A DNA stretch of 64,000 nucleotides from Norana najaformis (lineage: Eukaryota > Annelida > Clitellata > Crassiclitellata > Hormogastridae): the NCBI GenBank assembly GCA_964023275.1, contig OZ029928.1, forward strand, positions 17,862,599 through 17,926,598, in the 5' to 3' direction. The notes below the pieces were generated by a model. That model saw only the letters and a program-made list of their open reading frames with translations. It was not told where the DNA came from and made no database searches. The position numbers and the translations under genes are program-made. Positions 1 through 64,000 of the stretch are shown piece after piece; the stretch's first letter is position 1, and each line of letters starts with the position of its first letter.

Positions 1-22
1 GGATACTTTACTTCGTAATACC
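1..22 (+). repeat. R6 repeat, 3' end fragment
   Basis: GGATACTTTACTT matches the last bases of the R6 copies ending near 11275 and 40835. The rest of 23-364 is intronic sequence upstream of the first visible XPR1 exon, and I see nothing else in it. Confidence 0.35.
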
Positions 23-364
23 TTTAGTAGATTTGGGGCTGAATTGGGCAGCAAATGGGTACAGCATGGTACCAGTGGGTACAGCATGGGACCAGCTGGT
101 AAGCAAAATAGCTCTGATATACCAAAATCTCTTTACAACACTTGTAAAGTACTCACGTTACAAGATCAATACACAAGCGACATTGTAATGTAACACAGAA
201 ATTTGTTTTGGCTCAAAGGTCAAAGAACAGGAAATTAGTGCCTCTGTATGTTCCATGGAAGATTCAGTTTTACTTTACAGTTTGGTATTGGTTAGTTGGT
301 TGTTTTCCAGTGGAAATAATTTGGAATTTCTGTTGTCCGTTGTATTTCTGTTGTCCGTTGTTAG

Positions 365-466
365 TTTCTGATGTCGACACGATTCACGCGTACTTTGGGC
401 GTTTTGACGAGAGCTTCTTTCAGTACTGTGATACTGAACTGCGTAAAATCAACACATTCTTTGCAG
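365..466 (+). CDS. XPR1: XPR1 exon a (SPX, second coding exon)
   Basis: Encodes [15 protein letters not shown]...LRKINTFF, the SPX helix after the N-terminal exon. Acceptor TTAG ends at 364 and donor GTGATG starts at 467. Enters with 2 nt of a split codon and leaves in phase 1. Confidence 0.88.
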
Positions 467-3400
467 GTGATGGGTCAAGTTTTTGTAGTAATTTATTTGA
501 TTACAAATTCTCTAATTGGAAATTTTTTAAATTAGAAATCTGTTTATTATGATGTATTTCTTAGAATTTCTTTATAAAAGGGTCATTTCCTGCAATTAAA
601 AGGCACCGGATGAATACAAATTAAAATATATATTAAAAGTTACATTACTCTGTTGATCATATATTACATCTGAGCTTGAAGGGGCACAATTGGAATTGCC
701 TCTGTTTATCCAGCCCTTGCATTCCTGGGAACGTCGAGGCACCTCGATGCGTGAGGATGCTGGGTCAGTTACCGATATACCGGCTATATTTCAGAGATTT
801 GAATCTCGGGCTAGCACAGTCCGTACACAGGGACCTTAAATGGTGTGGCACCCATTCTAACATGTAGCAGAAGTGAAGGATCTCACCCGATTAATTCATT
901 GAAAAATGAGCAGGGTCAAGGCCATACAGTCGCTATAGAAAAACGTCTACATTTACATTCACTTCGATTTGGCTACCTAAAGCAGGTCATAGATACTCCA
1001 CAAGACATGGCGCCCATTCAGACGGGCAGCAATGGCGAAGGATCTCACCCAATAAATTCATTGCAAAATTATCAGAGTTGAGGCCATACACTTGCTATAG
1101 AAAAACGTCTAACTTTACATTTACCTCGATTTGGCTACCTAAAGCAGGTCATAGATACTCCACAATACATGGCGCCCATTCAGACGGGCAGCAGTGGCGA
1201 AGGATCTCGCCCTATAAATTCATTGAAAAATGATCAGGGTCGAGACCATATGGTTGCTGTAGAAAAAAGGTGTACACATTCTTTTCAACGGATTTCTGAA
1301 CTCGGATGGAAGCTTGGCTGGTGCAGCTTCCAGAATCGCCCTTGACCCTGCTTGTTCTGAATCATATTAAATGTTGATGTGATTCCTTATGTTTCAGAAA
1401 AATTAGCTGAAGCCAGCCGTAAGCACGTCAACCTGCAGTCCGATCTAACCGCGCTCGACAGTGTCAAAGTTGTGCCTGGATTGCGCCGACGTTCGATAGC
1501 TCGAATTATGAAGAAGAAAGAGGAGGACGTGGCAGAGCCCCCGGTGCGGAAATCCCTGCACGACGTGAAACTGGCCTTCAGCGAATTCTACTTGAGTCTT
1601 GTTCTGCTCCAGAACTACCAGACCCTCAACTTCACTGGGTTTCGCAAGATCCTTAAAAAACATGATAAGGTTCACTTTGAGGCAACTGCATTTTGCTTTG
1701 TAAAACATCGTGATATGTGACGTTATCAGTGTATGTAAGTATGTGTGTATGAATGCACATACATATGTAAGTATGTGTACGTATATACGTTTGTATGTAC
1801 GTGTGTAGGTATACGTGAGTATGCATGTATGTTTGTGTATGTATGTATGTATGAATATATGTGTGTATTTATGTATGTACAGGTGTATGTGTGTTTTTGC
1901 ATTTATGTATATGTGTATCTGAGCTTTTCTACACCACCTTTTTACCCTTTTCTCTTGCCTGTCTAAATCATGTTATAATTCTAAAAGAACGACTAGTAAT
2001 AAATGTCAACTGTGTTGGCTGATGTTACCTGAATTCACCTCACCTGACTTGACCTGATCTTGCCATGAACCAGTATTCTTCTTAAGTTGTTTGTAAAGTC
2101 GTGGAATCTATTGCATTTCTGCAGTTGACACATTCAGATCGCGGTTCTCACTGGCGCCAGGGAAATGTGGAAACGGCTCCGTTCTACACCAACAAGGAAG
2201 TCGATCATCTGATCAAAGAGATCGAGGTCAGGATCATAAGAGCTGGTCTGCAGTCGAGTCTTATCTAATGACTTCTATGGCGCCGTTATCATAATGCATG
2301 AAGCACAATTGATGGTTGCTTCAAGATCATAATACACGAAGCCTGAAAACTCACTATTTCTCACTGGCTTTCAAACATCTGGATATCTAACTCTTTTCAC
2401 CTGGCGACTGACTATACACGCCTCCTATTCGCATTTCTGTGTGTGACTTTGCGCTCGTTTAAAGTTTTCGTAATAATAATAATATAGCACTAATTGATGT
2501 TCATTCAAGATCATGATGCATAAAGCCTCAATCGATGGTCACTTCAACATCATAATAAATAAAGCATCAATTGATGGTCACTTCAAGATCATAAAGCAAC
2601 AATTGATGGTTGCTTCAAGATCATAAAGCAACAATCGATGATCGCTTCAAGATCACAAAGCAACAATCGATGGTCGCTTCAAGATCACAAAGAAACAATC
2701 GATGGTCGCTTCAAGATCATAAAGCATCAATCGAAGGTCACTTCAAGATCATAAAGCAACAATCGACGGTCGCTTCGAGATCATAAAGCAACAATCGAAG
2801 GTCACTTCAAGATCTTTAAGCATCAATTGATGGTCACTTCAAGATCATAAAGCAACAATTAATGGTCACTTAAAATGAAACTGTAATAAAAAATCACAAT
2901 CCGTTGGAGAAGCAGAATCGACATCGAAAATCTGGTATAATATTTGCATGACATGGTGGCTAGTATTCCTAGAGCTGGCCAGAGGTACCTGCTTTGAGAG
3001 TAAGCAGAGAGGTTCTTGAAGAGAGGTATTTTAGGCTTCATGAGATCCATGTAAGGATGTAAATGCAGAAGGTAGGACATCCATGGTCTTACCTCTTTGA
3101 AGAAGTGAAATTTTAAAATTATTTTCCATAATTTAAAATTTACTTCTAATTCAAAATGAAATTTATAATTCAGGTTAATGCCCTTTTTATTTTCATGTTA
3201 ATTTTTTTTCGTTTTGCTTTGCTTACCGTGTTTTTGCTTTTCGCTGATTTCAAACAACAGAATTTATTCACGATGAAGTTGGAAGGTGGTAACCGTCAGA
3301 AGGCCATGAAACGATTACGAGTGCCTCCACTTGGGGAAAAGGTGCAGCATAAACTCTGCAATTACTCTAAATATATGCTGTGCAAGAGAATTATCATGAA

Positions 3401-6400
3401 ATTATTTAATATGCTGTTTAATTTGAACTTTCATAATGGTGTTATCTTTATCTTATCTTTATTCCAGCTACCCGCACTTTTGAGGTGAATTCATAAATTA
3501 ACGCGATATAAGTATCTGATTAATAATTATAATAATAATAATAATAGTAATAGTAATAGTAATAATAATAATAGTAATAATAATAGTAATAATAATAGTA
3601 ATAATAATAGTAATAATAATAATAATAGTAATAATAATAATAGTAATAATAATAATAGTAATAATAGTAATAATAATAGTAATAATAATAATAGTAATAA
3701 TAGTAATAATAATAGTAATAATAATAGTAATAATAATAATAATAGTAATAATAATAATAGTAATAATTTTAGTAATAATAATAATAGTAATAATAATAAA
3801 GCAACAATCGATGGTCGCTTCTGCTCACTTATGTCTCCGGACTAATTTTTTCACCACCTGAGGGATTATACCTACCTTGGGTTAAAAAAAATAATAATAG
3901 TAATAATTATAGTAATAATAGTAGTAATAATAATAATAACTTATTTACTTCTTGTGGTTGTGTGCAGGAAAATCCATGGACCACGTTCCGTATCGGAATG
4001 TTTTCCGGCATATTCCTCATTCTTGCGGTTGTTGCGGTTATTGCAGGTACGTGCGCCTCCTTGTAATCTACAGCCGTAACGTAATCAACGCTCGCAGGTT
4101 TTTAAGGTCCTTGAAAGTCACCAGTTACTAACAAATCGATATTCAGACTTTACTGTTACTGGTGATTTATTAATTTATATTTTTATTGGAATATTATGCT
4201 TATGATTTATTTATTTTAGTAATTTTAATTTAATATTATTAATTAATTTTTTAATGGAATACTATTTGTATTATTACTTCTGATTTATTGTTTCGTGTTT
4301 TGTTGTTAATGCAGTACTAACTTTTGTAGCCGTTTACACAAGCGATCAGCATGCAGCAGACTGGAAACCCGCTCTGCGCATGTACAGAGGAATGTTCCTG
4401 GTGATCTTGTTTGTGTTCTTGCTGGGGATAAATACGTATGGATGGAGAGCCTCTGGGGTCAATCACGTGCTTATATTCGAATTGGATCCGAGAAACCATC
4501 TTACCCACCAGCAGTTCATGGAGGTTAGAAACGACATGATATTTATATGATGACTACGATGTTGGTGGTGATGAGGATGAAGACCACTATGATGTATGTA
4601 TGTGTATGTATTATGTGTGTATATATGTATGTATATATGTATGTATGATGTATGTACGATGTATGTATGATGTATGTATTATGTATATATGTAGTATGTG
4701 TGTATGTATTATGTATGTATGTTTGTATGTATGATGTATGTATTATGTATATATGTAGTATGTGTGTATGTATTATGTATGTATGTTTGTATGTATGATG
4801 TATGTATTATGTATATATGTAGTATGTGTGTATGTATTATGTATGTATGTATGATGTATGTATTATGTATATATGTAGTATGTGTGTATGTATTATGTAT
4901 GTATGTTTGTATGTATGATGTATGTATTATGTATATATGTAGTATGTGTGTATGTATTATTGTGTATGTATTATGTATGTATGTATGATGTATGTATTAT
5001 GTATATATGTAGTATGTGTGTATGTATTATGTATGTATGTTTGTATGTATGTGTATGTATTATGTGTGTATGTATGTATGTATATATGTATGTACGATGT
5101 ATGTATGATGTATGTATTATGTATATATGTAGTATGTGTGTATGTATTTATGTATGTATGTTTGTATGTATGTGTCATTGAACTCCGTGTAGTACCTTTA
5201 AGTACCTCATTGGTTAAAGCATATGTCAAGTCGCCTCTGTGCGTGAGGATACTGGTTTGCATACCGACAGTGGCTGTATTTCCAAGATTTTAATCTCATG
5301 CTAGCATGATGCGTACACAGGGACCTTAAATGGCGTGGCGCCCATTCAAACGGGCAGCGGTGGTGAAGGATCTCACCTGATAAATTCATTGCAAGATGAG
5401 CAGGGTCGAGGCCACACGGTCGCTATAGAAAACCATCTACATTTATTTATGTCTCAAGAGTGTTGCACATTTGGCTATTTTAGGGTGGGTGGAAAATGCT
5501 GAGGCAACTCTAGCAACAGAAGGAATGCAGTGGATTCATTTGTAAAAATTAATAGAGATGAATGGAGAAGCTGCACTGCCTGATGTGAAGTAAAGTAAAG
5601 TAATCATGCAGTGGAAGACTGTGTCAGGGAAAGGTCCAACACAGGATACAGAATGGACAGCAGTGATCGCCAGCCCGACTGACGACTTATTTTGGTGTGT
5701 TTTTCTGTCACCAGGTGGCGAGTTTCTTGGGCGTGATGTGGTGCATAAGCATCCTGTCGTACCTGTTTAGTCACCTCATGCAGCTTCCTGTCCACGTCCA
5801 TCCTCTCTGCCTTCTCGGATTTGTCATCCTATTCCTCGTCAATCCATTTCCGGTTTTCCATTATCGTTCCAGACGTTGGCTACTCAAGGTCTTGGTAAGT
5901 CTGTCTCCTCTTTTCCAGGTGTCAGTATGATCTTCTTCTTCTCTATTATTATTATTATTATTGTTATTGTTATTATTATTTTTATTATTATTGTTATCAT
6001 CATCATCCTATATGTTCATAGTAGAGTTCCGGAGAAGCAGATGGCGTTCCCACGCTGGACAGCTACTGAGAGTCTTTGAAGCAGTTGTTATTGCAATTGT
6101 TATTGTAATTATTATTATTATTATTTTTATTACTATTGTTATTGTAATTATTATCATTATTATTGTTATTATTATTATCATCATCATCATGGATTATTGT
6201 AATTATTATTATTTGTATTATTATTATTATTATTGTTATTGTAATTATTAGTATTATTATTGTCATTGTTATTGTAATTATTATTATTATTATTATTGTT
6301 ATTATTATTATTATTATGTCTGCATTTATTAAGTGCCACTATGTAATGACTACGAATCAATCGATGGTGCTGAGCAATTGTGAGTGAAGGACTTGCTCAA

Positions 6401-9400
6401 GGTCCCTACACAGTAACCGTCTAAGGGGAGAAGGCTTGAACCCGTACTCTACATGTTACAAGCGGAGCGCTCTATCCAATCGGCTACTATGCCCCACAGT
6501 TAGTGAGGTCAGGAGTTCAACTCACTGCCGCTTACCTCCAGTGAACTTGGCAGTAATATGTAAATCTCGTAAACTTCTCAATACCACGCAAAAGCCGCAT
6601 AAGTGAGATCTACTTATTCGCCAAACGGAGCGAGTATGCTTATTCGCCAAACGGAGCGAGTATGTTATTATTATTTCTGCATTTATTAAGCGCCACTGTG
6701 TAACGACTACGAATCAGTTGATAGCACCGAGCAGTTGTGAGTGAAGCGCTTGAGGCTCAAGGCCCCTACACAGTAACCGTCTCAGAGGAAACTTGAACCC
6801 GTATTCTCAGCATACAAGCCGAGCGCACTCTAACCGATTGACCACCGTGCCCCGATATTGCTTGTACATGCCTTTAAAGATCCTTGCGAAGGCATTGTAC
6901 TTTTTGCATTTTGTGGAATTGTTTGCTGTTTTACGATGTTATTCTAAGATCTGGATGGATGTGTTTTGTTTAGTTCTGCATCTTCACGGCTCCTTTCCAC
7001 TACGTTGGTTTCGCTGACTTCTGGGTGGCTGACCAGCTGAACAGCCTCACGACCGTCCTGCTCGACTTTGAATACCTCGTCTGCTTCTACTCGATCGAAG
7101 TCGATTGGCTTGGATCGAACAGTCAGTACATGCACTTATGTATATTGTTGCGAGGACACTTGTGTAATGGAAGGTTGTTTGGGTCTGAAGGTGACACGTG
7201 CCCATGAAACAGTCTGTTGAAGGAGAAAGGGTCAAGAGAGAAGGTTGTTTGGGTCCCATGATGGATTGTCCATGTACCGATCTGTTGAAGGAGTGTTTGA
7301 AGGTGTGTTTTGGAGGGGGTTTAAGACTATATAAATGGGAAGTTTTATGTTGATGCGTTTTACGAGTTTTCGTAAGAAACGTGTGAAATAACTGTTGAAG
7401 CCATGTGAACTGAGTTGTCGCTGAAACACGTATTTTGACTCGTAACAATATGTGTATATATTCATACCGCTTTTTAAAGGTTTTTAACAGGCGCTACTAA
7501 TGCTTTAATGAGGAAACAGGGTGATTGCTTGGAGAAGGAGATCATGCAAGGAACAGTTCCGGGAGCAAGAGCAAGAGGAAGACCAAGGAAGAGTTGGATG
7601 GACAACATCAGCGAATGGTCCGGTATAGCCACAGAGAAGTTGCTGAGAGGAACCGAGGATAGGAGTGGATGGAAAAGAATCGTCTACAATGCGACCAACC
7701 CTCGTATCGAGGACGGTTGAAAAGAGAGAAGAGACTAATGCTTTGATGCATACAGTCTCTTTAGAACGTTATTGCAGAGTCCAATCTGTAGTTTAGGACA
7801 TTATTGAAGAGTCTGATCTGTAGTGTTTTAAGTCTTTGAGTGTTCAGAATACATTGCAATGTGACAGAATACGCATCTTGTATATAAAATGCAATGCCAA
7901 TACATATATACATAATACATACATCATACATACATGGCCTTGCAGAAACTGAGTAATGCTGGATAGTGGCCGTGATTGAGTAGTAGGAACGAATTTCCTA
8001 CACGCGTTGGCTGACTGTGCACTGGTTCTCTGTTGCAGAGAAGCACATATGCGGAAGTGTGACGTACGGTGTGCGTCCACTGGTTGCCTGTCTTCCAGCT
8101 TGGTTCCGTTTTGCTCAGTGCCTTCGACGTTACCGGGACACGAGGCTTGCGTTTCCGCATATCGTGAATGCAGGGAAATACTCGACTACATTTTTTGTTG
8201 TTCTTTTTTCGACGCTGTACAGCGCCTACCGAAGTGAGTCTTAATCAGACCTCCCCATATCTGCCTCACCAAGCTTCTTTTGACTGATAACCTGTGTATA
8301 TTATTATTATTTTTATTATTGTTATTTGTATTATTATTATTATTACTATTGTTGTGTTGTTGTTGCAAATATTGTAATTGTTATTATTATTATTATTCTT
8401 GTTACTACTACTACTATTATTATTGTTATTATTCTTGTTACTATTACTATTATTATTATTACTGATTATTATTAATATTATTATTGCATTTATTATGCAT
8501 ACAAGGTCAGAAAATCTGAATCTGAGGCACGAAGCAATTGTGAGTGAAGGACTTGCTCACGATCCCTACACAGAAACAGTCTAAGGGATAAGAGGCTCGA
8601 ACCGTGTGTGTTACAAGCCGAGCGCTCTATCCAACCAGCTACAGTACCCCACCAAAGCTGAAAGTAGCTCTTTTACGGGGGCTTTGTAGAAAATGGAGAG
8701 TTTACACTGGCGGTACAATGATCTATCTTTGCTTGAAACCTGTTGACCCTGTTTTTTGAGCGCTTCTGAGCAGAGATGTCTTAAAGAAAACTAGTATCCC
8801 ATATTCCACAAGTGAGACCTAGTGGAGGCGCTCATTTCCTTTTCTTTAGGCCCTTGAGCCGGCAGTGAACGAATCCCAAGGTCCTGGACATGGGGCCAGT
8901 GCATCGCAAGACTTGCCGTTTACTTCCCAGCTTGCACCGCTACCAAATTCTACTGCTTGGTGACAGAGGCACGGTGTCAGCAAACAACTTGCCCTGGGTC
9001 ATTACACGGAGTCAAACCCGCAGCCACGTGATCATTGACCAAACGTGTTACCGATCTTAGAGAGGTGTGATGTAAATTTGCTGATCAGTGATTGGATGAG
9101 TCTGGATAAAAATGACATTTGCTTCTGATGTTTTCCTCCTCTGAAGCTCAGCACGGCGAAGAGGTCCTGCAGAACAACGCCTTCTTCTACCTCTGGATCA
9201 TCTCAGCCTTGATCAGCACCTGCTACACGTTCGCCTGGGACATTAAGATGGACTGGGGGCTCCTCGACAGAAACGCGGGCGAGAACCGAGGCCTTCGGGA
9301 GGAAATCGTCTATCCGCACAAGGTCTGCAGCGAGGCTTCAGTCTGTCTTGGCTGTAGAATTGACTGTTGAGAGCTATATAAATACTGTGTTGCAATACAT

Positions 9401-10972
9401 TCTTTCTTCTCGTTACATCTCTATTCTTTTCTAAGCTTTTGTGTTTTATTTCTGGGATAAAAGATGTGTATATGTTTGTTTTTAAGAGGTGTATACTACG
9501 TAGCTGTGTATTTCTATAGCATTCTAAGATTTTCTTGAAAGAATTCTGTGCTGGCCTCGAAGATGTAGGAGTTCAGTAAGAGCATGAAGTTTGTGAGTCA
9601 ACAAATAGTTGTTATTTCCGCATTTATTAAGCGCCACTGTCTAATGACTAATGCATGAATCGATGGTGCTGAGCAGTAGTGAGTGAAGGAATTGCTCAAT
9701 ATCCCTACATCATCTTAGAGGAGGCTCGAACCCGTACTCTCTACGTTACAAGCCAAGTGCTCTACCAACAGACTACCAATTCCTCTGCTAGTAGGCTACT
9801 GGTTATGCCACCACTGTTGGGTTCTTGCAGACGCATAGAACCAAACGATTCTGTTTTTGAAAGTGTAGCTCACTGCGTGTAGTGTACCAACTGTTTGTAG
9901 TGGTAGCAGCAAAAATCATTATCTAGTCTGATTTAATGACTGCTACAGCGCCATTATCATAAAGCAAAAGACATCAATCGATAGTCGATTCAAGTGAAAT
10001 CGTAATCAAAATTATAATCCATTGGAGAAGCCGGGTTGAATTCAGATAAGTCAGAGAAATCAGAAGTTAGGCTGCAATGGGTAAAAGTTGGGCTATGGTG
10101 GGTAAAAGTTCGGCTGCAGTGGGTAAAAGTTGGGCTGCGGTGGGTAAACGGTTTGGTAGACTCGTATGTAAGTATGTCTATCGTGTACTGGATTATGGTT
10201 ACTTACTATGTATTTTGTGCATTGGTAAATTGTTGTGTTGTTGTTGGGTAGAGTTACTATTACTTGGCCGTTGTGGAGGATTTGGTGTTGCGGTTGTCGT
10301 GGGTTCTTACGGTGTCCATCGACGAGGATGGGGTGATAGATTCGGAGATTTTGAGGACGATCCTTGCATCGTTTGAAGTCTTCAGGTGATTTTCGCTTCG
10401 TTCTGTTTTGTCTTCCTTTGAATGGTTGACTTCCTTTGAATGATTGAATTCCTTTGGATGATTGAATTCCTTTGAATGATGAATTCCTTTGAATGATGAA
10501 TTCCTTTGAATGTTTGGATTCCTTTGGATGATTGAATTCCTTTGAATGATGAATTCCTTTGAATGATGAATTCCTTTGAATGTTTGGATTCCTTTGAATG
10601 ATTGAATTCCTTTAATGTGGATATCTGGGCACTGTCTGATGAACTTTTTATGCATTATTAACTTTGACACCATGTAGGCAATTTAACTTGAAGCGACCGT
10701 CGATTGATGCCATGTTCATTATGATAACGGTGCTATAAAAGTCATTAGATTAGATTTTTGGTTCAAAATGCAGACGATTCGTGTGGAACTTTTTCCGTCT
10801 GGAGAATGAGCATCTTAACAACTGTGGTCAGTTCCGAGCGGTTCGCGACATCTCGATCGCGCCGTTGAACGCAAACGATCAGGCTCTTCTCGAACGGATG
10901 ATGGACGAGGAAGACGGCGTCACGAACCGACGGAAAACTGGAAGCAAACCGTGGAAACTGCCAAAGAGGTGA
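365..10972 (+). CDS. XPR1: XPR1-like phosphate exporter (SPX-EXS), 5' partial, 12 exons
   Basis: Homolog of XPR1, the plasma-membrane inorganic phosphate exporter gated by inositol pyrophosphates through its cytosolic SPX domain. Exons: 365-466, 1398-1669, 2125-2226, 3261-3341, 3968-4046, 4315-4523, 5715-5894, 6974-7121, 8039-8233, 9147-9322, 10252-10385, 10774-10972. All phases agree and give about 624 residues; vertebrate XPR1 is near 696, so roughly the first 43 residues (first SPX exon) lie left of the window. Visible landmarks are SPX motifs ([24 protein letters not shown]), hydrophobic membrane segments ([30 protein letters not shown]) and EXS signatures ([45 protein letters not shown]). 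The protein ends soon after DDGVTNRR, shorter than the vertebrate tail; the stop overlaps a splice-donor-like sequence, so a further 3' exon is possible. Confidence 0.93.
729..970 (+). repeat. R1 tRNA-like SINE
   Basis: Contains the R1 body (AATCTCGGGCTAGCAC, GAAGGATCTCACCCGATTAA, GAAAAACGTCTACATTTACA) in the XPR1 intron between exons a and b. Confidence 0.7.
1003..1275 (+). repeat. Two further R1 3'-half copies in tandem
   Basis: The segment from GGCGCCCATTCAGACGGGCA to the R1 tail recurs twice at about 155-bp spacing, each preceded by CTAAAGCAGGTCATAGATAC: a local tandem duplication of the SINE 3' half. Confidence 0.65.
1398..1669 (+). CDS. XPR1: XPR1 exon b (SPX core)
   Basis: Encodes EKLAEASRK through [17 protein letters not shown] to the Lys-rich KILKKHDK, the inositol-pyrophosphate-binding helix of SPX. 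Acceptor TTTCAG; donor AAG|GTTCAC. Leaves in phase 0. Confidence 0.93.
1740..1920. repeat. (TATG)n microsatellite
   Basis: Degenerate TATG/TGTA repeat in the XPR1 intron. 1921-2100 shows nothing notable. Confidence 0.85.
2125..2226 (+). CDS. XPR1: XPR1 exon c (end of SPX)
   Basis: 34 codons with [15 protein letters not shown], matching the end of SPX. Acceptor TCTGCAG; donor GAG|GTCAGG. Phase 0 on both sides. Confidence 0.9.
2255..2930 (+). repeat. R7 element with internal ~30-bp minisatellite
   Basis: The R7 head (TAATGACTTCTATGGCGCCG) runs into about a dozen copies of a unit like AAGCATCAATCGATGGTCAC then TTCAAGATCAT, and ends with R7 3' sequence (CACAATCCGTTGGAGAAGC). Confidence 0.7.
3261..3341 (+). 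CDS. XPR1: XPR1 exon d (SPX-membrane linker)
   Basis: 27 codons with [17 protein letters not shown], the conserved linker before the first membrane helix. Acceptor AACAACAG; donor AAAAG|GTGCAG. Confidence 0.9.
3525..3945. repeat. (AAT/AGT)n microsatellite, interrupted
   Basis: Long TAATAATAG repeats at 3527-3800 and 3885-3945, separated by an R7-like scrap (CAACAATCGATGGTCGCTTC). Confidence 0.85.
3968..4046 (+). CDS. XPR1: XPR1 exon e (first TM helix)
   Basis: [19 protein letters not shown] is the first membrane helix. Acceptor GTGCAG; donor GCAG|GTACGT. Leaves in phase 1. Confidence 0.9.
4315..4523 (+). CDS. XPR1: XPR1 exon f (TM, GINTYGW motif)
   Basis: Encodes [20 protein letters not shown] then [16 protein letters not shown], strongly conserved in XPR1. 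Acceptor ATGCAG; donor GAG|GTTAGA. Confidence 0.93.
4585..5178. repeat. (GTAT)n array with higher-order structure
   Basis: TATG repeat with a recurring block containing ATTATGTATATATGTAGTAT, at roughly 100-bp spacing. Both strands give long spurious Tyr/Val/Cys/Met or His/Thr reading frames. Confidence 0.85.
5200..5450 (+). repeat. R1 tRNA-like SINE
   Basis: Near-full copy: head TACCTCATTGGTTAAAGC, B-box region, GGCGTGGCGCCCATTCAAAC, tail GCTATAGAAAACCATCTACA. 5451-5714 is unremarkable intron. Confidence 0.75.
5715..5894 (+). CDS. XPR1: XPR1 exon g (TM helices)
   Basis: 60 codons with [15 protein letters not shown] and [18 protein letters not shown], which precede the EXS core. Acceptor CACCAG; donor GTAAGT. 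Confidence 0.92.
5945..6320. repeat. (ATT)n microsatellite
   Basis: ATT/ATC repeat interrupted at 6010-6085; its right end abuts the tail of an R3 SINE on the minus strand. Confidence 0.85.
6322..6497 (-). repeat. R3 tRNA-like SINE
   Basis: Read on the minus strand: A-box-like region beginning GGGGCATAGTAGCCGATTGG, B-box GGGTTCAAGC, tail TTAATAAATGCAGA running into (AAT)n. Confidence 0.75.
6660..6855 (-). repeat. R3 tRNA-like SINE
   Basis: Second minus-strand copy: GGGGCACGGTGGTCAATCGG at its 5' end, GGGTTCAAG B box, tail AATAAATGCAGAAATAAT. Confidence 0.78.
6974..7121 (+). CDS. XPR1: XPR1 exon h (EXS start)
   Basis: Encodes [20 protein letters not shown] and the helix with [11 protein letters not shown]. 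Acceptor GTTTAG; donor A|GTCAGT. Phase 1. Confidence 0.92.
7505..7735 (+). mobile_element. LINE 3' coding remnant (endonuclease-RT C-terminus)
   Basis: 70 codons reading [19 protein letters not shown], then [18 protein letters not shown] and a stop. This matches the usual C-terminal end of non-LTR endonuclease-reverse-transcriptase proteins (GRPR..W.DNI, A.DR..WR). It is a 5'-truncated copy in the XPR1 intron. 7122-7504 holds nothing else I recognise. Confidence 0.75.
8039..8233 (+). CDS. XPR1: XPR1 exon i (EXS core)
   Basis: Encodes [18 protein letters not shown] and [14 protein letters not shown], the EXS hallmark. Acceptor TTGCAG; donor A|GTGAGT. Split codons match both neighbours. Confidence 0.94.
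8297..8495. repeat. (ATT)n microsatellite
   Basis: ATT/CTA repeat adjoining the tail of the following minus-strand R3 SINE. Confidence 0.85.
8488..8655 (-). repeat. R3 tRNA-like SINE
   Basis: Minus-strand copy, with TGGGGTACTGTAGCTGGTTG at its 5' end and a tail entering (AAT)n. Confidence 0.7.
8800..9052 (-). repeat. R6 tRNA-like repeat
   Basis: Minus-strand copy: TTGGTCAATGATCACGTGGC, B-box-like GGGTTTGACTCC, then AAACGGCAAGTCTTGCGATG. Same family as 11010-11275 and 40560-40835. Confidence 0.7.
9147..9322 (+). CDS. XPR1: XPR1 exon j (EXS)
   Basis: Encodes [19 protein letters not shown], then [12 protein letters not shown] and REEIVYP, all conserved EXS motifs. Acceptor CTGAAG; donor AAG|GTCTGC. 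Confidence 0.93.
9610..9790 (-). repeat. R3 tRNA-like SINE
   Basis: Minus-strand copy with GGGTTCGAGC B box and tail CTTAATAAATGCGGAAATA. 9323-9609 is unremarkable intron. Confidence 0.7.
9935..10035 (+). repeat. R7 repeat
   Basis: ATGACTGCTACAGCGCCATT, CATCAATCGATAGTCGATTC and AATCCATTGGAGAAGCCG follow the R7 order without internal expansion. Confidence 0.6.
10068..10150. repeat. ~21-bp minisatellite
   Basis: About four copies of a unit like GTGGGTAAAAGTTGGGCTGC. Confidence 0.75.
10252..10385 (+). CDS. XPR1: XPR1 exon k (EXS)
   Basis: Encodes [18 protein letters not shown] and ILASFEVFR. Acceptor GGTAG, chosen because it keeps phase 0 and the [10 protein letters not shown] alignment; donor AG|GTGATT, phase 2. 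Confidence 0.88.
10410..10615. repeat. 17-18-bp minisatellite
   Basis: About 12 copies of TTCCTTTGAATGATTGAA, starting some 25 bp after the exon k donor in the XPR1 intron. Confidence 0.88.
10675..10760 (-). repeat. R7 repeat fragment
   Basis: Minus strand: AATCTAATGACTTTTATAGC and CATCAATCGACGGTCGCTTC. Confidence 0.55.
10774..10972 (+). CDS. XPR1: XPR1 exon l (C-terminus, stop at 10970-10972)
   Basis: Encodes [18 protein letters not shown] and the [12 protein letters not shown] segment, then a short basic tail ending at TGA. The bases AAGAG|GTGAGA around the stop form a good donor, so a spliced longer tail is possible. Confidence 0.9.
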
Positions 10973-11009
10973 GATAACTGATTTTCAGGTCGTATGGGGG
11001 CCTTTATAT

Positions 11010-11275
11010 GATGCATTTGGTGATCATGCAGTTGCGGGTTCGACTCCATGTACTGTAACAAACCTGGGCAAGTTGTTTGCGCACACCGTGCCTCTGTCAC
11101 CAAGCTGTAGAATTTGGTACCGGCGTAAGCTGGGAAGTAAACGGCAAGTCCTGCGATGCACTGGCCCCGTGTCCAGGACCTTGGGATTCGTCCATTGCCG
11201 ACTCAAGGGCCTAAAGTGAAGGAAATGAGCACCTCCCCTACGTCTTACGTGTGAGATACGGGATACTTTACTTTA
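11010..11275 (+). repeat. R6 tRNA-like repeat
   Basis: Plus-strand copy from TTGGTGATCATGCAGTTGCG through GGCAAGTCCTGCGATGCAC to the GGGATACTTTACTT end. Confidence 0.72.
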
Positions 11276-11337
11276 TGGGGGCCTTCTGTCATAGTTCATC
11301 TGTGTGATGATTACACTTTGCACTTCTTCCACGGTGC

Positions 11338-11470
11338 AATTTCTTCCCCTGAGACGGTTACTGTGTAGGGACCTTGGGCAAGTCCTTCACTCACAACTGC
11401 TTCGTGCCTCAGATTCAGATTTACTGACTTTGCACGCTTGATAAACGCCAAATTAATAATAATAATAGTA
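11338..11470 (+). repeat. R3 SINE, 5'-truncated
   Basis: GAGACGGTTACTGTGTAGGG, then a Leu-like body and tail ACGCCAAATTAATAATAATA. Confidence 0.6.
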
Positions 11471-11499
11471 AAAAGCCAGTTGTAATAAAATAAGTAGTC

Positions 11500-11720
11500 A
11501 CTCAGAGGTTTTTCTAAATTGATTTGTTTCTGTAGTCATTCACCAACTGAATTCATTTGTTTCTGTAGTCATTCACCAACTGAATTGACTTGTTTCTTTA
11601 GTCATTCGCCAACTGAATTGACTTGTTTCTGTAGTCATTTGCCAAGTGAATTGACTTGTTTCTGTAGTCATTCACCAACTGAATTGACTTATTTCTGTAG
11701 TCATTCACCAACTGAATTCG
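11500..11720. repeat. 33-bp minisatellite
   Basis: About 6-7 copies of GAATTGACTTGTTTCTGTAG then TCATTCACCAACT. The unit is a multiple of 3, so it also reads open as a Cys/Ser/His repeat with no sign of being a gene. Confidence 0.88.
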
Positions 11721-11894
11721 AGCTTCTAGTCGCCAATTCTCAGGATGACGATGAAGAGGACAATTGAACTGATATGAAAATCCTGTTATCGCCTTGAACA
11801 AAATTTCAACAGAGTCTATTTTTCTAATGTTTTTATTCCTTTTTGAATTGTGCTTAAGAACAATTCCCTCCGAAAGTAGGAGTGTTTGTGTGAT

Positions 11895-11970
11895 ATATGT
11901 TAACATATGCATAGCCCCACCCGTTTTTGTTAACATATGCTTAACCCCTAGTTAACATATGCTTAACCCT
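11895..11970. repeat. Short minisatellite
   Basis: Three copies of GTTAACATATGCTTAACCCC-like sequence. 11971-12220 is unremarkable. Confidence 0.65.
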
Positions 11971-12224
11971 CACTGTGCTTCCTCTGTGCATATCGCTAGA
12001 CTTCTGAAGTATTTACAGGCAGCTCAACGACTTTCGAGTGTATGCTTTCCTATGCAATTGTTACAAATTATGTTATTTCATTTCGGGGTTATTAGGATTT
12101 TTAAAATATGGAGATGTTTTTCTGCATGGTTTATCATGTTTTTCTGTTGTTATTATTAATTATGTGTAAATCTTCTGGATATTATTACTAATTTGAATTG
12201 TTAGTTTTGACAGAGATTTTTTAT

Positions 12225-12340
12225 GAAGATTATTTTTTACGTGATGATGATGGTGATGATGATGATGACGAAGACGATGATGGTGCTGATGATAGTTCTG
12301 CTGCTGCTGATGATGATTTTAATAGATTATTATTATAATT
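12225..12340. repeat. (GAT)n microsatellite
   Basis: GATGATGACGAAGACGATGA-type repeat passing into ATT. Confidence 0.8.
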
Positions 12341-12479
12341 ATTATAATTCATGTATGACGTTTTGTCTGCAGAATATGGTTTCAGTTCTTTGTACGTTAA
12401 ATGGTGCTTTAAAAAGGAAACTGTTTTAAAAGAAAAATGACGAGTTTCACCTGAAAGTGTTTCTTGTTTTTATAGTCCT

Positions 12480-12560
12480 TAAAGTTTTTATAGACTGAAT
12501 GGGTGCTATATAAATGGTATGAATGACTGACTGAATGAATGAATGAATGAATGAATCCCA
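12480..12560 (+). repeat. Dispersed-element tail ending in (GAAT)n
   Basis: GGGTGCTATATAAATGGTAT followed by GAATGAATGAAT. The same CGCTATATAAATG-(GAAT) ending occurs at 54928-54965. Confidence 0.55.
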
Positions 12561-12745
12561 GGTGCAATTAATCGTAATCGTCATCTCCAGATTTCTACAG
12601 CGCCCGACGAAAGCTAAGTCGTGGGAACCAGCTTATTTACAGGCGCTCAGTCAAAACAAAATCGATAGGCAAAGGGTTCGGTTCCAGTTCAAGATCCAGG
12701 AGTCATACAGTTGGACGCCTATGGTGGATGGTGCTTGAAACTGAA
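12555..12745 (+). repeat. R4 repeat
   Basis: TAATCGTAATCG head, TTTCTACAGCGCCCGACGAA, AAACAAAATCGATAGGCAAA, ending at ATGGTGGATGGTGCTTGAAA. Confidence 0.75.
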
Positions 12746-12749
12746 CGCT

Positions 12750-12965
12750 AGAACCCATACTCTCGAACCGTTTGAAGAAACAGTTTCTAAATACATTTTG
12801 CTTCTGTCCATAGTGTGTTCTCCCAATGGTACTCTCGAACCCGTTGAAACCGTTTCCACGTGCATTCTGCTCCTGTCCATAGTTTTTCCTAGAGATGCTC
12901 TCGACCCGTACTCTCGAACCCTTTGAAGAAACAGTTTCCACCACATACATTTTGCTTCTGTTCAT
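12750..12965. repeat. Minisatellite of B-box-like TCTCGAACCC units
   Basis: Repeats of TACTCTCGAACCC separated by GAAACAGTTTC and ATTTTGCTTCTGTCCATAG. Confidence 0.75.
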
Positions 12966-12966
12966 A

Positions 12967-13092
12967 GTTATGTATATATATATTATATATATTATATATT
13001 TATATATAATATATATATATATATATATAATTTTATACAGCCCACATCACGACAACCTATAATATAATATATATATATATATATAAATATAT
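12967..13092. repeat. (TA)n microsatellite
   Basis: Two TA tracts around a short unique segment at 13030-13062. Confidence 0.88.
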
Positions 13093-13513
13093 GGCAAGTG
13101 ATATTGACTCAGAACTGGCCTCTAAATTGTAGATCTTATCTCTGCATAGGGGGCGTGTTTCATTCCGGGACGGCCCGCAAACACACACGCACGCACACAC
13201 ACAGCGATACATACACCGGCAGAACGAGAGTGCTAGAACCAGACAGACAGACAGACTGGACCTATGTAGGTCTAGACCCTGAGCTATGGCGACAGCGGGA
13301 TACGATGTTCGGCTGACCAGCCCACCAAGCAATCACGTGACACCGGCTCACATGAAATCGATTCATTTGTCGCCGCTAGATGTCAGATGAATCGCAGAAA
13401 GACGCCCTCTGTCGGGAATTGATATTCGACGAAGCCCGCTCTGTGTTGAAAGGATTCCTTTTCCGCGCCAGGTAAGAACGCACTTGGGTCTCCAATTAGG
13501 CCTACCTGTATTC

Positions 13514-13735
<222 letters not shown>

Positions 13736-13849
13736 ACCGGACTTGGTTCTTGACATGGCATAGTTGGACAACCCCACTGACTTGACGCAGCGCTTGTGAA
13801 TAAGCTGGTGCCCTGCTCTTGGCATTTGAAGTAGCGCTTTAGAAATTTG

Positions 13850-14060
13850 GAGTTTACGATTAATCGTAATCCCGAGATTTCTACAGCGCCCAACGAAAGC
13901 TAAGTCGCGAGAACCAGCTTATTCGCAGGCGCTCAGTCAAAACAAAATCGATAGGCAAGTGTTCGGTTCCAGTTCAAGATCCAAGAGTCAGGCAGAGAGA
14001 CAGCGCGGCAGCTACGGTGGGTGGTGTTTGGGATGGGAGCGGAAAGAGGGATAAGAGGAA
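13850..14060 (+). repeat. R4 repeat
   Basis: GATTAATCGTAATC head and TTTCTACAGCGCCCAACGAA through TACGGTGGGTGGTGTTTGGG. 14061-14350 is AT-rich and otherwise featureless. Confidence 0.75.
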
Positions 14061-14354
14061 GGAGAGGAGTATTTATTATTATCATTACGATTATTTATAG
14101 GCCTATCATACCAACTATTCACCAATCCATATGCGTAATGTTACAAAGCTGTAGGCCTACTTCTCTAGGCCTGAAATCATATTATAGTTCTAGGCCCTTT
14201 GCATTTCGTGTTGTTTATTATTAGAGGCGTAACAATTATAAATGGGCCCGTAGGGCTACTAGGCCTGAGATCGATTTGTAATTATAATTTTGTGATTAAT
14301 TTATTGTTCATATAATATTTATTGTTCATTATTCTTTCATTGTCTAATATATCT

Positions 14355-14475
14355 TATGATTTCTATAGAGCCGTTATCATAATACCCAAGTTAATTATAA
14401 ACTTATTTAGCGCCGGCGTCTAATGCACAAGGCATCAGCCGATGGCGCACCAAACTCAAGCCGCAGAAAGTCAGT
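14355..14475 (+). repeat. R7-related fragment
   Basis: TTTCTATAGAGCCGTTATCA, AATACCC and GCATCAGCCGATGGCGCAC resemble R7 but diverge. 14476-14834 holds nothing recognised. Confidence 0.4.
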
Positions 14476-14834
14476 TTATTATTAAAGACTTATTATTTTT
14501 ATAAATTGATCTGGCCTATTTTCCAAGGCCTAGAAGTACGTGTAGGCCTATTTTAAATTTATCAACAGGCCTTTTGTTTTATTTACTATGTGTAGTAGGC
14601 CGCTGTTTATGTGATACGTATTAGGCTTGGGGTATTTAAGAAAGTGAGGAATGTGTTGACCCGAGGCCTAGCTTTCGTATCAAAGTCAGACAGCGAATCA
14701 ACTGAAGACAGAATCCAAAGAGCAGAACTTAGATGTAATGTAATGTAAGGTTCACGCTTATTCATCAAAAATATATAGAACATACAGGGCAGAAAATTAA
14801 ATGCAAAAATTAGCAAATGTAATCTGACCAATCC

Positions 14835-14990
14835 TACGGTCCGTATACGGAGACCTTAAATGACGTGGCGCCCACTTAAACGGGCAGCGGTGGTGAAGGA
14901 TCTCACCCGATTAATTCATTGAAAAATGAGCAGGGTCAAGGCCATACGTTCGCTTTAGAAAAACATCTACATTTATGTTTACATTTTACA
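14835..14990 (+). repeat. R1 SINE, 5'-truncated
   Basis: GTCCGTATACGGAGACCTTA to the GAAAAACATCTACATTTATG tail. Confidence 0.7.
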
Positions 14991-15254
14991 AATATTAGGT
15001 TTTTGTTCTTTTTAGGTCAGACCATTGGCACCAATGTATGTGATTGTATTTGTTAATTATTTTGGTGATACTAATAAAAATCTCTCTCTCTCTAGGTTTT
15101 GCTTAGACACCTTTAAATCGCATTTTCCGACGCTATAATTAAATTCGACAATTTATTTCAATCCATGTCGGCTGGCTCTGTTAGTTGGAGATAAGGTTGA
15201 CGTTAACGGCGGTGGCAGCCACAAGATGTCGTTAAATGCTGAATACAAAAACAC

Positions 15255-15370
15255 AAAAGGCGTGGGGTCCATTCAAACGGACAGCGGTGGTGAAGGATCT
15301 CACCCAATGAATTCACTGAAAAATGAGGAGGTTCGAGGCCATACGCTATAGAAAACATATACATTTACAC
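15255..15370 (+). repeat. R1 SINE, 5'-truncated
   Basis: GGCGTGGGGTCCATTCAAAC to the GCTATAGAAAACATATACAT tail. Confidence 0.68.
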
Positions 15371-15435
15371 TTTATTTTACACGATGCGTAACTCCTTTTA
15401 GACACCTTTAATACTCGTGCGTTTTAAGCTATAAT

Positions 15436-15770
15436 TTCGGGCTAGCATGGTCTTGTTTGGGGGGTAGTGCCAGTCCCAAGCCTGGATAAAGGAGGAGGGC
15501 GACGGCAACGGCCTTTGATGCCATAAGCTGTCGTTAAACTGAGGAACTACTGTACGGAGTTACATATGTGTAAGCCTGGATAAAGACGGCAACGGCCTTT
15601 GATGCCATAAGCTGTCGTTAAACTGAGGAACTACTGTACGCGGGAACTCCGCCACTGCCTTGTTTGGGGGTAGGGCCAGTCCCAAGCCTGGACAAAGGAG
15701 GAGGGCGACGGCAACGGCCTTTGATGCCATAAGCTGTCGTTCAACTGCGGAACTACTACTGTACACGGGT
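15436..15770 (+). repeat. Two R5 copies plus a partial (RTE-like LINE tail)
   Basis: GTGCCAGTCCCAAGCCTGG at about 15468 and a second at about 15676, each with GGAGGAGGGCGACGGCAACG and CATAAGCTGTCGTTAAACTG; a short partial copy lies between. The RTE assignment is from memory of similar tails in other animals. Confidence 0.65.
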
Positions 15771-15774
15771 ACCT

Positions 15775-15875
15775 AAAAAGGGCATCGGTGGTGAAGGATG
15801 TCACCCGATTAATTCATTGAAAAATGAGCAGGGTCGAGGCCATACGGTTGCTATAGAAAAAAGTCTATATTTACA
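15775..15875 (+). repeat. R1 SINE, 5'-truncated
   Basis: GGGCATCGGTGGTGAAGGAT to the R1 tail, immediately after R5. Confidence 0.65.
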
Positions 15876-15982
15876 TATATTTATAAATTGCCTACAACAC
15901 ACCTCGACCCTCCCAGCTCCCTCTCCTCGCTGTTCCCTTTCTGTGTAAGTGAGTAAGTAAGTAAGCCTGTATGTGCTTGTAG

Positions 15983-16120
15983 CTGTGGAGGAGACGATGT
16001 ATCAAGGTCACCAGGCTCCGTATCTACAGACGGTGACTGGATTCTTGCATCATTCCCCGCTGCCGGCTCTTCCTCCGCCATCCAACCTCCATCAGCACTT
16101 CCAGACTAACAACGCTGGCG
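15983..16120 (+). CDS. FKBP15-like exon 1 (Pro/Gln/His-rich)
   Basis: Open frame [12 protein letters not shown]...[12 protein letters not shown], ending GGCG|GTAACT in phase 1, which matches the next exon. Either the gene starts at Met 15997 or this is an internal exon after acceptor TTGTAG at 15982. Confidence 0.5.
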
Positions 16121-16471
16121 GTAACTCATTCGTTCATCCCCTTACACACTCCATTCTTTCGTCATTGTCGTCGTCATCATCATCATTATCGATAATCATC
16201 ATCATCGTCTTCATCATAATCGTCGTCGTCGTCATCATCAGCATCATCATCATCTTCATTTTCATCATCACCATCACTATCATCATCATCACCACCACCA
16301 CCACTACAACCATCATCATCATCATCATCATCATCAATAAAAACAACAACAACAACAATAATAATATTATTAGTAGTAGTATTAGTATTAATAATAATAA
16401 TAATATTATTATTAATAATAATAATAATCGTTATTATTATTATTATTATTATTTTTATTTTTATTTTTATT

Positions 16472-16503
<32 letters not shown>

Positions 16504-16570
16504 TATCGTTATCATCGCCACCACTACAACCATCATCATCACCATCATCATCAATAAAAACAACAACAAC

Positions 16571-16615
<45 letters not shown>

Positions 16616-17267
16616 TTTATTATTATTATTATTAATAATCTTTATTATTATTTTTTTTATTATCGTCATCATCATCATCATTATCGTTATCATCGCCATC
16701 ACTGACATCGTTATTTCCAAGGCCACCTTGACCACCACAACCACCACCTTCATCCATCTCAATTCTAATGACCAACCACAATTCCTTAGCGATTGATTTC
16801 GTCGTAAATTGAAGGTGATGGAAATGATGCGGATGCTTCGTCTGCCTCAGCATCTGCGGTTCTTCTGTTCGAATCGAGACAGACGAACAGAGAACTTCGC
16901 CTTCAGCTGACGGATGCTTTGTTGAAACTCGACCGACTTCTCGTCAAGGCAAGCTTACAGTTTTCATTCTGCATTCCATCGACCTCGTATGCTCGTAAAC
17001 GGTCCTCATTCTGCATTCCATCGACCTCGTATTCCGGCCTGGTTAGCTACATTGGTTAACGGTTACGTCAAGGCGCCTCTGAGCGTGAGGATGCCGGTTC
17101 GCGTCCCGGTCGTGGCTTACTTCAGAGCTTTGAATCTCGGGCTAGCACGGTCCGTACAAGGGGACCTTAAAATACCCTTCAAAATAATGGTAATAATGAT
17201 GTGAGTGATGGCGATAATAATGATTATGATGATGATAATGATAATGATGATGATGATGATGATGATG

Positions 17268-17356
<89 letters not shown>

Positions 17357-19774
17357 AACTATAATTTTATTATTATTAAAATATCCGAAACAGAAATCTC
17401 TCTCTCATTGGACACCTTTAAAACGTTTTCATATGATGTTATATGAAGCATCGATTTCGCCAATGGTTGAATAAACCCTACGCGTCCAGTGTAAGCGTTA
17501 GCAAATGTGACATCGACTTCAATTCTCTGATAGCCACAAGATGTCACTAAGGTTCTGGTACAAGATCCACTACATTCTGTTAGCTACATTGGTCAACGCA
17601 TACGTCAATGGAGCTCTTTGTTCGTGAGGATGCCGGTTCGTGTCCCGGTCTTGGTTTATTTCAGAGAGTTGAATCTCGGGCTTAGCACGGTCCGTACACG
17701 GGGACCTTAAATGACATCACAGTATTGTGTGTGTATATGTATATCTAGTTACATATATACAGTAGAGTATTTAGTAGGGCCGGTGTAACGTAATCGTGAT
17801 TTGTGGATTTCTTTAGCGCCTAAAAGCTAAGTCGTGAGAACCAGCTGATTACAGACTCTAGATTATAGGGTAGTACATTACTGCATTGTTATGTAGTGTT
17901 CTGTATCGCTTCCTAGTGTATCGTCTCTGGCCTACGAGTCAACGCTCAGTTGATGGACATATGGCGTGTTAACAAATGCATTATTTACTTACTTACTTAG
18001 TGACTTACTGACTGACTGACTTACTTGCTCGCTCACTCTCATTCACACCCATCTACCCACCCACCCACACACACACCCACTCACCTACCCGCTTACACCC
18101 ACTTACTCACCAACCCACTTACTCCCTCATTCACTCACCCACCTAGCCACCCACCCACTCACCCACCCACCCACTTTCTCACTCACTCACCAACCCACTT
18201 ACTCACTCACTCCCTCGTTCACTCACCCACCTAGCCACCCACTCACTCAATCATCCACCCACCCACTTGCTTGCTCACTCGCTGACTCACTCACCCACTC
18301 ACCCACTCATTCACTTTGGAATGAAGAACTGAGATCACTGTGTTCTTCTTCACTTAGGTCGATGAAATCGGTGCAGAACGATCTTCAGATGTTGTTCTTC
18401 GTGGTTCTTCTCTTTTAGCAAATGCCTCGGGCTTCGAACCCGGGCCATCGAGGTCCACTTACTTTCAACTCACCAGGGCAAGTGCCGTAATCGTAAACTC
18501 GATATTTCTACAGCGCCCAACGAGAGCTAAGTCGCGGGAACCAGCTTATTCACAGGCGCTCGGTCAAAACAAAATCGATAGGCAAAAGGGTACATTTCCA
18601 GCATCCGTTTCCATTGTAGCCTGGTTCCTGTTCGTAATCGTAATCGTAAACTCAAAATTTCAAAAGCGCTACATAAAAGCTAATCGCAGGGCATCAGCTT
18701 GTTAGTGAGAGGTATACGTAGCGTCCGTAGCCTTAGATCTAGAGAGACGGCCATATTCTCGAACCCTTCCTCTGAAACATACTCTCGAACTCTTGTCTAA
18801 AACTATACTCTCGAACCCTTCCTCTGAAATATACTCTCAAACTCTTACTCTAAAACCGTACTTTCGAACTCTTGTCTAAAACTATACTCTCGAACCCTTC
18901 CTCTGAAACATACTCTCGAACTCTTACTCTAAAACCGTACTTTCGAACTCTTCTCTAAAACTATACTCTCGAACCCTTCCTCTGAAACATACTCTCGAAC
19001 TCTTACCCTAAAACCATACTCTCGAACCCGTACTGTCCCCGTTACGACTAGGCCCTTTAACCAATCGGCCACCGTGCCCCACTAGGCTTTGAGGATATGC
19101 AGAATGAGATTGGAATTGGGCAAAATTGCAATCACTCATTTTGACTTTGTTGAATGATTGCAGGAAAACGAGGAGTTGAAATCGAGGCTGTCTGAAATGA
19201 CGGTCAAACTTCAGTCACATCAGGACAACATTTCTCGTCTGCTTGAAAACAATCAAAAGTATTTAATGAAGAAAATCCAATTAATAGATTCATTTTGGTG
19301 TTCGACGTCAATTCATTCATTCATTCATTCATTCATTCGTTCATTCGTTCATTCATTCATTCATTCTTTCATTCATTCATTCATTCATTCATTCGTTCAT
19401 TCATTCATTCATTCGTTCGTTCGTTTGTTCGTTCATTCATTCATTCAGTCAGTCAGTCATTCATTCATTTGGTCGTTTATTGATCTATTTATTCCTTCAT
19501 TCGTTCATAGTTTATTCATTCATTCATTAGTTCATTCGTTCATTCATTTGTTCATTAGAAATTCATTCGTTCGTTTGTTCGTTCGTTCATTCAACTATTC
19601 GTTCATTCTTTCGTTCATCCATTCACGCGAATATTTCAGGCTGCTGGAGCAAAATGTTGATTTGATGGGACGAAGTTTCGACTCTTCTGGAAATCAGTTC
19701 AAGCACGCGACGAACCTGGAGGTGAGCTTCACAAAAAAGATGATGATGACGACGACGATGATAATTTTTATAAG

Positions 19775-19805
<31 letters not shown>

Positions 19806-20774
19806 GTGATGGTGATGGTTATAGTGATGATGATATTGTTGTTGTTGCTGCTGATGATGATGAATATGTTGCTGTTGTTGTTTTTGGTGGTGGTGGTGGT
19901 GGTTGGTGGTGGTGGTGGTGGTTGGTGGTGGTGGTGGTGGTGGTGGTTGGTGGTGCTGGTGGTGGTTGGTGGTGCTGGTGGTGATGGTGTTAGGACCAAG
20001 GTGTAGCTGATGGTCTGACGGAAATTTTTTCAGGCTGACCTCACGACGAACTCGTTCAGTGCTGCAGCGAGTGAAGAGCTGAACTCTTTGAAAGTGGAAC
20101 TGGCTTCCATGCGAACCCGAGAGACGGAATGTCAGAGGCAGATCGAAAAGTTGATCCAATTGGACCAAGAAAACAAACAACTGATCCAGAAGACCGATAT
20201 TCAACTAACAGGTAATCAATCAACGGGTAATGTATCAAATTAAAAAGTGATCAGTCACGCATAGATTCATGCATACATGCATACACACACATACATACAT
20301 ACATAAATATAAACATACATACATGCATGTATGCATACATATATACATACACGATTAAATGCATATATACATACATATAAACATACATACATACATACAT
20401 AAAACATATATACATGCATACATAAATACATACATACATGCATACATATGCAATTAAATACATACATACATACATACATATATGCACCATTAATTACATA
20501 CATACATACATACACAATTAAATACATACATATATACACCATTAATTACATACATACATACATACACAATTAAATGCATACATATACATACGTACATACA
20601 TACATGCATACATAAATACATACATACATGCATACATATGCAATTAAATACATACATACATACATACATATATGCACCATTAATTACATACATACATACA
20701 TACACAATTAAATACATACATATATACACCATTAATTACATACATACATACACAATTAAATACATACATATACA

Positions 20775-20807
<33 letters not shown>

Positions 20808-21983
20808 GCACCACTAATTACATACATACATACATACGCAGTTAAATACATACATATACATACATACATACATACATGCATACATGCATACATAGCCCTA
20901 AATAGACTTACAGGGACACATCTTCTATTTCCTGCATAAAACCAGGATTTTGATTGTTGGCTTCTTGAGGATTCTTTTAATTCGTCGTTGACGGTTTCTG
21001 TTCGGTTCGAAGATCATTCGCAGACGACTGAACGACTGATCGCTGAGCTGAAGGAGGAGAAGAGAAGAAGAAGGGAAGCGGAAATGACGTCACGAGCACT
21101 TGCGAACGACGCCGAAGAGACGAGGGCGAAGAACACAGCGTTGCAGAAGGTCACCCTGTCACGGTTTACGAGCACAGCATCCAATGTCATCATCACCATG
21201 ATCATAGTCGTCATCATCAGCGTTGGCATCATCATTACTATTATCATTATTATCATCATCATCGTTCATCATCATCATCTTCGTCATCATCATCATCATC
21301 ATCATCACTACCACCATCATCTCTATCCTTACTATCAGCAGCAGCAGAAGCAGCAAAATGGTTATCATCATCATCATCGCCCTAGCTGCCACGCTCTCTC
21401 TGTCATCATCATCATCATCGTCATCATCATCATCGTCGTCGTCGTCATCATCATCATCATCATCGTTCATAATCTTCATCATCATCTTATCCATCATCAT
21501 CGTTCATCATCGTTCTTCGGTGGTCGTGATGTGGGCTGTATAAATTAATATATGTCTATATTTAGAATGAATAAATTTATATTCAGTTTGCTCTCTTGAA
21601 GCCTTAAAAATATCATTCTAAACTTATTTCTAGGCTTTGTCAGACTTGAAGAGCAGTTCGAAATTTAAGGTCACGGAACTTGAGAACGATATCAAAAGTC
21701 TTCAAGACAATCACCAGGTGAGCTTCTTTCCAGGTAAGTCTCATCCAGGTAAGTCTCATCCAGGTGAGTTCCAATCCAGGTGAGTTTTTTGCTGATCAGA
21801 GGGTAAACACAACGATAGAACAGGTATTAGACGCCATCTGGCTGGAGATCTATGTTGCAGTAAGAAAGTCATTTTTTTGTCAAAAACTGACATATGCTAA
21901 TCTGTATTAGCTAGAGTATCGCTGTTAATCGTTTTCAGAAATGTCATGCGATTATGATGATGATGATGATGACGATGATGCCA

Positions 21984-22017
<34 letters not shown>

Positions 22018-24063
22018 GTTCTCTGCCCGAAGGTAGTTCCTTTGGCTTTATGCCACCCGGGGATGAGATGAGTGAGGTGGTTTCCCCCTGCCTTCCTCAC
22101 AAACAATTTTGGGTGAGAAACTTGTCCAAGGTCGCTACGCAGTTGCTTGAGGCAGATTCGAACGCGCGACCCTCCGGTTACGAGGCACGGGCCATACCAC
22201 TACACCATCACGTCCCACGTGATGCACGCTAGAGTGAATTGCCATAAGGAAACTTAGAGCTTGTGCCTGTGTGTTTTCAAGAAAGAGTTGTCGCTGGTCA
22301 AGGAAAGATTCAGAAAAGATAAATCAAGAGTTCAAGAAGAGCATTCGGAATTGGTAATTCGATCCTTCATTCATTCATTCGTTCCTTCCTTCCTTCATTC
22401 GTTTGTTCATTCATTCATTCGTTCATTCATTCATTCGTTTGTTCATTCATTCGTTAATTCATTCATTCATTCATTCGTTTGTTCATTCATTCATTCATTC
22501 ATTCATTCGTTTATTCGTTTATTTGTTCGTTCACTTCATTCGTTCATTGGTAAGTTTTGATTTTGACTGAGTGATTGATTGATTAGTTCACTCATTCATT
22601 CAGTCAGTCTGTCAGTCAATATTTTTAGATATTGTCACTTGCTTTCAATCAGCCTATATTTACTGTTGTTTTCAGCTTTCGATTTCGTCTTATTAATTAA
22701 TTAATTTATTTATTTATTTAAATGATCAGCTGCGTCAGACGGAGGAGAGCCTGAACAGTTCTTGGAAGAGGAAGTACGCGAATCTGGATAAGACTTTGAA
22801 GGAGCGACATTCGCTGGAACTGGATGAGCTGTCGGCTGAGAAGGCATTCCTCGTCGACCGAGTAGCCTCACTGGAACAGAAGGTCGGTCTCTGTCGTTGC
22901 GTTCGAGGTTCGAATCCGGTTTCTGATGAACCGTCGCCGTTAATCTGTTCTCTTTCGTTGGGGTTTGGCTCATAGCGCCTCCTAATAGGTATATTACGAA
23001 AGGATGCTAAACAAATACTCTGAAAAATGAATGAATGAATGAATGAATGAACGAACAAATAAACAACTGAACGAATGAATGAATGAATGAATGAATTATT
23101 GAACGAATGAGTGTATGAACGAATGAATGAATGAACGAATGAATGAATGATTGAATGATTGAATGAACGAATGAAACAATGAACGAATGAATGAAGGAAT
23201 GAAGGAATGAATGATTGAATGAACGAATGAAACAATGAACGAACGAATGATTTTAATCGATTATTAATTGATTGATTGATTGATTGATCTATTTATTTAT
23301 TTATTTATTTTTTGATCTGAAATGAAGTTTACAACAATGTTGTGCTCACTGAAACCTTCTATGTAAATTTATAAAATCCCTTGCAAAATTGTTTCTGCAT
23401 ACAGTCGTAATGTAATCTAATGTCATGTAATGTAATGCATATCAATGTAAGTTAATGTCAATGAACGTTTATATAGCGCCATTTCTATAAACTCCTACTT
23501 AGCACTTCTGATCCTGCAATTTCATTCTGCCGTGGAAACGACGGTTCTAGTCTTATTTCTAGCAATGCAATGGTAGAAAAATCTTCCTTATTTTGGAATA
23601 AAGCACTTCGTTTCATCGATGTGACTGGAAAATGTGTCTTTTTGGCTTCTTTTACGTCAGTTGGCTGAACTAAAAGCCCAAGGAGCGGCGGAAGAATCTA
23701 GCCGAGCAGCACTACTTTCTGAAGTGGAGGAATACAAGACGTGGAAAACGAAAGTAGGGCTATTCACAGAAATTTTATTTTAATTAATTAATTAATTCGT
23801 TCGTTTGTTCGTTCAGAATGTATGAAGGCAGGAAGAGATATGATAGGCAAAAGATATCATGAAGTATTGTTGCAAGAAATCAATTTGTAACTCAGTGGTA
23901 TTTGATACAGGATCGTAGACAGGACCACTGAGTTATAAATTGACTTCAGTAATTTTAGCATCTGTTATCGTAATTGTAACTGCTATTATTATTTCTGCAT
24001 TTATTAGATGACTAAGCATCAATCGATGGCGCTGAGCTATTGTGCTTGAAGAACACCCTTCTT

Positions 24064-24137
<74 letters not shown>

Positions 24138-27100
24138 TGTGTGCTTCAACACCCAACACCACCCACCATATTTGCCACGCTGTCTCTCTGTGTGACTCTT
24201 GGATCTTGACCTGGAACCGAACCCTTTTGCCGATTGATTTTGTTTTGACTGAGCGCCTGTGAATAAGCGTGACGGGGCTTTCGTTGGGCGCTGTAGAAAT
24301 CTCTGAATTACGATTACGACTTGCTCAAGGTCCCTACACAGTAACCGTTTCAGGGACCAATCGAAGAACCAGAAATACAGACTGCAGACGGAGATATGAT
24401 GTAATAAACGGAAAGACCTTTAGCGTGGCGACGCTGAGTGATTCTTCAGCTTTATAGTATTTCTCCGTCATTCTGTCGTTTTTCTCCTCGAGACGACTGA
24501 TTTCCTCCTTCAATTCGTTCATCTGCTGCGCATACCTGTCTCGACTCCGTACTCTCGAACCCATACTCTCAAACCCATACTGTCGAAACCATACTCTCAA
24601 ACCCATATTCTCGAACCCATACTCTCGAACCCATACTCTCGAAACCATACTCTCGAAACCCGTACAAGCCGAGCACAATAACCAAATGGTCACCATTCCC
24701 CCACAGCATGTATATAGTTTCACGTTGCAATGTGATAGTAATTCTGCAATTACGTATATTTTAAAGTAACAAATTCTTTTTAAACAATAAATCTGTTATA
24801 ATTTCTTGTTCTTTTTTGAATTCTCGATAGTATGACAACCTGCGAACTCAGGCGATTGCGATGAAGGACAGGTATGCGCAGCAGATGAACGAATTGAAGG
24901 AGGAAATCAGTCGTCTCGAGGAGAAAAACGACAGAATGACGGAGAAATACTATAAAGCTGAAGAATCACTCAGCGTCGCCACGCTAAAGGTCTTTCCGTT
25001 TATTACATCATATCTCCGTCTGCAGTCTGTATTTCTGGTTCTTCGATTGGTCCCTTATTCCTGGATTCGGTCCTGGATTCGGTCCTGGATTCGGTCCTGG
25101 ATCGGTCCTGGAATCGGTCCTGGAATCGGTCCTGGATTCGGTCCTGGATTCGGTCCTGGATTCGGTCCTCTGGTTCTTCGTTCTTTCGATCCTTCGGTCC
25201 TGCGATCGCTCCTTGGATCCTTCGGTTGGTCCTTTTGGTCCGCAGAGTCTACCTTAAGAGAGTACTAGTCACTCCAGGCCGTTACCCTTGCGCTTTTTAA
25301 ATTTCTCCACTTTGATATTCAACCTGCTCCAGAGGTAAGACTCCTCCCTTTCGGGAGTGCCCCGGAGGTGGACTCCTGCAAGCACTCATCAGTCAAGTGA
25401 ATCGATACAGTTTCCGTCACCAGTTCAAAGAATGCTGTAGTAACCTCTCCCTCTGCCCCTGGGGACGGGGTTTCAGGATTTCACCCCACACGCCACAGGG
25501 TACGCAACCCACTCCGAGCCGATCACTTGCTTTAAAGGCGGCTGCTTGTCTCTGTTCAGTTCGAACCGGGCTACCGGCACCAGTCCCCTCAGGTGCTCCA
25601 TCACAGCCCTCGACAATGGTGTGTAATCGTAATCGTAATCGTAATGTCGAGATTTCTAAAGCGCCCAACGAAAGCTATGTCGCGGGAACCAGCTTATTCA
25701 CAGGCGCACAGTCAAAACAAAATCGATAGGCAAAAGGGTTAGGTTCCAGGTCAAGATCCAGGAGTCAGGCAGTCAGACAGTCGGACGGCTACGGTGGATG
25801 GTGTTTTAAATTGAAGCGAGAAGAGTGATAAGGAGAAGAGGAAGAATCAGGATAAGATTTTTGGAAAAGAAGTGTGTGTGTGTGTGTGACAGCCCTCCGC
25901 CCCGGATTACATACTCCTTTGTTCTTTCCATTCCTCCTTTGTTCTTTCCATTCCTCCTTTGTTCTTTCCATTCCTCCTTTGTTCTTTCCATTCCTCCTTT
26001 GTTCTTTCCATTCCTCCTTTGTTCTTTCCATTCCTCCTTTGTTCTTTCCATTCCTCCTTTGTTCTTTCCATTCCTCCTTTGTTCTTTCCATTCCTCCTTT
26101 GTTCTTTCCATTCTTCCTTTGTTCTTTCCATTCCTCCTTTGTTCTTTCCATTCCTCCTTTGTTCTTTCCATTCCTCCTTTGTTCTTTCCATTCCTCCTTT
26201 GTTCTTTCCATTCCTCCTTTGTTCTTTCCATTCCTCCTTTGTTCTTTCCATTCCTCCTTTGTTCTTTCCATTCCTCCTTTGTTCTGCCCTTTGATCTATC
26301 AGTCCTTCGGTCTTTCGGTCCTTTGTTTGGTCCTTTGCACTGTCTGGTTTTTCTTGGCTTTTGCTGAGCCATAAGCGACGAAGTCATGTCATGTCATGTG
26401 TCGTGTCATGTCGTGTCATGTCGTCTGTCGTGTCATGTCGTGTCATGTCATGTCATGTCATAGTGGTATCGTTCAATTTATTCCATGGTCCAATTTCATC
26501 ATGCGCAATTCAGACAACAATGGAACAGTGTTTATTATTTCGTGACTCTTTTCCTTTCAGTACGAAGAGTTCAAGGTTCGATCGCTAGATGGCCACAGGG
26601 ATCTCGAGGTCAGGGTTCACCAGTTGGAGGCGGAAGTGGTCAGCACCAAGTCCGAGCTTGACGAAGCCCTAAGACGAGGGGTTCGACTTCAGCTGGACCT
26701 CGATGCGGCCTCGAACAAATACCTACGCCTGGCTAAAAGCGCTGAGGCACTGGAGATAGAACTGGAACAAGGAAAGAGTCACGTGACTTCAACGACGGTG
26801 GCGCCTCTGGCGAGACCAGAATGCACCAAAAACGAAAAGGATATTCAACCCCACTTCCCACTCCCCGAAAACGCCAACGAAGTTTTATTGATGTCACCAG
26901 GTGACGCTAGCAACATCTTGAAATGCGAACCAAAGACAGAAAAACAAGAACACGAGCAAGAACGCAAAGAACAGGAAGGAGAAGAACAGGAAAAACAACC
27001 GGAAGTGAAAGAACGAGAAGAAAATGCTGAGGAGGAGGATGAAGACGATGATGATGGAGCTAGTTTCGTGACTGCTCTGAGTGACGATGAAGTCCTCGGA

Positions 27101-27605
27101 TGCCTCGACAGAGCCGCTGAAGGTTGGTTAGATGTTGGCGTGTTTATTCGCTAGGGGCGCTTGTGTCGCTGAAGGTTGGTTAGATGTTGACGTGTTTATT
27201 CGCTAGGGGCGCTTGTGTCGCTGAAGGTTAGCTGTTGGTTAGATGTTGACGTGTTTATTCGCTAGGGGCGCTTGTGTCGCTGAAGGTTGGTTAGCTGTTG
27301 ACATGTTTATTCGCTAGGGGCGCTTGTGTCGCTGAAGGTTGGTTAGCTGTTGACATGTTTATTCGCTAGGGGCGCTTGTGTCGCTTGGGGGCGTTAGTCG
27401 TCAAATCAGAGGTCAAGTAAGGCAATAAAAAGGGTCAAATCATAAACGGGGTCGGGTTAAAAACTGAACTGGATGCAGTCGTGGGGCACTCCCTTTCCAT
27501 TCTTTAATTGTATACATACATGCAAATATACATACACACATAGGTACATACATACAAATGTATATATAAACTAACCAACCTTCGGCTGCCCTATCGAGGC
27601 ATATA

Positions 27606-27690
<85 letters not shown>

Positions 27691-29636
27691 TATCAATATA
27701 TATATATATATATATATAAAGTCAAGGCTATTAGATATGTGGTTCTTCGTGTAGATATATATGTATTATATATGTGTATATGTACACGTTTTTCTATAGC
27801 GAACTGATGGCTTTGACCCTAGAGCATATATTGCCGACAAACACTAATTATACTGTCTGTCTGTCTGTCTTTAGGCTTCTCTGTCTGTCTGTCTGTCTGG
27901 CTGTGTCTGTCTGCCTCTCTGCCTGTCTGTCTGTCCTTCTGTCTGTCTGTCTGGCTGTGTCCGTCCGTCTGGCTGGCTGTCTCTCTGTCTATGCCTGTCT
28001 GTCTGTCTGCCTTTCTCTCTGTCTGTCTGTCTGTCTCTGCCTGTCTGTCTGTCTGTCTCTGCCTGTCTTTCTGTCTGTCTGTCTGTCTCTGCCTGCCTGT
28101 CTGTTTGTCTGTCTGTCTGTCTTTCTGTGTCTGTCACGCCATGACTCGCTAAATTGCACTTTCATCACGATATCATTATCACCATTAAGGTCAGGGTATT
28201 AGGACTCACCGCTGTCTACTTTGGACAAATGATTACCCCCGATAACGATCGCAATAATCATGAAGATCGCTTTGTTTCGATCATAGGGATCATTATGATC
28301 ATAAGGATAATCACGGTCATAAGGATCGTGATGATAATCATGATCATTATGGTCATAAACATCATTATGATCATAAAGATCACGAGGATCGTTATGATCA
28401 TACGTATCATTATGATCAGTAGGACGATAAGGATCATATGGATCATAAGGATCCTTATGATCATTATAATGATCATGGCTTTTGTGGTTCTTATTTTCTG
28501 GCCGCAGACGTCACGTGCTTTTTTTAGATTTCTTGACAAGTGATGGAAGAACCTGTCGCTCTGACCTTGAAAATTACCTGCCCATCGAAAGTCACCTTGG
28601 CCTTGGAAAAGACGCCGCAGCGACCTCATCCAACGACCTTGAAATTACACGTAATTTTCTACAAGCAGACGAGCAATATTTTGGAAACGGTCTCGACCCA
28701 AATGACCTTGAAGAAATAAGTGAACTGAATCAACCTATTGACCGTGAACTCTCACGTGACGCTAATTTAGCAAACGAAAGTGACATGCCAAATGGCCTTG
28801 ACCTCAACCCAACAATTGACCTTCAAGATACAGAGGTCACAGATGAACTGAATGAAACCGATTTGACCTTGCCAGATAAACTGACTCTGACATCGTGTGA
28901 CCTTCCCAGCAGGGCGTATTACGAGTCCACATCCGGTAGTGTTCATTCTTCAAAAGACCCTGACCTTCGGACGAGGGACGATCTTGAAGCGGTCACAGAA
29001 CTCGACCTTGGTGTCGACCTTGACTTCACTGAAGACATCAAAGAACCGCGTTCTTCAGATGACCTTCAGCAAAGCACACTTGTCCCTCCACCTTCAATAG
29101 CAGCTGTGCCTACAGCTCAAAGTTTGAGCTCAAAATTGGAATTGCCATTTTACGAGGGTCATGAGGTTGTTGGAACTCCCTTTACAAATCAGAAAGGAGG
29201 TTTCAACCACGAGGAAAACACTTCGGAAGCTGGAAAATTAGAAAACATTGACGATGACGAATTCCAAAATCAAACAACATCTGATAGTGAATCAATAAAC
29301 TCTTCAAGTAGTAAGAATGAAAGCTGCGGTAAAGATCTTCTTGATCGAGGCCTAGGGAAGTTAGAAAAGGGCTGGATAGCTGCAAAGCTGGAAAGCGCTG
29401 ACGATAAAGAACTCGATAAGGAATCAGAAACCGGAAATGAATCACTAGAATCAACATCGTCAGCTGTTAGTAAGAACGAAAACTGCGATGAAGCGATTTC
29501 TGATTTGGAAAACTTGGATCTACCGACGCTGCCTGAACATTTTTATGAGCGGAAGGATACACTGACCTTCCAAGCGGAAGACTCGACGTTATATCGTGAC
29601 TTCCGGTGGGCAGATAGTACCCGGATGGACCGATAG
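15997..29636 (+). CDS. FKBP15: FKBP15 (WAFL)-like coiled-coil protein with acidic tail, 13 exons
   Basis: Exons 15983-16120, 16815-16948, 19164-19258, 19640-19721, 20034-20211, 21013-21149, 21634-21717, 22282-22353, 22730-22882, 23661-23753, 24831-24989, 26561-27122 and 28528-29636 have matching phases and encode about 993 residues from Met 15997. Residues about 85-470 are heptad-rich helix, including [20 protein letters not shown] with [32 protein letters not shown] and [18 protein letters not shown]. Order and spacing resemble the FKBP15/WAFL coiled coil, which in vertebrates acts on early endosomes with actin regulators; the assignment is from memory. No WH1 or FKBP domain is visible, so upstream exons may be unseen (15982 is also a plausible acceptor) or absent. 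The tail is acidic ([12 protein letters not shown], then many DLE/DL repeats). The first intron (after exon 2) appears to be GC-AG. Confidence 0.6.
16145..16720. repeat. (ATC)n and (ATT)n compound microsatellite
   Basis: Several blocks of TCATCA, ACAACA and ATT in the intron before exon 2. Long reading frames here are low-complexity artefacts. Confidence 0.9.
16815..16948 (+). CDS. FKBP15-like exon 2 (start of coiled coil)
   Basis: Encodes [20 protein letters not shown] plus DRLLVK. Acceptor TTGAAG; the donor is AAG|GCAAGC, a GC-AG intron, needed for phase 0 into exon 3. Confidence 0.7.
17030..17175 (+). repeat. R1 SINE, head only
   Basis: TGGTTAGCTACATTGGTTAA, B-box GGTTCGCGTCCCG, to GGGGACCTTAAA. 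Confidence 0.72.
17200..17355. repeat. (GAT)n then (ATT)n microsatellite
   Basis: GATGATAATGATAATGATGA followed by about 70 bp of ATT. Confidence 0.9.
17570..17715 (+). repeat. R1 SINE, head only
   Basis: TTAGCTACATTGGTCAACGC, GGTTCGTGTCCCG, to GGGGACCTTAAATGAC. Confidence 0.7.
17785..17865 (+). repeat. R4 fragment
   Basis: GTAATCGTGA then GATTTCTTTAGCGCCTAAAA and TCGTGAGAACCAGC. Confidence 0.5.
18025..18320. repeat. CACC/CACT-rich tandem repeat
   Basis: Degenerate CCCACCCACTCAC units about 300 bp long in the large intron before exon 3. Confidence 0.85.
18485..18705 (+). repeat. Two R4 fragments
   Basis: GTAATCGTAAACTCGATATT with TTCTACAGCGCCCAACGAG, and a second divergent head at 18635 (CGTAATCGTAATCGTAAACT). 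Confidence 0.6.
18705..19082 (-). repeat. R3 SINE with expanded B-box minisatellite
   Basis: The R3 head on the minus strand (GGGGCACGGTGGCCGATTGG at 19082) is followed by about ten units carrying GGGTTCGAGAGT, read on the plus strand as ACTCTCGAACCC or a variant. Confidence 0.65.
19164..19258 (+). CDS. FKBP15-like exon 3
   Basis: Encodes [16 protein letters not shown] to LLENNQ. Acceptor TTGCAG; donor AAAA|GTATTT, phase 2. Confidence 0.8.
19307..19625. repeat. (ATTC)n microsatellite
   Basis: CATTCATTCGTTC repeat filling the intron between exons 3 and 4. Confidence 0.9.
19640..19721 (+). CDS. FKBP15-like exon 4
   Basis: Encodes [20 protein letters not shown]. Acceptor TTTCAG; donor GAG|GTGAGC. 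Sits between an (ATTC)n array and a (GAT)n array. Confidence 0.8.
19738..20000. repeat. (GAT)n then (GGT)n microsatellite
   Basis: GATGATGATGACG passing into GGTGGTGGTGG in the intron between exons 4 and 5. Confidence 0.9.
20034..20211 (+). CDS. FKBP15-like exon 5
   Basis: Encodes [20 protein letters not shown] and [15 protein letters not shown]. Acceptor TTTCAG; donor ACAG|GTAATC, phase 1. Confidence 0.85.
20265..20905. repeat. (CATA)n array with higher-order repeats
   Basis: CATA repeat in which blocks with ACACAATTAAATACATAC and CACCATTAATTACATAC recur several times. Confidence 0.88.
21013..21149 (+). CDS. FKBP15-like exon 6
   Basis: Encodes [20 protein letters not shown] and [12 protein letters not shown]. 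Acceptor CGAAG at 21012 chosen because the closer CAG at 21023 would put a stop in frame. Donor AAG|GTCACC. Confidence 0.75.
21180..21525. repeat. (ATC)n microsatellite
   Basis: ATCATCATC with CGTC and CAGCAGCAG interruptions in the intron after exon 6. Confidence 0.9.
21634..21717 (+). CDS. FKBP15-like exon 7
   Basis: 28 codons, [20 protein letters not shown] onward. Acceptor TTCTAG. Its donor CAG|GTGAGC is the first of five near-identical donors spaced 15-16 bp apart. Confidence 0.85.
21715..21786 (+). promoter_or_regulatory. Tandem array of five splice donors
   Basis: CCAG|GTRAGY recurs with GT at 21718, 21734, 21749, 21764 and 21780. The units (for example CAGGTAAGTCTCATC) form a short minisatellite beginning at the exon edge. 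Confidence 0.8.
21950..22215 (-). repeat. R2 tRNA-like SINE with (TCA)n tail
   Basis: Minus strand: tRNA-like CGTGATGGTGTAGTGGTATG, then B-box-like GCGTTCGAATCTGCC, GGAAACCACCTCACTCATCT, and a tail running into (ATC)n at 21955-22018. Confidence 0.78.
22282..22353 (+). CDS. FKBP15-like exon 8
   Basis: 24 codons [20 protein letters not shown]. Acceptor TTCAAG; donor TTG|GTAATT. Confidence 0.82.
22365..22545. repeat. (ATTC)n microsatellite
   Basis: CATTCATTCGTTTGTTCATT-type repeat directly after the exon 8 donor. Confidence 0.9.
22730..22882 (+). CDS. FKBP15-like exon 9
   Basis: 51 codons, [20 protein letters not shown] and [16 protein letters not shown]. Acceptor GATCAG; donor AAG|GTCGGT. 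Flanked upstream by (ATTC)n and downstream by (GAAT)n. Confidence 0.85.
23025..23265. repeat. (GAAT)n microsatellite
   Basis: GAATGAATGAACGAATG repeat, the reverse complement class of the array at 22365-22545, followed by short TTGA/TTTA tracts to 23311. 23312-23640 holds nothing notable. Confidence 0.9.
23661..23753 (+). CDS. FKBP15-like exon 10
   Basis: 31 codons [20 protein letters not shown] through EEYKTWKTK. Acceptor CGTCAG; donor AAA|GTAGGG. Confidence 0.82.
23970..24055 (-). repeat. R3 SINE fragment
   Basis: TTATTATTTCTGCATTTATT and ATCGATGGCGCTGAGC mark the 3' end of R3. Confidence 0.6.
24065..24142. repeat. (CT)n(GT)n microsatellite
   Basis: About 55 bp of CT followed by 22 bp of GT. 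Confidence 0.92.
24145..24318 (-). repeat. R4 repeat
   Basis: Minus-strand copy: GATTTCTACAGCGCCCAACG, AAACAAAATCAATCGGCAAA, ending near the CACCACCCACC on the left. The only clear minus-strand R4 copy in the window. Confidence 0.72.
24318..24705 (-). repeat. R3 SINE interrupted by inverted exon copy and B-box expansion
   Basis: On the plus strand R3 sequence (CTTGCTCAAGGTCCCTACAC, GTAACCGTTTCAG) breaks at 24352, resumes at 24541 (CGACTCCGTACTCTCGAACC), shows about seven TCTCGAAACC-like units, then the R3 head (CGTACAAGCCGAGC). Confidence 0.65.
24352..24540 (-). repeat. 189-bp inverted copy of exon 11 and adjoining intron
   Basis: The reverse complement equals 24867-25055, with no mismatch found by eye. 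It holds most of exon 11 without its acceptor, its donor, and 66 bp of intron. The arms are 326 bp apart. Confidence 0.9.
24831..24989 (+). CDS. FKBP15-like exon 11
   Basis: 53 codons including [20 protein letters not shown]. Acceptor CGATAG; donor AAG|GTCTTT. From 24867 on, this exon and 66 bp of the next intron are duplicated in inverted orientation at 24352-24540. Confidence 0.85.
25060..25172. repeat. 12-bp minisatellite
   Basis: About nine copies of CCTGGATTCGGT, starting directly after the right arm of the inverted repeat. 25173-25620 is otherwise unremarkable. Confidence 0.82.
25620..25870 (+). repeat. R4 repeat, near complete
   Basis: GTAATCGTAATCGTAATGTC head, CGCCCAACGAAAGC, AATCGATAGGCAAAAGGG, TACGGTGGATGGTGTTTTAA and a GA-rich 3' end. 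Confidence 0.78.
25915..26285. repeat. 20-bp minisatellite, ~18.5 copies
   Basis: GTTCTTTCCATTCCTCCTTT is repeated with almost no variation (one C-to-T change seen near 26113). It creates long open frames on both strands that are not genes. Confidence 0.95.
26380..26463. repeat. Short GTCATGTC repeat
   Basis: TCATGTCATGTGTCGTGTCA-type repeat before exon 12. Confidence 0.8.
26561..27122 (+). CDS. FKBP15-like exon 12 (coil end and acidic region)
   Basis: Encodes [20 protein letters not shown], then [18 protein letters not shown], then an E/K/Q-rich acidic stretch. Acceptor TTTCAG; donor GAAG|GTTGGT, phase 1, matching exon 13. The donor lies in the first unit of a 52-bp minisatellite. Confidence 0.82.
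27116..27388 (+). repeat. 52-bp minisatellite starting in exon 12
   Basis: Units begin at about 27116, 27168, 27220, 27279 and 27331, each starting GCTGAAGGTTGG (the third reads GCTGAAGGTTAG) and containing TTATTCGCTAGGGGCGCTTG. The first unit holds the last 7 exon bases and the donor. Confidence 0.88.
27605..27720. repeat. (TA)n microsatellite
   Basis: About 115 bp of TA with one AAATAAATA interruption. Confidence 0.92.
27852..28135. repeat. (CTGT)n microsatellite
   Basis: CTGTCTGTCTGTC with CTGCC interruptions. Confidence 0.9.
28240..28480. repeat. GATCATTATGATCATAAGGA-type minisatellite
   Basis: Degenerate units of 9-18 bp built from GATCAT and AAGGAT; many are self-complementary. Confidence 0.8.
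28528..29636 (+). CDS. FKBP15-like exon 13 (acidic tail, stop 29634-29636)
   Basis: Acceptor CTTTTTTTAG and phase 1 join it to exon 12 (GAA-GAT, then FLTSDGRTC). About 369 codons of acidic, Ser-rich, probably disordered sequence with repeated DLE/DL. Reading ends at 29636, but the +1 frame stays open and coding-like to 29964, so a frameshift or sequence error is possible. Confidence 0.7.
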
Positions 29637-29966
29637 CAACGTCCTGACACTAGGTGGAGTCGGTCGCACAATACCGGAAGTCGATCTCCAACATCCGGTT
29701 GGCAGAACGACTGGTCTTGATATCACTGGGGAATCCAGTTCCGTTAACTGGATCGCAGAGGCACTGGAAGCATTTTCCAGTCGACTAGAAGAAGTACCTG
29801 GAACATCAGAGGTCCCTGAAACCGGAAGTGAGTCCTTGCGGCGAAAACCGGAAGATCCGGTGTTGAGGGTCGGCGCATGCGTGATTCTGCGGGAGGAGGA
29901 TATAGAGAAGATGATGAAGAGGAGAAGTGGTTCGTCGGAGAAGGAAGATAAGAGGACAGGCTGATA
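29637..29966 (+). other. Open +1 frame after the FKBP15-like stop
   Basis: A frame shifted by +1 relative to exon 13, open from about 29585, continues to a TGA at 29962-29964. It reads NWIAEALEAFSSRLEEVPG and EEDIEKMMKRR, coding-like in composition. It may be the true C-terminus if one base is in error or an unseen splice exists. Confidence 0.35.
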
Positions 29967-30109
29967 AACAGACTTGCCGAACGAAGAGGGGCCATTGCCA
30001 TCCAACTGCATGCATCTGAGCTTTCAACTGCTCTAGCTTCTGTCTTTTTCACCTTTTATAACCTAATTTAATTTGATGTAATTAAACCCAATCTCGCACA
30101 AGCCATCTC

Positions 30110-30500
30110 CGTCCAATTCTATCAGAACCAAATTAATTCCAGACAACACAAAGCTACCCAACTCAATCCCATCCAACTCAATCCGATCCAACCCATGCAA
30201 CTCTGTCTAACCCAATTCTTTCCAACCCAATTCCATCTAATCCAATCCGATTCAACCCAACTGCGTCTAACCCAACTCCACCTAATCCAATTCCATCTAA
30301 TCCAACTCCACCTAACCCAATTCCATCTACCCAACTTCCTCTAGACTCAACTACATATGATCAACTTCCACTCAACTCAACGCACTCTATCTAGCCAAAC
30401 CCAATCCAACTCAACTCTATCTAACCCAATCCATCTAACCCAACTCCAACTGACTCCACTCAACTCAACCCATTCTATCTAACCAAACCCAATCCAACTC
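30110..30500. repeat. Degenerate CCAACCCAATTCCATCTAAT repeat
   Basis: Units of about 10-20 bp with CCAACT, CCAATC and CATCTAA. 30500-30710 holds nothing notable. Confidence 0.75.
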
Positions 30501-30709
30501 AATTCCAAAGCTGAGAGCAGTCACCCAGAATCCATTATTAACCAACCTCCTCTTATTAACGCTGAACTTAACCTATGAACCAAGATATCTGCGCTTTAGA
30601 AGTTAACCACTCTACAACCTAAATCATTAATTTCTAAGTATTATACATTTTTCAAAAACAAAAAACAATGTTATCTTTTAAATAATTCTATTTAAGGTGC
30701 TATATTACA

Positions 30710-30710
30710 T

Positions 30711-30743
<33 letters not shown>

Positions 30744-31040
30744 GTATAGTGTGCGTGCGTGCGTACGTCACAGACTTGATGGTTTTAAGCAATAAAAATT
30801 TAATTTACTTTTTAATTTTGATGTTCAGTGGATCTTAGTATGAATAGCGCCCTTTACCTCAGTCCATTATATCTTCCATCTGTAATCCGTCACTCCATCC
30901 AATCATCCATCCGTCCAGACAGCCATCCATCCGTCCATCCGTGCATCCATCTGTCCATTCACCCATTCACTCAGTCAACCGTCCTTCAATCCACCAATCA
31001 TTCCATCTGTTTATCAATCCATCGATTGTCCGCTGTTATT
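30710..31040. repeat. (TA)n/(GTAT)n and CATC-type short repeats
   Basis: TA and GTAT at 30713-30765, and CATCCATC/GTCCATCC at about 30895-31030. Confidence 0.7.
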
Positions 31041-31094
31041 TTAAACACCTCAATTAAGGGAATGCGTGGTCGATGACTACAAAGGCCCCGGCAG

Positions 31095-31212
31095 CCACAA
31101 TATGCCACCGCCTTGTTTGGGGGTAGTGCCAGTCCCAAGCCTGGATAAAGGAGGAGGGCGACGGCAACGGCCTTTAATGCCATAAGCTGTCGTTAAACTG
31201 AGGAACTACTAC
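31095..31212 (+). repeat. R5 repeat (RTE-like tail)
   Basis: CACCGCCTTGTTTGGGGGTA, GTGCCAGTCCCAAGCCTGG, CATAAGCTGTCGTTAAACTG. Confidence 0.68.
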
Positions 31213-31251
31213 CACAATATGTCGTTAAACAATGGATTATGGATTCGTGTG

Positions 31252-31510
31252 ATTAATCGTATTCGTAATCGTAATCGTAATCTCGAGATTTCTAAAGCGC
31301 CCAACGAAAGCCAAGTCGCGGGAACCAGCTTATTCACAGGTGCTAAGTCAAAACAAAATCGATAGGCAAAAGGGTTCGGTTCCAGATCAAGATCCAGGAG
31401 TCAGACAGTCGGACGGCTACGGTGGATGGTGTTTGAAATTGAAGCGAGAAGAGAGGTAAGGTGAAGATGAAGACTCAGGATTAAATTTTTGGAAAAGAAA
31501 TATCTTCAGT
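31252..31510 (+). repeat. R4 repeat, near complete
   Basis: TAATCGTATTCGTAATCG head through GGACGGCTACGGTGGATGGT and a GA-rich end that abuts a (GT)n tract. Confidence 0.78.
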
Positions 31511-31553
31511 CTTGAGTGAAAGACCAGCGCAGAAACTGAAAGAGGTGAAGTGT

Positions 31554-31703
<150 letters not shown>

Positions 31704-32579
31704 TATGATTAGACACCTTTAAAAACTTTTCAACATGTGCTATATATTCATCGGTTGCGCTAAATAGGCAATCTTTTTTGTTGCTCCGGACTCATAATTA
31801 ACATTGCAAGTTTAAATAACATAAATGATTAAATAGATCCAAAGGTTGACCCAAAGGGAGCCAAATCATCCTGTGATTACATTCTTTTACTATAGGCTTC
31901 ATGCAACGTAAGGTAAGGCAACGTAATGTAAAGACAACGGCCGCGCAAGCCACAAGATGTCGCTAAACAGTGGATGATGCAATGCTATGATTAGACACCT
32001 TTAAAACGCTCTCAACTCATGTTATATATTCATCAGCTGCGCTTAATTTTCAATTTATAATTTCTCTTTTAATGGTGAAATAATCTGTTATAGGGACCTA
32101 GAACATACTTTTTAATAATAATAATAATTTTTAAATCTCTCTTAAACAGTTGTTTAGAATTCATTTATAAATACCGGTGCTTACTAATGGATTATACATT
32201 AAATTTATAGTACAAGTACAAACCTGTTATCGGGCCTAAAACATCACTTTTTTAGTGTATAATTATTAAAGATAATGTTATGTCTTTTAAACGACATGGG
32301 CCTGTGTGCCAAACTCACATTTCTGTATGTTTATCAATTTTACCTTGTGTAACATTAAGTCATTTTACTTGGTAAAATACACATGTCTATACCACTTTGT
32401 TAGGACACCACCGTCTTAGTAGTAAATGGTATTGTCTGTAAACATTGGCTCCCTGTAATTGTTGCACCTACCTAATTTGTATATAGTCTTTGTTGATTTC
32501 GTTAAATATATTTTATTTCATTTGTATTTTGTGAAAAAAAAGAAAGAAAAAAAGGAAAAAAGAACGAAAAACAAAACAC

Positions 32580-32735
32580 CGAAAAAGAACCTGATGGCAA
32601 AAAAGAACCCGATGGCCACAAAAGAGCCTGATGGCCACAAAAGAGCCTTAAATGGCCACAAAAGAGCCTGATGGCCACAAAAGAGCCTTAAATGGCCACA
32701 AAAGAGCCTGACGGCTACAAAAGAGCCGAAATGGC
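32580..32735. repeat. ~25-bp minisatellite
   Basis: Units like GATGGCCACAAAAGAGCCT repeated about six times, following an A-rich tract at 32535-32580. 32736-33040 is A-rich and unassigned. Confidence 0.78.
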
Positions 32736-33044
32736 CAGTGAAAAGAAAAAAATACAGAAAATATATAAATCAGATATTGAAAAAAAGGCAACTGAGAAGA
32801 CCCTTAATGGACACACAAGAGCCGTAATGGACAGTGGACAGTCTTCCAACAAGAAGAAAACCAACAAGAAGTCGACAAAGGTGCCATCAACCAGTCAACA
32901 AAACCCCCTTCGCCTGCATTTGGTCTCTCAACCATGTCGTGCTGCAATCAGTTAAAAAAATACATACATTACCTACGGAAACAAAAACCTTAAAGGAAAC
33001 GATAAGAAGAAAGAAATGAACTTATGGACAACGTCAACAACATT

Positions 33045-33105
33045 TTCATATCGAAGACGTCAACGGCCTTAGTTGCCATAAGATGTCGTTAAACCCATGG
33101 ACATA
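33045..33105 (+). repeat. R5 3' fragment
   Basis: GACGTCAACGGCCTTAGTTG and AAGATGTCGTTAAAC. Confidence 0.5.
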
Positions 33106-33179
33106 TCTATATTAATTTTCAATGCGCTGTTGGTAATTACTTATGTGCTGTGGGTTTCATGAAACGTAAAGTAAGGTAG

Positions 33180-33365
33180 TCGACAACGCCCCTTAGAAGC
33201 CTATAACTGTCGTTAAACAGTGGATAATGCAATGCTACCTTCAGACGCCTTTAAAACGATTTAATCTACAGCGGGAACTCCACCACTGCCTAGTGTAGAA
33301 GTAGTGCCAGTCCCAAGCCTGGATAAGGGAGGAGGGCGACGGCAACGGCCTTTGATGCTACAATA
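33180..33365 (+). repeat. R5 fragments
   Basis: TATAACTGTCGTTAAACAGT at 33202, then a copy with GTGCCAGTCCCAAGCCTGG at about 33305. Confidence 0.6.
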
Positions 33366-33444
33366 AATAATGAAATGCTCTCTTTATACACCTTTTAAGC
33401 GTGTTTAACCGATCCTATAATAAACGTCTACTGGTATAACCGTT

Positions 33445-33605
33445 TAAAAACTCCGCCAATGCTTTGTTTGGGGGTAGTGCCAGTCCCAAGCCTGGATAAA
33501 GGAGGAGGGCGACTTATTTGGTGTTCTTATTCCGCCTTCTCTCCCGTCGGCCTTTAATGTCACAAGATGTCGTTAAACACAGGAACTACCACAAGAAACA
33601 GAAAA
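33445..33605 (+). repeat. R5 repeat with insertion
   Basis: AACTCCGCCAATGCTTTG, GTGCCAGTCCCAAGCCTGG, then an interruption (GTTCTTATTCCGCCTTCTCT, also present at 34635) before AAGATGTCGTTAAAC. Confidence 0.62.
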
Positions 33606-33689
33606 CTACATAATTTTTTCCAATCGACGTCAACGGCCTTTGATGCCGTAAGATGTCGTTAAACTGAGGAACTACTAATATTCATCGGA

Positions 33690-33800
33690 ACTCCGCCACT
33701 GCCTTGTTTGGGGTTAGTGCCAGTCCCAAGCCTGGATAAAGGAGGAGGGCGACGTCAGCGGCCTTTGATGCCATAAGATGTCGTTAAACATTGGAAACCA
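33690..33800 (+). repeat. R5 repeat
   Basis: AACTCCGCCACTGCCTTG through CATAAGATGTCGTTAAAC; a 3' fragment of another copy precedes it at 33625-33675. Confidence 0.65.
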
Positions 33801-33874
33801 CAGACAATTGATCCGTCTGTCCATCAATCCATCCATTCACCACTCAGACCCAAAATAAACACACCTATCCATCA

Positions 33875-34272
33875 GCTGGCCTTCCACAGGCCAGACAGAC
33901 GGCCAGACACAAGCACAAACACATACACGGACGGACACACAGACACGTAAGCAGACAGGCCTTTCACAGGCCAAACAGACAGCCAGACACAAGCACAAAC
34001 ACATACACGGACGGACACACAGACACGTAAGCAGACAGGCCTTTCACAGGCCAGACAGACAGCCAGACACAAGCACAAACACATAGACGGACGGACACAC
34101 AGACACGTAAGCAGACAGGCCTTTCACAGGCCAGACAGACAGCCAGACACAAGCACAAACACACAGACGGACGGACACACAAACACGTAAGCAGACAGGC
34201 CAGACAGACAGCCAGACACAAGCACAAACACATACACGGACGGACACACAGACACGTAAGCAGACACACACC
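33875..34272. repeat. ~77-bp minisatellite, about 5 copies
   Basis: Each unit runs GACAGCCAGACACAAGCACA, ACGGACGGACACACAGACAC, GTAAGCAGACAGGCC. One unit lacks the CTTTCACAGGCC segment. Confidence 0.9.
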
Positions 34273-34349
34273 TTGCTGGCTGTGTATTTCTTCTGGAACA
34301 AGTGAGTTTGGAATGGTATCCTTTAGTCACGATTTTTATAGGAATCGAT

Positions 34350-34445
34350 GCCATCGTCAGTGCCAGTCCCAAGCCTGGATAAAGCAGGAAGGCGACGTCA
34401 ACAGCCTTTGATGCCACAAGATGTCGTTAAACTGAGGACATAACC
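34350..34445 (+). repeat. R5 repeat
   Basis: GTGCCAGTCCCAAGCCTGG to AGATGTCGTTAAACTGAGGA. Confidence 0.62.
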
Positions 34446-34487
34446 AACTAAATATTCATCGATGCTGCTGCTGCTGAAATCTATGCC

Positions 34488-34605
34488 GCGTATCCATCCA
34501 TCCATCCATCCATCCATCCATCCATCCATCCATCCATACTTCCTTCCTTCCTTCCTTCCTTCCTCCTTCCATTCACCCATCTATTCCTCCACCCCTCCCT
34601 TTCTT
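34488..34605. repeat. (CATC)n then (TTCC)n microsatellite
   Basis: ATCCATCCATCC followed by TTCCTTCCTTCC. A GC-rich CpG-bearing stretch follows at 34630-34735 with no gene seen. Confidence 0.88.
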
Positions 34606-34839
34606 CCTCTATCTCAGCTGCGGCAGCTTCCACGTTCTTATTCCGCCTTCTCTCCCGTCGGCGTGCACTCGTCGTCATGGCAACGAAACAAGTGCGCGCG
34701 CATGCGCATTGGCGTGGCCGTTTAACAGGTAACTCCATCTAATACTAAAAGGTACATCAACTCCACAGCATATCGCAGAACATCTTCTACACCTGCTTCC
34801 TCTACACCTCGATTGTAATTTACATTTACATATCAAGGC

Positions 34840-35045
34840 GCGGTGATGTAGTGGTATGTTCTGTGCCTCGTTACCGGAGGGTTGTGGGTTCGAATCTGCC
34901 TCAAGCCACTGCGTAGCGACCTTAGACAAGTTGCTCACCCATGATTGTCTGTGAGGAAGGCAACGGGAAACCACCTCACTCATCTCATCCCCCGGTGGCA
35001 TTAAAGCCAATGGACCTGCCTTCGGGCAGAGAAGTCATCATCATA
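34840..35045 (+). repeat. R2 tRNA-like SINE
   Basis: GCGGTGATGTAGTGGTATGT head, B box GGGTTCGAATCTGCC, GGGAAACCACCTCACTCATC, ending GAGAAGTCATCATCATAG. Confidence 0.82.
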
Positions 35046-35082
35046 GGCCTATACATCAATACAGGCGAAGGACACCGCCCCT

Positions 35083-35272
35083 GTGTGCGTATGTTTGAAT
35101 GTGTATGTATGTATGTATGTATGTATGTATGTTTGTATGTATGTCTATGTGTGTGTATGTGTGGATGTGTGTATGTATGTATGTATGTCTGTGTGTATGT
35201 ATATATGTATGTGTGTGTGTGTGGGTGTGCGTGTATGCGTGTGTCTGAGTGTGTTTGTGTGTGGCGTTTAAA
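35083..35272. repeat. (GTAT)n/(GTGT)n microsatellite
   Basis: TATGTATGTATG passing into GTGTGTG. 35273-35560 is unassigned. Confidence 0.88.
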
Positions 35273-35739
35273 TTCTACATAGCTACGTATCTAACTACAT
35301 GTAGTTAATCTTGCCCCATGGTGCCTCAACTACTTACTACTGATTAACCCATGTCAAGCTATCTCAATCTGGGGTTCTCACGCACGTCGGTCTCAAAGAG
35401 AAAAGTCATTAACGATTTCATTAAGCTCGCACGCAATCTCCGAGATTACCCGCCTGTTTGTCACAGCACATTAAACTCTGCTTTACACACGTGCATTAGG
35501 CTTCGGGCCGACGCAGATGCGTGCATTAGTCGCCAAAAAGCGCGCATTAACGCACGCGCCTAATAGGAAAGGGCGCCGACTTGAAACGGATATGACGTCG
35601 GTCTGAGATTTTAAACTCGGATGCAGCGAATTTTAGTCGGCAGTTTACAAGTTGACGTCTGTTTGGTGACGTCGTCGAAACGTGTCTAAGTCTAGAAGCG
35701 AGATTACTTAGACAATTACGTCGGTATGATGACGTAGGA

Positions 35740-36189
35740 AGCCAATGTGACGTCACTTAAAGATGACGCCGACAATATGACGCAATTTCAGTGGGACAGT
35801 AACCTGGTAAAGTCGATACACGTTGATTAGTTGCCATGACAGCGTCTTGTCGCCATGACGACGAGTGGTAGAGCAAGTGATGTCGTATTGTTTAAGGGTG
35901 AAGCAAAGTGACGTCAATTCTACGACGTCCGCGCGGCAGAACAACGATATCAGAAATATATGACGTCAGAAAGGGACAACAGAAAACCAAGACACCACAA
36001 AGCGACAGCAGAAATGCATGACGTCAGAAAGCGACAACAGAAAACCATGACATCACAAAGCGACAGCAGGAATGCATGATGTCAGAAGGCGACAGCAGAA
36101 ATATCTGACGTCATTAAGGTGACATCGGCTTTTGTGATTTATTTTCTCCGTTTTCCGTTTCGTAATCTCTACGCGGGCGAATGACGTCA
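35740..36189. promoter_or_regulatory. Cluster of CRE palindromes upstream of the GPCR
   Basis: Perfect TGACGTCA at 35748-35755, 35909-35916, 35961-35968, 36019-36026, 36106-36113 and 36182-36189; the last overlaps the start codon. Near-matches lie between. CREB/ATF binding is inferred from the motif. Confidence 0.55.
35960..36135. repeat. 58-bp tandem repeat containing CRE
   Basis: Units start at 35961, 36019 and 36077 with TGACGTCAGAAAG (third TGATGTCAGAAGG) followed by GCGACAACAGAAAACC and CACAAAGCGACAGCAG; a half unit starts at 36106. Confidence 0.85.
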
Positions 36190-37323
36190 GCAGATCGTGC
36201 GGTTTGGACGGTTTACTTCGTTTCCGCTTTCCTTGTCATCCTAACAAACGCGTCCTCGCTCTGGATGATCCACGCCGCTCGGAAACAGCGATTTCCGGTA
36301 GCCAACTGTCGCCCCCTAGCGGTCAGCCTGCTCGTCGCTGACCTACTTCGCGGCATTTCCGGTTTGTGTCAGGCGCTCTTCGCCCTTCTGAACTCGACCA
36401 GTGGCACTCCCTCTGAGCAGGTGCGTCTCTGCCGAATTCTAGGACTGACCCAACAATGGTCGAGCGTGACCTCCTGTTCGCTTACTGTTATATTCTTCTA
36501 CGAGGGTCTGGCTCGCACACGTGACCCTACCGTCTACTTCCGGCGTTCCCGGGTCGCGGCCCTCGTCGGAGCGGCGGGTTTCCATGGTTTCGTGACGTCA
36601 TTTCTGCCGATCGCAGGGTGGGGTAGCTACGCCTACCACCCTCAGCTGTACGTCTGCGAGATCGATAGCAGAGAATCGATCGACTACCAGCTTTATCTCG
36701 TCTGCAGCGGCTTGCTGTTGCCATGGTTATCGGGCGTCATCATCTACGTCATAATCTTGTTGGCCGTTCGTCGGAGGTCGCTTTACGTCGACCCCGCACG
36801 TGACCTTTACGTGACCCCGGACGTGACGAGCGGAGTTGATCGCGATACTTCGGAGCGAGTAGTCGTTAGTCGTAAAGTAGTCGAAGAATCGTTCGAGTAC
36901 TCGGGAAGGTGTGCGGTAATGTTCGCCTTTTTCTGCGTCTCTTGGTTGGACAACGCCATCTTGCGACTTCTTCACAAGCGCGGAGTATTCGTTCGCCTAG
37001 CAACGGGCGGACTGTGGCTCTACGTTGTCATGGCAACAGTCGGATTGATGACGTCACTCGTCAATCCTTTGGTGTTGCTAGGAATGCCGTTGAGACGTTG
37101 CCTTGGTTACTGCGTAGCGGGAAAATGCCGCCACGGTGGAGTCAGATATAAGAGTTCGACGCCCGAAATCGTTCACGGCGCTGGCGAACACGACGACGGT
37201 TTCCAAGTACACGGTTGCTTAGCAATCGTTGCTAGGGTCTGCGTAGGTGGCGATAAAGGGCAGTGTCCGGTAAAACCGACTGAGGTCCACTGTCCAGCAA
37301 CCACTCACTTTGAAAGATACTGA
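36181..37323 (+). CDS. Intronless divergent rhodopsin-family GPCR
   Basis: Single-exon frame of 380 residues with seven hydrophobic segments, roughly residues 8-32, 44-66, 85-108, 126-148, 168-195, 240-262 and 275-302. Class A marks include Leu-Ala-Val-like LLVADLL with Asp2.50 in TM2, Cys in CRILGL at the top of TM3, GWGSYAYHP with a later Cys in loop 2, LLLPW in TM5 and SLVNPLVLLG in TM7. Unusual points: EGL stands where DRY is expected (Arg3.50 lost), TM6 lacks CWxP (FFCVSWLDN), and NPxxY is NPLVL. The tail has a Cys cluster (RRCLGYCVAGKC), possibly palmitoylated. Ligand and subfamily are not recognisable; nearby genes give no hint. Start chosen as first in-frame Met before TM1. Confidence 0.85.
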   Translation: MTSADRAVWTVYFVSAFLVILTNASSLWMIHAARKQRFPVANCRPLAVSLLVADLLRGISGLCQALFALLNSTSGTPSEQVRLCRILGLTQQWSSVTSCSLTVIFFYEGLARTRDPTVYFRRSRVAALVGAAGFHGFVTSFLPIAGWGSYAYHPQLYVCEIDSRESIDYQLYLVCSGLLLPWLSGVIIYVIILLAVRRRSLYVDPARDLYVTPDVTSGVDRDTSERVVVSRKVVEESFEYSGRCAVMFAFFCVSWLDNAILRLLHKRGVFVRLATGGLWLYVVMATVGLMTSLVNPLVLLGMPLRRCLGYCVAGKCRHGGVRYKSSTPEIVHGAGEHDDGFQVHGCLAIVARVCVGGDKGQCPVKPTEVHCPATTHFERY

Positions 37324-37664
37324 TCGTATTTCTGATTTGCTTGTAATCGTAATTGTAACTGTAATTTAAGATTTATAAAGCGCCTCTTAGAGAATAAATG
37401 CATCAGGGGCGCTCCCTACCCGAAAATCACCGTTAAATAGTTTCTTAAAGTTTTTTAAAGGAAATTATATCAGCTTCATTTTAAGACAGTTTTGCTTATA
37501 AACTGATTTTGGAAAAGATGTTAAATTGTTTCTAAATTTGTAATTGTACATTTGAGTGTCCTAATTCAGAGGGGATTTAGACAAAGCTATACACTTTCAA
37601 ATGCAATGTGTTTTGGAGAAGTTCAGAAAATGCATCATAAGAATGCACACAAGCATACAGAAGT
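37324..37664. other. Intergenic, no feature beyond a repeat scrap
   Basis: Contains a TAATCG-type scrap (GTAATCGTAATTGTAACTGT, AAGCGCCTC) at 37345-37385 and AT-rich DNA. No gene seen. Confidence 0.6.
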
Positions 37665-38055
37665 ACATACCCAGGTACACAGATATACATACAGATATAC
37701 ATATATACGTACATATATACATACATATATACATACATATATACGTACATATATACATACATATATACATATATACACACATATATACATACATACATTT
37801 ACATACACACACATATATAAATACAAAATACATTCATATATGCATACACATATATACACATACAAAATACATACATACATATGCATACATATATACACAC
37901 GGAATACATACATACATTCATACATTCAAACCTGCATTCTTGTACATACACACATGCATACATATACAGACATACATACATACATACATGCATACATATA
38001 CAGACATACATACATACATACATACATGCATACCAACATATACATACATACTCAA
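37665..38055. repeat. (CATA)n array
   Basis: CATACATATATACATAC repeats with long His/Thr/Tyr/Ile frames that are artefacts. Confidence 0.9.
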
Positions 38056-38306
38056 TCACGAGTGTATTGGCTCCATATAAATAGGCTGCCATGCAACCTG
38101 CGACATGAGCTTCTTGATCTTTCTGTCTCTATGTCACAAACAGTTGAAGACCATTTCGATTGGGTCAGATGGAGGGAACATCTCTGAGCAGCTTTCTTTA
38201 GAGGCACCACATAAATGCTACGATTACGATTACGAAATAACAATTTCCTAAACAATGCCCTAATTGTCGAGGCACAATGTGACGTCATCTAATCATATAG
38301 CGCCGT

Positions 38307-38312
38307 TTTATT
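38307..38312 (-). terminator. Candidate polyadenylation signal of receptor cyclase
   Basis: AATAAA on the minus strand about 180 bp beyond the cyclase stop codon. Confidence 0.4.
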
Positions 38313-38492
38313 TAATCGATAAGTGAGCTCATCACAGCTGGCCGATCAACCATGAAGGACCTCAAAATTCAGATTTCAGTCTAGAAGACAGGGTAACTGG
38401 ATGACCAGGTGGGGATTTCCAGCTGTTTCCTACATCCGGAGGAGTCCTTGAGATTTTTAGGCGGGAAATGAAGATCGTTTTTCGTCTGCTTC

Positions 38493-38564
38493 TCAGCTGC
38501 GACTCATTGAACGATGTTCGTTTAGTTCACCGTTTAGCCACCAGGTGTTCATGCTTCCGCGGTC
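38493..38564 (-). CDS. Receptor cyclase exon 23 (C-terminus)
   Basis: [20 protein letters not shown] then SRS and TGA, matching the final GKGKMRTYWLLGE-type segment of NPRs. Acceptor TTAAAG lies directly beside an ATAAC repeat. Confidence 0.85.
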   Translation of the reverse strand, partial: DRGSMNTWWLNGELNEHRSMSRS

Positions 38565-38800
38565 CTTTAACATAACATAACATAGCATAACATAACATGA
38601 CATAACACAGCACAACATCAGATAGCATAACATAGCATAACATATCATAACATAGCATAGAATAACATAACATAGCATAATATATCATAGCATAACATAA
38701 CATAGGATAATATAACATAACATAACATGACATAACATAATATGTCATAACATAACATAAAATACACCTTAACATACCCCTTAACATGGCACAACATTAT

Positions 38801-38857
<57 letters not shown>

Positions 38858-41288
38858 CATTCTTCCACGGCTCTACAGAAATTTTATAATAATTTTTTAA
38901 TATAATAAACATTACAAATCAGTGGATCGTGATGATGATGGTAATGATGATGACGATGTGATAAAGAGAGTGAATGATTATGATAATGACGACGAATGAT
39001 GCTATTAATAATCACCACCATCATCGTCGTCGTCTTACATCTAGGAAGATGATAATTAAGATTATGCGGGTGGAGATGATGATGGTCACAACGACTACAC
39101 CAACGACGTCGGCGATTACGACTTTTACCTTGAACATGATCTTCCCTCGCGGTTCCAGACTGAAGGTTCCAAAAGTGTCGAGAAGTTCCTTCGATTGAGG
39201 ACTAACGTGAATTCTCAGTGCTTTTAACAATCATAACAGTGGAATTTTTAACAATCATTCTTAACAATGGAATTTTTAACAATCATTCTCAACAATGGAA
39301 TTTTCAACAATCATTCTCAACAATGGAATTTTTAACAATCATTCTCAACAATAGAATTTTTAACAAACATTCTCAACAATGGATTTTTTAACAATCATTC
39401 TCAACAATGGAATTTTTAACAATCATTCTCAACAATGGAATTTTTAACAATCATTCTCAACAATGGAATTTTTAACAATCATTCTCAACGATGGAATTTT
39501 TAACAATCATTCTCAATGATGGATTTTTTAACAATTATTCTTAGCAATGGAATTTTTAACAATCATTCTTAACAATTGAAGTTTTAACAATCATATGTCA
39601 ACAGTCGAATACTACTCATCAAATGGAACACAATGAATTCAGATTAGCCGTTAGGCAGGACTTGATCCTTGATTATCATCAATATTTTCGTCATCATGAA
39701 GAACTTTTCGACATGCTTGTACTCTTCTTTCGAAGTAATAAAGAAAAGAAGGAAGAAAGGAAGAAAGGAAGGAAGGAAGGAAGGAAGGAAGGAAAGAAGT
39801 GAAAAAGAAAGTAAGTAAGAAAGTAAAGAAACAAAGTATGGATGAAATAAGGAAGGAAGGAAGGAAGGAAGGAAGGAAGTAAGGAAGGAAGGAAGTAAGG
39901 AAGGAAGGAAGAAAGGAAGGAAGAAAGAAAGAAAGGGAAGAATAGATGAAAAAGGAAGCAAGGAAGGGTAGAAGAAAAAAGAAAGGGATGAATGGAAGAA
40001 AGAACGAAAGAAAGAAAGGAATGAATGAATGAATGAAGGAATGAGGGAAGAAAGGAAAGAAGGAAGGAAGGAAGGAATTAAGGGATGAATAGATGAAAGA
40101 AAGGAAGGAAGAAAGGGATGCAAGGAAGAAAGAAGGAAGGAAGGAAGGAAGGAAGGAAGGAAGGAAGAAAGGAAGGAAGGAAGGAAGGAAGGAAGGAAGG
40201 AAGGAAGAAAGAAGGAAGAAAGGAAGGAAGGAAAGAAGGAAGGAAGAAAGGAAGGAAGGAAGGAAGAAAGGGTGATATTTTGGTACTGACATTCCGAATG
40301 TGACTCCATCATATGCGCCATGTTGACGGTGTCTCCAAGGAGACAATACCTCGGCATCTTCATTCCAACAACTCCAGCACATACGGGACCTTTATTGAGC
40401 ATAGCAAGTAAGAGCGTCATTAACCAGCAGTTTCCTCTAAATTACATACATAGTTTTTCTAGTTGAATTATTGCTGATTGTATTTGATTAGCCTGGATTT
40501 GATTAAACATGATTCAATTTCAATATGGCAGATTAAGACACGTTAGATTAGATTAGATGTGCGGCATGGTAGTCTATAGTTTGGTCAATGATCATGCGGT
40601 TGCGGGTTCGACTCCGTGTAACGATCCTGGGCAAGTTTTTTGTACACACCCTGCCTCTGTCACCAAGCAGTAGAATTTGATACAATGTAAGCTGGGAAGC
40701 AAACGGCAAGTCCTGCGATGCACTGGCCCCGTGTCGAGGACCTAGGGATTCGTCCATTGCCGGCTCAAGGGCCTAATGAGAAGGAAATGAGCGCCTCCCC
40801 CCGTCTCACTTGTGGGATATGGGATACTTTACTAGATTAGATTAGATTAGGTTAGATTAGATTAGATTATATTAGATACCCGAATGGATTCCTGTTCGTA
40901 GCTGGAGTTGTTCCCGTGGTCTGTGGCGGATCTTGAAAGACTTGACGGTGTTGAGTAAAGCGAGAGCCATCCGCGCAATCTCACTGACGTGTTGAATCCC
41001 GTTTTTCAGAGGCAATCCAGAGGCCACCATGTAGGCATCGCCTATCGTCTCCACCTGGATGTTTAATCAACACACCTGGTCATCCATCACCCGTCTGTGG
41101 GGGTTGGAAGTAGAGTGCAGCTATTTTTGTAGGAGTAAATTGTAATTGTAATTTGTACTGTTGTTGGAGGAGAAAGGCGTTGTATTAATGGTCGCTTCCC
41201 ATTGGCTAGACAGGTTATACGTCCAGCAGACAATATTAATGTTCACCTGAAGTAATCACATACACACATAAATGTATACACATATACG

Positions 41289-41322
<34 letters not shown>

Positions 41323-44300
41323 TGTGGGGGATAATAATTAATAATAATAATAATAAAAATAATAATAATGATAATAATAATAATGATAATAATTAATAAT
41401 AATAATAATAATAATTAACAATAATAATGATACTAATTAATAATAATAATAATAATTAACAATAATAATGATACTAATTAATAATAATAATAATAATTAA
41501 CAATAATAATAATATTAATGATAATAATTAATAATAATAATAAAATAATAATAATTAATAATAATAATAATAATGATGATAATAATAATAATAAATAATA
41601 ATTATTAATAATAATAATAATAATAATAATAATGAATAATAATAATAATAATAATGATAATAATAATAACAACAATAATAATAGATATGCATGTAAAAAC
41701 GTGTAAAGAGATGATAGGAAATGTGGTTTCTACCTTGTAGACGTCGAACGTGTCGATAATAGAATCGAAAGCTGTGTACAAATCATTCAACATATCGACC
41801 ACCTGCAAATGGAATTCCACGGATACATCAAACGAGGCAATCGCAACCTACTTCAGTCCATTTCATCCAGGTCCCATCTGAACCAGACCAGTCGAATGAA
41901 ATCAAGTCTGATCTAATCTAATCTGTCTAGTCTAGACAAATCTAATCTGTTCTTTGTTACAGGGCAGTACTACATCTTAACTTACCTTGCCTCTCCTTAG
42001 ACCTCTTATACCTCTTCTTATAGCTCTTTTACCTCTTCTTAGACCTCTTAGACCTCTTCTTAGAATTCTTATACCTCTTCTTAGACCTCTTAGACCTCTT
42101 CTTAGAATTCTTATACCTCTTTTTAGAGCTCTTATACCTTTTCTTATACCTCTTATACCTCTCCTTAGACCTCTTATACCTATTCTTAGACCTCTTATAC
42201 CTCTTTTTAGAGCTCTTATACCTCTTTTTAGAGCTCTTATACCTCTTCTTATACCTCCTCTTATACTTCTTATGCCTCTTCTTATACCTCCTCTTATACC
42301 TATTATACCTCTTCTTATACCTCTTATACCTCTTCCTACCATATGACGCCGTGGTATATTACTCGTACATATACCTGCATGAGAAGATTTAGGGTCCGTA
42401 AAACATAATCGTAATCACCAGAGATTTCAGCAGCGCCCAAAAGTTAAGTCGTTAGAACTCGCCTATATGCAGGCGCTAAATAAAGAGCAAATAAGGGTAG
42501 CAGGCAGGGTCAGGTTCAATTACAAGTTCAGGTCAAAAGGTCAGACAGGTAGGTCCGTGCTTGACCTTAAATGGCGTGGGGCCCATTCAAATGGGCAGCG
42601 GTGGTGAAGGATCTCACCCAATCAATTCATTGCAAAATGAACCGGGTCAAGGCCATACGGTCACTTTAGAAAAACGTCTACATTTACATTTACTCAGTGG
42701 CTTTTTTCTAGAAAAACAGGTTCCGGAACTGAACAATTATGGAATTTTGTGCTAAAATCTTGATATTTTTTATCAATGAATAAACACTGAAAACAGTGTA
42801 AAGTTTATAAACACTGAAATTGAATTAAACAAGTTACATTATATTACATAATTAAAATAACTTAGTAACACAATTCCTTTATTAAAAACTAAATTATTTT
42901 TTATTAGCCGAGAAAAGGTGCCGGAACGTCGTTCCGAAGCGTTCCATCTCAGTAGAGGCACTGAATTTACTTAGCTGACCTGCATGGGATTGCTGTCTGC
43001 ACAGAGTGCCGTGAAGCCGCAGATGTCGCTGTAGTATATCGTCACGCATTCGAACTTTTCCGCTTGAACGATCTCACCGTACATCAACTGAACCGCAACC
43101 GACCTGGAACAGTCACAGCAGCCAAGCGTTGATGCGTGACGCTTTTCTTCTGAACGACATTTACACCAGCAATACTCCATCAGTGTATCTCGCAGCTTTC
43201 TGAAAGGCGCTATAAACTTCCAGATAGTGATACCACCATCACCACCACCTGCACTGTCACTTTTTCTACCACCATCAACACTCCCACATTCTCTTATACC
43301 ACAGCCATGACTAAGACAGCCACCACTACCACCTCGACCATCACTGCCATGACCAAGACCAACACCATCACCACTACCACCAACTTCACCACCACAACCA
43401 TCTCGATCACCACCACCACGAACACCACCATCACCACAACCATCTCGACCACCACCACCACCATCTCGACCACCACCAAAACCACCATCTCGACCACCAC
43501 CACCACCACAACCATCTCGATCACCACCACCACCACCACCAACATCTCGACCACCACCATCTCGACCACCACTACCACCACCACCAATGACAGTGTTTTG
43601 TTTTTATTTCTTATTGTTGTATGTTACATTTGTAATTGTAATTTTAAGTGTAATAGTAATTACGCAGTACTTTTCAGATGGAACGCTCCGGAACGGCGTT
43701 CCAGCACCTTTTTTAGGCCAATAAAAATAATTTAGTTTTTAATAAAAGAACTATGTTACTAAGTTAATTTAATTTTGCAACATAATGTAACTTATTTTAA
43801 TTCAATTGCAGTGTTTACAACTTTACACCGTTTTCAGTGTTTAGTGATTGATAAAAATAATGAAATTTTAGCACAAAATTCCATAATTGTTAAGTTCCCA
43901 AACCTTTTTTCTAGAAAAAAGCATTGAATTGTTGTAACTGTAACAGTAGTTACTGTAAGTATTAGTGGTAATTGTAACAGATACGGTCTGTTGCGAAGTC
44001 TTGCCTCGGTAGCATAAGGTAGAGGATTTCCTCGGCTCTCTTCTTCTGCTCCAGATAGTCAACTGTTCTCTCCTCAACCAGAGCCTCGAGGTTGTACGCA
44101 TACTGCTCCAACCGAGACAACAGGTTGTCCAGCAGGTTGCCCGAGTCTCTGCAATTCCACCCGACATACAACATGCAGTCCCTGTCTGTTCATATGGATG
44201 GCTATCTGTCAGTATCTGTGTCTGTCTGTGTGTTTGTGTGTCTTTCTTGTTGTATCTGTCTGTGTCTGTATGTCTATGTCTCAATCCGCCTATCTGTCTG

Positions 44301-44768
44301 TCTGTGTATCTGTCTGTGTGTATGTCAGTGTCTATGTCTCAGTCCACCTATCTGCCTGTCTGTGTGTTTCTCTGTCTCTGTCTGTCTCTGTCTACGTCTC
44401 AGTACGTCTCCCTGTCTTTCTGTGTGTCTGCCTGTATATCTCTGTCTGTCTGTCTATATCCAGTCCACATATCACTTTCTGTCCGTCTGCCTCTCTCTCT
44501 CTCTCTTTCTATCTTTCTTTCTTTTTTTCTCTTTCTCCCCCCCTCTCTCTCTCTTTCTCTCTTTCTTTCTTACCTTCTTTTCTCTCTCTCTCTCTATCTC
44601 TCTCTCTCCCTCTCTCTAATCTCTCTCTCTATTTCTCTCTCTATCTCTCTCTCCCTCTCTCTTTCTTTCTTTTTTTTCTCTCTCTCTATCTCTCTCTCTC
44701 CCTCTCTGTCTCTCCCTCTCTCTCTCTCCCTCTCTCTATCTTTCTCTGTGTCTCTTTATCTCTGTCTT

Positions 44769-44801
<33 letters not shown>

Positions 44802-47800
44802 CTCTGTGCCTCCCTCGCTATCCCTCCCTCCCTCCCTCTCTCTCTCACTCCCTCTCTTTCTCTCTCTCCGTTTGTCCATCGTAATCTCGAGAGAGATTTA
44901 TACAGCGCCCAATGAAAGCTAAGTCGCTGGAATCAGCTTATTCACAGGCGTTCAGCCAAAACAAAATCGACAGGCAAAAGGGTTCGGTTCCAGGTCAAGG
45001 TCCAGGAGTCAGGCAGTCAGACAGTCTGTCTCTCTGCCTTTCTGTCGGTCTCTTCGTCCGTCTGCCTCTGCCTACCTGATGCTACTTCGCCTGATCATCG
45101 GAATCTTGAGAGTATGAAAGTCTGGTCTGTCGCTTGGCTCCTCCAGCCAACACCGGCCGATGAGGTTGGCTAGGTCCTGGCAGCACCCATCCTGATCTGC
45201 ATCCGCATCAACCTCGAGCGTCGGCCGCAGGTGGGGATGGACTCCCTTCTGCACCCGGGTCACGATCTCTGCAGAAACATACATACATACATACATACGT
45301 ATACACATACATACATACATCATACATACATACATACATACGTATACACATACATACATACATACATACGTATACACATACAAACATACATCATACATAC
45401 ATACGTATACACATACATACATACATCATACATACATACATACATACATACATACATTGTGCTCAGTCAATGCATCCTTATAGCAATATTCATATATGGA
45501 GCGTTCTCGCGATAATTTGATTGTATTTCAACTGGATATATTTGTGTCAGTGGATCCTTTATGCATCTAAATATGTATGTGTGCATGTGTGTATGTATGT
45601 ATGTATGTGTCTATGTATGTGTGTATGTATGTATGTGTGTATGTATGTGTGTATGTGTATGAATGTATGTGTGTATGTATGTATGTATGTGCGTATGTAT
45701 GTATGTATGTGCGTATGTATGTATGTATGTGTGTATGTATGTATGTATGTATGTGTGTATGTGTGTGTGTATGTATGTGTGTATGTATGTATGTATGTGT
45801 ATGTATGTATGTGTGTATGTATGTATGTATGAATGTATGTATGTATGTATGTGTGTAGGTGTGTATGTGTGTATGTATGTGTGTGTGTATGTATGTGTGT
45901 ATGTGTATGTATGTATGTATGTATGTATGTGTGTATGAATGTATGTATGTATGTATGTGTGTATGTATGTGTGTATGTATGTGTGTATGTATGTATATGT
46001 GTGTATGTATGTATGTATGTGTATGAATATATGTATGTGTGTGTATGAATGTATGTATGTGTGTATGTATGTATGTATGTGTATGTATGTATGTGTGTAT
46101 GTATGTGTGTATGTGTATATTTGTATGTATGTATGTGTGTATGAATGTATGTCTGTATTTATGTATATATGGATGTATTGACTGAGCATATGGTACTATA
46201 TGAATGATCAGTTACCTTTAAAGGTAAAAAGGTAAACGATAAGCTTGCTTACATGCCTCTATAGGAAGTCTTCAGAAATATAAAGGTCATAAGGTCAGCT
46301 GAGGTGCAAACACGTACACAGTAATTCAACTACAGGATTTTGATTGTGATGTTGACTTGATGCCTTGGGCATTATGATAACGGCGCTGTAGAAGTCTAGA
46401 TTAGATTAGATTAGACTATAGTCTATGTCTATGTCTTTTTGTGTCTCCTGTGTGTCTCTGTGTCTCAACAAGACTAGTCTAGACTAGATTATATTAGACT
46501 AGATTAGATTAGATTAGATTAGATTAGAATCCTTTGTGTCCCGACCTGGGGGTGTGTAGTTCTCGTTCTCGATCCAGAAAGGTCCTTTGCGGTAGATGAT
46601 CTCCTGGCAGATGATGGCAAAGCTGTACAGATCGCCCTTCTGTGTTCCCTCCGGAGGAGGATTCTCCATCCTCAACAACTCAGGTGCCATCCACAGCAAG
46701 TCTGCGCATCAATTAACGCACCTGCATCTAATCTTATCTTACCTCATCCAGTGATATCTACTTTAGTAGTCTAATCCAGTTCAGACCAGTCCCGTGAAGC
46801 CTATTCTAGTCCCGTTCATGTCATCTGGAACCAGTCCAATCTAATCCAGTCCATTGCAGATCAGTCCAATCTAATTCAGCCCAATTCGATCGATATCAGT
46901 CCGGTCCAATCTAGTTCAGTCCAGTTCGATCTAGACCAATGCAATCCATTTAAGCCAAGTCTATCTAACAATCTTCGTGACAGTAACCTTACACGGCTCA
47001 GTGATGCAATAGGCAGTTTGCACTAGTCTGCAATACTCACTACAATTGTAATCGTAAACTCGAGATTTCTACAGCGCCCAACAAAAGCTAAGCCGCGTGA
47101 ACGAGGTTAATCACAGACGCTTAGTCAAAACAAAATCGTTAGGCAAGAAGGGACATTTTCGGTTCCAGGTCAAGATCCAAGAGTCAGGCAGAGAGACGGC
47201 TACGGTGGATGGTGCTTGGAATTGGAGGGGCAAAAGAGATAAGGAGAAAAGGAGGAATCAGAATAGAATTTGTGGAAGAGGAGAGTTTCAAGTTTTGAGT
47301 TAGAAATTCGAACAGAGATTGCAAAGGATGAAGTGTTGGTGAGTTCGTAATCGTAATCTACGGATTTAGTTAGCGCCCAAAAAGCCAAGCGGTGGGAATC
47401 AGCATATTTACAAGCGCATAGTCAAAACAAAATCAGTGAGGTCAGGTTCGGTTCCAGGTCGAGATCTAAATGTCAGGCAGATTATGAACACGTGTTCATT
47501 TCTCATAGTATCTCGGCGATAATGACTATGGTCAAGAGGAAAGTTTACTTCGATGGTAGTTGGCCATGCCGCTCCTAAAGCACGGGGTTCGACACCGAAG
47601 GCTGTGCAGGCCAAAGTCAGTTATTTTCAGAACGAATTTGCTGTCAACGACGCAGTTTGAAGTCTTCAGGTTTCCATGGGAATGGACGTCGCTGCTATGG
47701 AGATATGCCATTCCCTATAACAACAGAGTAAAGACCATAACAGATCCACCTGTGAAACACTAGAGCGAAATTACCCCCCGGGGACAAAGATTTCCATGCA

Positions 47801-50800
47801 GGAGTGTATATGTGTCTGTATGTGTGTGCATGTATGCGTGTAGGCCTATATATATGTATGTATGTATGTATGCATGCATGTATGTATGTATGTGTGCATG
47901 TATGTATATATGTATGTATGCATATACATATGTATGTATGTAATATATGTATGTATTTATATATGTAAGTATGTATGCATGCATATATGTATGTATGCAT
48001 GTATGTATGTGTTCATATATGTATGTATGTATGTATGCATGTATGTATGTAATTATGCATGTATGTGTGTGTTTATGTATGTATGTGTTTACGTGTGTGT
48101 TTATCCGAACATTTATATAGCGCTCTTCAAGTCCTTTCGATGGGGACAAAAGTCAAAAAAAAGAATGACCACACACGTGAGCACGTTTTAGACTTCAATG
48201 GAAGTAGCATATATTTAAAAACATTTCCTCCTTCATTCAATCAGTCAATCAGTCAATCATTCAATCGTTCAATCATTCAGTCATTCAGTCACTCAATCCT
48301 TCAAACAGTCAATCACTCAATCATTCAATCAATCATTCAATCGTTCAATCATTCAATCATTCAGTCACTCAATCATTCAATCACTCAATCATTAAATCAT
48401 TCAATCATTCAGTCACTCATTCAAGCATTCAACTGACCCTCACGATGTCCTGAATGAGTGAATGCTTGAAGACGATGTCTAGTTTCACGTGTTCGTTACT
48501 CAACACATCCTACAAAGCGTAATCCAACACAGCCGTAATGTAACTTCTCCAAGTTTCATCTCCTTCTTTAGGTCAACTGTTTATTATTGTGAAGATGTAA
48601 GGTAAGAATCGATGCGAACTTCAATATAGTAAGTAGTAGTAAGTAGGTACAGAACTAGCAGCAGCAGTTGTAAATGTAGTAAGCAGTAGTAGAAGTAATA
48701 GTTGTTGCTATTTTTTCTGTTGCTGTTGCTACTGCTGTTGATGTTGTGGGGCAGGGTAGCCTACTGGTTAGAGCTCTTGGCATGCATGTATGTAGGTCAC
48801 AGTAGCCTATTGGCTAGAGCTATTGGAATGTATGCAGGTCACGATAGCCGATTGATTAGAGCGCTCGGCTTATATGTAGGTCACAGTAGCCTATTGGTTA
48901 GAGCTCTTGGCATGTATGTAGGTCACGGTAGCCTATTGGTTAGAGCTCTTGGCATGTATGTAGGTCACGGTAGCCGATTGGTTAGAGTGCTCGCCTTGTA
49001 TGTAGGTTACGGTAGAGCGCTCGGCTTGTATGTAGGTCACGGCAGCTGATTTGTTAAAGCGGTTAATAAATTCAAAAATTATAATTAATAATAATTGTTG
49101 TATGAGGACAGTGACTGGAGGAAGAATTAAAGGAAAGAAGGTTCCAGTAAGACTAAGAAATATGCTGTTGGACTGGATGAATGATAGAGGAAGAAGATGG
49201 GGCTACAAAGAAGTTAAGGAAAGGGCACAGAACAGAGAAGAGTGACGTCGTTGGATTCTTGGACCCTGTAATTAAGGGCAGAACAATGAAGAAGAAAATT
49301 GCCGTTGTTCTTGTAAGTATGTAAGTATCTAGTTACTTAATATAGCGCCTTTTAAGTACCCAGTTTCCTACGGTTCTGACACCGCGCTGTCACCCCACAA
49401 TGACCTCTAACCTGCAAGCTGCCTTTCTGGCAATACTCCGTCACCATGCAATAGTTGGGTGCATCAAAGCAGGCACCTATGAAACGGACGATGTGGTCAT
49501 GTTGAAGGTATCGCATCTGCAAACAGCAAACAAATCCGAAGCTATGACCTCGTTAGCTACATTGGTTAACGCGTACGTTAAGGCGCCTCTGAGCGCAAGG
49601 ATGCCGGTTCGCATACCGATCGTGGCTTTTTTCAGAGATTTAAATCTCGGGCTAGCACGGTCCGTACACGGGGATCTTTAATGGCGTGGCGCCCACTCAA
49701 ACGGGCAGCGGTGGTGAAGGACCTCACCCGATTAATTTACTGAAAAATGAGCAGGGTCGAGGCCATACGGTCGCTATGGAAAAACGTTCAAATTTACATT
49801 TATAAATAGCATTGCAAGGCCGTCTAAAAATATCGTGGTCTTCAGACACAAATCTACTATATAATAATCGAATATCATCTAATGTAGTCCTGTGACAAGA
49901 AGATTAGATTTGATTGAACTAGAGGACGGTTTGATGGACATGATTTGATTGGACAGGATTAGACTATAGTCTAATCGTGTCCAATCAAATCGTATCCAAT
50001 CTAATCCACTAGAATCCAGGTCAACAGAACTTATTTATTCTAATCTATAATCTATTCAGTAAAGGGAAATTATACAATTGGTAATCATAGTAATGGCAAT
50101 GCTACAATCAGGTCAGGTCAGAGAAGGTCACGTCAGAGAAGGTCAGGTCACAGGTCAGGTCAGAGAAGGTCAAAGGTCAAGTCAGGGAAGGTCAGGTCAG
50201 ATAAAATCAGATAAGGCCACGTCAGAGAAAATCAGGCCAGAGAAGGTCAGGTCAGAGGTCAGAGTTCGGATCAGAGAAGGTCAGAGTTCAGGTCAGGTCA
50301 GAGACGGCGCACCTATGTTCAATAACATACTAGTTTACAAGACTTCACCCTGTCCCTCAATTTAAAGTAACAACGACGATCTGCTGGCCACACTGACTGT
50401 TCTCTTCTACTAGATAATTTCCGCACTGTCTTCACCTGTTTTAGTTCGAGCAGAAGAGGTTTCGTGATGCTGACCGATTTGCTGATTTTCTTGATCGCCA
50501 CCAGAGTGCCCTAAAAACGACGCGTAAAGTAAGGTCAGGACTGGTAAGGTAATGCTAGGTAAGGTACAGTAAGGGATCGTAAACTAGGAAAGTCCGCAAA
50601 GTGGGAAGGGAAAGGCCATCCAAATGAACAGAATAGAACAGAATAGAATAGAACAGAATGGAACACAAAAGAATGGAACAGAACATAGTAGAACAGAACA
50701 GAACATAATAGAACAGAACATAACACAACATACCAGAACTGAATAAAGCAGAATAGAAAAGACTAGAATAGAATAGACTAGACTAGATTAGATTAGAATA

Positions 50801-53800
50801 AAATAGACGGTAGGGGGTCATCCAAATGGTAGGGGGTCATCCAAATGGTAGGGAGTCATCCAAATGGTAGGGGTCATCTAAATGGTACATGGTTATCCAA
50901 ATCGTAGGGGTCATCCAAATGGTAGAGGGTCATCCAAATGGTAGGGGGTCATCCAAATCGTAGGGGTCATCCAAATGGTAGAGGGTCATCCAAATGGTAG
51001 GGGGTCATCCAAATGGTACAGGGTCATCCAAATCGTAGGGGTCATCCAAATGGTAGAGGGTCATCCAAATGGTAGGGGGTCATCCAAATCGTAGGGGTCA
51101 TCCAAATGGTAGAGGGTCATCCAAATGGCAGGGGGTCATCCAAATGGTACAGGGTCATCCAAATCGTAGGGGTCATCCAAATGGTACAGGTTCATCCAAA
51201 CGGTAGGAGGTCATGCCCAATGCTGGCGTCCGTATGCAAATTTGGTAACAGATCTGTTTCATTACAGCCCGCGTCTTAACAGCTTCAGGCAGAAGATAGA
51301 AAGACTTGGCCTTGATATTCCGTTGAAAGAAGGGGAAAGGTAATGCCAAATGCGGACAAGGGGAAGGGTTAAACACAGTGCTGACTACAAGGCACTGGTC
51401 TAACTCACGCTCTAGATCAATCAGCAATTAATAACCAGTAAGTACTCAATCAGCAATTAATAATCAGTAAGTACTCAATCAGCAATTAATAACCAGTAAG
51501 TACTCAATCAGCAATTAATAATCAGTAAGTACTCAATCAGCAATTAATAACCAGTAAGTACTCAATCAGCAATTAATAATCAGTAAGTACTCAATCAGCA
51601 ATTAATAATCAGTAAGTACTCAATCAGCAATTAATAATCAGTAAGTACTCAATCAGCAATTAATAATCAGTAAGTACTCAATCAGCAATTAATAATCAGT
51701 AAGTACTCAATCAGCAATTAATAATCAGTAAGTACTCTAACGAACAATGCCGAATAATAATTCTAAAAGGGTCAAAATTAGATCCTTTTGTGGACGAGTA
51801 CAAAGGAAAGGTAAAGTCTGCTATTCTACAGAACTATCAGTGCAATGTAAGACAAGGTAAGAAGATAGGGTATGGTATGGTACATTTTGCTATTTTAAGG
51901 CCTAGTGGAGTAAAGGAAGAAGGTAAATTAAAGTCTGTCATCCTAGAGGTCTAGAGAGAGGTAAGGCAACAATTTTTTCATTCTGTCACTGCTTCTAAAG
52001 ATTTTGTCACTGTTGACGACGACGGTGGTGATTATGATGATATGACGGTGGTGGTGATGATGATGATGGTGGTAGTGGTGGTGATGGTGGTGATGATGAT
52101 GGCGGTGGTGGTGGTGATGATGATGGTGGCAGTGGTGGTGATGGTGGTGATGATGATGGCGGTGGTGGTGATGATGATGATGGTGGTATTGGTGGTGATG
52201 GTGGTGATGATGATGGCGGTGGTGGTGGTGATGATGATGGTGGCAGTGGTGGTGATGGTGGTGATGATGATGGCGGTGGTGGTGATGATGATGATGGTGG
52301 TATTGGTGGTGATGGTGGTGATGATGATGGCGGTGGTGGTGGTGATGATGATGGTGGCAGTGGTGGTGATGGTGGTGATGATGATGGCGGTGGTGGTGGT
52401 GATGATGGTGATGATGGCGGTGGTGATGATGATGGCGGTGGTGGTGGTGTTGGTGGTGGCGGTGTTGGTGGTGGTGATGATGATTATGGTGGTAGCGGTA
52501 GTGGTGGTGGTGATGATGGCTGTGGTGGTGATGATGATGGTGATGATAGCGGTGGTGGTGGCGGTGGTGATGGTGGTGATGATGACGACGACGGTGACGA
52601 TGATGATGATGACGATGACGTGAAGTACAAGTACCTTGTAGGAACCGATTTTCGTGTAGACTTGTTCAGCTGGATCCAATTCCAGCGAAGTTATTGAAAG
52701 GTTACTCAGACTCATCATCGAACAGCGCTACATAAAACAATCAGCGGTAATTCAAAATTAATAATAAGTAAGTACTCTAACGAACAATACTGAGTAATAA
52801 TTCTAAATAATTTAGAATAAATAGACAAAATTATTTTTTGCCGAGCTGTAAGCGTGAGTGCAGCCCGAGAGCTCATTCACTGATGTCTAATTCAAAATTA
52901 ATAATAAACTAGTATGCTATTGAACATTATTATTAACTTGACGATGGGAAGGCCCTGTATGCTTGCCTGCAATGTCTGTAGAGCTCTGTGTTCTGTTTGT
53001 ATATAGACTTGAAGTCAGTAGCAGTTCGTGACAAGAGGTGTTTATTTTAAACAGGGGTCTAATACAAATCAAAAAGAGAAATGTTGAATAGTCCTTCCAA
53101 AGTTCACTTACAACGCTTCCATTTCGCTCCAGTTTCCTTTTCTCCAGCGAACCAAACATGATACTGTCCCATCGAACTTTCCAGTTCGTTTTCGCCACTT
53201 CAGCCTCCACCTTATAATGACTTGGAACAAAAATAGTGAATTAGTGAATTTATGAATCGGTGAATAAGTGATTAAGTGAATGAAGAAAGAAACGAACGAG
53301 GAGCCGGCAGAGTGAAGGAATGTACCATTGACGGCAAATGAACGAACATATGAATGATTAGAAAGAGTGATAGAAAGGATGAACGAACAGCCTATAAAAT
53401 GAACGAATGAACGAACGAAGAAAGAAATGAATGAAAGAATGAATGAATGAATGAACGAATGAATGAAAGAAAGAAAGAATGAATGAATGAACGAATGAAT
53501 GAATGAATGAACGAATGAATGAATGAACAAATGAACGAAACCTGTCTCTGTACGCAGTCAGTGGATATGAAAGAATCCACTCAGCTTACTTACTTATAAA
53601 ACAGAACTGCTGCAATCGAGACAATGATGACCAGCGAAGCGAGAACAATAATAGCAATCGTGTATTCCGGGAAAACGTCTGAAACCAAAATATCAACCGC
53701 GCATGCGCCTATAACTTCTCTCAAATCTAAGTCGATCCACTATTATACATAACAGAACAGAACATAACAGAACAGAAGAAAACAGAACTGAACAGAGCAG

Positions 53801-56800
53801 AATAGAAAAGACTAGAATAAAATAGACTAGACTAGATTAGATTGGAATAAAATAGGATTAGATTAGAGCAGATTAGATTAGATGCGTTTATACCTTGCGC
53901 AGGGCATCGGGATCCATTGTAGCCGCACTGTGGGATGTCCCCTGGAACGGTCGTCCTCTCTCCTCCCCAATGAATGTCTCTTCCTGGCTCCAGTTCATAA
54001 CTACCGTTACTCGAAAAGTAGTTGGCCACAACCTATTCAAAAATGATTAAGGACATCATTATGACCCTGATTAAGATGGCTGAACTGTACTGGATGACGC
54101 GGGGAGAGGTCACCGTGCATGCGCCTCGGAGGCTCACTCATTGAAGTCTTCAGGTGTTCACTGAAGCGTGGGCTTGCATGCAATGTGTGTATGGATGTTC
54201 TGTTTAGACCGTAATCGTAATCGTAAACTCAAGATATCTATAAACAGCGCCCAACGAATGCAAAGTAGCGGGAACCAGATTATTCACAGGCACTGAGTCA
54301 AAACAAAATCAATAAGCAAGAAAGGTTTGTTCCAGTTCAAGATCCAAAAATCAGGCAGTCAGACGGCTATGGTGGGTGGTGTTTGAAATTGGAATAGATT
54401 TGAAATAAGATTTAAGACTAGTAAGATGATGACTTGGGTGATGGCGACGACTATAATGATGACTACGACTATGGCGATTAAGACTGCTAAGTTTAACACA
54501 GCGACCAAGATCACGACCATGACAAAGATGATTATGACTGCTAAGATGATAATGACGACCACTTTGACTCACGTGAAATTCGCCAGTCTCGGGATTCATG
54601 TCGAGGATGGAGTAGTCCCCCATCCTATCTCCATTTTCATCTATCTTCACATCTCCAGTAATACCTGAAAACTCAAAGTGAAAGTAAAATGTAAAAGTAA
54701 AGGTGAAAAGTGAAAGTAAAGTAAGAGCATAGGTAAGAGCAAAAATAAAAATAAAAGTAAAAAGGTAAAAGTAAAAGAAAAACTAAAAATGTAAAAGTAA
54801 AAGAAAGTAAAAGTTAAATAAAGAGTAAAAGTAAAGCTTCCCAATCTCACACTGGAACGTAGGGGAATGGACTTGTTTCCCGCTCTTCGACCCTTGCGCT
54901 AGCAATGGACAAATCCTAAGACCTGGGCGCTATATAAATGCGGAGTGAATGAATAAATGAATGAGAATCGCACTCGTCTTCTAGTTGTTGTAAGCTCCAC
55001 AGTCGTGATCATCATTCTCATCATCATCTTCGTACACTGTTCTATTCTTTTCTGTTCTGTTATATTCTATTCTGTTCTACTGTTCTATTCTATTCTGTTC
55101 TGTTCTATAGTTTTATTCTGTTCTGTTCTATTCTGTTCTATTCTATTCTGTTCTATTCTGTTCTGTTCTATTCTGTTTTATTCTATTCTGTTCTGTTCTA
55201 TTCTGTTCTATTCTGTTCTATTCTGTTCTGTTCTGTTCTATACTAGTCTAGTCTTACGCATATGAAGAAATGAATGAGTGAACTAATAGACGAACGAATA
55301 AACGTTAAGAAGGTGGCTTTGTGGTGAGCAAGTGGTTAGAATTGAGACTCGCCGCTGATGGTTCGATTCCACATCTTGTGTGTGATGATGGTTCCATTGG
55401 AGACGGAGTAACCCTCTCTCAGCGTCTCGTTGAGCGCCAGGGCATAGAGCAGAACGGCGTCGTGGAAGGCACCCACGAAGCTATTCACCTGAACAGTTAT
55501 ACAACAATACACACAGACCTGCATTCACCTGAACAGGTAAACATGAAAACACTTACCTGTATTCAACTGAACAGGTAGCATGAAAACACATACCTGTAGA
55601 TACACAACTGTAAGCGACGATGATGACGGCGACGACGACGCTGCTGCTGATGATAATGATGACGATGCTGCTGCTGCTACTAATGATGATGATGATGATG
55701 ATGACGACGAAAATAACGATGACACTGATGATGATGATGATGATGATGACAATCACGACTACGATGACGATGACTATGACGATGACGACGACGATGACGG
55801 TAAATGCATACCTCTTCATCTTCCTCGAAAACCGGTTCCTCGAACAGCCGCTTGGCTCTTCCCTTGACGGCCTCGGAGAAGTTCTTGTAGGCTCCGGCGG
55901 ACTCCGGCTGTCGGAGGCTGATGGTCAGAAGCGTTTCGTAGGCCTTCTTGGCCGCTTCGTTCCGTTCCACTGTATCGTTCTCTCGATACCATGGCCTCAG
56001 TAACTGCTTTTCGCTTCACTCAGTCATCACCCAATTAATTAATTACTCAATTAATTAACTGCTCAATTAATCAACTAATTAATTACTCAATTTATTTATT
56101 TATTCATTTATTCGCTTATTTAGGGTTGTGGGTTCGAATCTGCCTCAATCCACTGCGCAGCGACTTTGTACAAGTTGCTCACTCACAATTGTCTGCGGGG
56201 AAGGAAACGGGAAACCACCTCACTCATCTCATCCCCAGGTGGCATAAAGCCAATGGACCTGCCTTCGGGCAGAGAACTCATCATCATCATCTTCTTCTTC
56301 ATCATCGTCATCAACATCACCACCATCGTCATCATCACCAACATGACCATCATCACCATCGTCATATCATCATCACCATCACCACCATCCTCATCATCAT
56401 CAACGTCACCATCCTCCTCATCATCACCAACATCATCACCACCATCGTCATCATCACCATCATGACCATCATCACCATCGTCATATCATCACCATCCTCA
56501 TCATCATCATCGTCACCATCCTCATCCTCATCATCTTCAACGTCATCACCATCATCATCATCATCAGCATCACCATCATCATCATAACCATCACCATCAT
56601 CATCAACACCATCATCATCATCATCACTCCAGTGCCTTCTAGGCTCTGCTCCGTCCTACTTAGCTGCTTTTTGTATTCCGGTTTCCTCGTTGCCTGCCCG
56701 TGCCTCCCTTCGCTCAGCTACCCGTGGTCCCTTCGTAGTCCCTCGCGTCCGCACTACAACTGCCCAGTCCAGGAGCTTTGGCTTTGTTGACCCTTCCAGC

Positions 56801-57383
56801 TGGAACTCCCTTCCTCTTGACCTGCCGCTTGTTACTTAGTCTCTCTCCTACCCAGTCTCGCAAACGCCTGAAATCTTTTTTGTTTGTTCAAGACAAGAGC
56901 GCCACTGTTTCCTAAGTGGCGCTTTATAAATGTTCGTTTACAATTACAATTACAGTGTAGAGTATGCTTGAGTTGGGGAGACTTACCTGCTGAACAAATC
57001 AATGTTGATGAAGACATAATCACCATTATCAAAGTTCAGTTGTTCCGCGTTGATCATCAGATTTCGAACGGAATCCGGAGACGTACACAAGACGACAACT
57101 AGACAGACAAACAGCAAAACACAGACATCCATTTGTCAGAAGCCAATAACACATACAAGACACGACTGGTAACGGCGCTATAGAAGTCATTAGACTAGAT
57201 TCGAGGTTAACTTATCGTGCATGAAACTTCATCAGGTTGTTTAGACACTGGTGGTTCTACTCTACCAGCCACCAGCCAGCCAGCCAGCCAGCCCGGCCAG
57301 CCCGGCTAGCCCGGCCAGCCCGGCCAGCCAGCCAGCCAGCCAGCCCGGCCAGCCCGGCCAGCCAGCCAGCCAGCCAGCCAGCC

Positions 57384-57414
<31 letters not shown>

Positions 57415-60291
57415 CAAATCAGTCAATGTATCAGTCAGACAGCCAGCCAGGCAGACAGGCATGCCACTCTTGTCATCATAATTTTCGTCGACACGTTATC
57501 ATAATCGTCATTATCATCATTATTCTTGTCGTAATCATAATGTCGTCAAATTCCTAATCAGCATCGTCATCATAATCGTCGTTACTGTCACAAACGTCGT
57601 TGACATAACTGATGTCGTCATCATACATCGTCTTCGTCATCATAATCGACGTCATTATCATAATCGTCGTTGTTATCATAAATGATGTCGTCATAATCGA
57701 CGTCATTGTCATCATAATCGACGTCATTCTCATTATAATCGACGTCATCGTCATCATAATCGACGTCATTCTCATCATAATCGACGTCATCGTCATCATA
57801 ATCGAAGTCATCGTCATCATAATCGACGTCATTGTCATCATAATCGACGTTACTGTCATCATAATCGACGTCATCGTCGTGCTTACTGGCGTATTCGACG
57901 CCGACTTCTTCAATGAGCATATGCTCCATGTCGTCGTCTTCTTCCATCTGCTCGAACATGAAGATGTGATACTCGATGTCTTCCTCCTGGAAGTGACGCA
58001 TGACGGCGCTCATCGCCAGGTAGCAGAACCGACTGAAGATCTCCGAATGACCGTCTGCCGAATACAGTACCTGTAATTATGGCCAAGTACACCCTCTGTC
58101 AGTATGGCCAAGTACACCCTCTGTCAGTATGGCCAAGTACACCCTCTGTCAGTATGGCCAAGTACACCCTCTGTCAGTATGGCCAAGTACACCCTCTGTC
58201 AGTATGGCCAAGTACACCCTCTGTCAGTATGGCCAAGTACACCCTCTGTCAGTATGGCCAAGTACACCCTCTGTCAGTATGGCCAAGTACACCCTCTGTC
58301 AGTACGGCCAAAAGGAGAATCTGCCAGTATCTGTCGTTTGGCAGAGTTGAGTATTTGTCATTCTGGCCCAGTTATATTTTGTGTAGGCCTTCATATGTAG
58401 CTCAGGTATATTGCTTCCCTTCAAGGTATATGTCGGGCAATATGTGCTTGTATGTGTGGTAGAGTTCATTTCTACCGATTATGATGATTATTCTCGTCCA
58501 GTTCGCATTGTACAGTTTTCATCTTTTATTCTCGAAATATCATTCAGCACTTGAATGTTCTTCGAATGATTGTTTGACATAACGCGAGCGCGATTCTAGT
58601 TCGATTGTGGAGCGAGCCAGAAGCCTAAGCCTAAGACAAACCTTTACTCTATTTTACCCGGTAGTGTCGATAAGATACTAGACACTACTCCGACTACATT
58701 TCTAACTGCGTTCTATCTCCGAGCATAGAATCTCAGAGCTAATCGACTGATCTGTATGGTCTCTCAAACCAGACTCCCTTAGTATAGATCCTGTCTGAGG
58801 TACTCTCGTCCGGCGATATGTGTCGGACTCCCATTGGTCAATAGTTATGGAGTTACTCCGGATAGTCTATTTGATTGGACGCTAGGATTCTCTTTGTCTG
58901 AAATCTTCAGCGTGGTTTGTCTGTATACCACTCTGTGACTGATTCCGTGTTGCTCTGTTGATCTTGGCGTGTCCTCTGGCTTGACTCCGTTTCTACCTGC
59001 GTCTGTATCTGTACAGGTTTGGCCTTATGTATTCTTGCCTGTCTCTGCAAAGCTCTCTGATTGGGCTGGTGAGTCAGTTGTATGAAATCTAAGATTTCCT
59101 CTACCTATCTGGACCAAGTAATAAATCAGACACCCTACTGACTACTCGCTGACCGGGGCCGCTGATGTAAACCAGGTGTTGGTATCAGTTTTCTGTGATT
59201 AGCTGTCCTCTCTCTTCCTAACCTCCAATAACTTCTATAGTGGCTAGATTTACTGTGTAGTGTGATATACTACAATAGCTTACTCAAATTAACTTGGCTA
59301 TATATGTATGTATGTATGTATGCATGTGTATGTATGTATGTATGTATGCATGTGTATGTATGTATGCATGTGTGTATGTATATATGTATGTAAGTATATA
59401 TGCATATATGTATGTATGTATGTATGTATTTATGTATGTATGTATGTATGTAGGCATGTGTGTGGATGGATATGTGCTTATAAGTCTGCTTGTGTTTATA
59501 TATGCATGTTTGCACGTGTGTATGTATGCATGTATGTATGCATGTATGTATGTGTGTATGTACGTGTGTATGACATCGTAAGTACGTACTTTTCTAAATA
59601 AGTATCTGGGCAATTATATAGCGCCTCTAAAGTACCCTCTCAGTACCTTGGTGTTCTTCCAGTTGTAGCTGTGGACCATCTTGTAGATGAACTTCGCCAT
59701 CCCGTCAAAGGTCACACCCACCCTCGTCAGCAGTGGGAACTCGGCTTTCTTCGCCCTCTTGTCCTTGCCGAAGTCGTGGGCCAAGCCCCCTGGGGTGATG
59801 ACCGGGATGTCCCAGGTGGGGGTGTAGCGGGCCACTGGGGCGAGACTGAAGTCGCAGACGGGGCCGAAGAAGACCTGGACTTTCTCAATCGCCATCATGT
59901 TGAAGGCCTCGATCGGAGCAGCTATCGTGTTACACTTGGAGTTGGCGTTGACCGTGGTGAACTCGAAGCCCGGCAGGACGGCCTTGACCTGGTCGCTGAT
60001 GAAGGCATACTGGATCGCCGGGAGACACTTCTGGATGGAGAACAGACGGTCGTTGTCTACCGGAAGAAGGACCCCGATGATGATCTGCTTACGGGGCTTC
60101 TTCGGGGACGAGCCAGCGGTCAAGGTCCGACTGGAGGTCAAGGTCCTGTTGGAGGTCAAGGTCCTGTTGGAGGTCGCGATCCGCTGTGCTTGGCAGGGTG
60201 GTGTGGATAGATTGAAGAGGTAGATGACGATGATGGTGAGGAGGAGGAGGAGAGATCTCCCTCTCAGGACCCCCTTCAGAGTTAAGGACAT
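38493..60291 (-). CDS. Receptor guanylate cyclase, natriuretic-peptide-receptor type, 23 exons
   Basis: Single-pass receptor that would make cGMP on ligand binding. 23 exons join in phase throughout: 3321 nt, about 1106 residues (NPR1/NPR2 are near 1050). Order: signal peptide ([18 protein letters not shown]), ANF-receptor fold to about 497 with juxtamembrane Cys pair (CGYNGSRC), TM helix about 504-525, kinase-homology domain about 563-800 with VAIKK Lys but HGNLKTSN in place of HRD (pseudokinase) and TDFGL kept, dimerisation helix about 852-890 ([10 protein letters not shown]), cyclase about 895-1095. Metal Asp in YYSDICGFT and GDAYM, guanine Glu and Cys ([15 protein letters not shown]) are present. 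The transition-state Arg of NTASRMES is Met1046 (NMAHMMES), so activity may be lost or altered. A Met 24 codons upstream (60363) is an alternative start. Three points need note: two GC-AG introns, heavy intronic repeats, and no obvious missing exon. Confidence 0.93.
38565..38792. repeat. CATAACATAACATAG-type minisatellite
   Basis: Degenerate 5-bp ATAAC units forming the last cyclase intron, abutting the exon 23 acceptor. Confidence 0.9.
38793..38856. repeat. (GAT)n microsatellite
   Basis: About 21 uninterrupted GAT units. 38935-39110 has further scattered GAT/GAC-rich sequence. Confidence 0.92.
39129..39220 (-). CDS. Receptor cyclase exon 22
   Basis: [27 protein letters not shown]. Acceptor TTAAAAG at the edge of a 28-bp tandem array; donor AAG|GTAAAA. 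Confidence 0.85.
39205..39605. repeat. 28-bp minisatellite, ~13 copies
   Basis: AACAATCATTCTCAACAATG then GAATTTTT repeats. The array touches exon 22 and its sequence forms the acceptor. Confidence 0.92.
39735..40280. repeat. Polypurine (GGAA)n tract, ~540 bp
   Basis: Almost pure A/G on the plus strand (GGAAGGAAGGAA with AAAGAAAG) in the cyclase intron after exon 21. Confidence 0.93.
40291..40389 (-). CDS. Receptor cyclase exon 21 (substituted catalytic Arg)
   Basis: [20 protein letters not shown] then [10 protein letters not shown]. The Asn is kept; Met (codon 40312-40310) replaces the usual Arg. Acceptor ATAAAG; donor AAT|GTCAGT, phase 1. Confidence 0.92.
40555..40880 (+). repeat. R6 tRNA-like repeat with (GATTA)n tail
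   Basis: TTTGGTCAATGATCATGCGG, B-box GGGTTCGACTCC, GGCAAGTCCTGCGATGCAC, GGGATACTTTACTA, then TTAGATTAGATTAG up to the exon 20 donor. Confidence 0.78.
40880..41054 (-). CDS. Receptor cyclase exon 20
   Basis: [41 protein letters not shown]: second metal Asp and guanine-selective Glu. Acceptor ATCCAG; donor G|GTATCT, phase 1. Confidence 0.94.
41270..41692. repeat. (TA)n and (AAT)n microsatellite
   Basis: ATAC/TA at 41275-41320, then about 360 bp of AATAATAAT with recurring ACAATAATAATGATACTAAT blocks. Confidence 0.9.
41734..41802 (-). CDS. Receptor cyclase exon 19
   Basis: 23 codons [20 protein letters not shown] then VYK. Acceptor TTGCAG; donor AAG|GTAGAA. Confidence 0.93.
41985..42345. repeat. 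CTTATACCTCTTCTTAGACC-type minisatellite
   Basis: Units of 12-24 bp in multiples of 3, giving open frames on both strands with no sign of being genes. Confidence 0.9.
42405..42545 (+). repeat. R4-related repeat, divergent
   Basis: CATAATCGTAATC, TTTCAGCAGCGCCCAAAAGT, AGAGCAAATAAGGGT. Confidence 0.5.
42545..42697 (+). repeat. R1 SINE, 5'-truncated
   Basis: GGCGTGGGGCCCATTCAAAT, GAAGGATCTCACCCAATCAA, GAAAAACGTCTACATTTACA. Confidence 0.7.
42700..42960 (+). mobile_element. MITE-like element, copy A
   Basis: From TTTTTTCTAGAAAAACAGG to GGTGCCGGAACGTCGTTCC. Ends carry inverted GGTTCCGGAAC / CGTTCCGGCACC-like sequence. Matches 43670-43930 in the opposite orientation. Confidence 0.65.
42980..43103 (-). 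CDS. Receptor cyclase exon 18 (catalytic Asp)
   Basis: [17 protein letters not shown], then [18 protein letters not shown] with the first metal-binding Asp. Acceptor TTCCAG; donor CAG|GTCAGC. An inverted pair of MITE-like elements flanks this exon. Confidence 0.93.
43225..43592. repeat. ACC-rich minisatellite
   Basis: CACCACCACCATCTCGACC units, about 15 bp, on the 5' side of exon 18 in the minus-strand gene. Confidence 0.9.
43670..43930 (-). mobile_element. MITE-like element, copy B (inverted)
   Basis: GATGGAACGCTCCGGAACGG through to AACCTTTTTTCTAGAAAAAA. Reverse complement of copy A with substitutions. Confidence 0.65.
44005..44148 (-). CDS. Receptor cyclase exon 17 (dimerisation helix)
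   Basis: [45 protein letters not shown]. Acceptor TTGCAG; donor CCGAG|GCAAGA is GC-type and is required for the SVAVQL continuation. Confidence 0.9.
44190..44880. repeat. (CTGT)n then (CT)n/(CTTT)n array
   Basis: TCTGTCTGTGTGTC at 44190-44480, CT/CTTT pyrimidine tract at 44490-44880. Long Ser/Leu/Cys frames here are artefacts. Confidence 0.92.
44881..45040 (+). repeat. R4 repeat
   Basis: TTTATACAGCGCCCAATGAA, AAACAAAATCGACAGGCAAA, CAGGTCAAGGTCCAGGAGTC. Confidence 0.72.
45076..45268 (-). CDS. Receptor cyclase exon 16 (KHD end)
   Basis: [36 protein letters not shown]. Acceptor CTGCAG; donor AG|GTAGGC, phase 2. Confidence 0.93.
45280..45462. repeat. (CATA)n microsatellite
   Basis: CATACATACATACGTATACA units beside the exon 16 acceptor. 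Confidence 0.9.
45565..46180. repeat. (GTAT)n array
   Basis: About 600 bp of GTATGTATGTGTG, the reverse-complement class of the array at 45280-45462 in the same intron. Confidence 0.93.
46345..46530 (-). repeat. R7 fragment and (GATTA)n tracts
   Basis: GCATTATGATAACGGCGCTG, TAGAAGTC, then TAGATTAGATTAGATT. Confidence 0.6.
46546..46701 (-). CDS. Receptor cyclase exon 15 (KHD)
   Basis: [38 protein letters not shown]. Acceptor GCGCAG; donor CAG|GTCGGG, phase 1. Confidence 0.93.
46740..46965. repeat. Degenerate CCAGTCCAATCTAATCCAGT repeat
   Basis: Units of about 10-20 bp with AGTCCAATC. Confidence 0.75.
47040..47300 (+). repeat. R4 repeat, near complete
   Basis: TTGTAATCGTAAACTCGAGA, CTACAGCGCCCAACAAAAGC, ACGGCTACGGTGGATGGTGC. 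Confidence 0.78.
47343..47478 (+). repeat. R4-related repeat
   Basis: CGTAATCGTAATCTACGGAT, TTAGCGCCCAAAAAGCC, GGTTCGGTTCCAGGTCGAGA. Confidence 0.62.
47549..47714 (-). CDS. Receptor cyclase exon 14 (pseudo-catalytic loop)
   Basis: [20 protein letters not shown] then [15 protein letters not shown]. The catalytic-loop Asp is replaced (HGNLK). The earlier donor-like CG|GTGTCG breaks the frame; GAA|GTAAAC keeps it. Confidence 0.9.
47800..48100. repeat. (GTAT)n/(CATA)n microsatellite
   Basis: TATGTATGTATGCATGCATG repeats in the intron between cyclase exons 13 and 14. Confidence 0.9.
48230..48436. repeat. (ATTC)n/(AATC)n microsatellite
   Basis: TCAATCATTCAATCATTCAG units ending about 5 bp from the exon 13 donor. 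Confidence 0.88.
48438..48509 (-). CDS. Receptor cyclase exon 13 (KHD)
   Basis: 24 codons [20 protein letters not shown] then DIVR. Acceptor TTGTAG; donor AGG|GTCAGT. Confidence 0.9.
48740..49048 (+). repeat. ~41-bp minisatellite of tRNA-like A-box units
   Basis: Seven to eight copies of GGTAGCCTATTGGTTAGAGC plus TCTTGGCATGTATGTAGGTCAC, matching the R3 head. Confidence 0.82.
49060..49275 (+). mobile_element. LINE 3' coding remnant
   Basis: Reads [39 protein letters not shown][13 protein letters not shown]: the ending of a non-LTR endonuclease-RT with a stop in it. Lies in the cyclase intron, antisense to the gene. Confidence 0.65.
49412..49516 (-). CDS. Receptor cyclase exon 12 (KHD hinge)
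   Basis: [20 protein letters not shown] then [12 protein letters not shown]. Acceptor TTGCAG; donor CAG|GTTAGA. Confidence 0.92.
49545..49802 (+). repeat. R1 tRNA-like SINE, full length
   Basis: Best full copy: TACATTGGTTAACGCGTACG, GGATGCCGGTTCGCATACCG, GGCGTGGCGCCCACTCAAAC, and a tail ending GAAAAACGTTCAAATTTACA. Confidence 0.82.
50095..50312. repeat. AGGTCAGAGAAGGTCAGGTC-type tandem repeat
   Basis: About 20 AGGTCA or GTCAGA units in varied spacing. 49803-50094 has scattered AATCTAATCC scraps. Confidence 0.85.
50436..50510 (-). CDS. Receptor cyclase exon 11 (KHD Lys)
   Basis: [20 protein letters not shown] then LELKQ: the VAIK-type Lys of the pseudokinase. Acceptor TTTTAG; donor CAG|GTGAAG. 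Confidence 0.9.
50610..50805. repeat. AGAACAGAATAGAACAGAAT repeat
   Basis: 5-bp AGAAC/AGAAT units passing into GATTAGATTAGAA. Confidence 0.85.
50808..51212. repeat. 19-bp minisatellite, ~21 copies
   Basis: ATGGTAGGGGGTCATCCAA with TACA/AGAG/ATCG variants that recur in a fixed order every four to five units. Confidence 0.92.
51173..51427 (-). other. Unassigned open frame in cyclase intron
   Basis: 84 codons on the minus strand including [20 protein letters not shown]. Not a cyclase exon; possibly a transposon remnant. No family recognised. Confidence 0.25.
51413..51740. repeat. 29-bp minisatellite, 11 copies
   Basis: AATCAGCAATTAATAATCAG then TAAGTACTC. In the first six copies AACCAG and AATCAG alternate; the last five all read AATCAG. 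Confidence 0.95.
52018..52618. repeat. GATGGTGGT-type higher-order array
   Basis: GGTGGTGATGATGATGGCGG blocks repeat with a period near 105 bp in 52050-52400. Ends 17 bp from the exon 10 donor. Confidence 0.92.
52635..52727 (-). CDS. Receptor cyclase exon 10
   Basis: [20 protein letters not shown] and VYTKIGSYK, entering the kinase-homology domain. Acceptor ATGTAG; donor AAG|GTACTT. Confidence 0.82.
53112..53220 (-). CDS. Receptor cyclase exon 9
   Basis: [20 protein letters not shown], the start of the cytoplasmic region (NPR IRWEELQF). Acceptor TCCAAG; donor GTT|GTAAGT. Confidence 0.88.
53240..53548. repeat. (GAAT)n microsatellite
   Basis: GAATGAATGAACGAATG with AAAGAAAG interruptions between cyclase exons 8 and 9. 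Confidence 0.9.
53594..53678 (-). CDS. Receptor cyclase exon 8 (TM helix)
   Basis: [20 protein letters not shown] then LFY, one clear membrane helix. Acceptor TTTCAG; donor AA|GTAAGT, phase 2. Confidence 0.88.
53745..53885. repeat. AACAG and GATTA short repeats
   Basis: AACAGAACATAACAGAAC passing into TAGATTAGATTG. Confidence 0.75.
53894..54032 (-). CDS. Receptor cyclase exon 7 (juxtamembrane)
   Basis: [20 protein letters not shown] then GSRCPAQ: the paired juxtamembrane Cys of NPRs. Acceptor GAATAG; donor AAG|GTATAA, phase 1. Confidence 0.87.
54210..54405 (+). repeat. R4 repeat
   Basis: CGTAATCGTAATCGTAAACT, ACAGCGCCCAACGAATGC, GACGGCTATGGTGGGTGGTG. Confidence 0.75.
54573..54664 (-). CDS. 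Receptor cyclase exon 6
   Basis: [20 protein letters not shown], the membrane-proximal ANF-receptor strand. Acceptor TTTCAG; donor CAC|GTGAGT. Confidence 0.88.
54675..54838. repeat. GTAAAAGTAAAAG repeat
   Basis: A-rich units AAAGTAAAAGT upstream of exon 6. Confidence 0.85.
54845..54965 (+). repeat. Dispersed-element tail ending in (GAAT)n
   Basis: CCTAAGACCTGGGCGCTATA then TAAATG and GAATGAATAAATGAATG. Same ending as 12480-12560. Confidence 0.5.
55025..55262. repeat. 10-bp TTCTATTCTG minisatellite
   Basis: TTCTGTTCTATTCTGTTCTA over about 230 bp. Confidence 0.92.
55353..55488 (-). CDS. Receptor cyclase exon 5
   Basis: [20 protein letters not shown], conserved in NPRs. Acceptor GTTCAG. The frame requires donor AGCG|GCGAGT, a GC-AG intron, giving ISG-ITG across the junction (NPR HGVTG). 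Confidence 0.85.
55485..55605. repeat. Tandem copies of the exon 5 acceptor
   Basis: On the minus strand TGTTCAG|GTGAAT recurs with AG preceding 55488, 55528 and (TTGAAT form) 55566, embedded in a ~40-bp repeat (CACCTGAACAGGTAAACATG). Confidence 0.7.
55612..55802. repeat. (GAT/GAC)n microsatellite
   Basis: GATGATGACGACGACG repeat next to the exon 4 donor. Confidence 0.9.
55812..55995 (-). CDS. Receptor cyclase exon 4
   Basis: [20 protein letters not shown] then [13 protein letters not shown]. Acceptor ACTGAG chosen by phase; donor GAG|GTATGC. Confidence 0.88.
56123..56282 (+). repeat. R2 SINE, 5'-truncated
   Basis: GGGTTCGAATCTGCCTCAAT through GGGAAACCACCTCACTCATC to GAGAACTCATCATCATC. Confidence 0.8.
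56270..56635. repeat. (ATC)n microsatellite at SINE tail
   Basis: TCATCATCACCATC array of about 360 bp directly continuing the R2 tail. Confidence 0.92.
56640..56955 (+). mobile_element. LINE 3' end, CR1/L2-like
   Basis: Reads [16 protein letters not shown] in one frame and [19 protein letters not shown]-stop in another, the typical end of a CR1/L2-type ORF2 with a frameshift between. Antisense to the cyclase gene. Confidence 0.7.
56987..57098 (-). CDS. Receptor cyclase exon 3
   Basis: Encodes [20 protein letters not shown] and [11 protein letters not shown], typical of the ANF-receptor second lobe. Acceptor GTCTAG; donor AG|GTAAGT, phase 2. Confidence 0.88.
57165..57212 (-). repeat. R7 fragment
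   Basis: GGTAACGGCGCTATAGAAGT then CATTAGACTAGATT. Confidence 0.55.
57262..57450. repeat. (CCAG)n / CCCGG minisatellite
   Basis: CCAGCCAGCCAG with CCCGGCCAGCCCGGC interruptions. Confidence 0.92.
57610..57888. repeat. 21-bp minisatellite at exon 2 donor
   Basis: ATAATCGACGTCATCGTCAT units; on the minus strand they stay open in frame with exon 2 as DVDYDDN-type acidic repeats. Confidence 0.9.
57887..58070 (-). CDS. Receptor cyclase exon 2
   Basis: Encodes [20 protein letters not shown] and an acidic stretch [11 protein letters not shown]. Acceptor TTACAG; donor CCA|GTAAGC, phase 1. Frame stays open into the downstream 21-bp repeat if unspliced. Confidence 0.85.
58076..58312. repeat. 25-bp minisatellite, ~9 copies
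   Basis: TATGGCCAAGTACACCCTCT then GTCAG, essentially identical copies beginning about 8 bp from the exon 2 acceptor. Confidence 0.95.
58400..59290. other. Repeat-poor unassigned stretch in cyclase intron 1
   Basis: About 890 bp without tandem repeats or recognised coding sequence. Contains CCATTGGTCAATAG, AATAAATCAGACACC and TTGGTATCAG; an old LTR fragment is one weak possibility. Confidence 0.3.
59292..59580. repeat. (GTAT)n array
   Basis: TATGTATGTATGCATGTG repeats ending about 65 bp from the exon 1 donor. Confidence 0.9.
59647..60291 (-). CDS. Receptor cyclase exon 1 (signal peptide, ANF-receptor lobe)
   Basis: 215 codons from Met 60291: signal peptide, a Thr/Ser/Asn repeat region ([18 protein letters not shown]), then [31 protein letters not shown] and the Trp-rich WKNTK. 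Donor AAG|GTACTG. Confidence 0.92.
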
Positions 60292-60414
60292 CCTTGGATC
60301 GCGGGACTTGAAGACTGTGTCGAAAACGAGGTATGACTGTCGGCTAAATCCAACGAGCAGCAAGGTACATCCGGTTAAGGAAATCGTCCTTCTCGTCTTC
60401 CATTTAATCCTTAC

Positions 60415-60645
60415 CGGCCGTAATTCTGTGTAATCGTAAACTTTGAATTTAAGGTAAGTGTAATCGTAAACTTTGTATCGTAGTTATTAACGATCATTGT
60501 AATAATCCTCTGGATTGACGTTACACGTAATTGTAAACTTTGTACTGTAGCTGTTACCGGTTACCGTAATAGTACTCTGAATTTACGGTAAACGTAACTG
60601 TAAACTTCGAACGTATCGTAACTGGAAACGTACTCTCGATTTATA
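60415..60645. repeat. Degenerate GTAATCGTAAACTTTG repeat upstream of cyclase
   Basis: Five or so units of about 30-60 bp with CGTAA.TGTAAACTT in the likely promoter/5' region of the cyclase gene. 60646-61065 has no recognised feature. Confidence 0.6.
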
Positions 60646-61067
60646 TGGCGAATATTACTAGCAAGCAGTATCTCAAGCAGTACATGAAGCAGTACCTCAG
60701 AGTACCTCAACCCAGACCTTCTGTCAGAAGGAAGAAAGCGTTGACTGGATCGAGTGATCCACTAGATCGAAGACCTTACTCTTCTCGAAACAACATCACT
60801 CCTTCTGGAACGTACTCCATAACAGTTGAAATCTTCATCCGGTGACTGTTGACAGTTATGACAGACCGCCAACCACATCGATCAACTGTTGTAAACACGG
60901 CCAAGACCCTAAACGGCAAAAGCTGGTGTGGTGCAAAATTTGTTATCAGGCGAAATCGATTCCGCCTCCGCTCCCAACAATTTACACAACAATTTTATGA
61001 ACTTCCATCGTTGCCTTGATAGTAAAATTTGATAGGAAGCGATGTTTTAGTAAGAGAAAATATAAAT

Positions 61068-61310
61068 GTAAATTTGCATGTTTTTATAGCGACCGTATGG
61101 CCTCAACTCTGCTTATTTTGCAATGAATTCATCGGGTGAGGTCCTTCAACACTCTGTCAATTTGAATGGGCGCCATGCCATTTAAGGTCCCCGTGTACGG
61201 ACAATACTAGATTCAAATCTCTGAAATAAGCCACAGTCGCTTCGCGAACCGGCATCCTGACGCACAGAGGCACCTTGACGTACGTTTTAACCAATAAGAT
61301 AACTGGGCCA
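61068..61310 (-). repeat. R1 tRNA-like SINE
   Basis: Minus-strand near-full copy: GGTTAAAACGTACGTCAAGG, GGATGCCGGTTCGCGAAGC, to the tail at 61070. Confidence 0.78.
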
Positions 61311-61475
61311 GCTGAGATACTATGGCGACGATTGGACGTCAATGTGTGTCAGGTCAAGTGACACACTTTAACCAATGAGCTAACCAGCCCAGCTGAGATA
61401 CCATGGCGACGATTGGACGTCAATGTGTGTCGGGTCAAGTGACGCACGTTTTAACCAATGAGCTAACCAGGCCAG
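61300..61475. repeat. ~80-bp tandem duplication
   Basis: AGCTGAGATACTATGGCGAC and GATTGGACGTCAATGTGTGT occur twice, with ACACACTTTAACCAATGAGC between. Confidence 0.75.
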
Positions 61476-61529
61476 CCGAGACATATATTACGAGAGAAAT
61501 TCCAGCGTCTTGATCACGTGAACCAATCA

Positions 61530-61795
61530 CAATATATTGCGTAACTATTTTTCGCCCGGGCCTGATTTGGACGCACATCCCCGCAGCCACCGCCGCTTGG
61601 CTCGCAACTTTAAAGCCCTCCGCACCCATACCCCATTCTGTCCCCCTGCTCTCCCTACCTGCACTCGGTCTTGTCCATCGATGCGGCGCCGCAGGGCTAC
61701 CTTGCTCGCCCCATCTAGTTCTTGCCGGCCAAGGCCGGTTCAGGCCGAGATGATTTACATGTCAATGCACTCATAGACGCCAAGCGCCGTAAAGG
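61530..61795. other. GC-rich unassigned stretch
   Basis: Relatively C/G-rich with an 79-codon open frame of no recognised family; 61796-62055 is likewise unassigned. Confidence 0.3.
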
Positions 61796-62054
61796 TTGGT
61801 ATACGGTGTTCGAAAAGTGAAGGAATGTATTTGTTGATGTTACGAAAGCAGTTTTCGAAAACGCATAAATCACTGATCAGCTCGTTGTAAATGGTAAAAT
61901 TTATATAGAGGTTTTTGTAATTCAACCGAGAAACTGGTTAAGTTGTGCCTGAAAGCTTCGTTAAGATTTTTCACCATCGCTGCTCGTTTTAATGGGCTCC
62001 ACGCCATTTAAGACAGCGCCATAATCACGTGATTCACTCCTAAGAATAACGAGG

Positions 62055-62055
62055 T

Positions 62056-62119
<64 letters not shown>

Positions 62120-62347
62120 CTACATGATGGACCTGTTTGTTAACCATTTCCCAACACTGTTAATTGTTTTCAAGGTTAATATGGTTTCATGTTTTTATGA
62201 TTGTAGCTGAAAACTATGGTAAATTTGTTGAAATTGATCGACTGCAATTTCTTTACTTTTAAAGAATCACTGTTTTCTGAACACAGTGTATATTCAATGC
62301 GGTTGAAATATTGGTCTGTTTTTCAGACTCTTAAGTAAAACGAGGCG

Positions 62348-62388
<41 letters not shown>

Positions 62389-62403
62389 GGCAGGCAGGCA
62401 GAC

Positions 62404-62435
<32 letters not shown>
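62055..62435. repeat. Two (GACA)n microsatellites
   Basis: GACAGACAGACA at 62060-62118 and 62347-62433, each preceded by an AACGAGGNGAGA-like sequence. Confidence 0.9.
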
Positions 62436-62509
62436 CCCTATGTAGGTAAAAAACTACAACATAAACTGCATAAATCGCATCATGTGATGAACTGGCTCAC
62501 ATGACAGAT

Positions 62510-62602
62510 AAAACTCCGCCACTGCTTTTCGTGGAGTAATGCCAGTCCCAAGGATGGATAAAAGAGGAGGGCGACGTCAACGGTCTTTGAAACCGGAAGT
62601 CG
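62510..62602 (+). repeat. R5 repeat fragment
   Basis: AACTCCGCCACTGCTTTTCG, AATGCCAGTCCCAAGGATGG, GGAGGGCGACGTCAACGG. Confidence 0.6.
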
Positions 62603-62721
62603 GGCTACGTTTGGCGTTGAACAAACAAGCCCACCTTAACTTTGCCCCATTTCTTCCGCCCCCAAAATGAAAATCTGAAGCCACCCCTGGGAAGGACGGG
62701 CGATTGTCAAACCAAGTAAGT

Positions 62722-62940
62722 GCACACGTTTTTCTATGGCGACCGTATGGCCTCGACCCTGCTCACTTTTCAGTGAATTAATCGGGTAAGATCCTTCACC
62801 ACCACTGCCTTTTTGAATGGGCGCCACGCAATTTAAGGTCCCCGAGATTAAAATCTCTTAAATAAGCCACGATCGATTTGCTAACCGGCATCCTCACCCT
62901 CAGAGGCGTCTTGACGTACGCGTTAACCGATGTAGCTATC
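62722..62940 (-). repeat. R1 tRNA-like SINE
   Basis: Minus strand: CGGTTAACGCGTACGTCAAG head, GGATGCCGGTTAGCAAATC, tail at 62725-62760. Confidence 0.75.
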
Positions 62941-63135
62941 TAGTTCAGCTGAGTTACCATGGCGACGATTGTGACGTCAATGTGTGCCAGGTCAAGCGAG
63001 GCGCCTTGACGTACTTAACCAATGTAGCTAACCGGGTCAGCTGAGTTACCATGGCGACGATTGTTACGTCAATGTGTGCCAAGTCAAGCGAGGCACTTTG
63101 ACATACTTAACCAATGTAGATAACCGGGCCAGCTT
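62938..63135. repeat. ~85-bp tandem repeat
   Basis: CAGCTGAGTTACCATGGCGA, CGTCAATGTGTGCCAGGTCA and GAGGCGCCTTGACGTACTTA recur twice; related to 61300-61475. 63136-63730 holds nothing recognised. Confidence 0.78.
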
Positions 63136-63732
63136 GATCGCGGGACATTTAATTACGCAGAATCCTAACTGCACATTTATATTGCGCCTCTTCATATAAA
63201 CTCCTCAAAAGTTCTCCCGACCTCAATTCACGAAACAACTATGAAATACAGTGGTCTTCAACGGCAGAACTCCTTGATCCCACTTCGGAGTTTGTTTGTC
63301 CGGAACTCCTTTGAAGATAAACTACTCAGCAGCCCATCCAGCTCAAGCCCGGACGCATAAAATTTCTCAAGTGTTTATAAGAAGTTCAAGTAGAAGGCCC
63401 ACCCCTTGGCCAAAACATGCACATCGCCATTATCAAACTCAGAATCCCAGGTGTAACTCAAAATTCGGTCCCAAGATTAAATAAATGGGCTTAATCTTTG
63501 TGACCCCATTTTCTCGAGGACCCATTTACTTAAGTCACGAAATGCAGCCCAATTTTCAAAAAGTCCAGACTCTCAAAGCCCAATTCTTGAAAAGGTGGGT
63601 TGGGGCAGAGGTGTATTTGCTCCTCCACTTGTGACCCTACACGTAAGGGTGACATTTTAGTGTCAAAACCCTTGGGTTGACCCTGCATGTGCTTAGGGAG
63701 ACTTTAGTTATCCAAGCATTGCTCGCTACCTG

Positions 63733-63935
63733 ATTGTAATCGTAATTGTAATCTCGAGATTTCTACAGCGCCCAACGAAAGTCATGTTATGGGTACCAGC
63801 TTATTCACAGGCGCTCAGTCAAAACAAAATCGATAGGCAAGAGGGTTCGGTTCCAGGTCAAGATCCAAAAGTCAGGCAGAGAGACAGCGTGGCAGGTGGT
63901 GTTTGGGATTGGTTGGAAATTCAGTCCTCAATTAA
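63733..63935 (+). repeat. R4 repeat
   Basis: TTGTAATCGTAATTGTAATC head, TTTCTACAGCGCCCAACGAA, AAACAAAATCGATAGGCAAG, GGTTCGGTTCCAGGTCAAGA. Confidence 0.78.
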
Positions 63936-64000
63936 CTCTGCACATCATTCAACTAGCATTAAAAGCGTCTCTCATTAGCTTCTCTTGAAGCGGCGGTATA

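Follow-up and report, generated by a model that had tools for sequence, protein, structure and literature searches.

The window, the whole stretch of 64,000 nucleotides that we analysed, corresponds to C16:17862599-17926598 in an assembly of 608 Mb and 17 contigs. On its plus strand, an XPR1/SLC53A1-like phosphate exporter gene is followed by a coiled-coil gene that contains the exon 24831-24989 (Table 1). Later exons of the exporter gene, recognised by eye, presumably lie near 4.3, 9.2 and 10.8 kb. Its SPX exon (1361-1720) matches PDB 5ijh_A with an E value of 1.4e-22. In the coiled-coil gene, the exon at 19158 has a weak match to the FKBP15 domain (E 5.3e-4, 20.1 bits, below the cut-off of 27), and 372 aa of joined exon peptides matched no family at 0.001. 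With this lone sub-threshold match and no family for the joined peptides, we left the gene as a coiled-coil gene. The exon 24831-24989 itself matches eight Pfam families weakly (E 0.01 to 0.072), each below its cut-off. Farther to the right are a rhodopsin-type GPCR frame, which is possibly intronless, and an ANF-receptor ligand-binding domain, with which a leftward-running receptor guanylate cyclase gene probably begins. Besides the inverted pair described below, the window holds a second local one, at 42679-42949 and 43676-43942 (272 aligned columns, 86% identity, 726 nt apart), in what we take by eye to be receptor guanylate-cyclase-like sequence on the minus strand. Elsewhere in the window this second pair is matched only as pieces of 30-34 bp, so it is either two copies of an element or an inverted duplication of greater age.

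Table 1. Features of the window (positions are those of the window)
Feature	Position	Strand	Description
XPR1/SLC53A1-like phosphate exporter gene	1361-11000	+	SPX exon match and by-eye exons
SINE-A	24143-24319	+	dispersed family different from SINE-B; tail ATTACGATTACGA; abuts SINE-B
SINE-B, left half	24318-24355	-	ends in AGGG; final 4 bases common with arm 1
Arm 1	24352-24540	-	putative derived inverted copy of the exon/donor/intron stretch; first 4-5 bases (AGGGA) are SINE microhomology
SINE-B, right half	24541-24706	-	resumes at TCGACTCCGTACTC; a 14-bp tandem array within it is expanded (24539-24657)
Predicted hairpin loop	24541-24866	+	326 nt: SINE-B right half, remaining intron including the acceptor, initial 36 exon bases
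Coiled-coil coding exon	24831-24989	+	159 nt, 53 codons without a stop; acceptor AG at 24829-24830
Arm 2	24867-25055	+	putative original template: 123 exon bases, presumed donor, 66 intron bases
Presumed donor	24987-24995	+	AAG/GTCTTT, weak: 60th percentile of 4218 GTs by a weight matrix
12-bp minisatellite	25059-25169	+	TCCTGGATTCGG, 9.3 copies; begins 4 bases past the outer switch point
Rhodopsin-type GPCR long open frame	36166-37323	+	PF00001, E 2.8e-9
ANF-receptor ligand-binding domain	59614-60483	-	PF01094, E 2.2e-14

The exons up- and downstream of exon 24831-24989 look phase 0. Because the exon is itself in frame, its skipping would be an in-frame loss of 53 codons. Scored with the same weight matrix as the presumed donor, CAG/GTATGC at 24872, inside the exon, stands at the 99th percentile, and it is predicted to be buried too in the RNA structure described below. 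In three of seven other exon-end regions, whose ends were guessed, every GT is at or below the 70th percentile of this matrix. Some exon ends, perhaps that of exon 24831-24989 among them, may therefore be misplaced or use other donors.

The sequence-only reading had claimed a 189-bp perfect inverted copy of most of this exon, its donor and 66 intron bases. The alignment bears this out in full. Arms 1 and 2 are reverse complements at 189 of 189 positions, the match ends exactly at the borders of the arms on both sides, and 326 nt separate them. Arm 2 holds 123 of the 159 exon bases and then 66 intron bases that begin with GT at 24990. We rejected a chance match, as 189 complementary bases are perfect. 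Arm 2 carries on the open coiled-coil frame from the exon's acceptor and arm 1 lies within a repeat, which makes arm 2 the original. A search of the 608-Mb assembly with the arm sequence, in which very common words were skipped, gave two first-look candidates; both were scored, and they are arms 1 and 2. We thus also rejected a pair of dispersed repeats, because these two are the only assembly hits and the sequence is found nowhere else in the window or in 200 kb sampled from the assembly.

Arm 1 interrupts a genome-wide repeat, SINE-B, and two halves of one element flank it. SINE-B is apparently a SINE. Reverse-complemented, it resembles a tRNA-derived SINE by eye and may carry tRNA-like A and B boxes; no Rfam family reached its gathering score in the window. 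Its multi-copy nature is seen across the genome, where all 40 scored candidates matched, of 3574 first-look candidates. The consensus was built from 10 genome copies, chosen as those that best match the window copy at 6362, which is itself one of the ten. The left half stops at position 66 of this consensus, in AGGG. A separate alignment of 12 copies came from the window and the sampled stretches (19 rows, minus the locus itself and six short pieces). When it is read together with the consensus, the first bases after arm 1, TCGACTCCGTACTC, align with TCGAACCCGTACTC, from consensus position 75 on. About 7 consensus bases of SINE-B are therefore missing between the halves, and the claim that the copy splits a repeat stands. 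The automatic consensus alignment placed the restart at the second unit of the 14-bp array, not at the first, but all units share one position in the repeat. An earlier alignment with the whole array failed to line up the right half. As the right half consists of a 14-bp tandem array, there is no way to count units that it has lost or gained.

Both halves were also compared with six reference copies, with 500 shuffles for each copy. The left half scored above all shuffles for four of the six, and the two other copies appear to hold just the right part of SINE-B. The right tail and the whole right half each scored above all shuffles for five copies. For the sixth, the score was reached by 9 of 500 shuffles with the tail and by 2 of 500 with the whole half. 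Tandem arrays of the inner part of SINE-B, with CTCGAACCCATACT-like units, are present at two sites in the window (24539-24657 and 18751-19037), and this part seems prone to expansion. The adjoining SINE-A occurs ten more times in the window, each time on the opposite strand.

The two junctions of arm 1 differ. At the left junction the microhomology is AGGG(A), which is 4 bp by the consensus and 5 bp if the local SINE-B had the A. The right, or return, junction has 0-1 bp, at most a C. The word GGTCCCT, which had been reported at the exon-arm end and in the SINE, is present at 25049-25055 and 24329-24335, but the actual junction word is AGGG(A)/TCCC(T), of 4-5 bp. With respect to the proposed template switch with microhomology, the junctions fit and the left one has its 4-5 bp; however, the return junction has almost none, and break repair also fits. 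We infer the event, its direction and its pathway, which is either a replication-fork template switch (MMBIR) or break repair with end joining. The pre-insertion (empty) site is deduced from the repeat copies. A single inverted templated insertion, a reading that covers both the fork and the break-repair pathways, probably accounts for the locus. In this scenario, DNA synthesis or break repair within the intronic SINE-B copy would leave a 3' end in AGGG(A). This end would anneal on the opposite template to TCCC(T), which lies about 0.5 kb farther downstream, and copying would run backward through the beginning of the intron, the donor and most of the exon (25055 to 24867). The strand would then rejoin SINE-B about 7 bases past its departure, giving the four-point order 1-4-3-2.

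Such an insertion has close relatives. MMBIR templated insertions (MMB-TI) insert near their template, inverted to it, with microhomology at the junctions, and include germline examples in people (PMC8421209). Arm 1 shares these features, in that it reproduces nearby sequence in inverted orientation and has microhomology at a junction. It differs in that its template, a coding exon together with the donor, lies 326 nt away, whereas that survey went no farther than 100 bp, and in that clear microhomology is confined to one side. The locus also resembles the four-point short-range template switches of PMC7954356 and PMC8794818, in which one event, in the order 1-4-3-2, yields both a perfect inverted repeat and a new hairpin in the RNA. 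In great apes, the patterns 1-4-3-2 and 3-2-1-4 are the majority ones that generate single inverted repeats (PMC7954356). The template-switch model of that study sets the expected 2->3 length at 10, whereas the copied length here is about 19 times that. The copied length of 189 and the template distance of 326-515 nt are above most described short events, and the insertion is a long but ordinary instance of a known mutation class.

To see how common such pairs are, we sampled 20 stretches of 10 kb (200 kb) from the 17 contigs and added the window, for 264 kb in all. Inverted pairs were sought with blastn (low-complexity filter on), the limits being a gap of at most 3 kb, 100 bp or more in length and 90% identity or higher; overlapping arms were dropped first. 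Arms 1 and 2 are the only non-overlapping inverted pair in the 264 kb that reaches these limits. At a length of at least 60 bp, two further inverted pairs appear, of 83 bp (91.6%) and 77 bp (92.2%). Direct local duplications were commoner than inverted pairs in the same test. A direct duplication of about 2.2 kb, for example, lies in a sampled stretch of contig C16 (L020:4155-6373 and 7360-9575, 98% identity, 986 bp apart). Judged by title and the start of the abstract, none of the literature matches listed describes an inverted exon copy in the exon's own intron, which does not prove its absence from print.

The age of the insertion is bounded loosely by the identity of the arms. Zero differences in 189 positions put their divergence below about 1.6% (95% upper limit), and over the 66 intron bases alone the bound is 4.4% (95%). 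Inverted arms can be homogenised and kept alike through further switching. The data allow a young polymorphism as well as an older insertion; the earlier description of the event as recent is thus compatible with the identity but weakly supported by it.

We then folded the RNA of the region. The fold of 24300-25110 had an energy of -451.8 kcal/mol, and shuffled sequences had a mean of -188.7 (sd 6.47, n=20). In folds of 24200-25200, removing arm 1 raised the mean unpaired probability of the donor from 0.001 to 0.348. For the acceptor region the value was 0.366 with arm 1 and 0.370 once it was removed. These probabilities indicate that the predicted structure buries the donor and spares the acceptor. 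The transcript is therefore predicted to form a 189-bp hairpin over the exon and presumed donor, and the long pre-mRNA hairpin of the sequence-only reading holds as a prediction. A stable duplex that covers a splice site, as in hairpins that mask exons or attract editing, is what the fold predicts here. Inverted-repeat hairpins in pre-mRNA are classically known from exon-in-a-loop splicing experiments. As in inverted Alu pairs (PMC11263572), the pre-mRNA duplex would be able to affect splicing or attract editing; here, however, the coding exon itself supplies one of the two strands, in place of an intronic repeat.

Within the preferred reading of a single inverted templated insertion, the pathway may have been break repair and not a fork template switch. 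A double-strand break in SINE-B would then have been filled with a patch that Pol theta or Pol delta copied from a nearby template, before end joining closed it. We give this narrower account, which overlaps the preferred reading and is contained in it, somewhat less than an even chance. Annealing on one side and end joining on the other fit both the asymmetry of the junctions (4-5 bp versus 0-1) and the few bases lost at the site. A hybrid mechanism of this kind is found in yeast, where foldback insertions at double-strand breaks are local and inverted, with microhomology on one side and end joining on the other (PMC11724301). That route would also give one homologous and one nearly blunt junction, and the two pathways are inseparable from sequence alone. 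However, most local foldback insertions in yeast are of 5-34 bp, with a 41-nt loop, and 189 copied bases are long by comparison (184-189 bp and 326 nt here). Distant inverted insertions in yeast are longer, with medians of 50 bp and, for one of the mutants, 150 bp (PMC11724301). For microinversions, too, template switching has been weighed against break repair (PMC8755829).

Other accounts of the inverted copy fare worse. The inverted copy of a fold-back chimera could have entered the consensus during assembly or amplification. Whole-genome amplification yields many chimeric inverted reads, and inverted duplications are visible in a resulting assembly, so that chimeras from amplified long-read libraries can end up in assemblies (PMC6218980); perfect identity would also be expected of an artefact. 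This account nevertheless looks unlikely, as there are two junctions with differing flanks, the repeat resumes within about 7 consensus bases, and the template lies 326 nt off, whereas a simple fold-back would presumably turn round once. Arms 1 and 2 are also the sole pair of at least 100 bp in the 264 kb, although this is a small sample of 608 Mb. That a pre-mRNA fragment was retrotransposed and inserted backwards is the least probable account of all, even though the copy is inverted within a repeat-rich intron. The copy keeps the exon-intron border and is unspliced as read, no poly-A or poly-T adjoins arm 1 in the sequence as read, and SINE-B is slightly shortened at the insertion site. There is also no target-site duplication, as the longest word common to the 20 bases on each side of arm 1 is 4 bp. 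The target-site duplication, poly-A and spliced template that would mark a retrocopy are thus lacking, and we disfavour one. The antisense exon copy could, finally, be a selected regulatory hairpin that controls exon inclusion or makes siRNAs against its own mRNA. In keeping with this, the hairpin extends over 123 exon bases and the presumed donor, which is weak, and skipping would be frame-neutral. However, mutation alone accounts for its form, and we regard selection for such a role as quite improbable.

As for the consequences of a single inverted templated insertion, a hairpin formed co-transcriptionally would bury the donor and lower the inclusion of the in-frame 53-codon exon. Such an effect would most likely be tolerated. 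In-frame skipping, RNA editing or self-directed siRNA are possible outcomes of the predicted duplex; by computation, editing would recode at 38 of the 48 A positions in the exon part of arm 2. We consider it doubtful that one mutation has made a self-targeting switch, in which the hairpin would hide the donor, cause in-frame skipping or recoding by editing, and yield siRNAs against its own mRNA.

The locus clearly illustrates how a single copying error could place a coding exon within a long, perfectly paired RNA hairpin. Were it not real and polymorphic, it would be an ordinary mutation. If it is real and polymorphic, it would offer a natural experiment on two questions: whether a splice donor is suppressed when it pairs with a copy in the intron upstream, and how far selection puts up with alleles of this kind.
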